Below are positions 1-64,000 of a stretch of 64,000 nt of DNA, piece by piece. This DNA is from Crambe crambe. Lineage: Eukaryota; Porifera; Demospongiae; Poecilosclerida; Crambeidae. The position numbers and the translations under genes were made by a program. Below the pieces are notes generated by a model, which worked only from the letters and a program-made list of their open reading frames with translations, did not search any database and was not told where the DNA came from. The stretch is from positions 5,084,001-5,148,000 of the forward strand of contig OZ004582.1 in assembly GCA_963924555.1 (NCBI GenBank), in the 5' to 3' direction. How positions within the stretch are numbered: the first letter of the stretch is position 1; each line of letters begins with the position of its first letter.

Positions 1-10
1 GCGGGGCTAT

Positions 11-515
11 GAGATGCTGCAGTTGAAAACTACAGTTTCATACTGACTAGCACTTCCTACTCTACAACTGAGGGCAAATCCGACACTCGAGAATACTACC
101 ATTGTAGAGAAACTCAACCGCTAAGCAGCCATACCTCAATCAATTTTTTCACGTCAATTTCGTCAAGCTGCAGCCATGTGCTGACCATATTGTGCTTATT
201 CTTATTATATGAACCAAGATGCAGGCAACTCGAAGAGATTTTAGCTAGAAAAGCTGAATTTTGATCGCATTTAGCCGTTGATCGAGCGATCGATGGTCCA
301 TAGCTCTCACCTACAGTGGGTTCTTTTCGAAATCTCTTTGAGTTGCCCTGCATCTTGGTTCATATTCAGCACATGGCTGCAGTTCTAGAAAATTGACATG
401 AAAAAATTGATCAAGGTATGGCTGGTGTTCTCGAGTGTCTAGTTTGCCCTCAGTTGCAGAGTAGGAAGTGCTAGTCAGTACGAAACTATATTTTTCAACT
501 GCAGCATCTCATGGC
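11..515. repeat. Foldback element with long inverted arms
   Basis: Bases about 11-262 pair with bases about 300-515 as an imperfect inverted repeat. The outer arms share the string GCACTTCCTACTCT and its complement, and the inner arms share CCAAGATGCAGG and its complement at 213 and 350. The centre is short, so the whole block could fold into one long hairpin. No transposase is present, so it is probably a non-autonomous foldback element. A target-site duplication cannot be judged because the left edge lies at the window start. Confidence 0.75.
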
Positions 516-826
516 CTGTGCAACTACCCTACCTGCCTCATTAACTCATGAATTATTCATGAGCCAACACTCCTTAATAGTGTTGCACTTCACCCCTATG
601 ACAACTATGACAGGGATACGTTACCCCTGGACAAGCATATCTGATTTTAGGCTGCCATGTAGCTAGAAATAGCTGACATACAAATTGCATACATCATAAT
701 TGACTTAATTCTGCATGACATGCTGTCAATGTTCAAACTATTGATTTGTATGTATGTAGGGCTCAGTGTTGACTTATCCATCGATAGTGGAACTTGTGTA
801 CAATTATAGTGTCAATAAGTGAGTTA

Positions 827-881
827 ATACATACATACATACATACATACATACATACATACATACATACATACATACATA
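827..881. repeat. (CATA)n microsatellite
   Basis: About 13 tandem CATA units. It lies in non-coding sequence between the foldback element and the candidate exon at 1211. Confidence 0.95.
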
Positions 882-1210
882 ATACATTATATATGAGATT
901 TGTTTTGCCAATTATACTTCAGCCCCCATAACTGTTAGTTGAAATTGTTGTGGAGAAAGATGGCCCAACAGTTTTATTCAAGCATGCAGAATGCTTGCAG
1001 TAACTCAACAGCTAGGATGATTAGTACTATGTTGATTCCTATCTGTGACTGCTATTACAGTGTTTGCAAGGAAAGTCCAGATACAGTACACGATTGTAAT
1101 TATTAGACAATGTATGAATGGAATTTATTCAACTTTTATACGTACATGCTCGCTTATCTGCTATACTGCTTTTTTTTTTCTTCTTCTTCTTTTTTTTTTT
1201 TTTGGCACAG

Positions 1211-1346
1211 AGATAACCTTCCCTGCGCTCTGAACTTGAGCTCCTCGAACCCAGCCTTTCTGGAAGGAGATGGAGCTCGTGGAGGGAGTGATTCTGATGA
1301 CGATGATGACTATCTAGGAGTGGGTCAGTACAGGCTCATCACTTAG
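1211..1346 (+). CDS. Candidate last exon of an unidentified gene
   Basis: A long T-rich tract at 1170-1204 ends in GGCACAG, a strong splice acceptor. The 45 codons that follow run to a TAG stop at 1344-1346. They encode a polar tail with a run of aspartates (SDSDDDDDY) and end in YRLIT. Such acidic tails are common at protein C-termini. Earlier exons would have to lie to the left, where none was recognised up to the window edge. I do not recognise the protein. Chance is a real alternative, because the evidence is only an acceptor plus a short open frame. Confidence 0.35.
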
Positions 1347-2120
1347 CAATAATGATAATAGACAATGATTATTAAAATAGAATTTTTATGGACCAGCAGC
1401 TCACAATCTGCTTATTTATTTTGATTCATGCATTATAATCGATTACATCATTAGTCATTAATAATACTCCAATAATAATTACATTCTGCCAGCATAGTTT
1501 TGGAAATAATAGGTCTATCAAAGCAGGAAGCATAATGCTGACATAATAGGCTATCGAAAGTGAACTCCATGGTTGATCTTAATGTATTTATCATGTGTGC
1601 CTACAATAGTTTGTCTGGTAGTGAGATAGTAAAATAGCTATTTATGTACATATGACATCAGCTACGAGCATAAAATAGGTCAGTAAAAAAAGAATAATGA
1701 CTTTTATAAAGCTGGAATTAAAGAATAGAATAATAGGGAAGCAAAAAAAGCATAATGTGCCAGTCCCTACCAATAATACAGGACACTCTGATAGAGAATA
1801 AACCTCTCATTAAATAGAATTATAAAGGTACCTTTGTATAACCTCCAAAAGAGGACAACCAGATGGGTCCCAAGTGTGTCCATTATGTTTTGCTGTATAA
1901 GTGAGACATTACAGGCTCTCTTGGTTTGTCCTCTATTATTAGAGAGGTTGTTCTCTTTCGGACATTTTGTGGTTTACATGTATGGAGCATGCATAGATTT
2001 GTCCTCTATTAGTGTCCTTTATCAGATGATACTACTGCAGTAAATGAATCATAAGAAAAAAATTATTGTAGCCAGTGCAGCCAGTAATGCTACATGATGA
2101 AAATAAGTTGCTAGGATCAA
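1347..2120. other. AT-rich spacer without recognised genes
   Basis: No supported exon. Around 1840-1960 the strings AACCTCCAAAAGAG and TAGAGAGG resemble a dispersed repeat that reappears at 57568-57650, so part of this is probably an old interspersed repeat. Confidence 0.5.
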
Positions 2121-3212
2121 CTAATTAGTATCCTTGGTAACACCCTTGACAAATTCAGTGAGAAACTCCTTGCTCTGAACACCAACGAAACTGGACCTGC
2201 TGACTCCAGCCACAAAGGCATGGACTGCAGGGATGGAGGACACTTTGTGAACCATGGCCACTTCAGGCAAGTCATCCACGTTAACCTTGGCCAAGTCAAC
2301 CTTGCCATCAAACTCATCAATCACTTGTTCCAAGGTGGGGGCCAATATTTTGCAGGGCTGACACCAACTGCATGCAGAGAAATAAAGTGGAACCTCTCTT
2401 AGTGAACTCTCTATTATTCAGGACGGAATAAATAATAACAACAACAACATTCCATTATAATTACCCAATCATAAAAAGGGTATCGAGAGCTGTGTAACTT
2501 TAGCACAATCATAAAAGATCACCAGACCCAACTCTGCTCTGGTTATTTATTTTTTCCACGATAACGGCAGCCATCTTGAGAGGCAAGTGCCCATAGACAC
2601 AATAGATTTTGCTTCTCGAGATGGCTACCATCGCTATAGCAATTGCCATGGTGAAGTAAATAATGCACCCTCTCTGGTCTCTATACCATACCAACTGAGT
2701 GAGGATTTGCACTGGTATTCATGTAAGGCAAAGCGGGGCTATTCCGAACGGTGGGGCTATTCCGTAGGGTCAAATATTTTCAAAACTCCTCGAGCTTATG
2801 AGCTCTAATTTGAAAGGTGTATTCTACTATTATAGTAGATTATATCCTCCAACATTGAGCTCAGAAGCTTCAGTAGTTTCAGAAATATTTGAACAATACG
2901 GAATTACCCGCCATTCGAAATAGCCCCGCTTTACCTTACTACGCCATATTATCTTTTCTCTCCATCTCACTCCAACCCTACAATGTGCATGGAATAATCT
3001 CCCACCTCAACACTGGGTACAAAATGAAAATCACCTCACCCTGCATGGAAATCAACAATGACAGGTTTGTCAGCTAATAATACATCTTTCTTGAATTCCT
3101 CTTCCCCAGTCACGTCAAATTTCCTTCTAGCTGCTGCACTTAGACTCAGCTGTCGTGTCATCAATTTTCCATAAGCTCCCACTAACCGAGAACAAAGGAC
3201 TCTGGATGTCAT
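2121..3212 (-). CDS. TXN2: Mitochondrial thioredoxin (thioredoxin-2)
   Basis: Two exons (3040-3212 and 2121-2367) join in phase to a 139-residue protein. Exon 1 begins at the ATG at 3212 and has an Arg/Ser/Ala-rich, acid-poor start (MTSRVLCSRLVGAYGKLM), as expected of a mitochondrial presequence. The thioredoxin fold follows: VIVDFHA at 51-57, then the split active site, whose tryptophan and first cysteine fall just after the intron as WCQPC. Most thioredoxins have WCGPC, so Gly to Gln is a mild oddity. The cis-proline strand is present as SSIPAVHAF. The enzyme is a disulfide reductase of the mitochondrial matrix, recharged by thioredoxin reductase 2. It faces NAA10 head to head with 183 bases between start codons. 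Confidence 0.93.
2723..2939. mobile_element. Small inverted-repeat element (MITE) in the TXN2 intron
   Basis: Both ends carry GTAAGG(C/T)AAAGCGGGGCTATT facing inwards. The inverted similarity runs on for about 55 bases around a core of roughly 100 bases. The GCGGGGCTAT string also opens the window at base 1, so the family is probably repeated. No clear target duplication was found. Confidence 0.7.
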
Positions 3213-3395
3213 AGCTGTGGTATGGTGCAGTTGAAAGGTAGGTAAAGGGTAAGCATTTGTAGCTAGCTATGATGGGCAAGCGTAGTTTTAAGTGTTGTCG
3301 TCCTTTACCTCATTGCATCATAACAAGGAAAGGGTCGCCAAATTGCCTTTTTTTCTCCTCTATCTTGATCTAGAGCTGTTGGGAAGTTTGCTATA
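3213..3395. promoter_or_regulatory. Shared promoter region between TXN2 and NAA10
   Basis: Only 183 bases separate the two divergent start codons, so both transcription starts and both 5' untranslated regions must fit here or overlap the coding exons. No TATA box was recognised. Compact head-to-head pairs of this kind usually share one bidirectional promoter; that part is inference. Confidence 0.6.
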
Positions 3396-6300
3396 ATGAA
3401 TATAAGAAATGCCACGGTAAGGTATTGTCTTCTAGGAGTGCTTCTCTTACATGTTTCATGCCATGTGGCATGTGGTGCCTGCCTATCTCATGGCTAGGTA
3501 TTAATATCTTCTAGAAGTGCTGCTCTTACATGGTTCATGCCATTGTGTGGCCTTGTCTCATTGGGCTAGGTATTATAGTATCAGCTATTCTGTGTTCTAG
3601 CAAATTTATATTTGACAGGCCAGAAGAGTATCTAGCTGGTCAAACCCAACTTGTTGTAACATAATAAATATGACCATTATGCAGGGCTGTATACAGAAAT
3701 TTTACTAAAGGGGGGGGGGGAACCTGGGGTATAGAAAAAAGAGGGGATGGCATAGGAAACGTTGATTTACAAATGTATAGACGACTGCGTGGCCATTAGG
3801 CCACAGTGAGTGGGAGGGGGTGTGCCCCCTCCTGCATAAAGCACGAAAGAAAATTTTAATATTTTTGGATGACTCATTGTTGGAGAATTCTCCTACCATT
3901 TTCATACGCAAATGCTAATTATGTGTATTGAGTTAAAAGAATTGTAGCTACTTAGTACTGTGATCTAGAGGAAATTGTGGATGTATAGCAGAAAAAGTCA
4001 AGAAGAGTTTCAGTTTGACATTGATGATTCGTATTAGCTGCTCATTCTTCTGTGTATAATTAATTATTAAAAATTTCAAAGTTTAGGGGGCAAGATTAAT
4101 CAATGGCCCCCTGTGCCCACCTCCAAATGCACCCCTGATCATGAGGTTGGTCTCCTGTACTAGCCTATCAGCCTGTAAAACACTCTCCATTCCACTGCCT
4201 AATCATTATCCCCTAGTGTTCCAGTGTTCCAAACTTAATTTGTCACTTTTCATGTAGCCCAATGATCTGCTGAATATGCAGCACTGCAACCTCCTTTGCC
4301 TGCCAGAGAACTACCAGATGAAGTACTACTTCTACCATGCACTATCCTGGCCGCAGCTCTCTTACGTTGCTGAAGATGAAAGTGGAACAATTGTTGGATA
4401 TGTCCTTGCTAAGATGTCAGTTGATATTGTTATTAGTGAGGATTATAGCGCAGTCATTTCTGAGTACTATGGCATTTTTAATGAACCATTTCTGAAATAG
4501 TGATGATGCCATGTATGTATCCTTGCTAAGATGTATTGTACCACATATTGAACCCTTGCTGTCTCCTTGCTAAGATGTCATATGTTCTTGCTATGATGCT
4601 GTGCCCCACACGTGCATGCACAGCAAGGGGTAAAGCAATTTGTGTGTATATTATATATATGCCAAAATTTTTGAAAAACCACCTAAACTGCGTAAATCGT
4701 CACTTTTTATGCTCTATTTCGATGGCAGAAGACTTACCTCTCAAATATAGCTGCACAACAGTAGTCTAACTTGGCAAACTGCCTTCATTGCCAAATAGAA
4801 ATCACAAGTTCTAACAAGTTCTGTATATAATTCACTCCGTACCTACTACAAAATTTATACGGCATGCAAAATTCACGTGGGGTCATGAAAATCTATGATT
4901 GCTCTTGTTATTAAGATAAGTTGGTAATACTGTCTTTTTTTTTTTTTCCCTCAGGGAGGAGGAGCCAGAGGACGTTCCGCATGGACACATTACCTCACTG
5001 GTGAGCATCAAAGTAGCTACATATTATGTATAAATGTAACAGTTACAGTGTAACTGCCCTAGTGGCTTGTGTACTTTGACCTTCCACGAATCTTCTGATA
5101 TGTGTTGCTGTTAGTCATCACAGCATCCTTATAGGGTGTTTGTAATTCATAGGAGTCCACATAATTATAGGGTGTGTACTTCATAGGAGTCCACATAATT
5201 ATAGGGTGTGTACTTCATAGGAGTCCACATAATTATAGGGTGTGTACTTCATAGGAGTCCACATAATTATAGGGTGTGTACTTCATAGGAGTCCACATAA
5301 TTATAGGGTGTGTACTTCATAGGAGTCCACATATAGGGTGTGTACTTCATAGGAATCCACATATAGGGTGTGTACTTCATAGGAGTCCACATATAGGGTG
5401 TGTACTTCATAGGAGTCCACATATAGGGTGTGTACTTCATAGGAGTCCACATATAGGGTGTGTACTTCATAGGAGTCCACATATAGGGTGTGTACTTCAT
5501 AGGAGTCCACATTGTGTAGGTACTTTTCATTATTGCCATCACTCCACTCTACCTAACTTAGGCTGTTCGCAGAACTCACAGACGCATGGGTCTAGCCAGG
5601 AAACTCATGGATCAGGTAATCTAATGTGATTATACACAGGCTACTGTTATTTACGAAATAGATGTGTTTTGGTTTTTGTTGTTGTTGTTGTTGTTGTTTG
5701 TTTTTTTTTGTTTGTTTTTTTAGGTGGGGGGACAAGGAAGACAGTTTGCCTTTTTTTTGGGGGGGGGGGAAACCTTATGGAATATCCTTATTAGGGTTTG
5801 GAATATCTCTTATTAGTACGGAATATCCTTATTAGGGTATGGAATGTCTTATGATTTCTTGCTTGTGATAGACTTTTTCGGTGATGTAATTTTAGGCCTC
5901 ACGAGCCATGGTGGAGGTATATGGAGCAAAATATGTATCTCTACATGTTAGAGTAAGGTATGTGTCTACATGTGAGAGGTAGAGAGAGTAAGGTATGTGT
6001 CTACATGTGAGAGGTAGAGAGAGTAAGGTATGTGTCTACATGTGAGACTAAGGTATGTGTATTTATTTGCTGAATTCTGTGGCCACCTATAACTGGTTTT
6101 CTATGCACTACCTGATATGGATGATCAGCTTTTGCTTGTGATCAGGTTTGCTTGGAATAAGTGGTTGTGTAGGTTTCATGATAATTGGTAGTTTTGAGTG
6201 TAGAATATAAACACTAACTTATTATTTCCATAGCAACCGTGCTGCTCTCCACCTCTATGAGATCACTTTGCAGTTCAAGTAAGTTAATCAGTTAGGATCC

Positions 6301-6655
6301 CTGTTTTGTATAAAAATAAAACAAAAAAACCAAACCCACCATCAAAAATAAAAATCCACCATCTTAGTTTTCAAAAGTGATGATGCTACCACACCTACAG
6401 GCTTCATTAGTGATCTAAATTCATGTATTGTTATTATTGTTGTTGTTTCAATTGGGAATGAAATTGAAGTTTCCCATTATGACAGTATTCTCTGTTGATT
6501 GTTATAGGAAGGAAGAGGTGGAAGCACGCTATTACGCTGATGGAGAGGATGCTTATGCCATGAGGAGAGATCTTGGTTATGTGAAGGAAGAAATCAGGAA
6601 GGAGAAAGAAGCTAGTATCAAAAGAGCAAAGAAGAACACTGAACTCTCTGTATGA
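3396..6655 (+). CDS. NAA10: N-alpha-acetyltransferase 10, NatA catalytic subunit
   Basis: Seven exons (3396-3416, 4258-4415, 4955-5000, 5562-5615, 5896-5957, 6234-6278, 6508-6655) join without frame conflict to 177 residues. Landmarks match NAA10/ARD1 closely: MNIRNA start, [37 protein letters not shown] with the acetyl-CoA binding R/Q-x-x-G-x-A loop, [15 protein letters not shown] and [11 protein letters not shown]. The enzyme sits with the NAA15 scaffold at the ribosome and acetylates the N-termini of nascent proteins after methionine removal. The C-terminal tail is shorter than in human (235 residues) and is Lys/Glu rich. Intron 3 holds a minisatellite, and the exon 5 donor has been copied several times in tandem. 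The last exon also exists as an orphan copy at 38677-38823. Confidence 0.96.
3683..4140. repeat. Possible hAT-like remnant in NAA10 intron 1
   Basis: The block starts CAGGGCTGTATAC and ends in the complement of CAGGGGTGCATTT, with G-rich and C-rich stretches just inside the two ends. CAGGGNTG ends are typical of hAT transposons. The flanking 8 bases do not match, so this is a tentative call. Confidence 0.3.
5133..5520. repeat. Minisatellite in NAA10 intron 3
   Basis: About 12 tandem copies of GGTGTGTACTTCATAGGAGT plus a short tail. The first copies are about 33 bases because of an extra AATTATA; the later ones are about 28 bases. The array lies wholly inside the intron between exons 3 and 4. 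Confidence 0.95.
5943..6060 (+). repeat. Tandem copies of the NAA10 exon 5 donor site
   Basis: The exon 5 boundary AGAGTAAG/gtatgtgtct at 5957/5958 is repeated with a 35-base unit, giving further identical donors at 5993 and 6028 and a shortened one at 6053. Only the first donor keeps the reading frame into exon 6 (the split AG + C codon completes SNRAALHLY). The 35-base unit is not a multiple of three, so use of a later donor would shift the frame. Confidence 0.85.
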
Positions 6656-7543
6656 TGTTTGAACTATTTGAAATCATAAAGAATATAATATACATCTTAC
6701 TTTGAAGTGGAGGGTGGGGGTGTTGACAATATGGCACACTGTGCTGAAAATTTTGCCCTGACCATGCCCACTTCTGCATATTGTTTGATGGTTCATCTCT
6801 CACTTGGTTCTTATATTTATTGGCAACCCACATACACAAGGAGAAATGGCACACCAACAACCCATCAGCTAATAGATGTCAGGATTGAATATAGAATAGA
6901 CCACAAGAGAATGAAGGTTGCTTTAGAAGTAATGCACTTGTGAGTCCTGCAATATCTAACTCTTAGTGAATGTACTGCACCACTACTGGACTGAGTAATA
7001 TAGTTCTCCATTAGCTATTGAATATAGAAACTGTTATTAGCTATCTTGACTGTCAGCATGTAGCTATGAATGGTCTATCTCCCCAAAATACAAACAATGA
7101 TAATAGCTGCCGGCTATAATGATTGTATCTTACATTACCAAGCTTTATCATAATAGCTGCAATAATTCTAATACACTCCTTACATTTTCCATTTACTTGC
7201 CATCATTGGAGAATTCCTGATAATAAAAATTACATTCCGTCCCAGTCAGCTGTGCATGTTCACCATTGCAAAAAATTGTAATTGGATGTAGTGATAAATA
7301 AAATTAAGACAGTTCTGTTAAATCAAGGGGACATCTTCAGTATCATTGAGAATTGTGATGGAAGTAGTCACGTGTTCATAGCTACCATGCATATATACAA
7401 ATGTATAACAAACCTAGGTTTCCTTAGTTAAGTAATAGTTATTGACTCTTGTCATCAAAAAAACAACAATGAAACAACAACATCAAAAACATGATAACTA
7501 ACAAAACGGGGAAAAATGATAATGTGTGCGGATGCAATCTATT
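6656..7543. other. Spacer between NAA10 and the GTPase-FN3 gene
   Basis: It holds the 3' regions of two convergent genes. Nearly all of it is repeated at 38824-39761 as part of the mosaic duplication. An open frame at 6707-6943 appears in both copies only because the DNA is duplicated; it resembles no known protein. Confidence 0.6.
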
Positions 7544-10500
7544 TTAGAGAGATGTTTCAAATTTATATTCAGGTTCAAAATATGTTTCGCTTGCTGGTTT
7601 AGTAGCATGGTACATAATTATTCCGCCTACACCAAGTGTAGGAAGTGAGGCAAAAACAGTAAGGGCTACTCTTGTGATATCACTGAATTTGGTGCATTTA
7701 TCGTTAAGAATTCCAACCGAAGTTTTTCGGCCATTATAGAATTTATTTTTTGCTGCCACATGAAAATCGTACGAGGTATTTGACTCCAATCCATCAATAA
7801 CTGTTTTTTGACTGTAGGTTGAAGTTGCTTTGACTATTTCTTCCTTTACTAGTTGACCTGTCCGGTTGTGTATGCATTTAACTTCATAGTACTCCAGACC
7901 ATCCTGTTCATGTGGATGATTCCAACGAATTTTTATAGCATCACTACGCATTTTATCAATAACTAACTTCACAGGAGGCCCTGGGAATTTTTCTGCTGTT
8001 GTTGCTTGTATTTTTTCTTCTTCGCTATCTTTAAATTCCCCCAAAGTACAAATACTGAATACATATGTTGTTTTTTGGTCAAGTCCAATTATTTTACAGT
8101 GTATTTTTTGACCATTATCAGTCAGTTTACAATTCGTTTCTTGATTAAATTTGAATAATTCACTGTCTGTGAAGTCATTTGATTGATCATCTTCATCCAA
8201 TTCTATTTTATAGGCTGTCAATACATCGGGTAACTTCTTTGGCTTTGTCCAAGAGAGTTCAACTGAGCTGCTTGTTGTGTTATTAACAGCTAAATTCGCT
8301 ACTGGGTCTGGTCTTGCTTCATTATGGTGTAGTGAACACATCTCACTTGGCTCACTTTCACCAACTCCATTTATTAGACGTACACGAATATTAATATTTT
8401 CAGAAAGGGATGCAATCGAATGAGGTATTGGATATTTTAGGCTCGTATTCAATTTATAAAGAGAGCATTTTTTCCACTCTTTTTCATGGTAATACTCAAT
8501 CTTCACATCTGTCACAGATGAGCCATACTCATCTTTAGGTGAAATAGGTTTTATAGATAGTATGAATTCTTTTGATTTTGCTTCGAACTGTATTGAGGGA
8601 CGTGAAGGTTTAGCTGGTTTTCTACAACCTGTTGTTACTGTTAGTTCATCACTATAATCGCCTTCACTATCTCTGTTGAGGGCATATACTCGAAAGTCAT
8701 ACTCAGTTCCAAATTTTAACCTTTTAATTTCAGTAGTAAGTTCATTTCTATCCATAAACTGTGCTAACTGTCTCCATGTTTTTTTATTTTCTGATGTTAA
8801 TTTCATTTGTATACGGTATCCAAAAACTGCTCTTTCTCTTTCGTCAGGGGCATCCCATGCCAATTTCACAGTATTTTCGAAAATATTCCTGGGTCTAAGA
8901 TTTCGTACAGTGCCAGGTTTTGTATCAAAACTGGGATTCACAGGTACCAAATCACTTGACTCGCTGATGCCGACGTCATTTTCTGCTTGAATGCTGATGA
9001 AGTGAATTTTATCTTCAAATGGCAATTTGATACACTCTGTTCTATCATTTTTCAATGATTCAGGTAACTCAATGATATTTTGATCCAACTGTTCTTCCTT
9101 TACATTGTACTTTGCTATTACAAGCTTCTTTGATTCTTCATTTTTGTTCAAATCTATATGAATATAGATTGACTCCTTTTCAACATGTAATAAAGGTTTT
9201 CTTGGTTTGGTTGGCTTAGCAAGTAATGTTTCTACATCCAATGATGAATTTATTCCATCATCATTTTGATTTAAAGATTTAACTTGAAATGCATATTTTG
9301 TATGCGGAGATAACTTATCAATCACTTTGGAACATTCTCTAGTGTATAAAGCTCTCTTCCATTCGTTATTTCTGCATTCCACTTTATACATGTCCACTGC
9401 TAATGGATTTATGTCTGGCTTTTCCCATGACAATTCAATACTCTCACAGGTGACATTAAAAGACTTCAGATTTACGGGTGGACCTGGTACAATCTTAGTA
9501 AGGTCTACTCTCTCAGATTGACTAGGTTCGCTCTCACCAACATTGTTTCTCATGATAACCCGAAACTTTGTACACGTGTTTTCCATTGTATAGTTATCTA
9601 ATGCCACAGAATATTGTAAAGGATTGGCAGATGCCTCCTCTATATTCTCTTCTTTTATAGTAATCCATTGTTTTTTATTACATTGCTTCTGAATAATAAC
9701 TTTGTTAACTGTTTCTCCATTTTCCTTCAATTTGGGTAATTTCCTGACAAAAAGTGCTAATTTTGTAGGATCATCACCACATACTTGGGTGTTGGGGCGA
9801 AAAGGTTTATCAGGCACCCCACATGGTACAATGATACGATAACGCTTACTAAATTCTCCGACTCTTCTCTTTGATGTGTTATAGCCTCGAAGACGAATGT
9901 GATAAGTTTGGTTTGGGGATAATTCCTTGATTTTGGTACTGGTGATAACGAGTGGTGAATGTACATTATCATTTTTCCATGTGAAGTTGTCCTTCCCCTT
10001 TATTTGAATTTCAAACTTCTCAGCAGCATCTGGATTAATCTCAGGTTTGTCCCACTCCAGTATGACAGCCTTTTCTTTCTTCTCACCTCTTTCTGATATT
10101 TTAATTACTAGTGGGCCTGGAATATCTGATGTCTCTTTTTCATAGACTTCGTACTTTGCAGGGCCTATAGCTTTAGCCATATAACTAGACTTCAGTTCTT
10201 TCAGATTTAATGATGCCTGGGACTTAAAAACATCATTAAACACGTCTAAACAATGATCTTTAGAATCATTATAATTTTTGGACTTTAATCTTTCCATCAC
10301 AGTCTTAATCTTTTCTTCAAGAACTTCCTTCTTTTCAAAATGTAGCGTTTCATCATCTGGCAGTAAATAATTGCACTCTTTGTCTAGTTTTGACCGTATC
10401 TCATGTAGTATGCAGGAATGCATCCCCAGCAAAGTTACTGTATCAGGCTTACTGATATCTCCTTCTTCCACTGGAAATTGTATCGCCTCCATTTGGCTTT

Positions 10501-12653
10501 GATACTCAAGAACTAACTCTTCAGACAGAGAATCGAGTCGATTTTGACAAACTGTGTCCCAATTTAAGTTGATATCAGTTATGCCAGTGTCGGTATTCAA
10601 CGCTTGTATATACTGCTTCGCTAATCGAACGAATATCTCACTAGTAAGGGGTTCATCACTTTGTAAGCACCTCTTACAACTGATACTGCTGCACAACAAC
10701 TCAATGGCTTTTTTAATTTCAGCATTAAAGTTGTGATTTAATTCGTAGATTGGAGTAAGATGTGGCTCTTCATCACTAGCAGGGTGCCTTATTTGATGAC
10801 AGTCAAAAGAGGGAAAGAGAGTGAGTACATGAGACCTTCTGTCATTGTACCTGCTTTCGAGTCCCTGAGTCAGATATTTCTGTATTATATGCTCAGTAAG
10901 GGAAAGATCGTTGCTGGGCTTTATTTTACAATCACGCATCAACCAGAAAAAGTTTGGGAAAATTTTATAGTTCTTGGAAGAGTCATTATCTGTGATGGGT
11001 TCATCACACAAATGAATCAATCGCGATAACTCAGAGAAGCAACTGCAAATAAATTCAATACTGCTATTAACATTGCTAATTTTGGCAGAAATATAATTTA
11101 TAACAGACAGTCAAACTTATGAAGCAGACTGGGGAAAAATGATTTTATATTCAGAGTGACCACCAATCTGTCAAATCTATTTTCTGCCACCATGCAGTAA
11201 CTCACTGTACTCACCTTAGTGCTCTGATATGGTCTAAACCAATCATACCCTGTGTATTGTAGATCAAAGTTGAACTCAAAAGTGTTGTTAAGACGAGAAT
11301 TTTAACGATTAAATCGGTCCGATTCTGTTCATCCACCATTCCTGCACTAGAACCTTCAGTGTCGAGCAGTACTACTTCGAATTCACCGAAGTCTAAAGTT
11401 GTGGTTGCCATTTGTATGCCTCGAGTGCAGACTTCATCCGAGTCACTTGCTTTGAATGCATCATTACCTCCCAATAGTCGTGACAAGAAATATGACTTCC
11501 CTGTTCTTGCTTTTCCACAAATACTTAACACTGCAAAGGGCTTCGTTATTTTTTTGAATAGTTCACATGCATCATTACAGAGCACAAGTTTTCCATCTTC
11601 GTCTGATACCAACATCATACTACTTTTGGAATTGTTTAGCAGTTTATGCATTTTGCAATTTAGTACTGCAAGGACAGAATATATCATTAATAATAAGCTG
11701 AATAACTGTGATAATGGTTCACCTTCAAATAATGGACAACTAGTACTACATGTGGAATGAAAACCATGGGGAATTTTGTTTTATTCATGTATTTTGTGCA
11801 TGTGGTAAAGTTTTCACTGTTGTACAATTTCTATGGTGTTTACAGTTAAATGGTACATAAAAAAAAAGAGTTCTAGTGGAAAAAGATGTTTTGGAGGGGG
11901 GCACTGAAATACATGTATATTAATGTCACACAAGTTAGATTGATTCCTTTCAGACTTCAAGATCACTTAAACTTATAGTCATAAGGAAGAAACCTGTGTC
12001 TTGGTTGTGACTCTCAAGCTCTGAACCTGGTCTGCCATGCATGAGAGGTGACACTACAAGTACAGGCCTGGGCTACCCTTCTGGCTTCAAGTTGTGATCC
12101 AGCAACTGGTAACTAATGGCCTGAGAGTGAGGGTACTGAGTTTAGTAACCCTTTGCCCTGAGAGTGAGGGTACTATTATACCGTAAGCTTAGTGCCCTTG
12201 TGGAGGACACTATGCCTTCTAACTGACCACTCAGCTTTTGCAACCATAATATGGGCACAACCCTTATATAATTATGTATAACCACACTCAATAGTAACCA
12301 CATACCACAAGATATAAGAGTAATGCAAGGAAGAAACCAGGTGGTGACACCTAGTATCACTTTTGCACAGTACAGGGATATATAATGCCTCATGCATTTC
12401 TTTATAGTCAATTACAAGTTGGTTGTCCAAATGTAAAGCACAAATTGACTACAATAAAAATTTGCACTTATTGACACATCTATCTATTCAGGAACAGCCT
12501 CAAGTTTATACAGTTGTTCTAGATTTTGCATCTTGGACAATTCACTGTCTACAGTGTAATAGTTTTATTTTTATTCATTGTCAAAAGGAACCATCATGTG
12601 TTAATTTTAATGCTTACCTGGATGAGATGGAGGTTCACTTTCCACTGCTTTTG
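7544..12653 (-). CDS. GBP-type GTPase fused to FN3 repeats and a membrane helix
   Basis: Main exons are 12618-12653, 11215-11665 and 7544-11042, plus a probable earlier exon at 17968-18006; together about 1,340 residues. The 11215-11665 exon holds a guanylate-binding-protein GTPase: P-loop GKARTGKS, switch TRGIQM, DTEG, then LLSSTLIYNTQG. The large exon opens with the GBP-style RD motif (FFWLMRDC) and a helical stretch like the start of the GBP helical domain. After about residue 300 of that exon come roughly eight FN3 domains, starting near 299, 400, 511, 603, 701, 800, 903 and 1011, each with the usual W and Y/L core. A hydrophobic segment near 1118-1140 and a 20-residue tail end the protein. 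GBPs are dynamin-like GTPases that act on membranes and pathogen vacuoles. FN3 repeats on a GBP are not a standard architecture. The true start was not found. Role: inferred membrane-anchored GTPase. Confidence 0.85.
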
Positions 12654-12719
12654 CTGGAAAAAATTATTATAAAAACAAATTAATAATTATGTAGAAATGT
12701 AGAAAACAACACATGTAGA

Positions 12720-14440
12720 GTAGCGATGGGAGTTTACGAGTTTATGGGAAGCGAAAGTGCAAGTTTATGGCCTCTTCTGTATCGTACCTTGGTCACGTCA
12801 TTGATGCCAAGGGACTACACCCTCTTCAGACAAAGTACAAGCAATCGAAGAGGCTCCAACACCGAGAAATGTCACAGAATTGAAGTCCTACTTAGGTTTG
12901 CTTACCTATTATGGCAAGTTTCTGCCTAATCTAGCCACTCATCTGGCACCACTCTATCATCTATTGGAGAAGAAAGTCTCGTGGAAGTTGAAGTCGGCTC
13001 AGAAAAGGGCAATTGAAGAGTCCAAGCGTTTACTTGTTTCATCACAGCTATTGGTTCACTTTGACCCGAATTTACCACTTACTCTGGCTTGTGACGCCTC
13101 AGCCTATGGCATTGGTGCTGTACTAGCTCACCGTATGGCTGATGGTTATTGGTTTATGCTTCTAGCTAGAACCTTAAACAAAGCTGAAAGAAACTATTCC
13201 CAACTCGAAAAAGAGGAGTTTTCGGAATCAAACGATTCTATTCCTACTTATTTGGACATCCGTTTGAATTAGTTACAGATCACTAGGTTTGTTAGGAGAA
13301 AGGAAACCTACCTCACCTCAAGCTTCATCCCGGATTCGACGCTGGTCACTGTATTTATCCATATTTGAGTATACATCGAAGTTTCGAAATACAACCGCTC
13401 ATGCTAATGCTGATGCCCTCAGCCATTTACTGTTACCTGTCGAGCCAGCTAGTGTGCAAGAGCCTCCAGAGTTAGTACTGTTAACAGAGCATTTTGCTGA
13501 TTCACCTGTTACTGCCAGTCAAATCCGCTCCTGGACGAGAAATGATCCAGAGTTGGCTCCAGCAGTCCAATATCTCCAACAGGGATGGCCAAATTCAAGT
13601 AATAATCCTGCAATTGCCCCATTCATCTCACGACAATCGGAACTGTCCCTTTACGAAGGCTGTGTATTATGGGGAACCCGTGTGGTTGTTCCTAAGGCAG
13701 GGAGAGAGGCCGTGTTAACTGAGCTTCATGAAGGTCATCCAGGAATGGCTAGAATGAAAGGACTAGCTAGAATGTTTGTGTGGTGGCCTGGACTCTATCA
13801 GGACATTGAACAGACAGTCCGAGGATGTTCTGAATGTCAATGGAGTTGGCCCTCACGTCTGTGGGCTTGAATACATCTATAGACTATGCCGGCCCGATTC
13901 AGGGAAAAATGTATCTTATTTTGATAGATGCTCATTCCTAATGGATTGAGGCATTCTGCACACCATCTGCTACATCTGGAGTTGTGCTCCAAGAGCTCAG
14001 AACTACCTTCGCTCGTTTTGGACTGCCTGAGACCATTGTGTCAGACAATGGAACCTGTTTTATTAGTGCTGAATTTGAAGCATTTTTACAATCGAATGGT
14101 ATCATGCAAGCATTTAACATCGGCACTCTACCATCCAGCATCGAATGGGCTTGCCGAACATGCGGTTCAAATTGTCAAGAAGGGTCTGAAGAAAGCACTA
14201 TTCGTGATCGCTTGGCAAAGATACTCATGGCTTATCGTTTCACTCCTCAGTCCACTACAGGATTATCACCTGCAGAACTGATATTCAAGAATAGACCTAG
14301 ATCTCGTCTAGACTTGCTAAAACCTCACACTGCCGAACGTGTTGAGAGTCACCAACAGAAGCAGAAGGAATACCATGATGTCAAAGCTAAAAATAGACAA
14401 TTTAACGTGGGAGATAATGTATTTGTATGTAACTATTGAC
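12720..14440 (+). mobile_element. Broken Ty3/Gypsy retroelement, 3' part of pol
   Basis: The fragment begins within the end of reverse transcriptase (YLGLLTYYGKFLPN) and continues into RNase H (ACDASAYGIGAVLA), the H2C2 integrase zinc finger (HPGMARMKG..CSECQ) and part of the integrase core (SDNGTCFISAEF). Several frame changes and stops (for example after 13270 and at 13868) show that it is dead. No long terminal repeats were recognised. It lies in the 5' intron of the GTPase-FN3 gene in opposite orientation and is absent from the second gene copy. Confidence 0.88.
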
Positions 14441-14589
14441 GAGGTGATCGTTGGTTACCTGGAGTGATCCAAGAAAGAACCAGTCCAGTATCATGGTGAA
14501 GCTCCAATCAAAGTCTGGTGAAGCTCCAATCAAAGTCTGGAGGGATTGAGATTTAATAGAGGGAGAAACTACTCCAGACTGAGAAGGTA

Positions 14590-17060
14590 GAGACTTTCAT
14601 AAGAAATGTACAAGATGTGGAAAAGAAGCACATGCCAGAGACAAATGTCCTGCCAGAGAAGCTACGTGTCACAATTGCCAAAGAAAAGGGCACTATAGAT
14701 CCCAATGTTCCTCTAAGTCTGTGTCTACAATCACAGGAGGTGCAACAGTCACTGCAGATGCAGAAGAGAGCCTACTGGACTCAGCATTCTTGGATACAAT
14801 ATTTGACAGTGAAGAAAAGTCATGGTGTGTCACCATTCAAGTTGAGAATCAAGATAGATACGGGTGCAGAAGTGACAGCAATTTCCGATCAAATATTTCA
14901 AAGTTTGGACAAGGATCTTTCAAAGATAATGGAGAAACAGCTCTATGGCCCCTCTCATCAACTTCTGAGCACACTGGGACAGTTTGAAGCCAGATTGGTA
15001 CACAAGATAAAGTCTTCTATTCAGTCGGTATTAATTTTGTTATTAAAGGCCTCAAGAACAATCCCTCGGGCTGCCAGCAATAACTGCCCTAAATTTGGCA
15101 GTTAGAGTGGATGCTATAGGGTTTTGGTAATCTGGGAGAGGAATACGAGATCAAGAAAGCTAAGCCATATTCACTCTATACCCCATGAAGGATACCATTT
15201 CCTTTACATGAAAAAGTTGAGAAGGAGCTAAAGAGGATGGGGTAATTTCTAAAGTAGAAGAAGCTACACCCTGGTGTTCAGAAATGGTTGCAATACCCAA
15301 AAGAACGGTTCCGTACGGATTTCAAACCACTTAATGAGAGTGTTATCAGGGAAATTCATCCCCTACCCAAAGTCGACGAAATACTTGCACAATTGCATGG
15401 TGCTCCAACACAGGATTCTGGCAGATTCCATTGGCTGAGAAGTCCAAAATTATTGACAACCTTCATAACTCCCAGAGGTAGATTTTGTTTTAACAAATTA
15501 CCATTATTTTGGCATATCTGGTGTGCCAGAGCACTTTCAGGGATTGCCCGGTGTATTATGCCTGATGGATGATGTTTTGACATTTGGGAGGAACCGGACA
15601 GAACATGACGCGAGACTCACAACAGTACTCGAACGACTGGAGACAGCAGGAGTTACTCTAAATGCTTACAAGTGTGAGTTTTCTAAATCTCAATTAATTT
15701 TTCTTGGCCACTTAGTAGACCAGGATGGAGTCCGACCTGATCCAGCAAGAGGAAGCATTTAAGCAGAATTAACAAAACCTACTGTGTTAGCTTTATATAA
15801 TCCAGAAGCAGAGACAAAAATTTCTGCAGATGCCTCCTCATTTGGGCTCGGGGCGGTTCTTCTACGAAAAAGTGAGGATATCTGGAAACCAATTGCCTAT
15901 GCATCTCCCTCCATGTCTGAAACGGAGGGTCGTTATGCCCAAATTGAAAAAGAAACTTTGGCTGTGACATGGGCATGTGAGAGATTTGTAAGTTATATAC
16001 TTGGAGCCACAATTATTATTGAAACTGATCATAAGCCATTGGTTCCTCTGTTGGGAAACAAATCTCTCGATACTCTGCCCCCAAGGATTTTCCAATTTCG
16101 CCTCAGACTGGCTCGATTTGAATACTCTATTGTGCATGTCCCTGGAAGTTTCTTTACACAGTTTACTGGAAATTGAGAGGAGAACTGACGATTGATAACA
16201 ACCTCCTTCTATTCAGAAGACGAATAGTGGTCCCGAAAGTTCTGCAAAAGGAAACGCTGGACAAGCTACACGAAGATCACCAGGAATTCAAAGGTTGCAA
16301 GGACATCAGTTTGGTGGCCAGGTATATCCAGTCAAATTGAGAATCTGGTGAAGAACTGTCAGGCTTGTTCTAGGGAATACTCACCAGGATGTGAATCGCT
16401 TATGTCTAGCAAATTGCCAGATTATCCATGGCAGAAAGTGGGGTCAGATCTCTTCACCCTGAAAGGTTCCAGTTATTTGTTACTTCTCACGATGGCCAGA
16501 GGTCATGAAACTGACATTGACCACATCCAAAGCTATAATTGAGGCACTTAAGTCAATCTTCTCAAGACATGGGATTCCCCAGACATTTATGAGTGATTAC
16601 AGACCACAGTATGCTTCTCGAGAGTTAAGGGATTTTGCAGAAACTTACAATTTCTCTCATATAACTAGCAGCCCATATTTCCCACAGAGTAATGGACTTG
16701 CTGAGTGAGCTGTGCAGACAATGAAGCAACTTATCCAAGATAGCCAGGATCCATACTTGGCATTACTTTCTTATCGAACAACACCATTTTCATGGTCCCC
16801 TGCAGAACTACTCATGGGGTGGAGACTACAAACAAGTATGCCACAACTGGGGGAGCATCTGAGTCCAAAATGGCCCGACCTGGAGGAGTTTTGACACAAC
16901 GATCACGATTTCAAAATGAAACAGAAAGAGGATTTTGATAGTCGCCATCGTGTGAGAATATTGCCTCCCCTGCCAGAGACACAGAAGTGTGGGTTACTAT
17001 GAAGAACAAAACTATACCTGGAAAAATTGTCAGTTCGCAAGATCATATCTAATGGATATG
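14590..17060 (+). mobile_element. Second broken Ty3/Gypsy retroelement, gag to integrase
   Basis: In order: two CCHC zinc knuckles (CTRCGKEAHARDKC and CHNCQRKGHYRSQC, 14606-14690), an aspartic protease start (KIDTGAEVTAIS), reverse transcriptase pieces (FRTDFKPLNESV, LMDDVLTFG), RNase H (ISADASSFGLGAVLL, ETDHKPLVPL) and integrase pieces up to about 16890. Many stops, frameshifts and a deletion in the reverse transcriptase mark it as an old, inactive copy. It is a different lineage from the fragment just upstream, judging by the two dissimilar RNase H versions. Long terminal repeats were not recognised. Confidence 0.88.
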
Positions 17061-17789
17061 TTCAAAGAAATTGGTGACACCTCAACCCTAAACCAGTAAA
17101 CCTTGATATAAATCCTAAACCATCTCCCAATGCAGCCCCAGTGCAGACTTCTCCAACTCGCTCACCGATTATGACAAGAACACGTACTGGTGTCATGTTA
17201 CGTCCACCTGAAAGATTTCGAAGGAAGGGAGATGTGGCTGAAGTGACCTTTGACTCATGTGTGTATTGCTCACTGACTTGTGTATTGTTCACTGACTTGT
17301 GTCATTACAGTAATCTTTTGTCTATCACTCTATCACTATTTATAGTATTCTCACTTGGTATGCTGGTCATTTGTGTTCATTTCTCTTTTTGACTTGAATA
17401 AACTTGAGAACTCACCAGTGCATTGAGAAGCAGCAGGGACTGTGGTGTAAGCTATTACTGCCAAAATGACAAGGACTAGAAGTGCCATCGTCCAAATTAG
17501 CCGATATTATCCACATTCAACAATCCAGAGTCTGAGTTTAATTGTTATTGTGGTTTACTTTGAATCACACACACACACACACACTAATTTTTTAGAAATA
17601 ACAGCATTAAATTAACGAAAATATGAAGTGATCTTTATATTAGGCCATGGCAACAGCAAGGAAGCGGGGAAATTTGAATATCTGGAGAGAACTGCAGAGG
17701 AAGTTAGAGAGGGGAAGGTGTCTGGCATCTGCTAACCCGCCGGGAAAACCACGACTTTGTTAACTGTCTGTTCACTAGCTACCTCCGTT
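17061..17789. other. Non-coding tail after the retroelements
   Basis: It contains a short duplicated string (GTGTATTG(C/T)TCACTGACTT, 17261-17301), a small (CA)n at 17567-17584 and no supported exon. The 3' end of the second retroelement may run to about 17420. Confidence 0.4.
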
Positions 17790-17915
17790 ACTCTATAGGA
17801 TTTCTCACTGAGTTAATTAGCCTTATTATAGTACAGAGGCCTAGACTTGTGGGATAAAAATTATGGGCTGTGGGATAAAAATTAAGGGCTGTGGTAGCCT
17901 GAGTGCATGATCCAG
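17790..17915. repeat. Block inverted relative to the second gene copy
   Basis: This stretch (for example AGACTTGTGGGATAAAAATT) matches 44583-44696 in reverse complement, although the sequence on its right matches 44761-44810 in direct orientation. A short inversion has therefore happened in one copy of the duplicated GTPase-FN3 locus, beside the retroelement insertion. Confidence 0.75.
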
Positions 17916-17967
17916 GGAAATATATTATATAGCTACACTGCCACCTGGCTACTGGTCCATGACTTAC

Positions 17968-18006
17968 CTACATATACCATTTCCCAGTCTGACAATTCAC
18001 CAATTT
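17968..18006 (-). CDS. Probable early exon of the GTPase-FN3 gene
   Basis: A 39-base exon with an AAAG acceptor and a GTAAG donor encodes [13 protein letters not shown]. The second copy (44766-44804) encodes EIGDLSEWEMVDV: the frame is kept and the changes are mild, which suggests real coding sequence. Its phase fits the 36-base exon at 12618-12653 (KAVESEPPSHP), which in turn fits the GTPase exon. The joining across the retroelement-filled intron is inferred. Confidence 0.5.
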
Positions 18007-18007
18007 C

Positions 18008-19978
<1,971 letters not shown>

Positions 19979-20469
19979 CATAGATAGTATATTACCGCCC
20001 CGGGATTGGAAACGGAAACAATTCCACGGGCAATCCGTGTTATGAAGTCAACGCGCGCGCGCTTAAATCTAATAATTATTACAGAACATACAGTGATAAT
20101 GTGCAATACATACAGTGCATGCTACTAGTGATGTGATGGACTCTTCTTCCTCTCCTTATTCATCAGTCGAGGAGGCTACTACACAATAATTATACTACAC
20201 AATATAATAATTACTTTCTGGCTCAGATAGATTTGCATGCACAAGTGATCACAAAAATTGATGCAGAGTTGCTAATAATATAATATTATACCATCAAAAT
20301 TGTCAATGAACTTCAATGCCAAGATGCAGTCATCAGAGTTACCAACACAATTTTGCTGGAATCAATCCGGTGTAGTAGTGAAATGGGGCCCCCCCGTGAT
20401 ATGGGGCCCCCCATCCCCAAATCACTAGAGATTTAGGGCTGGGGGGGTCCCATACAACTAGGGTTATGG

Positions 20470-21565
20470 GGACCCCGTAGTCCCCATATTCCTAGGGCTA
20501 TAGGGACCAGTCAGTGATATGGGGCCCCCTCAATTTTCCAAGCTTCCTAGCAAAATAAAAGCGTTTGCTATAGGGACCAGTCAGTGATATGGGGCTCCCT
20601 CAATTTTCCAAGCTTCCTAGCAAAATAAAAGCTTTTGCTATAGGGACCAGACTCCAGTCAGTGATATGGGGACCCCTCAATTTTCCAAGCTTCCTAGCAA
20701 AATAAAAGCTTTTGCTATAGGGACCAGACTCCAGTCAGTGATATGGGGACCCCTCAATTTTCCAAGCTTCCTAGCAAAATAAAAGCTTTTGCTATAGGGA
20801 CCATCAGTGACATGGGGCTCCCTCAATTTTCCTAGCAAAATAAAAGCTATAGGGACAGTCAGTGATATGGGGCTCCCTCAATTTTCCAAGCTTCCTAGCA
20901 AAATAAAAGCTATAGGGACCAGTCAGTGATATGGGGCTCCCTCAATTTTCCAAGCTTCCTAGCAAAATAAAAGTGTTTGCTATAGGGACCAGTCAGTGAT
21001 ATGGGGCCCCCCTCAATTTTCCAAGCTTCCTAGCAAAATAAAAGCTTTTGCTATAGGGACCAGTCAGTGATATGGGGCTCCCTCAATTTTCCAAGCTTCC
21101 TAGCAAAATAAAAGCTATAGGGACCAGTCAGTGATATGGGCCCCCCTCAATTATCCAAGCTTCCTAGCAAATAAAAGCTTTTGCTATAGGGACCAGTCAG
21201 TGATATGGGGCTCCCTCAATTTTCCAAGCTTCCTAGCAAAATAAAAGCTTTTGCTATAGGGACCAGACTCCAGTCAGTGATATGGGGACCCCTCAATTTT
21301 CCAAGCTTCCTAGCAAAATAAAAGCTTTTGCTATAGGGACCATCAGTGATATGGGGCTCCCTCAATTTTCCTAGCAAAATAAAAGCTATAGGGACAGTCA
21401 GTGATATGGGGCTCCCTCAATTTTCCAAGCTTCCTAGCAAAATAAGCTATAGGGACCAGTCAGTGATATGGGGCTCTCTCAATTTTCCAAGCTTCCTAGC
21501 AAAATAAAAGCTGTCAGAGATATGGGGCTCCCTCAGTTTTCCAAGCTTCCTAACAAAATAAAAGC
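20470..21565. repeat. Minisatellite of the middle transposon
   Basis: Some 16 tandem units of 55-75 bases share GTCAGTGATATGGGGCTCCC, TCAATTTTCCAAGCTTCCTA and GCAAAATAAAAGC. Units differ by internal deletions and by an optional ACTCCA insert. It forms the left subterminal region of the CCGGTGTAG element. Confidence 0.95.
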
Positions 21566-21579
21566 TTATGGTGTCTGAA

Positions 21580-22504
21580 TATTGTCCTCCCAAAATTTGT
21601 CCCAGTGGACAATTTTCACCAGTGAATAATTCACTGTCCCCCCTCAGTGAATAATGAAATCCTCAAGGCTGAAGAATTGTCACTGCATGGATGCAAGAGA
21701 GAGATTGGTAGTTTTCTCCAGTCTAGCTATAGACATCTCAGACTACATCTGCTTCTCTACAAATGCAACTAGGGCAGCATCGAACAACAAACTGGAGTAC
21801 AAGTTTAATTGCACAATCGTGGGCCGCCACTTCTATTTCAGCAGAATATCACGGCTGTGGAACTCAATGCCTCAAGTGAATCTTGAAAAGTCATTCAAAG
21901 CTCAACTTTTACAGTTTTCATGGCACATTTCATGAACAACTTTAATCAAGCCAGGCTATGTACATATCATATATTCTGTCCTTGCTCAACATGCCATTTG
22001 ACTAATCCTTAACCTACTAATAGTCACTACAAATTTTTATTTTTATACTAGTAGTTCTCTAAGTTACAACCTTTGTACATACTTCACTTCACTTTATTTT
22101 ATTTCCAGCTTCACCAGCACGTGGTGTTAGTCTGGCAACATGTTTCACTATGCTTTAGTTCTGTAGCACCAAACTCTTTATCAATAACATGTTGAGAAGT
22201 CAAAAAAAATCACCTTGGAAGAAGCATGGAAGAAGCGTGGTAAAACTCTAGCTATATGTCACGTGCTAGATGAGAAAATGTCATCTTGGTCCACAATTAA
22301 CTGGATAGTTCTACCACAAAATAGCTATCTAGCTAGGTGAGGTTCCCTATTTTCTACTCAGTAAGCTGTGTCACATAACACTAGAAAAGTATCTCAGTCT
22401 GTATGGTCAGCGTCACAGAGTCTATGAAGCAAGTCAGAAAATTCACACTCGATCGTGGTTATAATACTCCAACTGACTCTAACACACCATTAGAATGCTG
22501 TATA
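21580..22504. other. Non-coding part of the middle transposon
   Basis: An open frame at 21654-21935 contains HFYFSRISRLWNSMPQVNLEKSFK, but in pieces resembling the short tail seen after non-LTR reverse transcriptases (FFxRxxxxWNxLP). This suggests a tiny 3' fragment of a LINE-type element, with no reverse transcriptase core visible. Confidence 0.35.
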
Positions 22505-22771
22505 CACTGTAAAAACGGTTGTGTGTGTAGCACACCAAAATCTTTGCACACCCTTGGTGTGGTACTATTTAGGGAGTGTTCAGCACACCTAGCAATTGAA
22601 TGGTGTAGACTTCACACAGAGATTATGGTGTGCAACCCTTTAAGGTGTATACAACACACCTTATGATATTAAAGTGTACTGTACACACCATTGCAAGTGG
22701 GTATTTCACACCCTATCGAAAGGCAGCTGCATGCATGAATCATGCAGTGCAAAGGTCAGATAGCTATCACA

Positions 22772-23770
22772 TGGCTACTGATTTTACTGAAGATGTTAAT
22801 AGCAGTTATACACCTGATATCTCCCAGTCTATTAATCTTTCAACCATCAGTTCTGGCACAATAAGAAAACTTGATTTTGATATGCTTAAGGTAAGATGTA
22901 TACAATGTGAATGATCATAGCTAGCTAGCTATAGCTTCTATAGCTGAATTCACTTTAAAGCTATTTGCTAGCTATTATAGCTACATGTCTAGCTATAATT
23001 TTAGGCCCACAGGCATTCTTAATTGAAGCAGGCCATTGGGCATAGTATACAGCTATAGCACCAGTATATTCATAATGTATGATGACATGAGCCTCTGCAG
23101 TTGTGAGCAAGGGAGAGGTAGATATAATATAATGTGACCAATGAATTTTACTGCCCATTAGGGAATGGCTTTTTGGGTCTCTGAGATCACTGTTCAAACT
23201 AGCTATATAATTATTAATTACATGCAGCCTCCAAGAAAGCCTAAAAGATTGGAAACAATACGACTCAAGCGAATAAGATACAGATGGACAAAGAAACATG
23301 CACTGAGATGGAAGTGAAGAAAAGAAGCACATGAGAGAGAAGAGAGCAAAGAAATGGAGTTGCGAGAAAAGGAGAAATGGATCGAAGAGGAACATGCTGA
23401 AATGAAAAGGCTGAGAAATATGGAGCAAAAAGAGCAATATGAAGCATTCGTTGAAGATATTAATATGAAATACAGACAGAATCACATACACAACAATCAG
23501 ACTCTCTACTTTTGCCAATATAGATGCAGTCAGAAAAGGCGGTTTCACAAAGTTTGACAAACAAGGGATTGAAGCTTAGTAATATTGAACGTACTGCTAT
23601 AGTTGCTGAGGTCGAGAATGACAAGAGAGCTGAGTTAAATGCTCTATTATATCGTAACTTAGCAGAGCGACTGAAAAGGGAAAAGCGTGAATTAAACGAT
23701 ACTCTGAACCGGAAGATAGAAATCGTCCAGGATTTCTGGAGAAATCAACTATGTGAAGGAAGTTCAAGAA
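22772..23770 (+). pseudogene. Decayed Lys/Arg/Glu-rich coiled-coil gene in transposon
   Basis: Pieces: an exon from ATG 22782 (MATDFTEDVNSSYTPDISQS) to a donor at 22891; an exon from 23227 (PPRKPKRLETIRLKRIRYRW) that meets a TGA; a highly charged frame from about 23323 (MELREKEKWIEEEHAEMKRL) to 23557; and a charged frame 23524-23770 (AELNALLYRNLAERLKREKR). Frames change between pieces, so at least one frameshift or an unseen intron separates them. The predicted protein would be mostly basic helix and coiled coil. I do not recognise a family. Confidence 0.4.
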
Positions 23771-23794
23771 TGAACAATACCAAATGTTTCATCT

Positions 23795-24128
23795 CATCAT
23801 TTTCTTGTGTATCATAACCATTTTCCTCACAAATCAAAGAATCATCTTCATTGTCTTCATCAACATTTATTGTTACATTTTGTTCTTGTAGAGAAGGTAC
23901 TAAGTTCAGAACTTCCCTGTGTTTGCGATACAGATGTTTCTTAAATGAATAGAAATTAGTGTAGGTCCTGGGGCATTCTTCAATTCCACAAATAGTGTGA
24001 AAATTTGGATCGTGGGCGTGTACAGCAGCCATATGGCGCAATGCTAGCTTAAAAGTAGGCGCTGCATATCTGTGACAAATCCAACAGGTAACCTTCATTA
24101 CTATGACATCGATAGTGCGCATGCGCAT
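23795..24128 (-). CDS. Two-finger C2H2 zinc-finger protein of the inner transposon
   Basis: The frame encodes two zinc fingers: CWIC with two distal histidines (LRHMAAVH) and CGIEEC with HLYRKH, followed by an acidic Asp/Glu tail. The first two in-frame ATGs (MRMR) lie inside the palindrome TGCGCATGCGCA (24116-24127), so the third ATG at 24098, giving MKVTCWICH, may be the real start. The frame stays open to 23745 but a donor-like GTATTG after 23795 may end the exon. Zinc fingers plus the neighbour suggest a DNA-binding partner in transposition; this is inference. Confidence 0.55.
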
Positions 24129-24307
24129 ATGGGCCGAAAAGCAGCTGCTGACATCTTACCTCGAGGATCTAGAAACGAATGGAATAGCCGCTGCTGCACT
24201 GACCGATAAGCTTGTAAGTAAGTAAGTAGCTAGCATAGCCAATAGACGTGTGTGTGTTACTAGCCAGGTTGATTATTCTTTTTATATCTGTTAAATAATA
24301 GGTAAGA
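24099..24307. promoter_or_regulatory. Divergent promoter with an NRF1-type palindrome
   Basis: TGCGCATGCGCA at 24116-24127 is the consensus palindrome bound by NRF1 in animals. It lies between the zinc-finger gene (minus) and the SAMD3-like gene (plus, ATG at 24308). Function in this organism is inferred from the motif only. Confidence 0.45.
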
Positions 24308-27300
24308 ATGACATCAGTGACTGTTCTTGTTACTTATTTGGATAAGAAGAAACTCGTAAAAATTCCCCTCAATCATAAAGTTGATAGCGACTTACAATTT
24401 TTAACAGGAGAGTTCATAAAGCTATTTTCTGTTGAAGACAGCTCTAATGTTTCAGTGACTTTTCAACAATATGATAGTGGATGGGATGAATATATTGATC
24501 TTGATTTGACCGATACTCTTCTGCATAAGGACAAGGTTAAGGCTATTGTAACTTCAAAGACATCAAGTGGTATGCATGAAACACTACCAGTGTCACGCTG
24601 TTATGATTTATCACCTTCTTCAGACACATTCAGTGATGTAAGTAATTGAATTAAATAGAAACTTATTAGTACTAGTAATATGCCAATTATTTAACTTATA
24701 TATAAAAGGTAGGGCTCACAATAACAGTCAGTCACAGGACATTTTCTGGTCAATTTCTTCATTTGTTCAGTCATTTTTTGCCTTTATCCGACCAATTTTC
24801 CTACTATAGCTATACATTTAAAACTGCTATTAGATAATCATGTCCTGAGTGTTGTTACTGTGAGCCCTGAAAAGGTTTGCGTTTTAATACTGGCTATATC
24901 ATTTCTCTCTTTTAGTCTGCATCAGTAGATACACCAACTGCTTCAAGAGTCAGCATGCATCGCAGAACGTGTCTTCTGGAAGATGATTCAAATAGCTCTG
25001 AGGGTGATGATGGTGGTGTTAAACCCCTTCAAGTCCAACTTGCTGCTGTGAAGAAAAGAAAGCTTGTCAAGAGTGAAGATGACAATATACCATTGCCTGA
25101 CCCCTTTCCTCTCCCCAAGAATTATCGATCTGATGTAGAAATTGCACTGAAATCGGGAGAACTTACTCAAGAAACTAGAAGCACCTTTTTATCTGCAGTT
25201 GCTTCAGCAATGCTAAATTACAAAAAATATCCAAGTAAAGATGACCACTGCTGCGTTGCTCGAAGCATCATAGTGAAGTATCCATTTATGAAGTCACCAG
25301 TAGGAGCAACATATGTAAGTATTAACTGTAGTTTCCTGCTTCCAGGTCTTGTGTGTGTGTGTGTGTGTGTGTGTGTTTCTAACCGGTGACCTGCTTTCGG
25401 GTCTTGTAGGCAGAAGCATTGTGTATGACTGGCTACCTGCTTTCGGGTCTTGTAGGCAGAAGTGTATGTGTGTTTCTGACCGGCGACCTGCTTTCGGGTC
25501 TTGTAGGCAGAATCATTGTGTATGTGTGTTTCTGACTGGCGACCTGCTTTCGGGTCTTGTAGGCAGAATCATTGTGTGTTTCTGCCTGGCGACCTGCTTT
25601 CGGGTCTTGTAGGCAGAAGCATTGTGTATGTGTGTTTCTGATCGGCGACCTGCTTTTGGGTCTTGTAGGCAGAAGCATTGTGTATGTGTGTTTCTGACCG
25701 GCGACCTGCTTTCGGGTCTTGTAGGCAGAATCATTGTGTATGTGTGTTTCTGACCGGCGACCTGCTTTCGGGTCTTGTAGGCAGAATTAGTGTTGTGTAT
25801 GTATGTGTATTTCTGACCGGCAACCTGCTTTCGGGTCTTGTAGGCAGAATTAAGTGTTGTGTGTGTTTCTGACCGGCAACCTACTTCAGGTCTTGTGGGA
25901 TGAAGTGTGTGTTTACTGTGTACCTATCTGTGCGATAACTAGGTATCATTTCAATGATGTATTACCTTTATTTTGTAGGGAGGTATAGTGAAATCATTGA
26001 GTGACAGGTTCGAAGAGTTTCGGCGGAAGAAAAAACCACGAAAGCCAAGAGATTCTAACCCTTCCCAAGTTTTGGTGGCTGCTAAACCAAAGTCCCCTGG
26101 TATCACTTGTCCTATCACCTCTCCACAAATTCCTCGAGGAGAGGATAAAACATCTTTTAATAGACACAATAATGTGCTAAAAGCTGAGTGGAAAAAAAAA
26201 TCACATAACCAGAGCCTCGTGGATGAATTGATGGAGCAGTCATTTGCAATGTGTTGGGATGATCTCCACTCAGAGAGCCACGACCTTGACTCAGTATTTG
26301 ATAGTTATCCTTTTCTTCAAAGCAGCAGCCATGTAAGTTGATCATTGGGTACAGTAGAATCTTGGTTATCTGGACCTCAGCACCTTGATTATCTGGCACA
26401 TGGCAAATTAACAATATTCTTAACAATTTTGGTGTGTGTTAAATAGAATTGCCATGGAAAATAATACTCTTTCACCTATCCAGATAACCGAGGTTCTATA
26501 CTGTAGTCAACTATATCAGTCAACATGTACTTTTCACTTTTCTCGTGGGCTGCTGCTAATCAAAATTTTTATAGCTAGCTCTCTAGGTTATTTTTGAGCT
26601 TCCAATTCCGCTTTCATGCAGTGCTCACTCTTCTTTTTTTTTAATGTAGCTGATCAGAGATCTTGGGAGATATCTGAAGTGTGACATTGTGAAGCAGTCA
26701 GATGAAAGGTTGAACATGATTGTTCCAAAAATATTGAGACAAGCAAAGCTTGAAATGGTTAGCAACACACATTTGAAAAATGCTGTAAAAGACCTTGATA
26801 TTGACAGTGAGTGTAGGTAGCTATAGGCTTGCATACAAAGAAAAAAATTTTTGGTGGAAGTCAGGACACGCATGCTTATTACTAGCTATTAATCAGAATA
26901 TCTACTCTAATATGATGCATGGATCCCCTTGCCCTGGTGAAGCCTCTGTGGCTAGCTATAGCTATAGATTATTGTTTAAATTTAATATTTTATAAAATAA
27001 CTCTTGCAGATTTTAATATCCCTGTGGCCATAATGTGCTTAGTGTATATGCTTCCAGATGTAAGGACAAAGCCAGATAGTAATAAAGTTATCTTCTTTAC
27101 TGAGGTAAATTAATCACTATGGGAGTGTACTAGCTAGCTGTGACAGATTCCATGACCCATATGTAATGACTATTTTGTATTGTGAAAAATTATGACTAAA
27201 ATACAGTTTAAAGTATTGTTTTGGACAGCAGTTTTTCAAATAAAACTTTTGCCAAATTTTCCTACTATACTTTATAATAATAATCATGTATACATGCTGC

Positions 27301-28025
27301 ACATGTGCACTCCAAAGAATGTAGCATGAATGAGCAAAAAATTCAAAGCAAGTAATAATTAATGACAGTAGATCCTCACTAACTTAACAGCGCTCTGTCA
27401 CAGGGTGCATTTTGAACTTTGAACTTTTGTGTGTAATTATAAGTCAGCGAGAGTAACCTAGTTTCAAGTTAGTGAGGATCTACTGTAATAAGTTTTGAGT
27501 TCATAATTAACAACACAGTAATGAGAGTATGGCTTTCCTCCTTTTGCTCTCATTGCTCTTCCTCATATCCCTAATGTTTACAGTAGTTTGGCTCACTAAT
27601 CTTAAATGTAGAATTGCTTCAGTGCACATGTGTAACTATCACCAACATTCTTTCTATTAGTTTGGTGTGATACATAATTATGACTGTGTTTTGTTTTTTG
27701 TTTTGTTTTTTAATCTAGGGTGCTGCTAATGTTGAAGGTATTGCCAAAGATAACAAGTTACTGAATCCATATAATGGTTATTGGATCTCCGAAGGACCAG
27801 GACCAGGCTTTTCTAGTGATCGATGCAAAAGTTATAATGGAAGTTCGTATTCCTATGATTCCGTTATTGCTAATGGCATCTTTTTTTGTCTTTGATATAT
27901 TATGTTATACTCCAACCAGTTCAAACTTTTACTCGTTTATGGAAGTTATTGTCATGAATTATCCTATTGATAAGGCCCCGGCCTCTGTCAAACATTTGTA
28001 TACTAGTTTATTGTCCAAGAACTGA
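24308..28025 (+). CDS. SAMD3-like protein of the inner transposon
   Basis: Exons 24308-24637, 24916-25314, 25979-26332, 26650-26806, 27010-27104 and 27719-28025 have good splice sites and matching phases up to the last. The N-terminus (about residues 1-80, MTSVTVLVTYLDKKKLVKIP) resembles the ubiquitin/PB1-like start of the repeated fish and cnidarian proteins annotated as SAMD3-like. The middle has their signature of a DVEIAL segment, a TRSTFLSAVASAML helix, YPSKDDHCCVARSIIVKYPF and a Lys/Arg linker. In the last exon the expected C-terminal frame starts only near 27774, out of phase with the splice, so a one-base lesion near 27765-27775 is likely. The function of the family is unknown; its multicopy nature and place inside a transposon suggest transposon cargo. 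Confidence 0.7.
25350..25905. repeat. Minisatellite in intron 2 of the SAMD3-like gene
   Basis: About nine to ten tandem units of 50-65 bases share GACCTGCTTTCGGGTCTTGT followed by AGGCAGAA and a variable GTGT spacer. The first unit follows a (GT)n run at 25350-25376. Confidence 0.95.
26352..26503. mobile_element. pogo/Tigger-like MITE
   Basis: The ends CAGTAGAATCTTGGTTATCT and the inverted CAGTATAGAACCTCGGTTAT are flanked by TA on both sides. This is the terminal pattern of pogo/Tigger mariner-type elements. It is 152 bases, has no coding capacity and lies in an intron of the SAMD3-like gene. Confidence 0.8.
27366..27485. mobile_element. Second small CAGTAGAT-ended MITE
   Basis: CAGTAGATCCTCACTAACTT at the left is mirrored as AAGTTAGTGAGGATCTACTG at the right, 120 bases apart. 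It is probably another mariner/pogo-type MITE, though TA is clear only on the right flank. Confidence 0.7.
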
Positions 28026-28040
28026 CCATGATTCTCAGTT

Positions 28041-28090
<50 letters not shown>

Positions 28091-29639
28091 TTCAATTTTC
28101 AGCTGGGCTACTAATAAGAGTGTGTGATGAACCCACCAATATAAGTGTGCAAAACACACAGATTAATGGTGTGTGAGGAACGCTTATAATAGTGGTGTGT
28201 TAAGCACACTTCAAAAAGTGTGTCTATTGGGACAAAGCTGACACACCACATTAGGTGTGAGGTGCCCACTTTTTTTTTTACAGTGTAGCTATGAGGAATC
28301 TATATAGAAACTATGTATCTTTGCCTCTTGTATGCAATGCATACCAGCTAGCCCAAGTCAATGGCGCCTACCTCACATGGTTAGCCCCCTGAAACTCATG
28401 GCAGCTAGCTATGCATGCCTAGATGAACAGGGCAGGCACGCATAAACCTAGTGTCTCTAGGGGCTAACTCCAAGAAGCTCTGCCCACCAAATCAACACAT
28501 CAGCCTAGCGCCTATAGCAATTTTTATATGCTGCAGTTTTGTGGATCTTCCTCCTCCTCATTCTTAGACTGCTTGTCATAGCCATCAGGATACACTCCAC
28601 CTGTCAAGTACTCTTTTGATGGCTGTGTAGGAATACTGACATAGCTAGCTGCTATTCCCAGCTGATTGCCAGCACGCGTGCGTGGGCCCCATTTCACTGG
28701 GGGAGCCCCAAAATACTAGCGCTTTGAGGCCCCCCTGGGGGCCCCATTTCACTAGTGATATACGGCCGGGGGGCCCCATATCACGGGGGGCCCCATATCG
28801 CTCCTACACCGGCACAGTTACTAGAGAGACACAGGAGCTGCAATGCCGGAACAATTTTTAGGGTCATGTTGCAATCTATAAATGATATTGACACTATTGA
28901 TCATTTAATACTGGCATGAACTGTGGAGTGACCAGGATATCTGGAATGGAGTGCAGCAGTGGAGATTACATGACCATTACTTTCTTGTACATAGCCGATG
29001 CTTCCTTCCTCCCATGAGTGCTCTAAGTAATTGGGTTATATTTTCACCATTAATGCAGTAACATGCATCTAATGCCACTCATTCTATAAAAGAAGGATGA
29101 TTCTACTCACAAAACTAGATAATAAGCACAAACCTAAGTTATGAAGACTACCATTCCCCCGACAAATTTTCTTCTAGTTTTCTATATCGCTAAAGTGTGG
29201 AATTTAGCCATTATACTAGTAGGAATAATTGAAATTGTGGATGCAAATTATAAATACTAACCGCCGCTTGCAGTTTCCCTGTGAAAGAGCAGCCACACGC
29301 CTCCTAGCGGACCGCTGCAGCCCGTTGCTACCTACGTAACTAGGTAAGTTTCTTGGTCGCAAACCATAACACGGAGTGCCCGCGGAATTTTCAATTAGCC
29401 TATGCTACCGTTTCCAATCCCGGGGCGGTAATATACTATCTATGATATTAATCTCTTTTCACAACCATTCATACTAGAGATGCTCGTATAGCATTAGTTG
29501 GGCGAGCAAGCAGCCAGTGGTCATTTCAATGTGCTCCTCCCTCACTTATGATTATATAGTCCCAACAGTGACTTTCGATATCTAGCTATTCAGGTTGTTA
29601 ACTGACTTGGTGCATTCCCAGTTAGCATTAGAGTGTCTT

Positions 29640-29950
29640 CTCTGAACCCAGGCTACCACTCCTGTTCAGACTCAGTAGCTAGTCTCTCAAATAATGAGCC
29701 CTCATATGCTCTAATCTGGCAGCTCTGTGTTCTGCTGACTCTGCTCTCCTTCTGGCTCTCATTTGCTCTGCTCTTGCAGCATTATCTTCTGCTGACTCTG
29801 TACATTCCCTCCTCCTGGCTCTATCTGTTGCATTTCTTTGCTAGTCTTGTTTTTCTCTGTTCCTTTGACTCTGTTCTCCTTCTAGCTCTGTCTCTTTCAT
29901 TTCTTTCATGAGGTCTCGCTCTTCTTTGCTGGTCAGTTTCTAGAGGGTGT
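29640..29950 (-). pseudogene. Arg/Glu-rich fragment, possibly Helitron-derived
   Basis: Read on the minus strand, the three frames together contain repeats of the type RARRRAESAEHRAARLEHMR and REQSQRNREKQ, with stops and frame changes. Repeats of this kind occur in N-terminal parts of Helitron or PIF1-type helicase proteins of invertebrates. No helicase motif is visible here. The call is tentative. Confidence 0.3.
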
Positions 29951-30067
29951 TCTGGGGCCCTCCTTCGCTTGTTTTCTGGTTCTCTGGGTTCCATAATACT
30001 CGCTACAATAGTGTTTCAACTTCAAGCTTAACGAAAATGATTGCTTATTATGACGTTGCTTAGTAGC

Positions 30068-30100
30068 TATTTCATGCGCATGCGTAAGCGCATGCGCATT
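30068..30100. promoter_or_regulatory. Palindrome with two NRF1-like sites
   Basis: CATGCGCATGCG, TAA and CGCATGCGCAT form a palindrome, followed at once by TGAGTGACGT, an ATF/CRE-like string. This may be a promoter remnant of the decayed gene on its left. No intact gene is attached. Confidence 0.35.
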
Positions 30101-30313
30101 TTGAGTGACGTACGTTACATATAAATATCGCGAATTTCCATTTTGACCAATTAGTGTGGGGCTTCGCTCGCTCGCCAATTATATATACAGACAAAATATG
30201 GCTGCCGTATTTTGTCCCACTGGACAATATGATAATTTGGTCCCCTCCAGACATTAGCTATAGAGCAGATGATAAAAACCAGAGTTGGTATGGAGGGGTT
30301 TGACTTGTTGAGC

Positions 30314-31196
30314 CATAGATATTAGACACGGAACAGGATTGGAAACTGCCTACGTCATGTGACGTCACTCCCATTAAGCTAATACATTTCGCGCATGCTA
30401 TCCGCGTTGTAACCATAGAAAATTTAGCCCTATTGTAGCAATACATTTTCTGAGGAAGAGAGGTACAGACTTTGTGGGACTAGAGCTACGAGTACAAGTG
30501 TTTTTCTTGCAATTTTATCCCATAGAAGTTTGGAAGGTAAAGTTTCTTACTGGAATAGACTTAAATAAAGAGTGTAATAACTGTTTTTGGTGTAGGATAT
30601 GTTGCTAAAGATTTTATAAGCCTACCAATTTGTGGGACTAGAACAGGACTCATATAAATTTAGAAGTCAAGCGTTTGGTATCTTTTAGTAGTATAATAGT
30701 TTGTCTATCGGATGATATATGTTATATTGATTCACAGCTGTTAGTTTTTTTTTAATTGCAGTGTTAAACTATGGGTTAAATAGTTATTATTATTACATTT
30801 CTATTATTTATTTGCATTATCATGTTTTATTATCCACTCCATAAAGCTCTCTGCACAAGAACGGGCATCTATAGATGGCTGGAGAGGAAGACTAAACTCT
30901 TCATCTTTCAAAACTTGAGATACTGAATCTCTCATAGATTTATACTATCTAGCTAGATCTAGTCTCATATTAAACTTTATTATTTTTATAAAAGCACAAC
31001 ATGGAAACACTCTAGTCCAGCTAATATTAAGCTACTAAACTAATATTCGCTCTGATATCTTTTGCAGAACTCATTCTTAACTATACTATGTGGTAACTAT
31101 GCATTCATATCTCGCGCCAAAATTTCCCGGCAAACACGGATAGCACGCGCATGGTAGTATTCAGTTTCCAATCCTGTTCCGTGTCTAATATCTATG
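30314..31196. mobile_element. CATAGAT-family MITE with 7-base TSD
   Basis: The ends CATAGATATTAGACACGGAA followed by CAGGATTGGAAACTG are inverted copies, and GTTGAGC flanks both sides (30307-30313 and 31197-31203). Terminal CATAGAT, the internal GGATTGGAAAC box and the 7-base duplication are shared with the outer transposon at 19979. It is 883 bases with no coding capacity. Confidence 0.88.
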
Positions 31197-31456
31197 GTTG
31201 AGCAAACTGTTGTGATAGCTAGCTGACTGTGTTACCCAGAAGACTGCATGCAGTGACCAATAGGTATAGTAGCTAGCTAATGCATGCAAAGAGGTCAATC
31301 AGGGAAAAGATAGCACAGTTTTATGAAGAGAGGCTTTGTTCTCAAGAGGACAATTTATGGCAGCGCCGGACAAAAAATTGCAAAATTTTCGTCCGCCCCG
31401 GACAAAATATTTCCCCGGACCAAATATTTCGTGACAGCCACGGTTGTGCAGTTCAT

Positions 31457-31485
31457 TGGGCGTTTCCAATCCCGTAATATCTATG
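31457..31485. mobile_element. Solo end of a CATAGAT-family element
   Basis: GCGTTTCCAATCCCGTAATA followed by TCTATG is the right-hand terminus of the same family. No matching left end with the same flank (CTCAGTG) was found, so it is a truncated copy. Confidence 0.6.
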
Positions 31486-31989
31486 CTCAGTGCCATAATT
31501 ATGTGCGCATATCTATGGAAGCCGAGAAGGGCAATTTTTCACCGATTGAAGTCCCGATCCCGACAACGAAATCCCGACAGCCAAATCCCGACAACCAAGA
31601 AAGAATCCTGTTAAGAATCCGGACGCTCGCGCGTTGCGATAGCTAGAGATAAGGCCTGGGTATGAGGCTAGCTGGAGAACTAGAGAAGAATGTTGCCAGT
31701 TGACCTTTGACCCCTATATAATAGTTCTCTATTATGCGCATGCGTATATATCTGCGTCATAATTATATTGAATTGTGTGGCTCTGTTTACGTAGCTAGCT
31801 AGTAAGTCCTACACAATCCCTGTTAGTATTGATGTTCAAATTTAGATAAGACTCTACTAACTGATCTCCTACCTTTTTCCATAGCTGCCCAGCTGTCTTA
31901 GGGAGTGGTCAAGTCAAGATTGTCCCACTGATCTCTGATCAGATGTTAGACAGTTCCTGCCTGAGAAGAAGTCCTTGCCATCATTACAG

Positions 31990-32160
31990 TTCATTCTTCC
32001 CTCAAAAACGTTCGTTCTACAATATCTACAGTTCAATCCGTTCACTCTTCCCTCACTAACTACAGTTCGCTCTCTTCCATCACTACAGTTCATTCTTCAT
32101 GCACTACAACTTGCTCTTCCCTCATTACAGTTTGCTTTTCCCTCACTACAGTAGAAGAGG
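31990..32160. repeat. Degenerate short tandem repeat in the transposon
   Basis: Variants of CTTCCCTCACTACAGTTCG recur about eight times with a period of some 20-25 bases. It lies in the 5' non-coding part of the 6.6-kb element. Confidence 0.6.
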
Positions 32161-32937
32161 TTCCAATATAGAAAAAGGTATGAAAGTTTGGTGTGCAAGT
32201 AGATCTACTTGATCTGTTCTATAGGACACAGGATTGATTTCTGTGCTAGAATAGTAGCTATTGAGGATTTCATCAACAGCTCTCATGCTAAATTTCAGCA
32301 TTTTCCTAGGAGGTTGGCTTTACAAGCCTAAGTTTTCCTTTCCTCAAAAAATATCTGTGTTTATTCTGAGGGTCTCGTTTTGGTAGCTACTGGTGATACT
32401 GTGAAGGTGTTCTTTGGCTTTAGGCCTGAGGCTATTATTAGTGATTCCAGAAGCCATACATTTCCTGAAACTTTGCCCGGCCAGCGCAGCCTGACAGTTA
32501 TAGAAGCGCTTGATGTTTAGGTATCACTAGCTAGCTTATAACAAGGCCTACCTGCTGGTGTGGGTTAACCAAGGAACAGGTGAAGCACATAGATGTTATA
32601 CAGATTTACCGTTTTCCCCATATAAATCTCCATAGAACTAAAAATCAACGGCGCTAACTGTGAACATAGCACACTGGTTCATTTGGTGTTTGAGTAGTTA
32701 GTACATTTATCAAGCTGCTGCTGGATATGAGTTAAGCATTCATGTGTTGACTGATCTTTGAGATAGAGCTAGTTGTATGTGGGGAGGTCTAGCTTCCGGA
32801 ATCACTACTATTATGCTCTTTTTTAGCCTATTATGCTTTTGAGCAATTCCCAAAAATGTTTACCTATTATGCTCATTTAGGTACCTATTATGTTGCAAGA
32901 TACTCACTGCTGTTCTCCACTGTGTGTGTCTTCCGCA

Positions 32938-35900
32938 GGTCAGAGGTCACAGGGTGCTGTCCACTTGTATGGGAAGGGGAGAAAGAGTACTCCAACTTTC
33001 AATACTCCTGTACGACCCCACAAAAGGAGACCTCTAAGAGAGCTAGTTCAGGTAGAGGGGCTCGACCTTCCTCGAACAAGACTTTATTCTGAACATAACA
33101 GCATCAGTACCAAAAGATCAAGCTCATGGAGTCAGGAGGAGATCAAAGCTCTGCTTCAATTTGTTCTTCTCCATTCTGATGGTCTCTCTTGGCCCACTCA
33201 TCATAATATGGCTATATGGAATGCTGCTGGATCTTTTATCAAAATGAAGCTGGGGACTGAACACTGCAGATCAGGTGAGGAGATTAGTTACTAGTTAGTT
33301 CTGCCTGGATTGTCCTGTGTTTGGGTGCATCACCTGCTGTGTACCTACAGGTAATTCTTGTCGCTACAAAGTTGTAGGCTGGTTGAAAAAAAGGTTTCCA
33401 AGTCCTAAAGATGCGGAAGAAATCTATCTACGTATACAACAAACGACAGGCATTGCACAGTCAGTGTGCTCTGGATCTCATGTTGGAAGCCTTATCATTC
33501 GACTTTTCTCAATTATGCAAGAGAGATTTTGGCTTAGAGGTTCCCAACGATTTTCTACTCTATGCCACTGCAGCAATGTGTCAACTTACTGATTCTGGCC
33601 GTTCAAATGTATTATACAACTTAGCAAAGGGTATTGGCAGTAAACGTGAAGATAAGGATGACTCACGATTTCCCACAAAGCGAATGCCCATGGGACTAAT
33701 TGAGTATTCTGCCAATTTTTTTGTAGCTGAAGACATTAATCAGGTTTATTTAACTGAATTAGTACCCTAGAATTGCATATAACTATATTTTAATTGCATA
33801 GGTTCCAAAGTGTCCCCAAGACTATCGATCATGGCAACAAACTATGTACTGTCAGTTTGGACAAAAGTGGGCAAAACTTCATCATGGGCCCATGTGGAGT
33901 GTGTCACAGCTTCAGGGTAATCAGCGAACAATAATGATGGTAATAATATTTTATTCTGGCTGCATATGGGTAGAAAATTGAATATCATCCTGTCTTTAAG
34001 TAGCTTAATTGAATGGATGATTTCTCAAACATGCTTTGATGAAATTGTCCCAAACTTCTGTTCTAATCAATGTGTCTATATTTGATTTCTACCTGTGACT
34101 GTAATTGTGTGTATTTCAGGCTCTCCCAAATATTCCAGCTCTCTCTGAAAGCACCATCCGACGTGATATAGCTAGTAGTGGTATCTCTATGGATGCAAAA
34201 ATTCAGGTAGCTATATTGTATAATTATGTGAATGTCCCTCCTGATTCTTAATTTCTATAATTATGTAGGAATCAGTTCTAGATGAAGCAGCACGCTCCCA
34301 TCCAAATTCTTGGTGGTGGATAAAAGCAGATGGGTGTGATCTTGTGAGCGGTCTGGGTGAATCTATCAGTGGCAAATGGAGTGGTGATGTGAACTTGAAA
34401 GAAGGAGTTTTAGACAAGTTGTATATGGAGTATAAAGCAAGGCTAGATTTTGTGGCAGGATTCGGTCTTGGAGAGAGGAGTGATGATGCAATATTTCAGC
34501 AGGATCTTGGTGATATTAAGCAGCATTTAATGGATGATATCAATTTCATTACTTCTGGTGAGCATATGGTGCAATCTCAACATAGATCTTAGCTAGCTAC
34601 TTTTTATATATTTTTTGCATGTAGTACTTTGTAAAGTAAATGATGAATATGAGAAGAAGCAAGAAGAAGGAAAGCAAGGAAAGGAGATGTTTGGGTTAGC
34701 TTGGGACATAAAGGAACTCACAGACCTGAATGAAGAGGGAAGACAGATTATCGTTGACTGTTCTACCCTTGGAGACAGGCTTTCTGACATTAATTATGAC
34801 AGAATTTCCAACAATTTGGCTTCTCGTTGTCAACATATTCGAGAGCGTATTCTATCATTTGTGAAGAGGACAGTGAAGTACAGACGTACAGCAGCTACCC
34901 ATGTCTTAGTGGTGATGATCAGCCCTGAGGAGCGTAATTCAAAACCGTATGCATTAACCATTCAATGTATTGCATACAAGAGCATTAAGGACTCTGAAAT
35001 TCGGGATATCTGCAATAATGTTGTGAAAAAGATGACTTTGAGGGAAATGAAAGTTGCAGGTTAGTTTGCTATTATGGATGATTATTAAGTGAATAATATT
35101 TTTACAGGATTTTGTACTAATGGAGAATGGAATAGCTTACGCTCTAAGGGTAACACTCGACCATTATCCATTTTTGAAATATGGTCAAGAGCGCGGAATT
35201 ATTGTAGTCGTCTTTCGCTTAAAAAAAATGTTGGGAATGTTAACACCAGAACGTAAGCTGATACCAGCATTATTGCTATGTGTATGGTTATGTTTACTAT
35301 GATATTGCAGAAGGAGAAGATGGAATTTTAAGAGCTGCAGTTCCAAATCCTGCTGTTGGAGAAAAATTGCTACAGGAAATATCGACATGGATGGAGGAAG
35401 GTTGCACAATGGAAGATGTCGTACTTCGACTCCGGTTAAGAACAGTACCCAATGGTTATGAACCTCATAACTGGTGTGAAGGTAGCTAACATTTTAAAAT
35501 TAATATATTATTTTTGATTATAGCCACTTATTTTTCAGATAGATCGGAGACACTTTCTGAAAAGTTAAAATCCATTTTAGCTCAATTGGTATATGTACGT
35601 CAAATTGAAGAATGGGAGGCCAAAGGTGTGCCATTCAAGACTCATCTTCACGTTCCTGAATGTCACCCACTTACTGGAAAACTTTTCTGTGAGAGAGAAG
35701 ATGAAGGTCATGTTTTCAAGGTATAATTATGATAATAAGCCCCAACTATAATGATGATTTTGTGTGTGTAGAGAATAGCAAATAGTTTGCGACGAGGAGC
35801 TGACAAAGATATAAGGTTGGAGAAATTTGTTGAAGCACTGAAGGAACCTGAAACTGGACTGACATATCCTGCCCTTACTGGAGTTAGGAAACAATCTGTT

Positions 35901-36853
35901 GAGGATGTCGAAAGATTATTTGGTGATGGGGTAATCAAATTTATGAAGAAAAAAGGTTATCAACCTGAAGCTAAGTATTTGCAGACAGTACGAAATTGGA
36001 GACAAGCAGTTGATGAAAGAGGACTACCTGATGCTACACGTCAGAAGTTTAGTATGGAACTTCTAGATTTTATTGTTAAAGATCTTATTCCTTGGTGCTC
36101 AGATGGAAATAGAGATTATCGCTTGTTGGAAGTTAATCGGTAAGCTAGCTTTCATTGGATGCCCCCTCATTGTAATGTAGTAGTTATAACTTTTTTGTTT
36201 TGTTTTGTTAGACTACTTAACAATGTTTGAGGATTAACAAGGGAAACACTAATAGCTCTAGCTGCTGATATTGAAACAAGGGTTAAACGAAGTGAATTTC
36301 TCCGAGAACAAGGACTACCAGCAGAGCACCCACGCTCAAGCACTACAGATGATGTAGAATGCTTTTTTAGTGTACTTCGTGATACTGTGGGAAAAGATTT
36401 TACTCTCAAACAGGTAAAGTGTTTACTAATACATGTAGGCACCACATTATAGTTACCATGCACAGGTGTATTATGGTTGGAGAAAGATCTGTCTTGAATT
36501 TATGAAAAGAATGGACCCTGATCTAGGATTTTACTACTTCTCATCATAGATTTTATGAAGGGAATATGCCAGAGTTCAGTGAAAAGCCCAAGACTCAAAG
36601 GAAACCAAAACGAGCCCCAAGAAGAGAACTTGTAGGAACTGCTGGACGTAGGATATCATTACCTGTACGTGGCCGTCTCTCTACAAGAGCTGAATTCCAC
36701 AATGTTTCTATTGATTTGCCACCTCCTTTTAACATCAATACTCCTTCTAGAATAATATCTGAACATGCTTATGCCTCAACTGGCCAAGTTAATCAAACAT
36801 TAATTTTTAGAATGATTATCAAACAAATTGAATCAAACATTTTGTGTAAATGA
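32938..36853 (+). pseudogene. Transposase-like gene with Myb-like N-terminus, decayed
   Basis: About ten exons are visible, including 32938-33274, 33351-33743, 33802-33917, 34121-34206, 34270-34557, 34624-35058, 35109-35252, 35311-35482 and 35539-36138. An N-terminal SANT/Myb-like part (WSQEEIKALLQFVL with a later CRYKVVGWLKKRF) is followed by WWWIKADGCDLVSGLGES, DVECFFSVLRDTVG and other blocks of a multicopy sponge and cnidarian family that I recognise as repeated but cannot name. Lesions: a frame change near 33411-33450; a TGA at 36228-36230 where the frame expects arginine (CGA to TGA); and a shift near 36535 separating YYFSS from the tail RFYEGNMPEF. The role as transposase is inferred from its place between inverted ends; a DDE triad was not proven. 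Confidence 0.65.
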
Positions 36854-36892
36854 ATGCATCAAACAAACAAATCATGCCAAAAAATCAATATG

Positions 36893-37898
36893 CTAAAATG
36901 AACTACTGCATCGTACAACTTCTTTAGGCCATTCTCCTAGTTTTGAAATTTTTATTCCGCAGTACCATCCAGCTCCTGAACGACTCCAGTGTGTAATAAA
37001 TCGTATCCACTCAAATTTAATGGATAATATTTTTTTTGAATCTATAGCTTCATGCACACTATTTAAGGCTTCCTTGGCAACATAGCCAATTAATTCCCAA
37101 TCATTTTTTAGCTTGCAGTCAAAGGCAATTGCACGAGAATCCTTAGGATTTTTGGGTTCTTTTCTTAACATAACACCTACAGATTCTTTTTTTTTTCAAT
37201 TTCTGAGCAGCTTCAACCAATATTTCTTGAGACCGAACAGTTTTGGTTGCACCCATACATTTGAAGATTACTGAATGAGTTAAAAGTGATGTATTTAAAT
37301 CAGCATCAACGTTATCTTCACCACTGCTCTCTCCAATACTTTCATCACTCATATTGCCAGTACTCTCCTGTTCAATATCTTCTGCTGATTCCTCCCATGT
37401 CCATTTCCATATTACAAATACTTTTTTCTCATAGAAAATCTTGTCACCAATTGGAATACAATGATCAAATTCATCTGGATCAATAACAAATGCATTGGTG
37501 TATCCACTGCATAACTTAAGCAGTGCAGGAAAAGATCTTTTTAGATTTGGAGTGTCCCTTATATAGCCATCATAATATCTGCAGTCACGATCGTCCAAGC
37601 CCTGAAACTTGACTTCTCTCAAGTTAGCAGAAAAAACAGGGAAACTTGGTACAGTATACCTAATACTAGAAGCTCCTACATTCAAGATAGTTATGAACGT
37701 ATGGTCATCCAACCTTTCAGAGCAATCCTCGCAAACGCTTCTTTTGCTTCCATCATAAGTCGCCATTGCTGTTGCTGTGCTGTTGCTGTGTTGCTGCGCA
37801 CTATATCGTACATCATGTCCTCGCGGCCTGCGCCGCGCCTGGAATGTAAATATCACATGACTGATGACGCGTGCACAACCTCCTCTGAGCATGCGCAA
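36893..37898 (-). pseudogene. HIRAN-like protein of the 6.6-kb transposon, frameshifted
   Basis: From a likely ATG at 37767 (MATYDGSKRSVCEDC) the frame runs through an acidic linker, then breaks at an A10 run near 37181-37190. The next frame gives VMLRKEPKNPKDSRAIAFDC, IGYVAKEAL, FEWIRFITHWSRSGAGWYCG, the pattern of HIRAN-like domains (N-P-D-S-x-A-I, G-Y-V). HIRAN domains bind DNA ends in HLTF/Rad5-type proteins. One base added or lost in the A run would restore one frame, so a sequencing error is possible. It converges on the transposase-like gene and lies within the same inverted ends. Confidence 0.65.
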
Positions 37899-38175
37899 TA
37901 AACTTTACTAGCCTTGGGGTCAAAGGTCAACTGGCACCTGTCTCTAGGTAGCAGGCCTTTTTAATTAAAGAGGGTTGGGGGACGAGGCTATCTCTAGGCG
38001 CTAGTATATCTGTGGTCTGGTTAATGCGCACCATGTATACCATCGATCTAGCTCGCGCGGAGCGGGGGAGGGGCTGGCCGGCGGGATTTGGCTGTCGGGA
38101 TTTCGTTGGTTGTCGGGATCGGGACTTCAATCGGTGAAAAATTGCCCTTCTCGGCTTCCATACACATCCGGCCAT

Positions 38176-38668
38176 ATAACTTCATCAAAACCTGTTAGTG
38201 TTATTTTCTTGGTGGAGCATAACACTTGTGGTTTTCTTGGTGGAGTATATGTATTTATTAAAATATCTGTGTCATACAACATCCTCAACTGTTAGCAGTG
38301 CTTGAACAACTGAGAAAACTGACCAAGTGCATCTATTATAATGGTTCTCTCCCTTTGCTTGCCCTGCAGTGGCCATTTTGAACCACATGATGATGTCACT
38401 CTCTTTTCTATCTGTAGAGGAAGATCTTGCATTGCAATTTTTTATATAGAATATTATTATGAAAATTTATGACATTGAATTGGTTATTAGTATTCCAGCA
38501 ATGCTAGTAGTTTCTCGCATTCACTAGCATAACATCCCTCCACAAGGGACAGTCCCTTCAGTTGTAGTCTTGGCAATGACAGAGTGGTGAACTTTAACCC
38601 TTTGAGTTTGAAGGTGTGGGTTTTCTGTCCGAGGATACTCCTTTCCCTCTCTTCTTGACTTCTTGATC
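38176..38668 (-). pseudogene. Orphan copy of the 3' end of CTC1
   Basis: This block matches 53205-53678 in direct orientation at high identity, covering the CTC1 3' flank and the last ~165 coding bases (LPRLQLKGLSLVEGCY). It stops abruptly inside the last exon at 38668, where it is joined within about 8 bases to a copy of NAA10 exon 7. The left edge lies about 16 bases from the end of the 6.6-kb transposon. Confidence 0.88.
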
Positions 38669-38676
38669 GCTATAGG

Positions 38677-38823
38677 AAGGAAGAGGTGGAAGCACGCTAT
38701 TACGCTGATGGAGAGGATGCTTATGCCATGAGGAGAGATCTTGATTATGTGAAGGAAGAAATCAGGAAGGAGAAAGAAGCTAGTATCAAAAGAGCAAAGA
38801 AGAACACTGAACTCTCTGTATGA
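38677..38823 (+). pseudogene. Orphan copy of NAA10 exon 7
   Basis: It is identical to 6508-6655 apart from a Gly to Asp change (DLGYVKEE to DLDYVKEE) and a few silent or 3' differences. The acceptor TATAG is kept but exons 1-6 are missing, so it cannot make NAA10. It marks the left edge of the duplicated GTPase-FN3 block. Confidence 0.93.
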
Positions 38824-39761
38824 TGTTCGAACTATTTGAAATCATAAAGAATATAATATACATCTTACTTTGAAGTGGAGGGTGGGGGTGTTGACAATAT
38901 GGCACACTGTGCTGAAAATTTTGCCCTGACCATGCCCACTTCTGCATATTGTTTGATGGTTCATCTCTCACTTGGTTCTTATATTTATTGGCAACCCACA
39001 TACACAAGGAGAGATGGCACACCAACAACCCATCAGCTAATAGATGTCAGGATTGAATATAGAATAGACCACAAGAGAATGAGGGTTGCTTTAGAAGTAA
39101 TGCACTTGTGAGTCCTGCAATATCTTAAACTCTTAGTGAATGTACTGCACCACTACTGGACTGAGTAATATAGTTCTCCATTAGCTATTGAATATAGAAA
39201 CTGTTATTAGCTATCTTGACTGTCAGCATGCAGCTATGAATGGTCTTATCTCCCCAAAATTTAGCGTTATTTCCGATTGAAAGAGACCGCAACATTACAA
39301 ACAATGATAATAGCTGCCAGCTATAATGATTGTATCTTACATTACCAAGCTTTATCATAATAGCTGCAATAATTCTAATACACTCCTTACATTTTCCATT
39401 TACTTGCCATCATTGGAGAATTCCTAATAATAAAAATTACATTCCGTCCCAGTCAGCTGTGCATGTTCACCATTGCAAAAAATTGTAATTGGATGTAGTG
39501 ATAAATAAAATTAAGACAGTTCTGTTAAATCAAGGGGACATCTTCAGTATCATTGAGAATTGTGATGGAAGTAGTCACGTGTTCATAGCTACCATGCATA
39601 TATACAAATGTATAACAAACCTAGGTTTCCTTAGTTAAGTAATAGTTATTGACTCTTGTCATAAAAAAACAAAAAAACAAAAAACAATGAAACAACAACA
39701 TCAAAAACATGATAACTAACAAAACGGGAAAAAATGATAATGTGTGCGGATGCAATCTATT

Positions 39762-42700
39762 TTAGAGAGATGTTTCAAATTCATATTCAGGTTCAAAATA
39801 TATTTCGCTTGCTGGTTTAGTAGCATGGTACATGATTATTCCACCTACACCAAGTGTAGGAAGCGAGGCAAGAACAGTAAGGGCTACTCTTGTGATATCG
39901 CTGAATTTGGTGCATTTATCTTTAAGAATTCCAACCGAAGTTTTTCGGCCATTATAGAATTTATTTTTTGCTGCCACATGAAAATCGTACGAGGTATTTG
40001 ACTCCGATCCATCAATCACTGTTTTTTGACTGTAGGTTGAAGTTGCTTTGACTATTTCTTCCTTTACTAGTTGACCTGTCCGGTTGTGTATGCATTTAAC
40101 TTCATAGTACTCCAGACCATCCTGTTCATATGGATGATTCCAACGAATTTTTATAGCATCACTACGCATTTTATCGATAATTAACTTCACAGGAGGCCCT
40201 GGGAATTTTTCTGCTGTTGTTGCTTGTATTTTTTCTTCTTCGCTATCTATAAATTCCCCCAAAGTACAAATACTGAATACATATGTTGTTTTTTGGTCAA
40301 GTCCAATTATTTTACAGTTTATTTTTTGACTATTATCAGTCAGTTTACAATTCGTTTCTTGATTAAATAATTCACTGTCTGTGAAGTCATTGGATTGATC
40401 ATCTTCATGCAATTCTATTTTATAGGCTGTCAATACATCGGGTAACTTCTTTGGCTTTGTCCAAGAGAGTTCAACTGAGCTGCTTGTTGTGTTATTAACA
40501 GCTAAATTGCTACTGGGTCTGGTCTTGCTTCATTATGGCATAGTGAACACATCTCACTTGGCTCACTTTCACCAACTCCATTTTTTAGACGTACACGAAT
40601 ATTAATATTTTCAGAAAGGGATGCAATTGAATAAGGTATTGGATATTTTTGGCTCGTATTCAATTTATAAGGAGAGCATTTTTTCCACTCTTTTTCATGG
40701 TAATACTCAATCTTCACATCTGTCACAGATGAGCCATACTCATTTTTAGGTGAATCTATAGATAGTATGAATTCTTTCAATTTTGCTTCGAACTGTATTG
40801 AGGGACGTGAAGGTCTAGCTGGTTTTCTACAACCTGTTGTTACTGTTAGTTCACTATAATCACCTCTAATATATCTGTTGAGGGCATATACTCGAAAGTC
40901 ATACTCAGTTCCAAATTTTAACCTTTTAATTTCAGTAGTAAGTTCATTTCTATCCATAAACTGTGGTAACCGTCTCCATGTTTTTTTATGTTCTGATGTT
41001 AATTTCATTTGTATACGGTATCCAAAAACTGCTCTTTCTCTTTCGTCAGGGACATCCCATGCCAATTTCACAGTATTTTCGAAAATATTCCTGGGTCTAA
41101 GATTTCGTACAGTGCCAGGTTTTGTATCAAAACTGGGATTCACAGGTACCAAATCACTTGACTTGCTGATGCCGACGTCATTTTCTGCTTGAATGCTGAT
41201 GAAGTGAATTTTATCTTCAAATGGCAATTCGATACACTCTGTTCTATCATTTTTCAATGATTCAGGTAACTCAATGATATTTTGATCCAACTGTTCTTCC
41301 TTTACATTGTACTTTGCTATTACAAGCTTCTTTGATTCTTCATTTTTGTTCAAATCTATATGAATATAGATTGACTCCTTTTCAACATGTAATAAAGGTT
41401 TTCTTGGTTTGGTTGGCTTAGCAAGTAATGTTTCTACATCCAATGATGAATTTATTCCATCATCATTTTGATTTAAAGATTTAACTTGAAATGCATATTT
41501 TGTATGTGGAGATAACTTATCAATCACTTTGGAACATTCTCTAACGTATAAAGCTCTCTTCCATTCGTTATTTCTGCATTCCACTTTATACATGTCCACT
41601 GCTAATGGATTTATGTCTGGCTTTTCCCATGACAATTCAATACTCTCACAGGTGACATTAGAAGACTTCAGGTTTACAGGTGGCCCTGGTACGATCTTAG
41701 TAAGGTCTACTGTCTCAGATTGACTAGGTTCGCTCTCACCAACATTATTTCTCATGATAACCCGAAATTTTGTACACATTTTTTCCATTGTATAGTTATC
41801 TAATGCCACAGAATATTGTAAAGGATTGGCAGATGCCTCCTCTATATTCTCTTCTTTTATAGTAATCCATTTTTTTTCATTACATTGCTTCTGAATAATA
41901 ACTTTGTTAACTGTTTCTCCATTTTCTTTCAATTTGGGTAATTTGCTGACTAAAAGAGCTAATTTTGTAGGATCATCACTGCATACTCGGGTGTTGGGGC
42001 GAAAAGGTTTATCAGGTACCCCACATGGTACAGTGATACGATAACGCTTACTAAATTCTCCGACTCTTCTCTTTGATGTGTTATAGCCTCGAAGACGAAT
42101 GTGATAAGTTTGGTTTGGGGATAATTCCTTGATTTTGGTACTGGTGATAACGAGTGGTGAATGTACATTATCATTTTTCCATGTGAAGTTGTCCTTCCCC
42201 TTTATTTGAATTTCAAACTTCTCAGCAGCATCTGGATTAATCTCAGGTTTGTCCCACTCCAGTATGACAGCCTTTTCTTTCTTCTCACCTCTTTCTGATA
42301 TTTTAATTACTAGTGGGCCTGGAATATCTGATGTCTCTTTTCATAGACTTCGTACTTTGCAGGGCCTATAGCTTTAGCCATATAACTAGACTTCAGTTCT
42401 TTCAGATTTAATGATGCCTGGGACTTAAAAACATCATTAAACACGTCTAAACAATGATCTTTAGAATCATTATAATTTTTGGACTTTAATCTTTCCATCA
42501 CAGTCTTAATCTTTTCTTCAAGAACTCCCTTCTTTCCAAAATGTAGCATTTCATCATCTGGCAGTAAATAATTGCACTCTTTGTCTAGTTTTGACTGTAT
42601 CTCATGTAGTATGCAGGAATGCATCCCCAGCAAAGTTACTGTATCAGGCTTACTGATATCTCCTTCTTCCACTGGAAATTGTATCGCATTTGGCTTTGAT

Positions 42701-44804
42701 ACTCAAGAACTAACTCTTCAGACAGAGAATCGAGTCGATTTTGACAAACTGTGTCCCAATTTAAGTTGATATCAGTTATGCCAGTGTCGGTATTCAACGC
42801 TTGTATATACTGCTTCGCTAATCGAACGAATATCTCACTGGTAAGGGGTTCATCACTTTGTAAGCACCTCTTATAACTGATACTGCTGCACAACAACTCA
42901 ATGGCTTTTTTAATTTCAGCATTAAAGTTGTGATTTAATTCGTAGATTGGAGTAAGATGTGGCTCTTCATCACTAGCAGGGTGCCTTATTTGATGACAGT
43001 CAAAAGAGGGAAAGAGAGTGAGTACATGAGACCTTCTGTCATTGTACCTGCTTTCTAGTCCCTGAGTCAGATATTTCTGTATTATATGCTCAGTAAGGGA
43101 AAGATCGTTGCTGGGCTTTATTTTACAATCACGCATCAACCAGAAAAAGTTTGGGAAAATTTTATAGTTCTTGGAAGAGTCATTATCTGTGATGGGTTCA
43201 TCACGCAAATGAATCAATCGCGATAACCCAGAGAAGCAACTGCAAATAAAATTTAATACTGCTATTAACATTGCTAATTTTGGCAGAAATATAATTTATA
43301 ACAGACAGTCAAACTCATGAAGCAGACTGTGAAATATATTCAGAGTGACTACCAATCTGTACAATCTATTTTCTGCCACCATGCAGCAACTTTATATTCT
43401 CACTGTACTCACCTTAGTGCTCTGATATGGTCTAAACCAATCATACCCTGTGTATTGTAGATCAAAGTTGAACTCAAAAGTGTTGTTAAGACGAGAATTT
43501 TAACGATTAAATCGGTCCGATTCTGTTCATCCACCATTCCTGCACTAGAACCTTCAGTGTCGAGCAGTACTACTTCGAATTCACCGAAGTCTAAAGTTGT
43601 GGTTGTCATTTGTATGCCTCGAGTGCAGACTTCATCCGAGTCACTTGCTTTGAATGCATCATTACCTCCCAATAGTCGTGACAAGAAATATGACTTCCCT
43701 GTTCTTGCTTTTCCACAAATACTTAACACTGCAAAGGGCTTCGATATTTTTTCGAATAGTTCACATGCATCATTACAGAGCACAAGTTTTCCATCTTCGT
43801 CTGATACCAACATCATACTACTTTTGGAATTGTCTAGCAGTTTATGCATTTTGCAATTTAGTACTGCAAGGACAGAATATATCATTAATAATAAGCTGAA
43901 TAACTGATAATGGTAGTGGTCACCTTCAAATAATTGACACTAGTATACTACATGTGGAATGAGTAGCCATGGGGAATTTTTGTTTTATTCATGTTTATAA
44001 TTTAATTTGTGCATGTGGTAAAGTTTTCACTGTTGTCAACGAAAACGAGGTTTTTAGTTAAATGACACATTAAAAAAAAGAGAGATCTAGTGGGAATAGA
44101 TGGGGCACTGAAATACATGTAGCTATTATTGGTACTCAGGCCATTAGTTACTGTAGTATATCCATTGTAAAATGCATGCAGTTGCTGGTCATGGATCACA
44201 ACTTGAATAGCCCTTATCAATGTATAACCACTTGCACGTATAGAGGAAAGCCACACATCTATTCAGGGACAGCCTCAAGTTTACACAGCTGTTCATCTCA
44301 ACCAACTTGCAATTCAGTGTAGCTACAAGTTTTATTTATTTATTGTCAAAAGGAAGTTTGCTATCCATCATGTGTTAATTTTAATGCTTACCTGGATGAG
44401 ATGGAGGTTCACTTTCCACTGCTTTTGCTGGAAAATTACAAAATTTAATTAGAAACATGTAGAAACTTACTCAGGGTATGAGTAAGTATGAATTTAGGTG
44501 TGGAATCTAATAATGTTAGCTAGTGAGTTTGAGTGGTGAAGTTAGCTAATTCCTTCTTATTTCAAATCTTTCCCTTTTTCCCAGGATCATGCACTCAGGC
44601 TACAGCACTTAATTTTTATCCCACAAGTCTAGACCTCTGTGAGCATAGCCTATAATGAGGCTAATTATATAACTACTCAGTGAGAAATCCTATACATGTG
44701 TTGTTGGAGTGATTGTTTTCCAAAAGGTATAGCTTTTATAGTATATAGCTGACACTGTGACTTACCTACATCTACCATTTCCCATTCTGATAAATCACCA
44801 ATTT
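39762..44804 (-). pseudogene. Second, frameshifted copy of the GTPase-FN3 gene
   Basis: It is the near-identical partner of 7544-12653 plus 17968-18006, with the same exons (GTPase 43413-43863, small exon 44392-44427, early exon 44766-44804). The GTPase exon is intact: GKARTGKS and DTEG are kept. The large exon is broken at least three times relative to copy 1: a 4-base loss near 42687, a 1-base loss in a T run near 42340, and a 1-base loss near 40507. Several other gaps are in frame (for example KFNQ to NQ, and 6 bases near 40756). It is therefore a pseudogene as written, though the two 1-base gaps could be sequencing errors. It lacks the retroelements present in copy 1. Confidence 0.85.
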
Positions 44805-44817
44805 CTTTGATGTACAA

Positions 44818-44988
<171 letters not shown>

Positions 44989-45016
44989 CATAATCTATTC
45001 AACTTATATTGCAATA

Positions 45017-46764
45017 CCGGTGTCAAGTAAAAATGGGGACCACCACAAAATGGGGACCCCCATCCCCATTTTTAAGCAATTTTGGGGACCCTCATCCCCA
45101 AATTTATCATAAATATGGGGATCCCTCAAGAATTTTAGGGACCCCCCATTTTTAAGTTATTTTGGGGATCCCCATGCCCAAATTAATCATAAATATGGGG
45201 ATCCCTCAATAATTTTAGGGACCCCCCATTTTTAAGTTATTTTGGGGATCCCCATGCCCAAATTAATCATAAATATGGGGATCCCTCAATAATTTTGGGG
45301 ACCCCCTGATATGGACAATTTATCGATATTAATGATTTTTTATCTGTAGCTATAGCTATAGCTACTTAGCACACATATTACAATACCAAATCCATTTATT
45401 ATTTTTTTTGTTCTTCCAGCTATGACAGTCCTCAGGAGAATTATCACCAGCTGGCTATAGCATGGGTGTAAGAAGCAGGGGGGCTGGGGGGGGGGGCTTC
45501 AGCCCCCCCCACTCAAAATGCACATAGGCATTAGTATATGCAAAACAGATGCTGCATGTCAACTAAGTATTAGCTAATAACACCTACTAGCTAAGTATTA
45601 ACATCACAGAATGAGATGACATTGGTTAATTAAGTATTAGTAACACCTAACTCAGCAGTTAGCTTGGCTCTACTATGGCACAGAGGAGAATTCATCGCTC
45701 CAATTCAGTTCTCAAATTGATACAGGTAACTATCGATGTAAGATTGCATATGTACATTATAATAAAAATTATTGTATTTGCAAGTGATGATGCTGGTCCA
45801 TCTTCAGAGACCTCAATCACAAGCACTGATGCCACTGCATAGGCGGTGGAACAGGTAAGGCCAGTCAGGCCCAGGCCTGACCAATATTTTGGGAAAAACA
45901 AGATTAATTATTAAGTGGCTATTAAAATATTTTGGGATTAATTATTATGTGGCTATCAATCAATAACTTAAATACATAATGATGCTCAAGTATAGCAAAC
46001 TGTAGAACTTCGGTGTTCTGGGGAATTATGTTTCAATTTTGGGCTTGACCAATCGAATCTTGCTTCCAACACCTCTGCACTGTTGAGCCAGTTGATGGTA
46101 CATTGGTATCCAAAAATGGGTGTGGTTAAGGAAAGTGGCTATAGTTATCCAGTGAGAGCCATACACATTCTGGCACTCCCTTCTCTGAATGTCAAATCCA
46201 GAATGCCCACTGCTAGTGAAGTGGGCTGTAATCCTTTCATATTTGGAAATTTTCCCTGAGAAACTTAGTACCAGCTGCATCACTCAGTAAGCCACTTGCC
46301 CTTAGTAAGGCAGTTTTGTCCTCATTAAATCCTTCTTCCAATATTGAACAGGCTTATAAACAAGATTACAATAAAATTATTCATGAGTTTACGTTGACAT
46401 GTTCCAACCTGTGGAAAACTTTAATACAAATGAATTGCTTAGCCACGATAGCTATTATAGCTACATATTATAGGTTGAAATATATAACCAGGCCAATAAT
46501 ATTTTTTACAGACTAGATCATTGGTTCGGTGCAGCTATCATCATGAATAGTTGCAGCATCTTCAACCTGCCACAAGCTTGGATTTAGCTCGAGAATTTGC
46601 CTTACCTACTCAAATAAAGTCATATAATCGCCTATAGACATAAATGCCCTGCACATGGCTATAAACTCTACCCTCATAGTGACAGGGCTATGGAAATGTT
46701 AGTTGTGCACCAATTCATGGGTTGTTAATGCACCAGGGTCTCACCCTCCCCCCCCCCCCCCCCC

Positions 46765-46834
<70 letters not shown>

Positions 46835-47157
46835 ATGGATGATCAATATAAGCCTAAGCCTAAGGGCTCATAGCTAGCTAATATTATTATAAAACAAGGC
46901 TAGCCGCATGCAACTGTTGTTTACTTTATTAGAGTTTACAACTATTATGCCCCAGTTAGTCCACCAGTTTTTTTCTTAGGGTTATAATTATAGTTTGTCA
47001 CCCTCAAAGCCTTCAAAGCTGGCATACGCATGCGTGAATGGGCGCGCGGTGAGCATGCATGGGGTCCCTAATTTTACAGGGGGGACCCTAATTTTACGAT
47101 AATTTTGGGGTTGGGGGTCCCCAAATTTATGGGGTCCCTAAATTTACGTGACACCGG
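45017..47157. mobile_element. 2.1-kb DNA transposon with CCGGTGTCA ends
   Basis: CCGGTGTCAAGTAAAAATGG at the left is mirrored at the right as the complement of CCGGTGTCACGTAAATTTAG. Both sides have subterminal GGGGACCCCC-type repeats (45050-45310 and 47060-47140). It is related to the middle transposon at 20367. No coding sequence was recognised. The similarity between the two GTPase-FN3 loci ends exactly at its left end (GCAATACCG), so one duplication breakpoint coincides with this terminus. Confidence 0.75.
46746..46831. repeat. (C)n(TC)n simple repeat
   Basis: A run of about 29 C is followed by about 28 TC units, inside the 2.1-kb element. Confidence 0.95.
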
Positions 47158-48943
47158 GACTTTTTTTTTGTCTGTTTTTGTTGTTGTTTTTTTTTTTTGG
47201 AAGATCCGCGAAGCGCTTCATGCACTTCCTTTTGTATTTAACTGCCCATGGTTTGATCCCTAGCTACATGTATCTGTTTGAAAAGAAAAATGGCATTATT
47301 GCATAATTTTATTTCTGACTTAACTTGCCTGCTGATCTGTTGGACTGCAACTAACCGTAAGTTGAAGTCTGTAGCTATAATTATTTGTGGCTTGTAGCTA
47401 TAGCTTTGCCCATGTGCATGTTTAGCATGAACTATGGTCTGAATCAAGAATAGGCCCGGTACAACTAAAGCCCAAAGTGTCTTATGATCTGCATAGGTTA
47501 CTTTTGTGTACATAGTAGTGTGATTAGCTACCTCCTCTTCAAGAGCCTGGATATGGTGGAAACTCTTTCTGAAATAGGGACACAATACTAAAACATTTAC
47601 AATGGGGAGAGAAAAGAAACTTTGATAAACCTTTCTAAAGCTAGGCTGCGTTGTTGGTAATTATAGTCAAGTGAGTAAGCCATTTTCTGAGATGACAGGG
47701 ATGATGAGAGTATACCGATTAAACTAAGAGATAATTCCATCACCATTGGGTATCTGGCTATCTACGTATAGAGAGTGCCAGATAAACAGAGGAGTAAACT
47801 AGTGCATATCTAATTTAACCAATTTACTATCAAGTGGCTGGTGAGGAACCTTAGACTAATACTAACAGGTCCCCCAGGACCAACCTTCTGAAGGATGCAG
47901 CTCAGAGACACCTCAATTGAGGGGTGGAGTTGAGTGGACTCCAGTAGATCCTGCTTGGTGGGAGTGATGGTCTCAACCTGCACTGCAGGTAGAGATCCGC
48001 TAACTCACCATCTCACTTGCACCATGTACCAGGGGGCCACCCGTCCATGTACTTTACTGTATCTAGGATGTAGTATCCAGTCTATTTAGTATATACAAGC
48101 TTGTTTGCTATTGGTTAGTACAGTGCCTCAGCTCTTTGATTGTGGCATGTTAACACGGCCTGGGCTGGACAAGCTAGTTATCTTTTTCCAGCCAGTTGTG
48201 CGTTGTTGCATGTTGTACTCTAGTCATTATTGCCTTGTTGTTTTTCACTGCCAACCAAACAAATATGACAATACCATAAATGGAAGAGTGTGCATGTTCA
48301 GTAGACGGTCAAAGGTAACACTCTGACAAGCACTTTTGTCACACAGAAAATGTAATTGCATTCTCATTGGTCAGCAATAGTGAAATATCAGATGAACTTC
48401 ATTTAGTATGGGAGATTAAACCACCTATAGGTAGTATGACCTGAGAATCAGCTTGCTTGCTGTGCTTGGTCACTGAATAAATGTACTTTCTGCACCATTT
48501 TTTAATAACTGGACCAGATGTAGCTAATGCACATATAGCACACACTTGCAGTGCAATAACACACATAGCAACAGAAATGTATTTTTCTTTAAAAGCAATC
48601 AACTGATTCAAATAGTGGTTTATTTTGATCGAATAAGAACGTACTTCAGTAGCATTTCTATATAGCACTTATTATATATCTATGCTTATGGCTTCTATCA
48701 CTCTATAAGTACAACCAGCCCATCAAAGAGATAACTGATGAAGCCAAAATAAACATTCTATTATTTTGGGACAATTACAGTAATTGTTTTGATTCTGTTT
48801 AGAAAGGTCAATAAAAGCAGTTGGTACATGTATCTACATAGAAAAAATAACAACAAAGTTCAGCTGAGGGAGAGCTAGAGGGATGGGGCAGGAATTTTTG
48901 CCACAGATGGAGAGGATGAAATAAAATATTACAATTATCATAG
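47158..48943. other. Spacer before the receptor gene
   Basis: No supported gene. The 5' exon of the receptor, with the signal peptide, may lie here but was not recognised. Confidence 0.4.
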
Positions 48944-50470
48944 GTGCTAGTGCACTGACCCTGTCTCCTCCCTTTCATCTTGCTTGTGATGGAGAAGAAG
49001 TAGAGTTCACTTGTACCACTAGGCAGACATTTGTGCGCTGGAATATTACTACACCTGAAATGAACTACCCAACTCAAGAATTGACTCAATTTCATCTGGG
49101 AAGGATGCCTCCCTTTGCCACAAATGATGATGTATTTACATTCAGAACAGTGTCCTATACTAGTTCCACTATGGAACTAGTGACTACTGTTAGTGTGAAT
49201 GCCAGAGAGGAACTAGCTGGAACTATGGTGCAATGTCTTACATTTGTGTCAGGAGAGATGAGGAAGGAAACTGCAATCATAAGAGTTAGAGGTGATTATA
49301 ACTGCAGACAAAATAAATCATGTTTTCATAATAGCTATAGCAATTAATATGTGCAGTATAGTAGCAATACTATGCTGTATATGTTTATCTATGCAGGTGT
49401 ACCTACACCATTTAATCTGACACTTCCTACTACCTTGGATCTGGAATTTGGGAGGACTAGCATTACAGCCATTAATGTATCCTGGACACAACAGGATGGT
49501 GCTGAATACAATAGTTTCATCAGTCCACCTATTCCATATAGCAATGCTTCAAGGACTAGCATAATCATACCCAATGTCCCCTTCAATGTCCAGTACAATG
49601 TCACTGTAGTGGCTCATAGATGTGATGGCAGCTACACTTCATCTGCCACACTGAATTACAGTAAGTCTAATCTGAATGATCAGTGGCTGTAATAATGTGA
49701 TGTCTATTTTCTCACTAACTTAAGGTGAGCAGTGTACATTTCTTTCATAAACCATTCCATATTCATGTAGGTCGCTGTATCTTCCCATCCATCAATCCAA
49801 GTCTGAGATTATTAACTGGTGTGAGTGTGGCATCAGCTCCTGAAGGCACTGTCATCTCATTCATATGCAATAATGAAAATCAAGTATTGGATGGCATAGA
49901 TAATGCCACATGTATTGAGGGTAGGTGGAGTCCAAATATTGATGGTGTCATGTGCAGAGGTAAGTAGCTCTTCATCCTTATCATAATATGAAATGGTTGA
50001 GCATTCCTATTCCAGGAGAGTGTGGGTTACCTATGTTTGGAGATGATGTGGTGGTCATAGATGACTTTAACACTACATCTGAAGGATCTTACTTCGACTT
50101 CACTTGTGCTGATGGTTTGAGTCCAACTGCTATCATAAGAACTATCTGCTCACCAAGCGGCTCCTGGAATCCAGATCCTGCACATGCCATATGTGTCAAT
50201 ACTAGTACTAATCCCACCACTGGTATTGATGGAACTCCTCCTCCAGTATCATTAACTATACTGACTGTGATATGCAGCATTGCATTTTTTGTTGTGGGAC
50301 TGGTTGGTGGGATTGCTTGTGGTTCTCTAGTCATATATTGCTGTAATAGAGACAAACACGACCTCCAACCCAGCCAGCCTCCACCTGCTCCATTTTATGA
50401 GGCCATCATACTCCCAGCTAAAGAAGAACTGGAACTAAAGGACAATGTAGCATATGGACACTCATTTTAG
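48944..50470 (+). CDS. Membrane receptor: Ig-like, FN3, two sushi domains, TM
   Basis: Four exons (48944-49291, 49397-49660, 49771-49959, 50016-50470) join in one phase, each close to one domain. Exon 1: Ig-like, with cysteines in LACDG, FTCTT and VQCLTF and the core W in FVRWN. Exon 2: FN3 (INVSWTQQ .. NVTVVAHRC). Exons 3 and 4: sushi/CCP modules, each with four cysteines and the terminal GRWSPNIDGVMC or GSWNPDPAHAIC pattern. A 25-residue hydrophobic helix (about TILTVICSIAFFVVGLVGGI) follows, then a 45-residue cytoplasmic tail with a proline patch and NVAYGHSF. There are several N-glycosylation sites. The first exon with start and signal peptide lies upstream and was not found. The architecture suggests a cell-surface adhesion or immune-type receptor; the ligand is unknown. 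Confidence 0.82.
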
Positions 50471-50561
50471 ATGTTTATGTTTATTATAAACTACAAGTGC
50501 AATTGGGGTTAATTGCATTGGGAACTAATGAGGGAAAATGTATTAGTCTATCATCAGCTAG

Positions 50562-50822
50562 CTAGCTAGCTAGAGACAGCTGAGTAATATTATGATTTCG
50601 AATAATTGGATATTCAAATACATGCGCATGCGTATTATAGAAAAGATGGCTTCCTAATTGAATTAGTCGAGTGCTGCGCTCCATAGTGTCTCCTTTTTCA
50701 TCGACTCTTTCGAGGATCAACGAGTAGAAAAGATCGTAGTTGGTAGAATTTGGAGTGGATTTGTCCAGAAATCATGGCTGTAGCTTGAGTGGTTCGAGAG
50801 ATATGATTGTCTAAGAATAATA
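50562..50822. repeat. Direct repeat, left copy
   Basis: About 260 bases from AGCTAGCTAGAGACAGCTGA to GATTGTCTAAGAATAATA, repeated at 51381-51650 with few changes. Both contain CATGCGCATGCG. Confidence 0.9.
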
Positions 50823-50838
50823 ATAATAATAATAATAA

Positions 50839-51119
50839 TAAGGGAAAAAGCATTTCGTGAAATGAAAAAAGATGTAGGGATGACCACTGCTCAAAAAAAT
50901 AAGGAAACAAGAAGGATGGAATCTTTGTTCTGTATATCCAGCCAACAATCCCTACATATACGTCGGGTAGCTTCAGATTATAGTGTAGTAATGTACGTAT
51001 ATGTAGGGATTGTTGGCTGGATATACAGAACAAAGATTCCATCCTTCTTGTTTCCTTACTTTTTTGAGCAGTGGTCATCCCTACATCTTTTTTCATTTCA
51101 CGAAATGCTTTTTCCCTTA
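50839..51119. repeat. Near-perfect 125-base inverted repeat (long hairpin)
   Basis: Arms 50839-50963 and 50995-51119 are complementary with only about one mismatch, around a 31-base loop. RNA from either strand would fold into a stem of about 125 pairs. The stem lies between two 260-base direct repeats, so the whole 50562-51650 unit may be one mobile or duplicated structure. No coding function is likely, although each arm has a short open frame. Confidence 0.93.
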
Positions 51120-51380
51120 CTTGTTCCTGGTCTTTTTTCCTCTCTTTTATGGTTTTAGCTATGTATAGAGTTCATTCTTCTATGTGTATGCAGGGACAGA
51201 TGAAAGAAGAATAGTTCTCCAATAGCATACCAGCCCAATCATTATCAACGAGTCAAGGTGGAGGTAGAAGATGCTGAAATAGAGTCTACCTTGTTGAATC
51301 TAAATCCCCGAGTCGATACAGTAGTCTATTATCATCATCATTATTCTAGCTACATATACCTATACCTAGGACCTAGCTAG

Positions 51381-51650
51381 CTAGCTAGCTAGAGGCAGCT
51401 GAGTAATATTATAATTTCGAATAATTGGATATCAAATACATGCGCATGCGTATTATAGAAAAGATGGCTTCCTAATTGAATTAGTCGAGTGCTGTGCTCC
51501 TTAGTGTCTCCTTTTTCATCGACTCTTTCGAGGATCAACGAGTAGAAAAGATCGTAGTTCGTAGAATTTGGAGTGGATTTGTCCAGAAATCATAGTTGTA
51601 GCTTGAGTGATTCGAGAGATATGGTTGTCTAAGAAGAATAATAAGGCCAC
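51381..51650. repeat. Direct repeat, right copy
   Basis: Matches 50562-50822 in direct orientation at roughly 95 percent by eye. It follows a plain spacer (51120-51380) with no gene. Confidence 0.9.
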
Positions 51651-52021
51651 TACCGTAGTTACAGTCTTTACTCACATCTCCGTTATAATATCCAATTTAG
51701 AGTTGTTCTGTCCAGTCAATGCTGCATAGCATCCTCTTCTGTTCAATCATCTTTGTTTCTAATTGTAGCACATCCACACAAACTAGTAGTGGTACTTAGG
51801 AAAGGCTTAGTCCTGGCATCTAAAACTGGCGTTAAAAGATAGAAAGCTTCCTTCAAAGGAGCTACAAACTATCCAAATAATCATAGCAATAAGCATCACA
51901 CCAACAGCATCAGCCAAACACGGACACCTTTCCACGCGGTCGAATAGCCATTTTAAATAAAATTATGACGTAATCGTGCAAATAAGAGTGTGCATAAGTA
52001 ATAGTTATTAACCAAGCGCTA

Positions 52022-52097
52022 GGTTTGTAGTCGAATTATAAGCACGAGGCCCGAGGGCGAAGCCCGAGGGGCGAGTGCTTATAATTCACTACAAACC
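52022..52097. repeat. Short palindrome (hairpin)
   Basis: GGTTTGTAGT..AATTATAAGC pairs with GCTTATAATT..ACTACAAACC, with CGAGGCCCGAGG and its partner inside. The stem is about 34 pairs with a tiny loop. A chromosomal cruciform-type MITE or a structured RNA are both possible. Confidence 0.7.
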
Positions 52098-53080
52098 GCA
52101 CGCGCGCGGTTAATTAACTATTTTATAGCCCGCGCGAGTGTACTACGCATGCTCAGTGCTTCTGTCTCTATAGCGATGTAGCTACTTTTTGGCTGCTTAC
52201 AAGAATATGGCCATCCCACTTCAACGTCGTGATTCATACGGTACCGAACTATCTTTCACTCTATAACCCACCCACTCGCTGTGCTTTAACTTGCTCACGT
52301 AAGGTAGGGGCACAGCGTCATAATTATGGTTGGACGCTGAATGGCAAGTAGGGCAGCTAGTGCAGAATTATGCTGGCTACTTTCTGAAAAGCTTCTTGGG
52401 TTTGAAATGTGGAATGTGCTCAATGAATATCATTATAGCGTGCGCACCGTGTTCAATGATAAAATTCTTTTCTGAGAGTAGTTAGTATAAGGACAGAACT
52501 CTATACTGTCACATACTCACCTTTCAGTCTAGTCACAACTCCTTAAAAGTGCAATATCAACTTTGCAGAATCTATATCTAACTTTTCCCTGTAAACACCA
52601 CCCCAGGCTATGATTACATGCACTGTATCACATTTATAAATCCGGTTCGTTACCATGGCAACGGGCTATAAATTACCGCTACTGTTTGATGCCTTACGCT
52701 ACATACTGTAAATGGATACCATGTGGCTAGTATGACTAGCCACAAGATTAATGAATGAGACATACATCACTTAGCTACATGTAACCATGCATATATTGAC
52801 AGTTCATTAATAGCTGGCTAGATTGATTGTAGCTAGCTATAATTTCTTGTTCACATGATTAGCTAATCAATGGTAGGTATAATAGTGACTCAGTGAGCTG
52901 TATGCACAGCTAAGCTATATAATCATGTGAACAAGAAACTATAGCTAGCTACACAATGAGAATTATAACCTAGCTATCTAGCAGCAAAAATATTAATCAT
53001 TACCATAATAATACCTGCAGTTCTGCAGTCATTGTCACCCGTGCTGATAAACATGATTGTGTAGTATATAGGGAATTACT
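52098..53080. other. Non-coding, with a small hairpin and first-exon-like block
   Basis: AATTTCTTGTTCACATGATT (52840) and its complement at 52918-52942 form a small inverted repeat. Bases 52950-53100 match 18588-18730 in reverse complement. No gene is supported. Confidence 0.45.
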
Positions 53081-53084
53081 CTCT

Positions 53085-53208
53085 CTGTGTAACAGTGCTG
53101 AGCACACTCATATAAAAGTGATTTTCCTCAGTGTCTGGCCATCTCTCTGTGTAACAGTGCTGAGCACACTCATATAAAAGTGATTTTCCTCAGTGTCTGG
53201 CCATAACT
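53085..53208. repeat. Tandem duplication of about 62 bases
   Basis: CTCTCTGTGTAACAGTGCTG to AGTGTCTGGCCAT occurs twice in a row just beyond the 3' end of CTC1. Confidence 0.9.
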
Positions 53209-53505
53209 TCATCAAAACCTGTTAGTATTATTTTCTTGGCAGAGCATGTATAGCTACTTGTGGTTTTCTTGGTGGCAGGAGCATGTACGTATGTATTTAT
53301 TAAAATACCACTGGGTATCATACAACTTCCTCAACTGTTAGCAGTGCTTGAACAACTGACCAAGTGCATCTTAGCTATGTTGGTTCTCTCCCTAGATAAA
53401 TATTTGCTTGTCCCCCAGTGGCCATTTTGAACCACACGTCACTCATTTCTATCTGTAGAGGAAGATCTTGCATTGCAAATTTTTATGAAAATTTATGACA
53501 TTGAA

Positions 53506-56500
53506 TTATTCCAGCAATGCTAGTAGTTTCTCACATTCACTAGCATAACATCCCTCCACAAGGGACAGTCCCTTCAGTTGTAGTCTTGGCAATGACAGAG
53601 TGGTGAACTCTAACCCTTTGAGTTTGAAGGTGTGGGTTTTCTGTCCGAGGATACTCCTTTCTCTCTCTTCTTGACTCACAAATGGAGTGCACAGCAGCTT
53701 CACCTTTCTCTGAATGGATGGCCTTGAGGCTACTTCCCACATCATGTGCTTTGCTCTGTCCAAATTTGATAGTTTGCTCCTGTCCACTACCACATTCTCA
53801 GTAGCTTGAAACTAAAGTAGAAGATAGGGAAAACTTTTTTTTTGTTTTGTTTTTTCAAATTTACCACTCAAAAATTTTTTTTCACTGCATATAAATCATA
53901 GCTACTTTTTTTTCAAGGACAACTGCATACCAAGCAGAAAAATGAACACTAAACCAGAAGCGTAGTTGAGTTAAGGGTTATCATCATTGCTGGCACTCCA
54001 TAAGTGTCAAATTTGCACGCAACATTAATCCATGCAGGCTGTGTAGAGAAAAGGAAATGGCATTGAGCTAGCCTCACTGAACTAATATATTTTCAGAACA
54101 TTTTTCATTTTCTTGGGGGATCACCTGATAATTATAGTCACCTTATAATGAGATCTATTAGTGTAGACGACATACACAAGCAGAAAAATGAACACTAAAC
54201 CAGCAATATCAAGAAGTTTAGTTGAGCTACTTTGGTAAGGGTTATCACCATTGCTGGCACTCCATAAGTGTCAAATTTGCACGCAACATTAATCCATGCA
54301 GGCTGTGTAGAGAAAAGGAAATGGCATTGAGCTAGCCTCACTGAACTAATATATTTTCAGAACATTTTTCATTTTCTTGGGGGATCACCTGATATAGTCA
54401 CCTTATAATGAGATCTATTAGTGTAGACGACATGTCCAATGTCGGTCACCAGGTCACACAAGTCCTTCCATTCTGCCTGAGCCACACACAAACAGTTCCG
54501 CACCAACTCTCCCTCACTCAAGTACATGTGAGCACTCCCACTGCCATCCTCAACAAAAAGCCTACAAATAAACAGTAGGTTATTAACTGCTGAGTTTTGT
54601 GGCTCTGTTAACATGGTTTTTAACCATGAAAGTTTGTAGCTACAGACAAAGGTGAATACATTATCATGATTTCTAAGGTGTGTACTCTCTTAAGTGTGCA
54701 CTTATAATAGATAAGTACCTTGCTGTGACTTCAAAGGTGGGTCTTTTCCTGATGCATGTAGTGGTGCAGTTTTCATTGACGATGGTACACTGGCAAGTTC
54801 TGCACTTGTAGTTGAGAGAGAGCCTCTTCACTGTCAAGTAACTGACCCTGACACACACGACACTCTTACTCAGTTCCCCTCCAATCAAGAGAAATGTGAG
54901 TTCACTCAACCACGACACAGGAACACTTACTGGTGTAGTCAAACAACTGGCTCTCCTGGGCATCGTCAAGTAACTCATCACATTGTCCAAACTATCAACA
55001 TCAATACTGCTCAGTGCACAACTGGTGCAGTAAAAGTTACCAGACTTTGACGTCTTCAACTTGAAGGAATTGAGTGTGACCACTGCTCCTGGTACGAGGC
55101 CAACAGGTAGAGGAACACCATCTCTATAATCACAGTATACCTTAATCTCGTCAGGTGATTTCAAGCTGCAGAGCCCAAGGGCAATTATCTTGCATTGGTT
55201 GGTGCTGCTGGTGGAGCCAGAGAGATTTGGTACAGTTCTCACCAAGGTCATGTGATCTATCCTGTAGCTATGGGATACGATGATTCCCCTCAGGGAAACT
55301 AAGTCCAATTGTAACCTGCAAATAATTATTGCAAAGCTTTACATATATACATACACACATATATACATATATACATACACACATACATATATACATACAC
55401 ACATACATATATACATACACACATACATATAATACATATATACACACATATATATATATATACATACACACATATATATATACACACATACATATATACA
55501 TACACACATACATATATACACACATACATATATACACACATACATACATGCAAATCATCTAGACCATATGTTACTGGTGGGACTCAATCTCATGGTCTCC
55601 TAGTCTGGCGCAGCCACCCCCAGGCACTTCCGGAACTCCAGTGTAAGGGTCTGGTAACACACAATACTTCGACTTGTTCCCGTTTAGCAGAAATCCTGCT
55701 AAAACGATGAATATCATTAACTGACGCGTTATGACGATTAATGACGTGAGGTAGCTATAACAACCATAATTATTACGGGATCGGGAGGCCATTTTTTTCT
55801 TCGCGCGAGGTGTTGCTATGACAATTAAACAAGACAACGTCATTTTACGACACTAAAACGTCATATTACGTAAATAAAAAATTTAGGCTGGGAACAAGTC
55901 GAAGTATTATGTGTTACCAGACCCTTGCGCTGGAGTTCCGGAAGTGTCTGGGGCTGGCTACGCCAGACTAATGGTCTCCCGCTTACAAGCCCAGAGTGCA
56001 AACCACTCATACACATACATGTAGATACACACATACTTTGGTTTACTCGAGGGGTTTGATAAACTTGTGGTCTGAAATGAAGGCAGGAGCAGCTGTTTTG
56101 TTAAATCTGCCACATCCAGGACGCACCCATCAAATATGGAGAGGAGCTTGATCACCATATCCTCAGTGACAGTCAGGGAAAGGTTCTTCTCCAATACACT
56201 CCATGTGGGGAGAACAAGGTCTGATGCTTCTTCCATCAAACCGAGGGAGTATACACACTCGTTACTGATCAGGGAAAACCATTTGAAGACAGCCTCACTA
56301 AAAAACATGGCTACTCTCAGTGGCTTCTTCCCAAAATCGGTATCAGACGTCGAGCTGGGTCTCTCTTCAGATGAGCTGGTTGATCCTCCACTTCTAATAG
56401 CACATTCAGACCAGCTGCTCGATCCAGCACATCTGACTTCAGAGAAGTTGATTAAAGTATCTAGACATGGATGAATTAAAACCTGACACGTGAATTCTCT

Positions 56501-59500
56501 TTTTTGGAAAGAATTGATTGTAACAATGTTCTTGTTCAAGACCTTGAAGTAAAGAGTTTGATCTGCGTCATCACCATCGCTGAACAGGAAACTTTCAGCA
56601 GTGGCTTGAAAGGACTTGGACACACCATCCTTGCCTCTCTCCACACTATCACAGGACACAGGAATGACTGTGGATTCTATTGGATGAATGGAGACACAAA
56701 CATCTGGTGGAGAAATATTAGAACAATTCTGATCTGTAGATTTCTCCAAAATTATCCAGAAATCACTGACGATGAGTTTGTTGCCATAGTGAGTGAGGGG
56801 TACTCTAGACAAGTCCACTTTGTGGTCTGTGGTAGGAGTTGGACAGGACCACTTTGGGAGTATGGGTATGACAGGGATGGCTCCTGTACGATCCCGCAAC
56901 ACCAAGAATCCAGATCTATCACACCCACCCAGATCACCGACCAGGAACTGAAGAAAAATAAACCTCATATGAAATTGGACTGGAAGATAAACTCTTTTTG
57001 AAAAAATAATAACAAAACAACAACAACAACACAAACAAACAAACAAATAAACAAACAAACAAACAAACAGACAAAAACCAAGCAAGTATACAAACAAAAA
57101 CAGACAGTTTGAGTTAAACAAGCATTGCCACCTGTTTGTGTCCCAATTCCGAAGCTTTCACCACATCATAAACCCACTCTGTCCTGATCATGTAAGCGTG
57201 ATTAGCACTCATTTCAGCATTGAGTCCTGTTCCTTCTCCTCCTCCCTCCCCCTCCTCACCCTGGTGCCATGGAAACCCTGGGTCCAGACACCTCTTTATG
57301 ATGTCATCCTTGAATGCCACCAGAGAAGGAAGGAGAGGTCGCAGAGAGAGATCCAGTTCTTTCTGGAAATAAGAAGAAAGAAGAGAAGATTGCACAAAGT
57401 CCGTAAAGATGTCTCTTTTCATTTCAGTCAAACCAGCAATTCTGCACAACTCTTGAAGACAGCAGAAACAGCTTCTTGTGTCATTCCTGAATAAAGAAAC
57501 AAATAAATAAACCACGAACATACAGACTTTTAAAGACGACGAACCTCCCTATAAGTACCTTCGTATGATATAAAATAACCTCCAAAAGAGAACGAACTTC
57601 TCAATGTAAAAGTATAAACGTTATAAAAATAACCTCCAAAGGAAGATAACCTATCTACAAAGGACTAAAGGTTGGGTCTAAGTGTGCCCAGCCATCCATT
57701 ATTCCACTAAAGGTTGTGCCACCACTGCATAATATGGGTTTCGATTATATGTGGGGGTGGGCAGTCATATCTGCACATTTGCACGTGGAATAATTTTTGG
57801 CTTTTGGATAAATTGTGCACACTCGATGACTTATGTATTGTCAATGGAACAGATGCTGCATCACTTGCGCATCATATCACCTCTCAATATGTGTGCAGAG
57901 GAAGCTATACCAGCTCTAAAGATAATATCTATATATCTACGCCTATAAAAGTTTCCTTTAGAGCAGGACTGATGCCTATTCTTTGATCCATTCTTTGTCT
58001 AAATGGTTGGGAGCATAGTATTATGATATATGGGGGGGGGGGGGGGGGGGGGGGCCAAGGGGAGAAACCCTGACCTGAAATCTTGCTTGGTGAGAGTGAT
58101 GAAGACATCCAGTAGCCAAGCAGTGTCCACCACACCATACCTCTTAGTCAGGGAAGTCAACTTGTTCCTGTAGAAGAATGGCTGAAGGAGATGTCGGTAA
58201 AGGGTAGTCATACATATATACCAGGCAGAGTTAAACATACTCACTGTATAGGGGGAATCCATTGATGAGAATTGAACGATTCTTACAGTGCTCAGAGAAC
58301 AACAGAAAAAACCAGAGATGTGCTAGTGGTCAAAATAATAGGTCAAGGATTAGGTGGTGTGTCAACATTGATAATTAAATTATACATTCGGACATCCTGT
58401 CATACTGATATTATTTTAGTCAGTCTAGTTTATATTTCTGGTTTCACTGTATCCACCTCTTCTTAAGACAACACCCCTCTGTATCGACCACTTGGATTGT
58501 GATGGTTGCCATAGGGACATGTTTCACTGAATGATTGCTACCTTATAAGGTGCAGCTGAGACTCTGAGGACGTGGACGTTGGTGAGTTGCAGGATGACCC
58601 CACTTCTGAGACCTCTGGCAAAGTCTGAACACTCCAAGTGAGTAAGATATAGACGGACTTGACCGTCCAGTTGGTACACTCCAGCTGCAGCGTACACACA
58701 CTCTGTTACCACACCCTGAAAAAACAACAACAACAACAAAAACAACAAATCAAAAGAGGATAAGTGTGAGTAGAAATCTTGGTGATGTGTTTACTTCTCT
58801 CATCATTACACTGTTTTCACTTGGTGTGCACAATGGCTTATACTCTTTACCTGATATGAAACTAGTTCCCCACAAATGTGGCCGAGAATGTGCTGACAAC
58901 AATCGTTTTTCTGACAGCACAGCTTTATTTTCTTGCAAGGTGGAGGAGAAGGGGAGTCCTTGCTCAAACTTGGTGAAAAAATAGAGTCAGAAGAAAACTG
59001 GAGACAAGATGGAGCAGTGGCCTGAATAGGTTTTGTTGGGGTTCTTGATGAAGGAGTAAGTTGAGACTGGAGTTGTCGATGATTGGGGAAGATCTCTGTG
59101 GCCTTCGTGGAGGAGAGGACCTGTTTCTCGAAAGAGCTGTTCTGTTATGACATGATCATTCAAGTTGAGAGATTTTTTGAACTTATACTGCTCATGTACC
59201 TTGTGAATCACTTTGACTTCCAGATAAGTAAAGAGACAACAGTCAGAAACATTCAGCAAGTAGGAGAAATGGAACAAGGATGGAGTCTGCATGATCATGA
59301 TGTTCAATCAATTAGAAAACGACAACCACAACAATAACAACAATAACAACAACCACAACAACAACAACAACAACAAATAAACAAATATAATAAAATTATT
59401 TTCATATTGGCCTGTCATCTGTCTGACAAAAAAATTGGAAAAGTTTGAGTGAGCAGACAGGTTAAAAATGTCAGAACTAAATTGAATACTTACTTTACCT

Positions 59501-61274
59501 ATTATCATTGGCTTCCTGTACCCTTTACCCAATATAAGTTTAGCATGCAGTACGTAACTAAAGAAAACTACAGTTTTATCTCCATGGTCTTCAGGGCAGT
59601 AGTTACGTAGGATTAGATTTAAGAAAGGATGGACAAAAATTAATAGCTGCTTCAGGAAATTTCAGCAAGCACCCCTATAGACATACCTGGATGAAAATGG
59701 TGAGATGAGTGTCTGGATCACATTCATCCACTATGTTCACCAGAAAGAGCAAGTCCCTGCCATTTCTATGATGATAATTTTAATTAGTGCACCCTTAGTT
59801 ATCAAAGGGGGAGAAAGAGGAACTGAATACCTGATAACTTCACTGATGGCAGAAATCTGTCCACAGATGCTAACTGCAGTGCCAACTGTCCACATTTTGG
59901 CCCTGAAAATCAACAATAATTACGTATAGTTTGATGCATTGACTTGACACCTTGATTTGACCCCTTGATTTGATCCCTTGATTTGACCCCTTGATTTGAT
60001 GATTAATTTGCATTGACTTGACCCCTTGATTTTATCTATTTTGTCGGGATAAATATCTACATGCTTTGCGAATATTATCGTCAATTTACGTGAAACCTTT
60101 GACTAACCCTTTGATTCTTTTCATTTTATCTACCATATTTAGGATAGAGTTGATAACCCACTGCACTCTATGAGCTGAAATTTGGCTAACTCACATGAGT
60201 GAAACCATCATTTAATTTGGAGAAACAAATCAAGTAAATTTAATGTGTTATTACCTCACATTGTCATTCCACGAGTTCACAGAGAAGATTGCAGTTGAGT
60301 CAATTTGTTGAGGGATGGGACGAGAATGACCCTGGCAACCAATTATCACCAACTCCTGCATCTCCAAGTGATTGGAACTCCTTTCTGAATTAAATGAATA
60401 GGGTCATCCCATGAAGGCAGTCGAGGTCACGTGTGTAGAACAGGTTCTCCCCAAAGGGTGTTAGAGAGGTATAACACCACTCTGATACAATGGATTATAA
60501 TAGCCACAAGAATATCAATGTGGTATTCAAGAACCGTTTCACTGGGGATAACCCAGTAGAAGTAGGCATAGCTTACTTGAGTCTGAATGAATGAGGTTCC
60601 ACCTTGTTGGAATGACTACCTTTCCCATGGCTTCAGCTAATGAAGACGATGACAGGGATACCTGAAGAAGCATGCAAATAAATGTTTCAATATGTGCCCA
60701 CTAGACAACATCATGATCACACCATCTCTCTGTTTTAACTATCTCTATTGGATTAGTAGGTGGTTGATACTAATACTAAACATAACACACATTACAAGGG
60801 ATCTTTCCAGTAGCATCAGCAAGGACAATTCCACAGTAGGACAGTTCATTTCTACTACTTGATGAAGTAATGGATGATTCCAGGACACCCATAACAAGGG
60901 CAGGTGCTTCTGGAAGCGGATACTCATTGGAGTGCTCTGCTTTGATCATAGGGGGTAGGAGGTTTGTCGATACGCCAGCAGTGAAGGATGATTTTATCTT
61001 GCTCATTAGGTGCCTGATTGTCACAACTTCATATTCAACAAGCTCTGCAAGGCTCTGTGAAGCAAGTGCTTTTATTACATGATTGATAGAGATGGAGTGC
61101 TGAAATGCAGGCAATAATGGGTTGATGAAGTTGTCGATGTGCAGCTGTAGTCTCTCCAGCCACACTTTTTCCTGAAGCAGTACAACTAGTTACTCCATTA
61201 GTAATTTTCATGCTGAATATTCACTTACATCATCTGTTCTACCGTCAGCAGCAATCATTTCTTGGATCAGTGAT
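53506..61274 (-). CDS. CTC1: CTC1, large subunit of the CST telomere complex
   Basis: About 14 exons on the minus strand, including 61229-61274, 60787-61173, about 60555-60660, about 60250-60385, about 59832-59901, 59687-59769, 58848-59122, about 58545-58717, 58075-58182, 57132-57486, 56037-56947, 54719-55315, 54402-about 54559 and 53506-53811. Their joins are in phase where checked. Blocks match vertebrate CTC1 in order: N-terminal OB segment (IVLADATGKIPCN); GVVTECVYAAAGVYQLDGQV; a Ser/Pro linker; OB fold VGDLGGCDRSGFLVLRDRTG; LVPGAVVTLNSFKLKTSKSG; CRTCQC; LFVEDGSGSAHMYLSEGE; and the C-terminal LPRLQLKGLSLVEG. CTC1 with STN1 and TEN1 binds single-stranded telomeric DNA and directs polymerase alpha-primase to fill in the C strand. 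Introns hold a MITE, microsatellites and a partial exon copy. The first exon (ATG) may lie further right; MIAADGRTDD at 61229-61259 is a possible start. Confidence 0.93.
53930..54420. repeat. Tandem duplication copying part of a CTC1 exon
   Basis: Two copies of about 240 bases (53930-54172 and 54179-54432) share intron sequence, the donor CTTATAAT (minus: ATTATAAG/gtgact) and about 30 bases of the exon (..GTGTAGACGACAT). The left copy is a decoy donor with a truncated exon piece in the intron downstream of the true exon. Confidence 0.85.
55340..55552. repeat. (TACA/TATA)n microsatellite in a CTC1 intron
   Basis: Imperfect ACATATATACATACAC-type repeats. Open frames in it are composition artefacts. 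Confidence 0.95.
55601..55970. mobile_element. Mutator-like MITE with 9-base TSD in a CTC1 intron
   Basis: TAGTCTGGCGCAGCCACCCC begins an inverted repeat of about 80 bases that closes the element at 55970. ATGGTCTCC is duplicated on both sides (55592-55600 and 55971-55979). A 9-base target duplication and long inverted ends are hallmarks of Mutator-like elements. It is 370 bases with no coding capacity. Confidence 0.88.
57001..57075. repeat. (CAAA)n/(CAA)n-rich intron stretch
   Basis: Low-complexity sequence between two CTC1 exons. It explains an apparent Phe/Leu/Cys-rich frame on the minus strand. Confidence 0.9.
58031..58054. repeat. Poly-G run
   Basis: 24 consecutive G in a CTC1 intron. 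Its length is likely unreliable in the assembly. Confidence 0.9.
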
Positions 61275-61550
61275 CTGGCATGATTAAATTTAAATTGGTA
61301 AAAGGTCGTCAAAACAAATCAAGTTCTGCGGTCTCGAGCAATAATGACTCGGAATGTGCATTAGCACACAGTTATATAATAAGTGTTAGCACTGGAAGGA
61401 TAAAAAATTGTTGCAGTTGGTGAAACATTCCACAATAATATTGCTGCAGGATCTGATAGGGAACAAGATCTACAAGTACATAGAGTATGTAGGATGCTGT
61501 AATAGTGTACAGCCTCAATGATTACAGTGGAATAGGAATAGGGAATTTAA

Positions 61551-61551
<1 letters not shown>

Positions 61552-61580
<29 letters not shown>
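61552..61580. repeat. Poly-G run
   Basis: About 29 consecutive G upstream of CTC1. Its length is likely unreliable. Confidence 0.9.
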
Positions 61581-61583
<3 letters not shown>

Positions 61584-61758
61584 GAACAATAGAATCTTGA
61601 TCATATGCATTAGATAGCTAACAGTCAGCAAGCAGCAGTGAAATTGCTGTTCATGCATGTAGCTAATTACTTGGTGGTTGGTCCTTGGTGCTATATTTTT
61701 ACTTTCAATATACTCAAGTTAGCTGTTTATATTATTATTGTAATTATCAAACAGCTGG

Positions 61759-62097
61759 ATGGGTCTAGAGTGTCAGCATTCCACTTTCTATCAGCCTGGA
61801 TGTAAAATACAGCTACAATGTGAAAAATCCCATGAAAAAAGTGGTGTTAGGTATAGCTATGAAGACCAAACAATAGTGAACATCAAGGCAAGAAGATATG
61901 ATGGAAAGAGGGAGGATTCACAGAAAAGAAAGATGAGTAAGGAAGTTCCCATTACAGAGAGAGAAGAAGTGGACGAGTTGCAAGAAAAGCACAAGGATAA
62001 AATTGCACTTCCTAGACCTAGACTTTGGGCAAGAATGATAAGCTCTGGCATTCATGATAGGGCACTGAGATTTGGCAGAGTGAAGTTCTTTCTCTAG
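61759..62097 (+). CDS. Uncharacterised open frame, Lys/Glu-rich, 112 codons
   Basis: The frame starts MGLECQHSTFYQPG, has a charged middle (SKEVPITEREEVDELQEKHK) and ends FGRVKFFL. An acceptor-like AAACAG lies just before the start, so it could be an exon. No family is recognised and no partner exon was found. It may be spurious. Confidence 0.2.
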   Translation: MGLECQHSTFYQPGCKIQLQCEKSHEKSGVRYSYEDQTIVNIKARRYDGKREDSQKRKMSKEVPITEREEVDELQEKHKDKIALPRPRLWARMISSGIHDRALRFGRVKFFL

Positions 62098-64000
62098 CTA
62101 ACAGTTTAGAACAATGGTTTAGGTTGAATTAGTTATACTTGTGACAAAGAGCTAGAGGATACTAGGCCTTGGCACATTATGCTCAAAAAATTGGCTATTA
62201 TGCTATTTCACTCTCTTGTTGCCGAATTTTTTTGAACTGCACACAGCCATCCCTACTTTTCTTTTTTTACCTTTAGCTACTTGTTACAAAGAAGAAACAG
62301 GAGGATTATGTAGTTTTTCTGACAATTTATTATTACAGACCTTTTTAGGGTTGAATAATTAATTATTTAGAGCACTAGTAACATTTCATCCTCCCATAAA
62401 GCTGAAATCTAGCTTTAGCATTACTATTATCTTTCAAGGGGTAGGAATGGTAGTATGCATAGCTAATTTGTCAATAATATTATTTATAATTATGATGGTA
62501 AGTATACTTTTAGTCTGCATGTTATCATTAGCTATCTACATTACATTATTACAGCAAAAAATGTTGCTCAGGGAAGTGAATGTAGAGTTGGAGGGAGACC
62601 ATGTTCAATTGGGTAATTCTATTTGAAAAAATCTTACTCATGGTGCACCAGAAGAATGGTAGCAGGGCACACATTTACATTGGACACACACATTTATTAA
62701 AGCCCTTTGCGCAAAAAATTTTTTTAAAAAAAATAGCTTGATGACTGGCTGTCATTTTATTGTTTTGTATTTCTCCTGATATAGCTAGCTAGCTGATGCT
62801 TCATATATACCACTCATAACCTATTTACCTGCATTGGAGAACTGGACAAGCTTTATAGTCATAACTTTTATTTATAACGATATAGCTAACGAAATGAAAA
62901 TGAACCAACATACAACACTGACAGGTTGAAGTTGTGGCCCAACCCCTACATCATGGTCAGGTGTTATGCCCATATCTCAGTGCACCCTGCAAATATAATA
63001 GTGAGCACGTGTGCACGTTATAGCTATGGAGTATTATACGTAAGTAATAGTACAGGCTCCTTCTATCAGGAATAAAGCCTTTATCCAAAAATTGTTAAAC
63101 ATTGAAAAGTATCGCCTAGACATCTGCTTTCATCCATGCAGCAACTATAGGGTGCATCATCGTTTCACAAATTCTTACCTTTTGGATATAGTCATCACAT
63201 AATATGTTTCATATGAAAAGTTTTTATTTTAGTCTCATAGGGTTTAGTTATGAATATTTTGGGAAAGACTTATACTAGCTATAGTAACAGTTCTAGGAAC
63301 ACAACAATCGAATAGAGTGAAAATTTTAAGCCACAATTTTCTCTGTGGTTGTGGTGTTGTATGACACTAAATAGATAGTTCATCAATGGAAAGTTGATTT
63401 TTATGACAACAAAAATATAACTAATTATCATGAAGCAAACATTGAAAGTGCAATATTTATCAGCTGAAGATGAATGAATGGATAAAAAAGATCAGCGTGG
63501 AAAGTGCTGCACTGCTACTTCAAGTCAGCATGGAAAGTGCAGCAATGCTACTTCATGTCAGTATCTTGGTGATTTTTATTGGCTTCCTCGAGAGGTATTC
63601 CTTATTACATTACATCTTCAGCTGACATCAATGGTAATACTACTTGTGTCTTTAAAGAGAGGCTACTGCAACCATGTAGCAGTCTAGAAACTCTGGTAGT
63701 GAACCAAAATTTTGATGAGAACCTGACACTATTGTTTTTGCCTGGAAGATATGTTGTGAGGAACTCTACGCACCTTAATTTTACATCATTTCAGGTGATT
63801 ACTTTAAGTCCTCTAAATCAAAATACTTTGAGAATAATATGTGAAACTAAAATGTCAATCACCTTCTGGTATGTCAGCATAATAGTTATAAAATCCCTTG
63901 AATTTGATCACTGTGGATATGGATACAACAGGCATATCATTGGAATTTTTGGCAAGATAAATACTGTATATATATTGAACTCTTCATTCACTTATTTCTC
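62098..64000. other. No recognised gene
   Basis: AT-rich sequence with TAGCTAGC strings. Near 63496-63555 the string GTGGAAAGTGC(T/A)GCA recurs with AGTCAGCATGGAAAGTGC as a short internal duplication. Nothing else is supported. Confidence 0.5.

Follow-up and report, generated by a model that had tools for sequence, protein, structure and literature searches.

Why would a GTPase of the guanylate-binding protein (GBP) type carry a row of FN3 domains and end in a hydrophobic segment? The question is raised by a locus of the sponge Crambe crambe, found in a window of 64,000 nucleotides (contig OZ004582.1, positions 5,084,001 to 5,148,000). In vertebrates GBPs have a central place in cell-autonomous immunity. 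Here their C-terminal arm has been swapped for a modular stalk.

Structure of the gene and the point of replacement

The window holds two copies of the gene, both on the minus strand (Table 1). In copy 1 (C3a) exons A and B are joined in frame across an intron with consensus splice sites (AAG/GTGAGT ... TTTGCAG/T), and together they give 1311 codons from the in-exon ATG without an internal stop; exon B is a single 3.5-kb exon whose open frame has 1165 codons. Exon A, bordered by a GT donor at 11214 and an AG acceptor before 11665, contains the P-loop GKARTGKS, the switch CTRGIQM and DTEG. Exon B runs from the C-terminal half of the GTPase (WLMRDC) through a helical middle domain and eight FN3-type domains to the hydrophobic segment and a tail. 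The first-pass annotation had read a P-loop and DTEG exon followed by a long exon with RD motif, helical start, FN3 domains and hydrophobic C-terminus, and the in-frame consensus splice bears this order out. Of its span of 7544-18006, the part at 7544-11665 is supported as gene, with a candidate exon further upstream (Table 1); the region 12.7-17.4 kb holds retroelement-like frames (judged by eye) in a segment of ~5 kb that copy 2 lacks.

Table 1. Features of the GBP-FN3 locus, in window coordinates
Feature	Position	Strand	Basis or remark
Exon A, copy 1	11215..11665	-	N-terminal half of GBP GTPase domain; PF02263
Exon B, copy 1	7544..11042	-	open frame; PF00041; seven genome copies
FN3 array	7697..10129	-	residues 451-1261 of the in-exon-ATG model
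C-terminal hydrophobic segment (probable tail anchor)	7604..7669	-	hydropathy; related segment in open copies
Candidate upstream exon, 36 nt, phase 1-1 (KAVESEPPSHP)	12618..12653	-	AG/GT borders, phase fits exon A; also in copy 2
Ty3/Gypsy-like retroelement frames	12687..17392	+	ORFs judged by eye; in copy 1 upstream intron, outside the gene
Exon A, copy 2	43413..43863	-	4/451 bases differ from copy 1
Exon B, copy 2	39762..43239	-	same gene with frameshifts

The GBP identity of the GTPase, already proposed in that annotation, is supported. PF02263 matches the joined exons at E 1.6e-31 (Pfam; 109.9 bits, cut-off 21.1), the portion of the GBP domain in exon B reaches 21.0 bits by itself, just below the cut-off, and the PDB gives 13 sequences at E<=0.01, every one of them GBP1, GBP2 or GBP5. 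On this gene the two Pfam profiles named in that annotation, PF02263 and PF00041, both score over their cut-offs. The P-loop, DxEG and RD motifs are all present in C3a (GKARTGKS, LLDTEG, WLMRDC). Two of the copies on contig C19, C19a and C19b, carry DIEG in place of DTEG, so their activity is doubtful; exon B of C19b had no PF02263 match at E<=0.1.

The middle domain aligns to that of conventional GBPs from the same genome, and the similarity extends through GPAK..V and ends within a few residues of the start of the FN3 array. Because GBP similarity ends where the array starts, the array can be placed where a conventional GBP has its C-terminal arm. With GBP1, GBP2 and GBP5 the gene shares the helical middle domain and a GTPase domain in which the P-loop, DTEG and the RD motif are all present. 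It departs from them in its arm, a row of eight FN3-type domains that ends in a hydrophobic C-terminus; Pfam did not call PF02841 (GBP_C) in the GBP-FN3 proteins, which lack the coiled C-terminal arm. As predicted from sequence, the product is a GBP GTPase with an FN3 row in place of the usual tail and a probable membrane anchor. The sharp boundary of the swap suggests that head and middle domain form a portable engine.

Could the GTPase and FN3 parts be two genes, or an artefact of assembly? The prediction was made from sequence only, and the window's second copy has a disrupted frame. However, the C-terminal half of the GBP domain, the middle domain and the FN3 domains stand in one open frame in four copies on three contigs, which makes such an origin extremely improbable, and we regard the locus as a genuine gene, one of a family with seven copies.

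PMC4932187 describes zebrafish Gbp3 and Gbp4 as GBPs with a C-terminal CARD, and a figure legend there adds FIIND. They too have a lineage-specific C-terminal domain attached to a GBP, but the addition is a death-fold signalling domain, whereas here it is an FN3 stalk with an anchor. Among the matches listed in the open PMC literature on GBP/FN3, sponges, cnidarians, fish and MLKL, no title or abstract start names a GBP-FN3 fusion; a term search of PMC11476962 found the words for sponge, fibronectin and GBP absent.

The FN3 array and the C-terminal segment

PF00041 matches the gene at E 3.1e-50 in five stretches (Pfam). We cut the array into eight segments of about 100 amino acids, D1-D8, five of which (D1, D3, D5, D7 and D8) are canonical fn3 and pass the cut-off individually. 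D2, D4 and D6 (3/8) had no Pfam match above cut-off when searched singly, but a profile built from the three together matches FN3 domains of titin. On this profile match we class them as diverged, titin-like FN3 domains (class II), interspersed among the canonical ones. The same match rules them out as a new fold. The earlier estimate of about eight FN3 domains therefore holds as a count, with five canonical by Pfam and three diverged domains seen in the titin-profile match only. NCBIfam gave nothing relevant, and structure prediction for exon B alone was uninformative (pLDDT 33). The array also holds ten N-x-S/T sequons.

In the PDB the array matches titin best, and titin is a cytosolic protein. 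FNDC3A and FNDC3B also have cytosolic FN3 rows, and FNDC3A has a terminal membrane segment as well. Titin and the FNDC3 proteins differ from the window gene in having no GTPase.

The C-terminal segment VALTVFASLPTLGVGGIIM has the top 19-residue hydropathy of copy 1 (1.91) and, among its four most hydrophobic segments, is the only one outside the GTPase domain. A related segment with GGI..Y.AT recurs in the open copies, and the short tail after it is acidic in those on C11 and C19. A segment of the GTPase scores 1.73 in copy 1, and in C19a and C19c the order is reversed, with the GTPase segment more hydrophobic than the C-terminal segment. The membrane helix of the first-pass annotation is thus backed by recurrence and borderline in hydropathy against the GTPase segment; by these measures a transmembrane helix is likely. 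Against the anchored reading, dN/dS over the last ~50 residues lies above 1 (1.46-2.10) in all four recent pairs; the three divergent pairs give 0.26-0.57.

An anchor combined with a dimerising GTPase head is the plan of a membrane tether, and this brings in the atlastins, GBP-type GTPases which dimerise and are anchored in the membrane by a hairpin. Both properties are predicted for the GBP-FN3 protein, but its anchor would be a single C-terminal segment, and atlastins have no FN3 domains; hydropathy of copy 1 gave no two-helix hairpin of the atlastin type. The gene might then encode an atlastin-like housekeeping tether which shapes or tethers host ER/Golgi membranes and has no part in defence, and FNDC3A illustrates that tail-anchored cytosolic FN3 arrays exist. 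We consider this unlikely. A separate atlastin-like gene with a hairpin-like hydrophobic stretch (by eye) is present on contig C13, the PDB relatives are immune GBPs and not atlastins, and seven fast-evolving copies, three of them interrupted, are atypical of a housekeeping gene.

Copies, selection and the N-terminus

Seven copies of this two-exon gene are present in the genome, two on C3, two on C11 and three on C19. The modelled exons are open in four copies and have stops or frameshifts in three. Copies on C11 and C19 share 47-48% of residues with copy 1 in alignments longer than 1100 residues. The second copy in the window (43863-39762), absent from the first-pass annotation, is probably a pseudogene, or else its frameshifts are assembly errors. 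Prokaryote and viral contig collections yielded no confirmed relative, an outcome expected of an animal gene.

How is constraint distributed along the protein? The divergent open copies are under purifying selection (dN/dS 0.37-0.50 in three pairs), and the values of 0.69-0.87 between recent copies mean that these may be decaying. FN3 dN/dS exceeds that of the GTPase in five of five pairs, for example 0.44 vs 0.20 in C3a/C11a and 1.08 vs 0.34 in C11a/C11b, a pair that contains an interrupted copy, and D7 has the highest value among the eight domains in 3/5 pairs. Constraint on the GTPase is stronger than on the FN3 array.

This pattern bears on the earlier proposal that the array is a cytosolic recognition arm. 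Such a diversifying receptor for microbial or self ligands, signalling via oligomerisation of the GTPase, would suit both the faster evolution of the array and a multicopy family with interrupted members, like many defence families. However, no bootstrap interval lies entirely above 1 in any domain or region, the C11 pair contains the interrupted copy, and the regions of the open pair C19a/C19b are nearly equal (0.58 vs 0.69). The faster array thus stands, and diversification remains a tentative explanation of it, the strongest competitor to the reading we prefer.

The acceptor phase of exon A is identical in 7/7 copies, and therefore one or more coding exons probably lie upstream. The candidates shared by more than one copy are all short, hydrophilic stretches, those of C19 beginning with MAEQ or MASQ. 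No long conserved upstream coding exon was recognised, the first 100 of 179 between-group matches being mostly shared-repeat-like. Among 54 mechanical first-exon candidates six were flagged hydrophobic, two of them strongly so and signal-like. One of these, MALLVLVILAV (C3a, 17488-17416), was rejected as exon 1, as it sits in inserted sequence, a segment of ~5 kb upstream of copy 1 without counterpart at copy 2. The other belongs to C11b, where it lies 1.8 kb upstream of exon A, and its start recurs in C11a, where 73% of the first 37 residues are kept.

Such right-phase signal-like frames speak for a 5' exon that makes the fused protein secreted or surface-exposed. The candidate upstream exons are of phase 1-1, which is common in extracellular exon shuffling, and the sequons of the array point the same way. 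Against this, the C3a frame is missing at copy 2, while the C11b frame rests on a TTG run, is out of frame in C11a and has no such match in C3 or C19 flanks. The recurrent C19 candidates have hydrophilic starts, of the 15 cysteines in the C3a array only 4 are conserved throughout the six aligned copies, and the GTPase requires cytosolic GTP. An extracellular product is thus very improbable. The cytosolic placement argued earlier from the visible exons is favoured by the hydrophilic candidates, by the titin likeness of the array and by the MLKL_N domains that carry its only close relatives found (below), and tempered by the two signal-like ones.

A link to MLKL_N genes and the predicted role

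Beyond the seven copies and the conventional GBPs, the long exon matched only two genes, L035 and L037, both of which join MLKL_N to FN3. No further MLKL_N gene was found in the genome, and the match is reciprocal. MLKL_N is the necroptosis-executor domain and is cytosolic in known MLKL. The GBP family thus shares a related FN3 module with the two MLKL_N genes found here, which is a new observation. It ties two defence families of a single genome together in a concrete way and has a bearing on how lytic cell death came to be connected with GBP immunity. In comparison with MLKL, the likeness consists in MLKL_N being joined to the related module in these two genes; the window gene itself has no MLKL_N, and the L035 and L037 frames no kinase domain (both by Pfam).

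What, then, might the protein do? We give a probability of about 0.5 to a cytosolic, tail-anchored GBP whose eight-domain FN3 stalk replaces the effector/GED arm and which clusters on or tethers membranes, probably in defence. The C-terminal segment would act as a membrane-inserted tail anchor, with both the FN3 array and the GTPase on the cytosolic side. Head-to-head GTP-driven dimerisation is the core reaction of GBPs and atlastins; here it would take place at the far end of a long stalk, so that the protein would cluster on membranes or tether them, most likely those surrounding intracellular microbes or symbionts. The stalk would serve as spacer and binding surface. Outside the GBPs this FN3 module was found on genes with the MLKL_N cell-death domain only, and the family therefore probably acts in cell-autonomous defence or a cell-death pathway; family membership, too, speaks for an innate defence role.

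A more speculative and rather improbable extension makes the GBP-FN3 protein the sensor and the MLKL_N-FN3 protein the executioner of one cytosolic defence circuit. Both would use a related FN3 module and hydrophobic tails; GBP heads might form clusters on an invaded membrane, with FN3 contacts recruiting or releasing the pore-forming bundle of MLKL_N. If true, GBP-driven inflammatory cell death would have a counterpart here that needs neither CARD nor caspase nor kinase parts. In a symbiont-rich sponge, according to PMC4772301, GBP1 domains are enriched in comparison with two other sponges.

Organization and copies of the GBP-FN3 gene

The GBP-FN3 gene was modelled as two exons (Table). Exon B by itself runs from the C-terminal half of the GTPase domain through the middle domain into the FN3 array, so the fusion is independent of splice prediction; the P-loop half lies in a separate exon, and that half alone depends on it. 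The predicted junction has fitting splice sites (donor GTGAGT, acceptor TTTGCAG) and keeps the frame, giving 1311 codons from an in-exon ATG with no internal stops. The Pfam GBP (guanylate-binding protein) match spans this junction (E 1.6e-31), and the fn3 match lies in exon B (E 3.1e-50). Both the union of a GBP GTPase with FN3 domains and the splicing of these two exons, as proposed in the first-pass annotation, agree with these results. Scored alone, the GBP half of exon B reached 21.0 bits in copy 1 (C3a) against a cut-off of 21.1, 28.3 in C11a and 14.5 in C19a, while for C19b exon B alone no GBP match was listed by Pfam.

Features of the GBP-FN3 copies, related genes and their surroundings (window, C3:5084001-5148000)
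Feature	Position	Strand	Remarks
Exon A, N-terminal half of GBP GTPase domain	window 11665-11215	minus	open frame
Exon B, rest of GTPase domain, middle domain, FN3 array	window 11042-7544	minus	open frame
C3b, second copy	window 39762-43863		frameshifted; ~32 kb from copy 1
Candidate exon KAVESEPPSHP	window 12653-12618 (C3a)		present in C3b too
Candidate exons, SDDTKDHTT type	C19
Candidate exons, MDI.SPK type	C11
Candidate starts MAEQ or MASQ	C19b, C19c
L035, MLKL_N-FN3 gene	C12:6474780-6476528		single frame
L037, MLKL_N-FN3 gene	C8:7505497-7506963		single frame
Retroelement frames, Ty3/Gypsy-like by eye	window 12687-17392	plus	in 5' intron of copy 1; no counterpart at copy 2
GGTPSGG-type repeat frame (L014, C19)	about 7664-9901	minus	at least 746 codons, open at locus end; roughly 2 kb upstream of C19a exon A
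CTC1 (telomere CST subunit) frame	window 54676-55338	minus	PF15489, 31.3 bits (cut-off 27.8)
Minisatellite-like tandem repeats	window 20497-21567, 25364-25912, 5129-5512		last one lies within open frames on both strands

A genome search with exon B (143 Mb, 119 contigs; 46 candidates, 40 scored, 14 rows) found at least seven copies of the gene: two on C3 (C3a, and C3b in four pieces), two on C11 and three on C19. The search tool itself describes such counts as minima. Exon A is found again too, with the intron and the same acceptor phase, and the C11 and C19 copies share 47-48% identity with copy 1 across more than 1100 residues. The modelled exons are open in C3a, C11a, C19a and C19b, and interrupted by one in-frame stop each in C11b and C19c. 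Exon B of C3b differs from that of C3a at 74 of 3478 aligned bases (about 2%), evenly over codon positions (22, 25, 27), and carries frameshifting indels; the list has seven indels, but the one at the very start of the alignment is due to the cut point of the copy.

The FN3 array and the point of replacement

Conventional GBPs on C18, in which GBP_C (PF02841) was called, have tails that, by eye, are long, helical and coiled-coil-like. The FN3 proteins align with them through the GTPase and middle domains up to GPAK..V, and the array begins a few residues further on. In copy 1, local matches to conventional GBPs stop at residue 446-450 and the first FN3 segment runs from 451, the segment borders being our own cuts. 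The genome also has an atlastin-like gene on C13, with a hairpin-like stretch (by eye), and one more GBP-type exon on C16.

About eight FN3 domains had been proposed. Eight FN3-type segments are present, of which five (D1, D3, D5, D7, D8; class I) pass the fn3 cut-off alone; D2, D4 and D6 (class II) each gave no Pfam match over cut-off when taken singly. Profiles of six rows, including two of interrupted copies, linked the canonical domains in 10 of 10 pairs (probability 87.6-98.5%). Within class II, D2-D6 reached 98% and D4-D6 87%, D2-D4 only 32%; 14 of 15 cross-class pairs stayed at or below 1.5%, D5-D6 having 25%. Because a joint class II profile of ten segments (the interrupted copies omitted, as well as D2 of C19b and D4 of C19a) matches titin FN3 domains, including single-domain entries at E 1.6e-4, these three are diverged FN3. 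The plan of the array is I-II-I-II-I-II-I-I, and three further open copies have five fn3 stretches apiece.

Constraint and the protein ends

Nei-Gojobori counts gave dN/dS of 0.37-0.50 in three divergent open pairs, rough ratios since dS is near 1 there, and 0.69-0.87 in four recent pairs. The fused protein has therefore been under past constraint. In all five pairs compared, the FN3 array exceeded the GTPase (0.69/0.58, with clearly overlapping bootstrap intervals; 1.08/0.34, 0.44/0.20, 0.48/0.23, 0.53/0.34), and is thus looser or faster-evolving; these comparisons do not show positive selection. For the last ~50 residues, where sites are few, the ratio was 0.26-0.57 between divergent copies (three pairs) and 1.46-2.10 between recent ones (four pairs). 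The C-terminal hydrophobic segment recurs among copies with borderline hydropathy (1.60-1.91), and the open copies of C11 and C19 have acidic tails.

The acceptor phase of exon A is identical in 7 of 7 copies, and this common entry phase means that coding sequence probably lies upstream. Recurrent upstream exon candidates, chosen by splice signals and conservation, are short and hydrophilic, in keeping with the earlier reading of a protein without signal peptide. That reading is qualified by two strongly hydrophobic, signal-like frames among 54 mechanically listed first-exon candidates. One sits in an inserted segment of C3a; the other, in C11b, is matched in C11a over its first 37 residues (73% conserved), after which the frame shifts there, and has no such match in the C3 or C19 flanks.

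Link to MLKL_N genes and possible function

Apart from the seven copies, the matches of exon B were two conventional C18 GBPs and the genes L035 and L037 (40 of 46 candidates scored), the last two with 34% and 30% identity, respectively, over the end of D1 and all of D2 and D3. Their full frames contain MLKL_N, the N-terminal domain of the necroptosis executor MLKL (31.8 and 29.1 bits, cut-off 27), and three fn3 stretches each; both C-termini are hydrophobic, with 19-residue hydropathies of 1.55 and 1.33. As a PDB sequence search with the helical part of L035 gave no significant match, the MLKL_N identity is that of the Pfam model alone. The two were the only MLKL_N genes found in a whole-genome search (4 candidates). 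The reverse search with L035, in which all 61 candidates were scored, gave 17 matches at E<=1e-8. These were L035, L037, two fragments on C10 and sites of the FN3-GBP copies, although fn3 stretches in this genome number at least 150 on scoring 150 of 2146 candidates.

We take this link as the best functional clue to the GBP-FN3 genes. Judged from sequence, the shared FN3 module seems to be of a cytosolic, defence-related type, and the GBP-FN3 proteins may act in defence, in interplay with the MLKL_N genes. GTPase heads of GBPs and atlastins dimerise when GTP bound. In the fused protein the C-terminal segment would serve as anchor and the array would keep the head off the membrane, and head dimerisation could then cluster or tether membranes.
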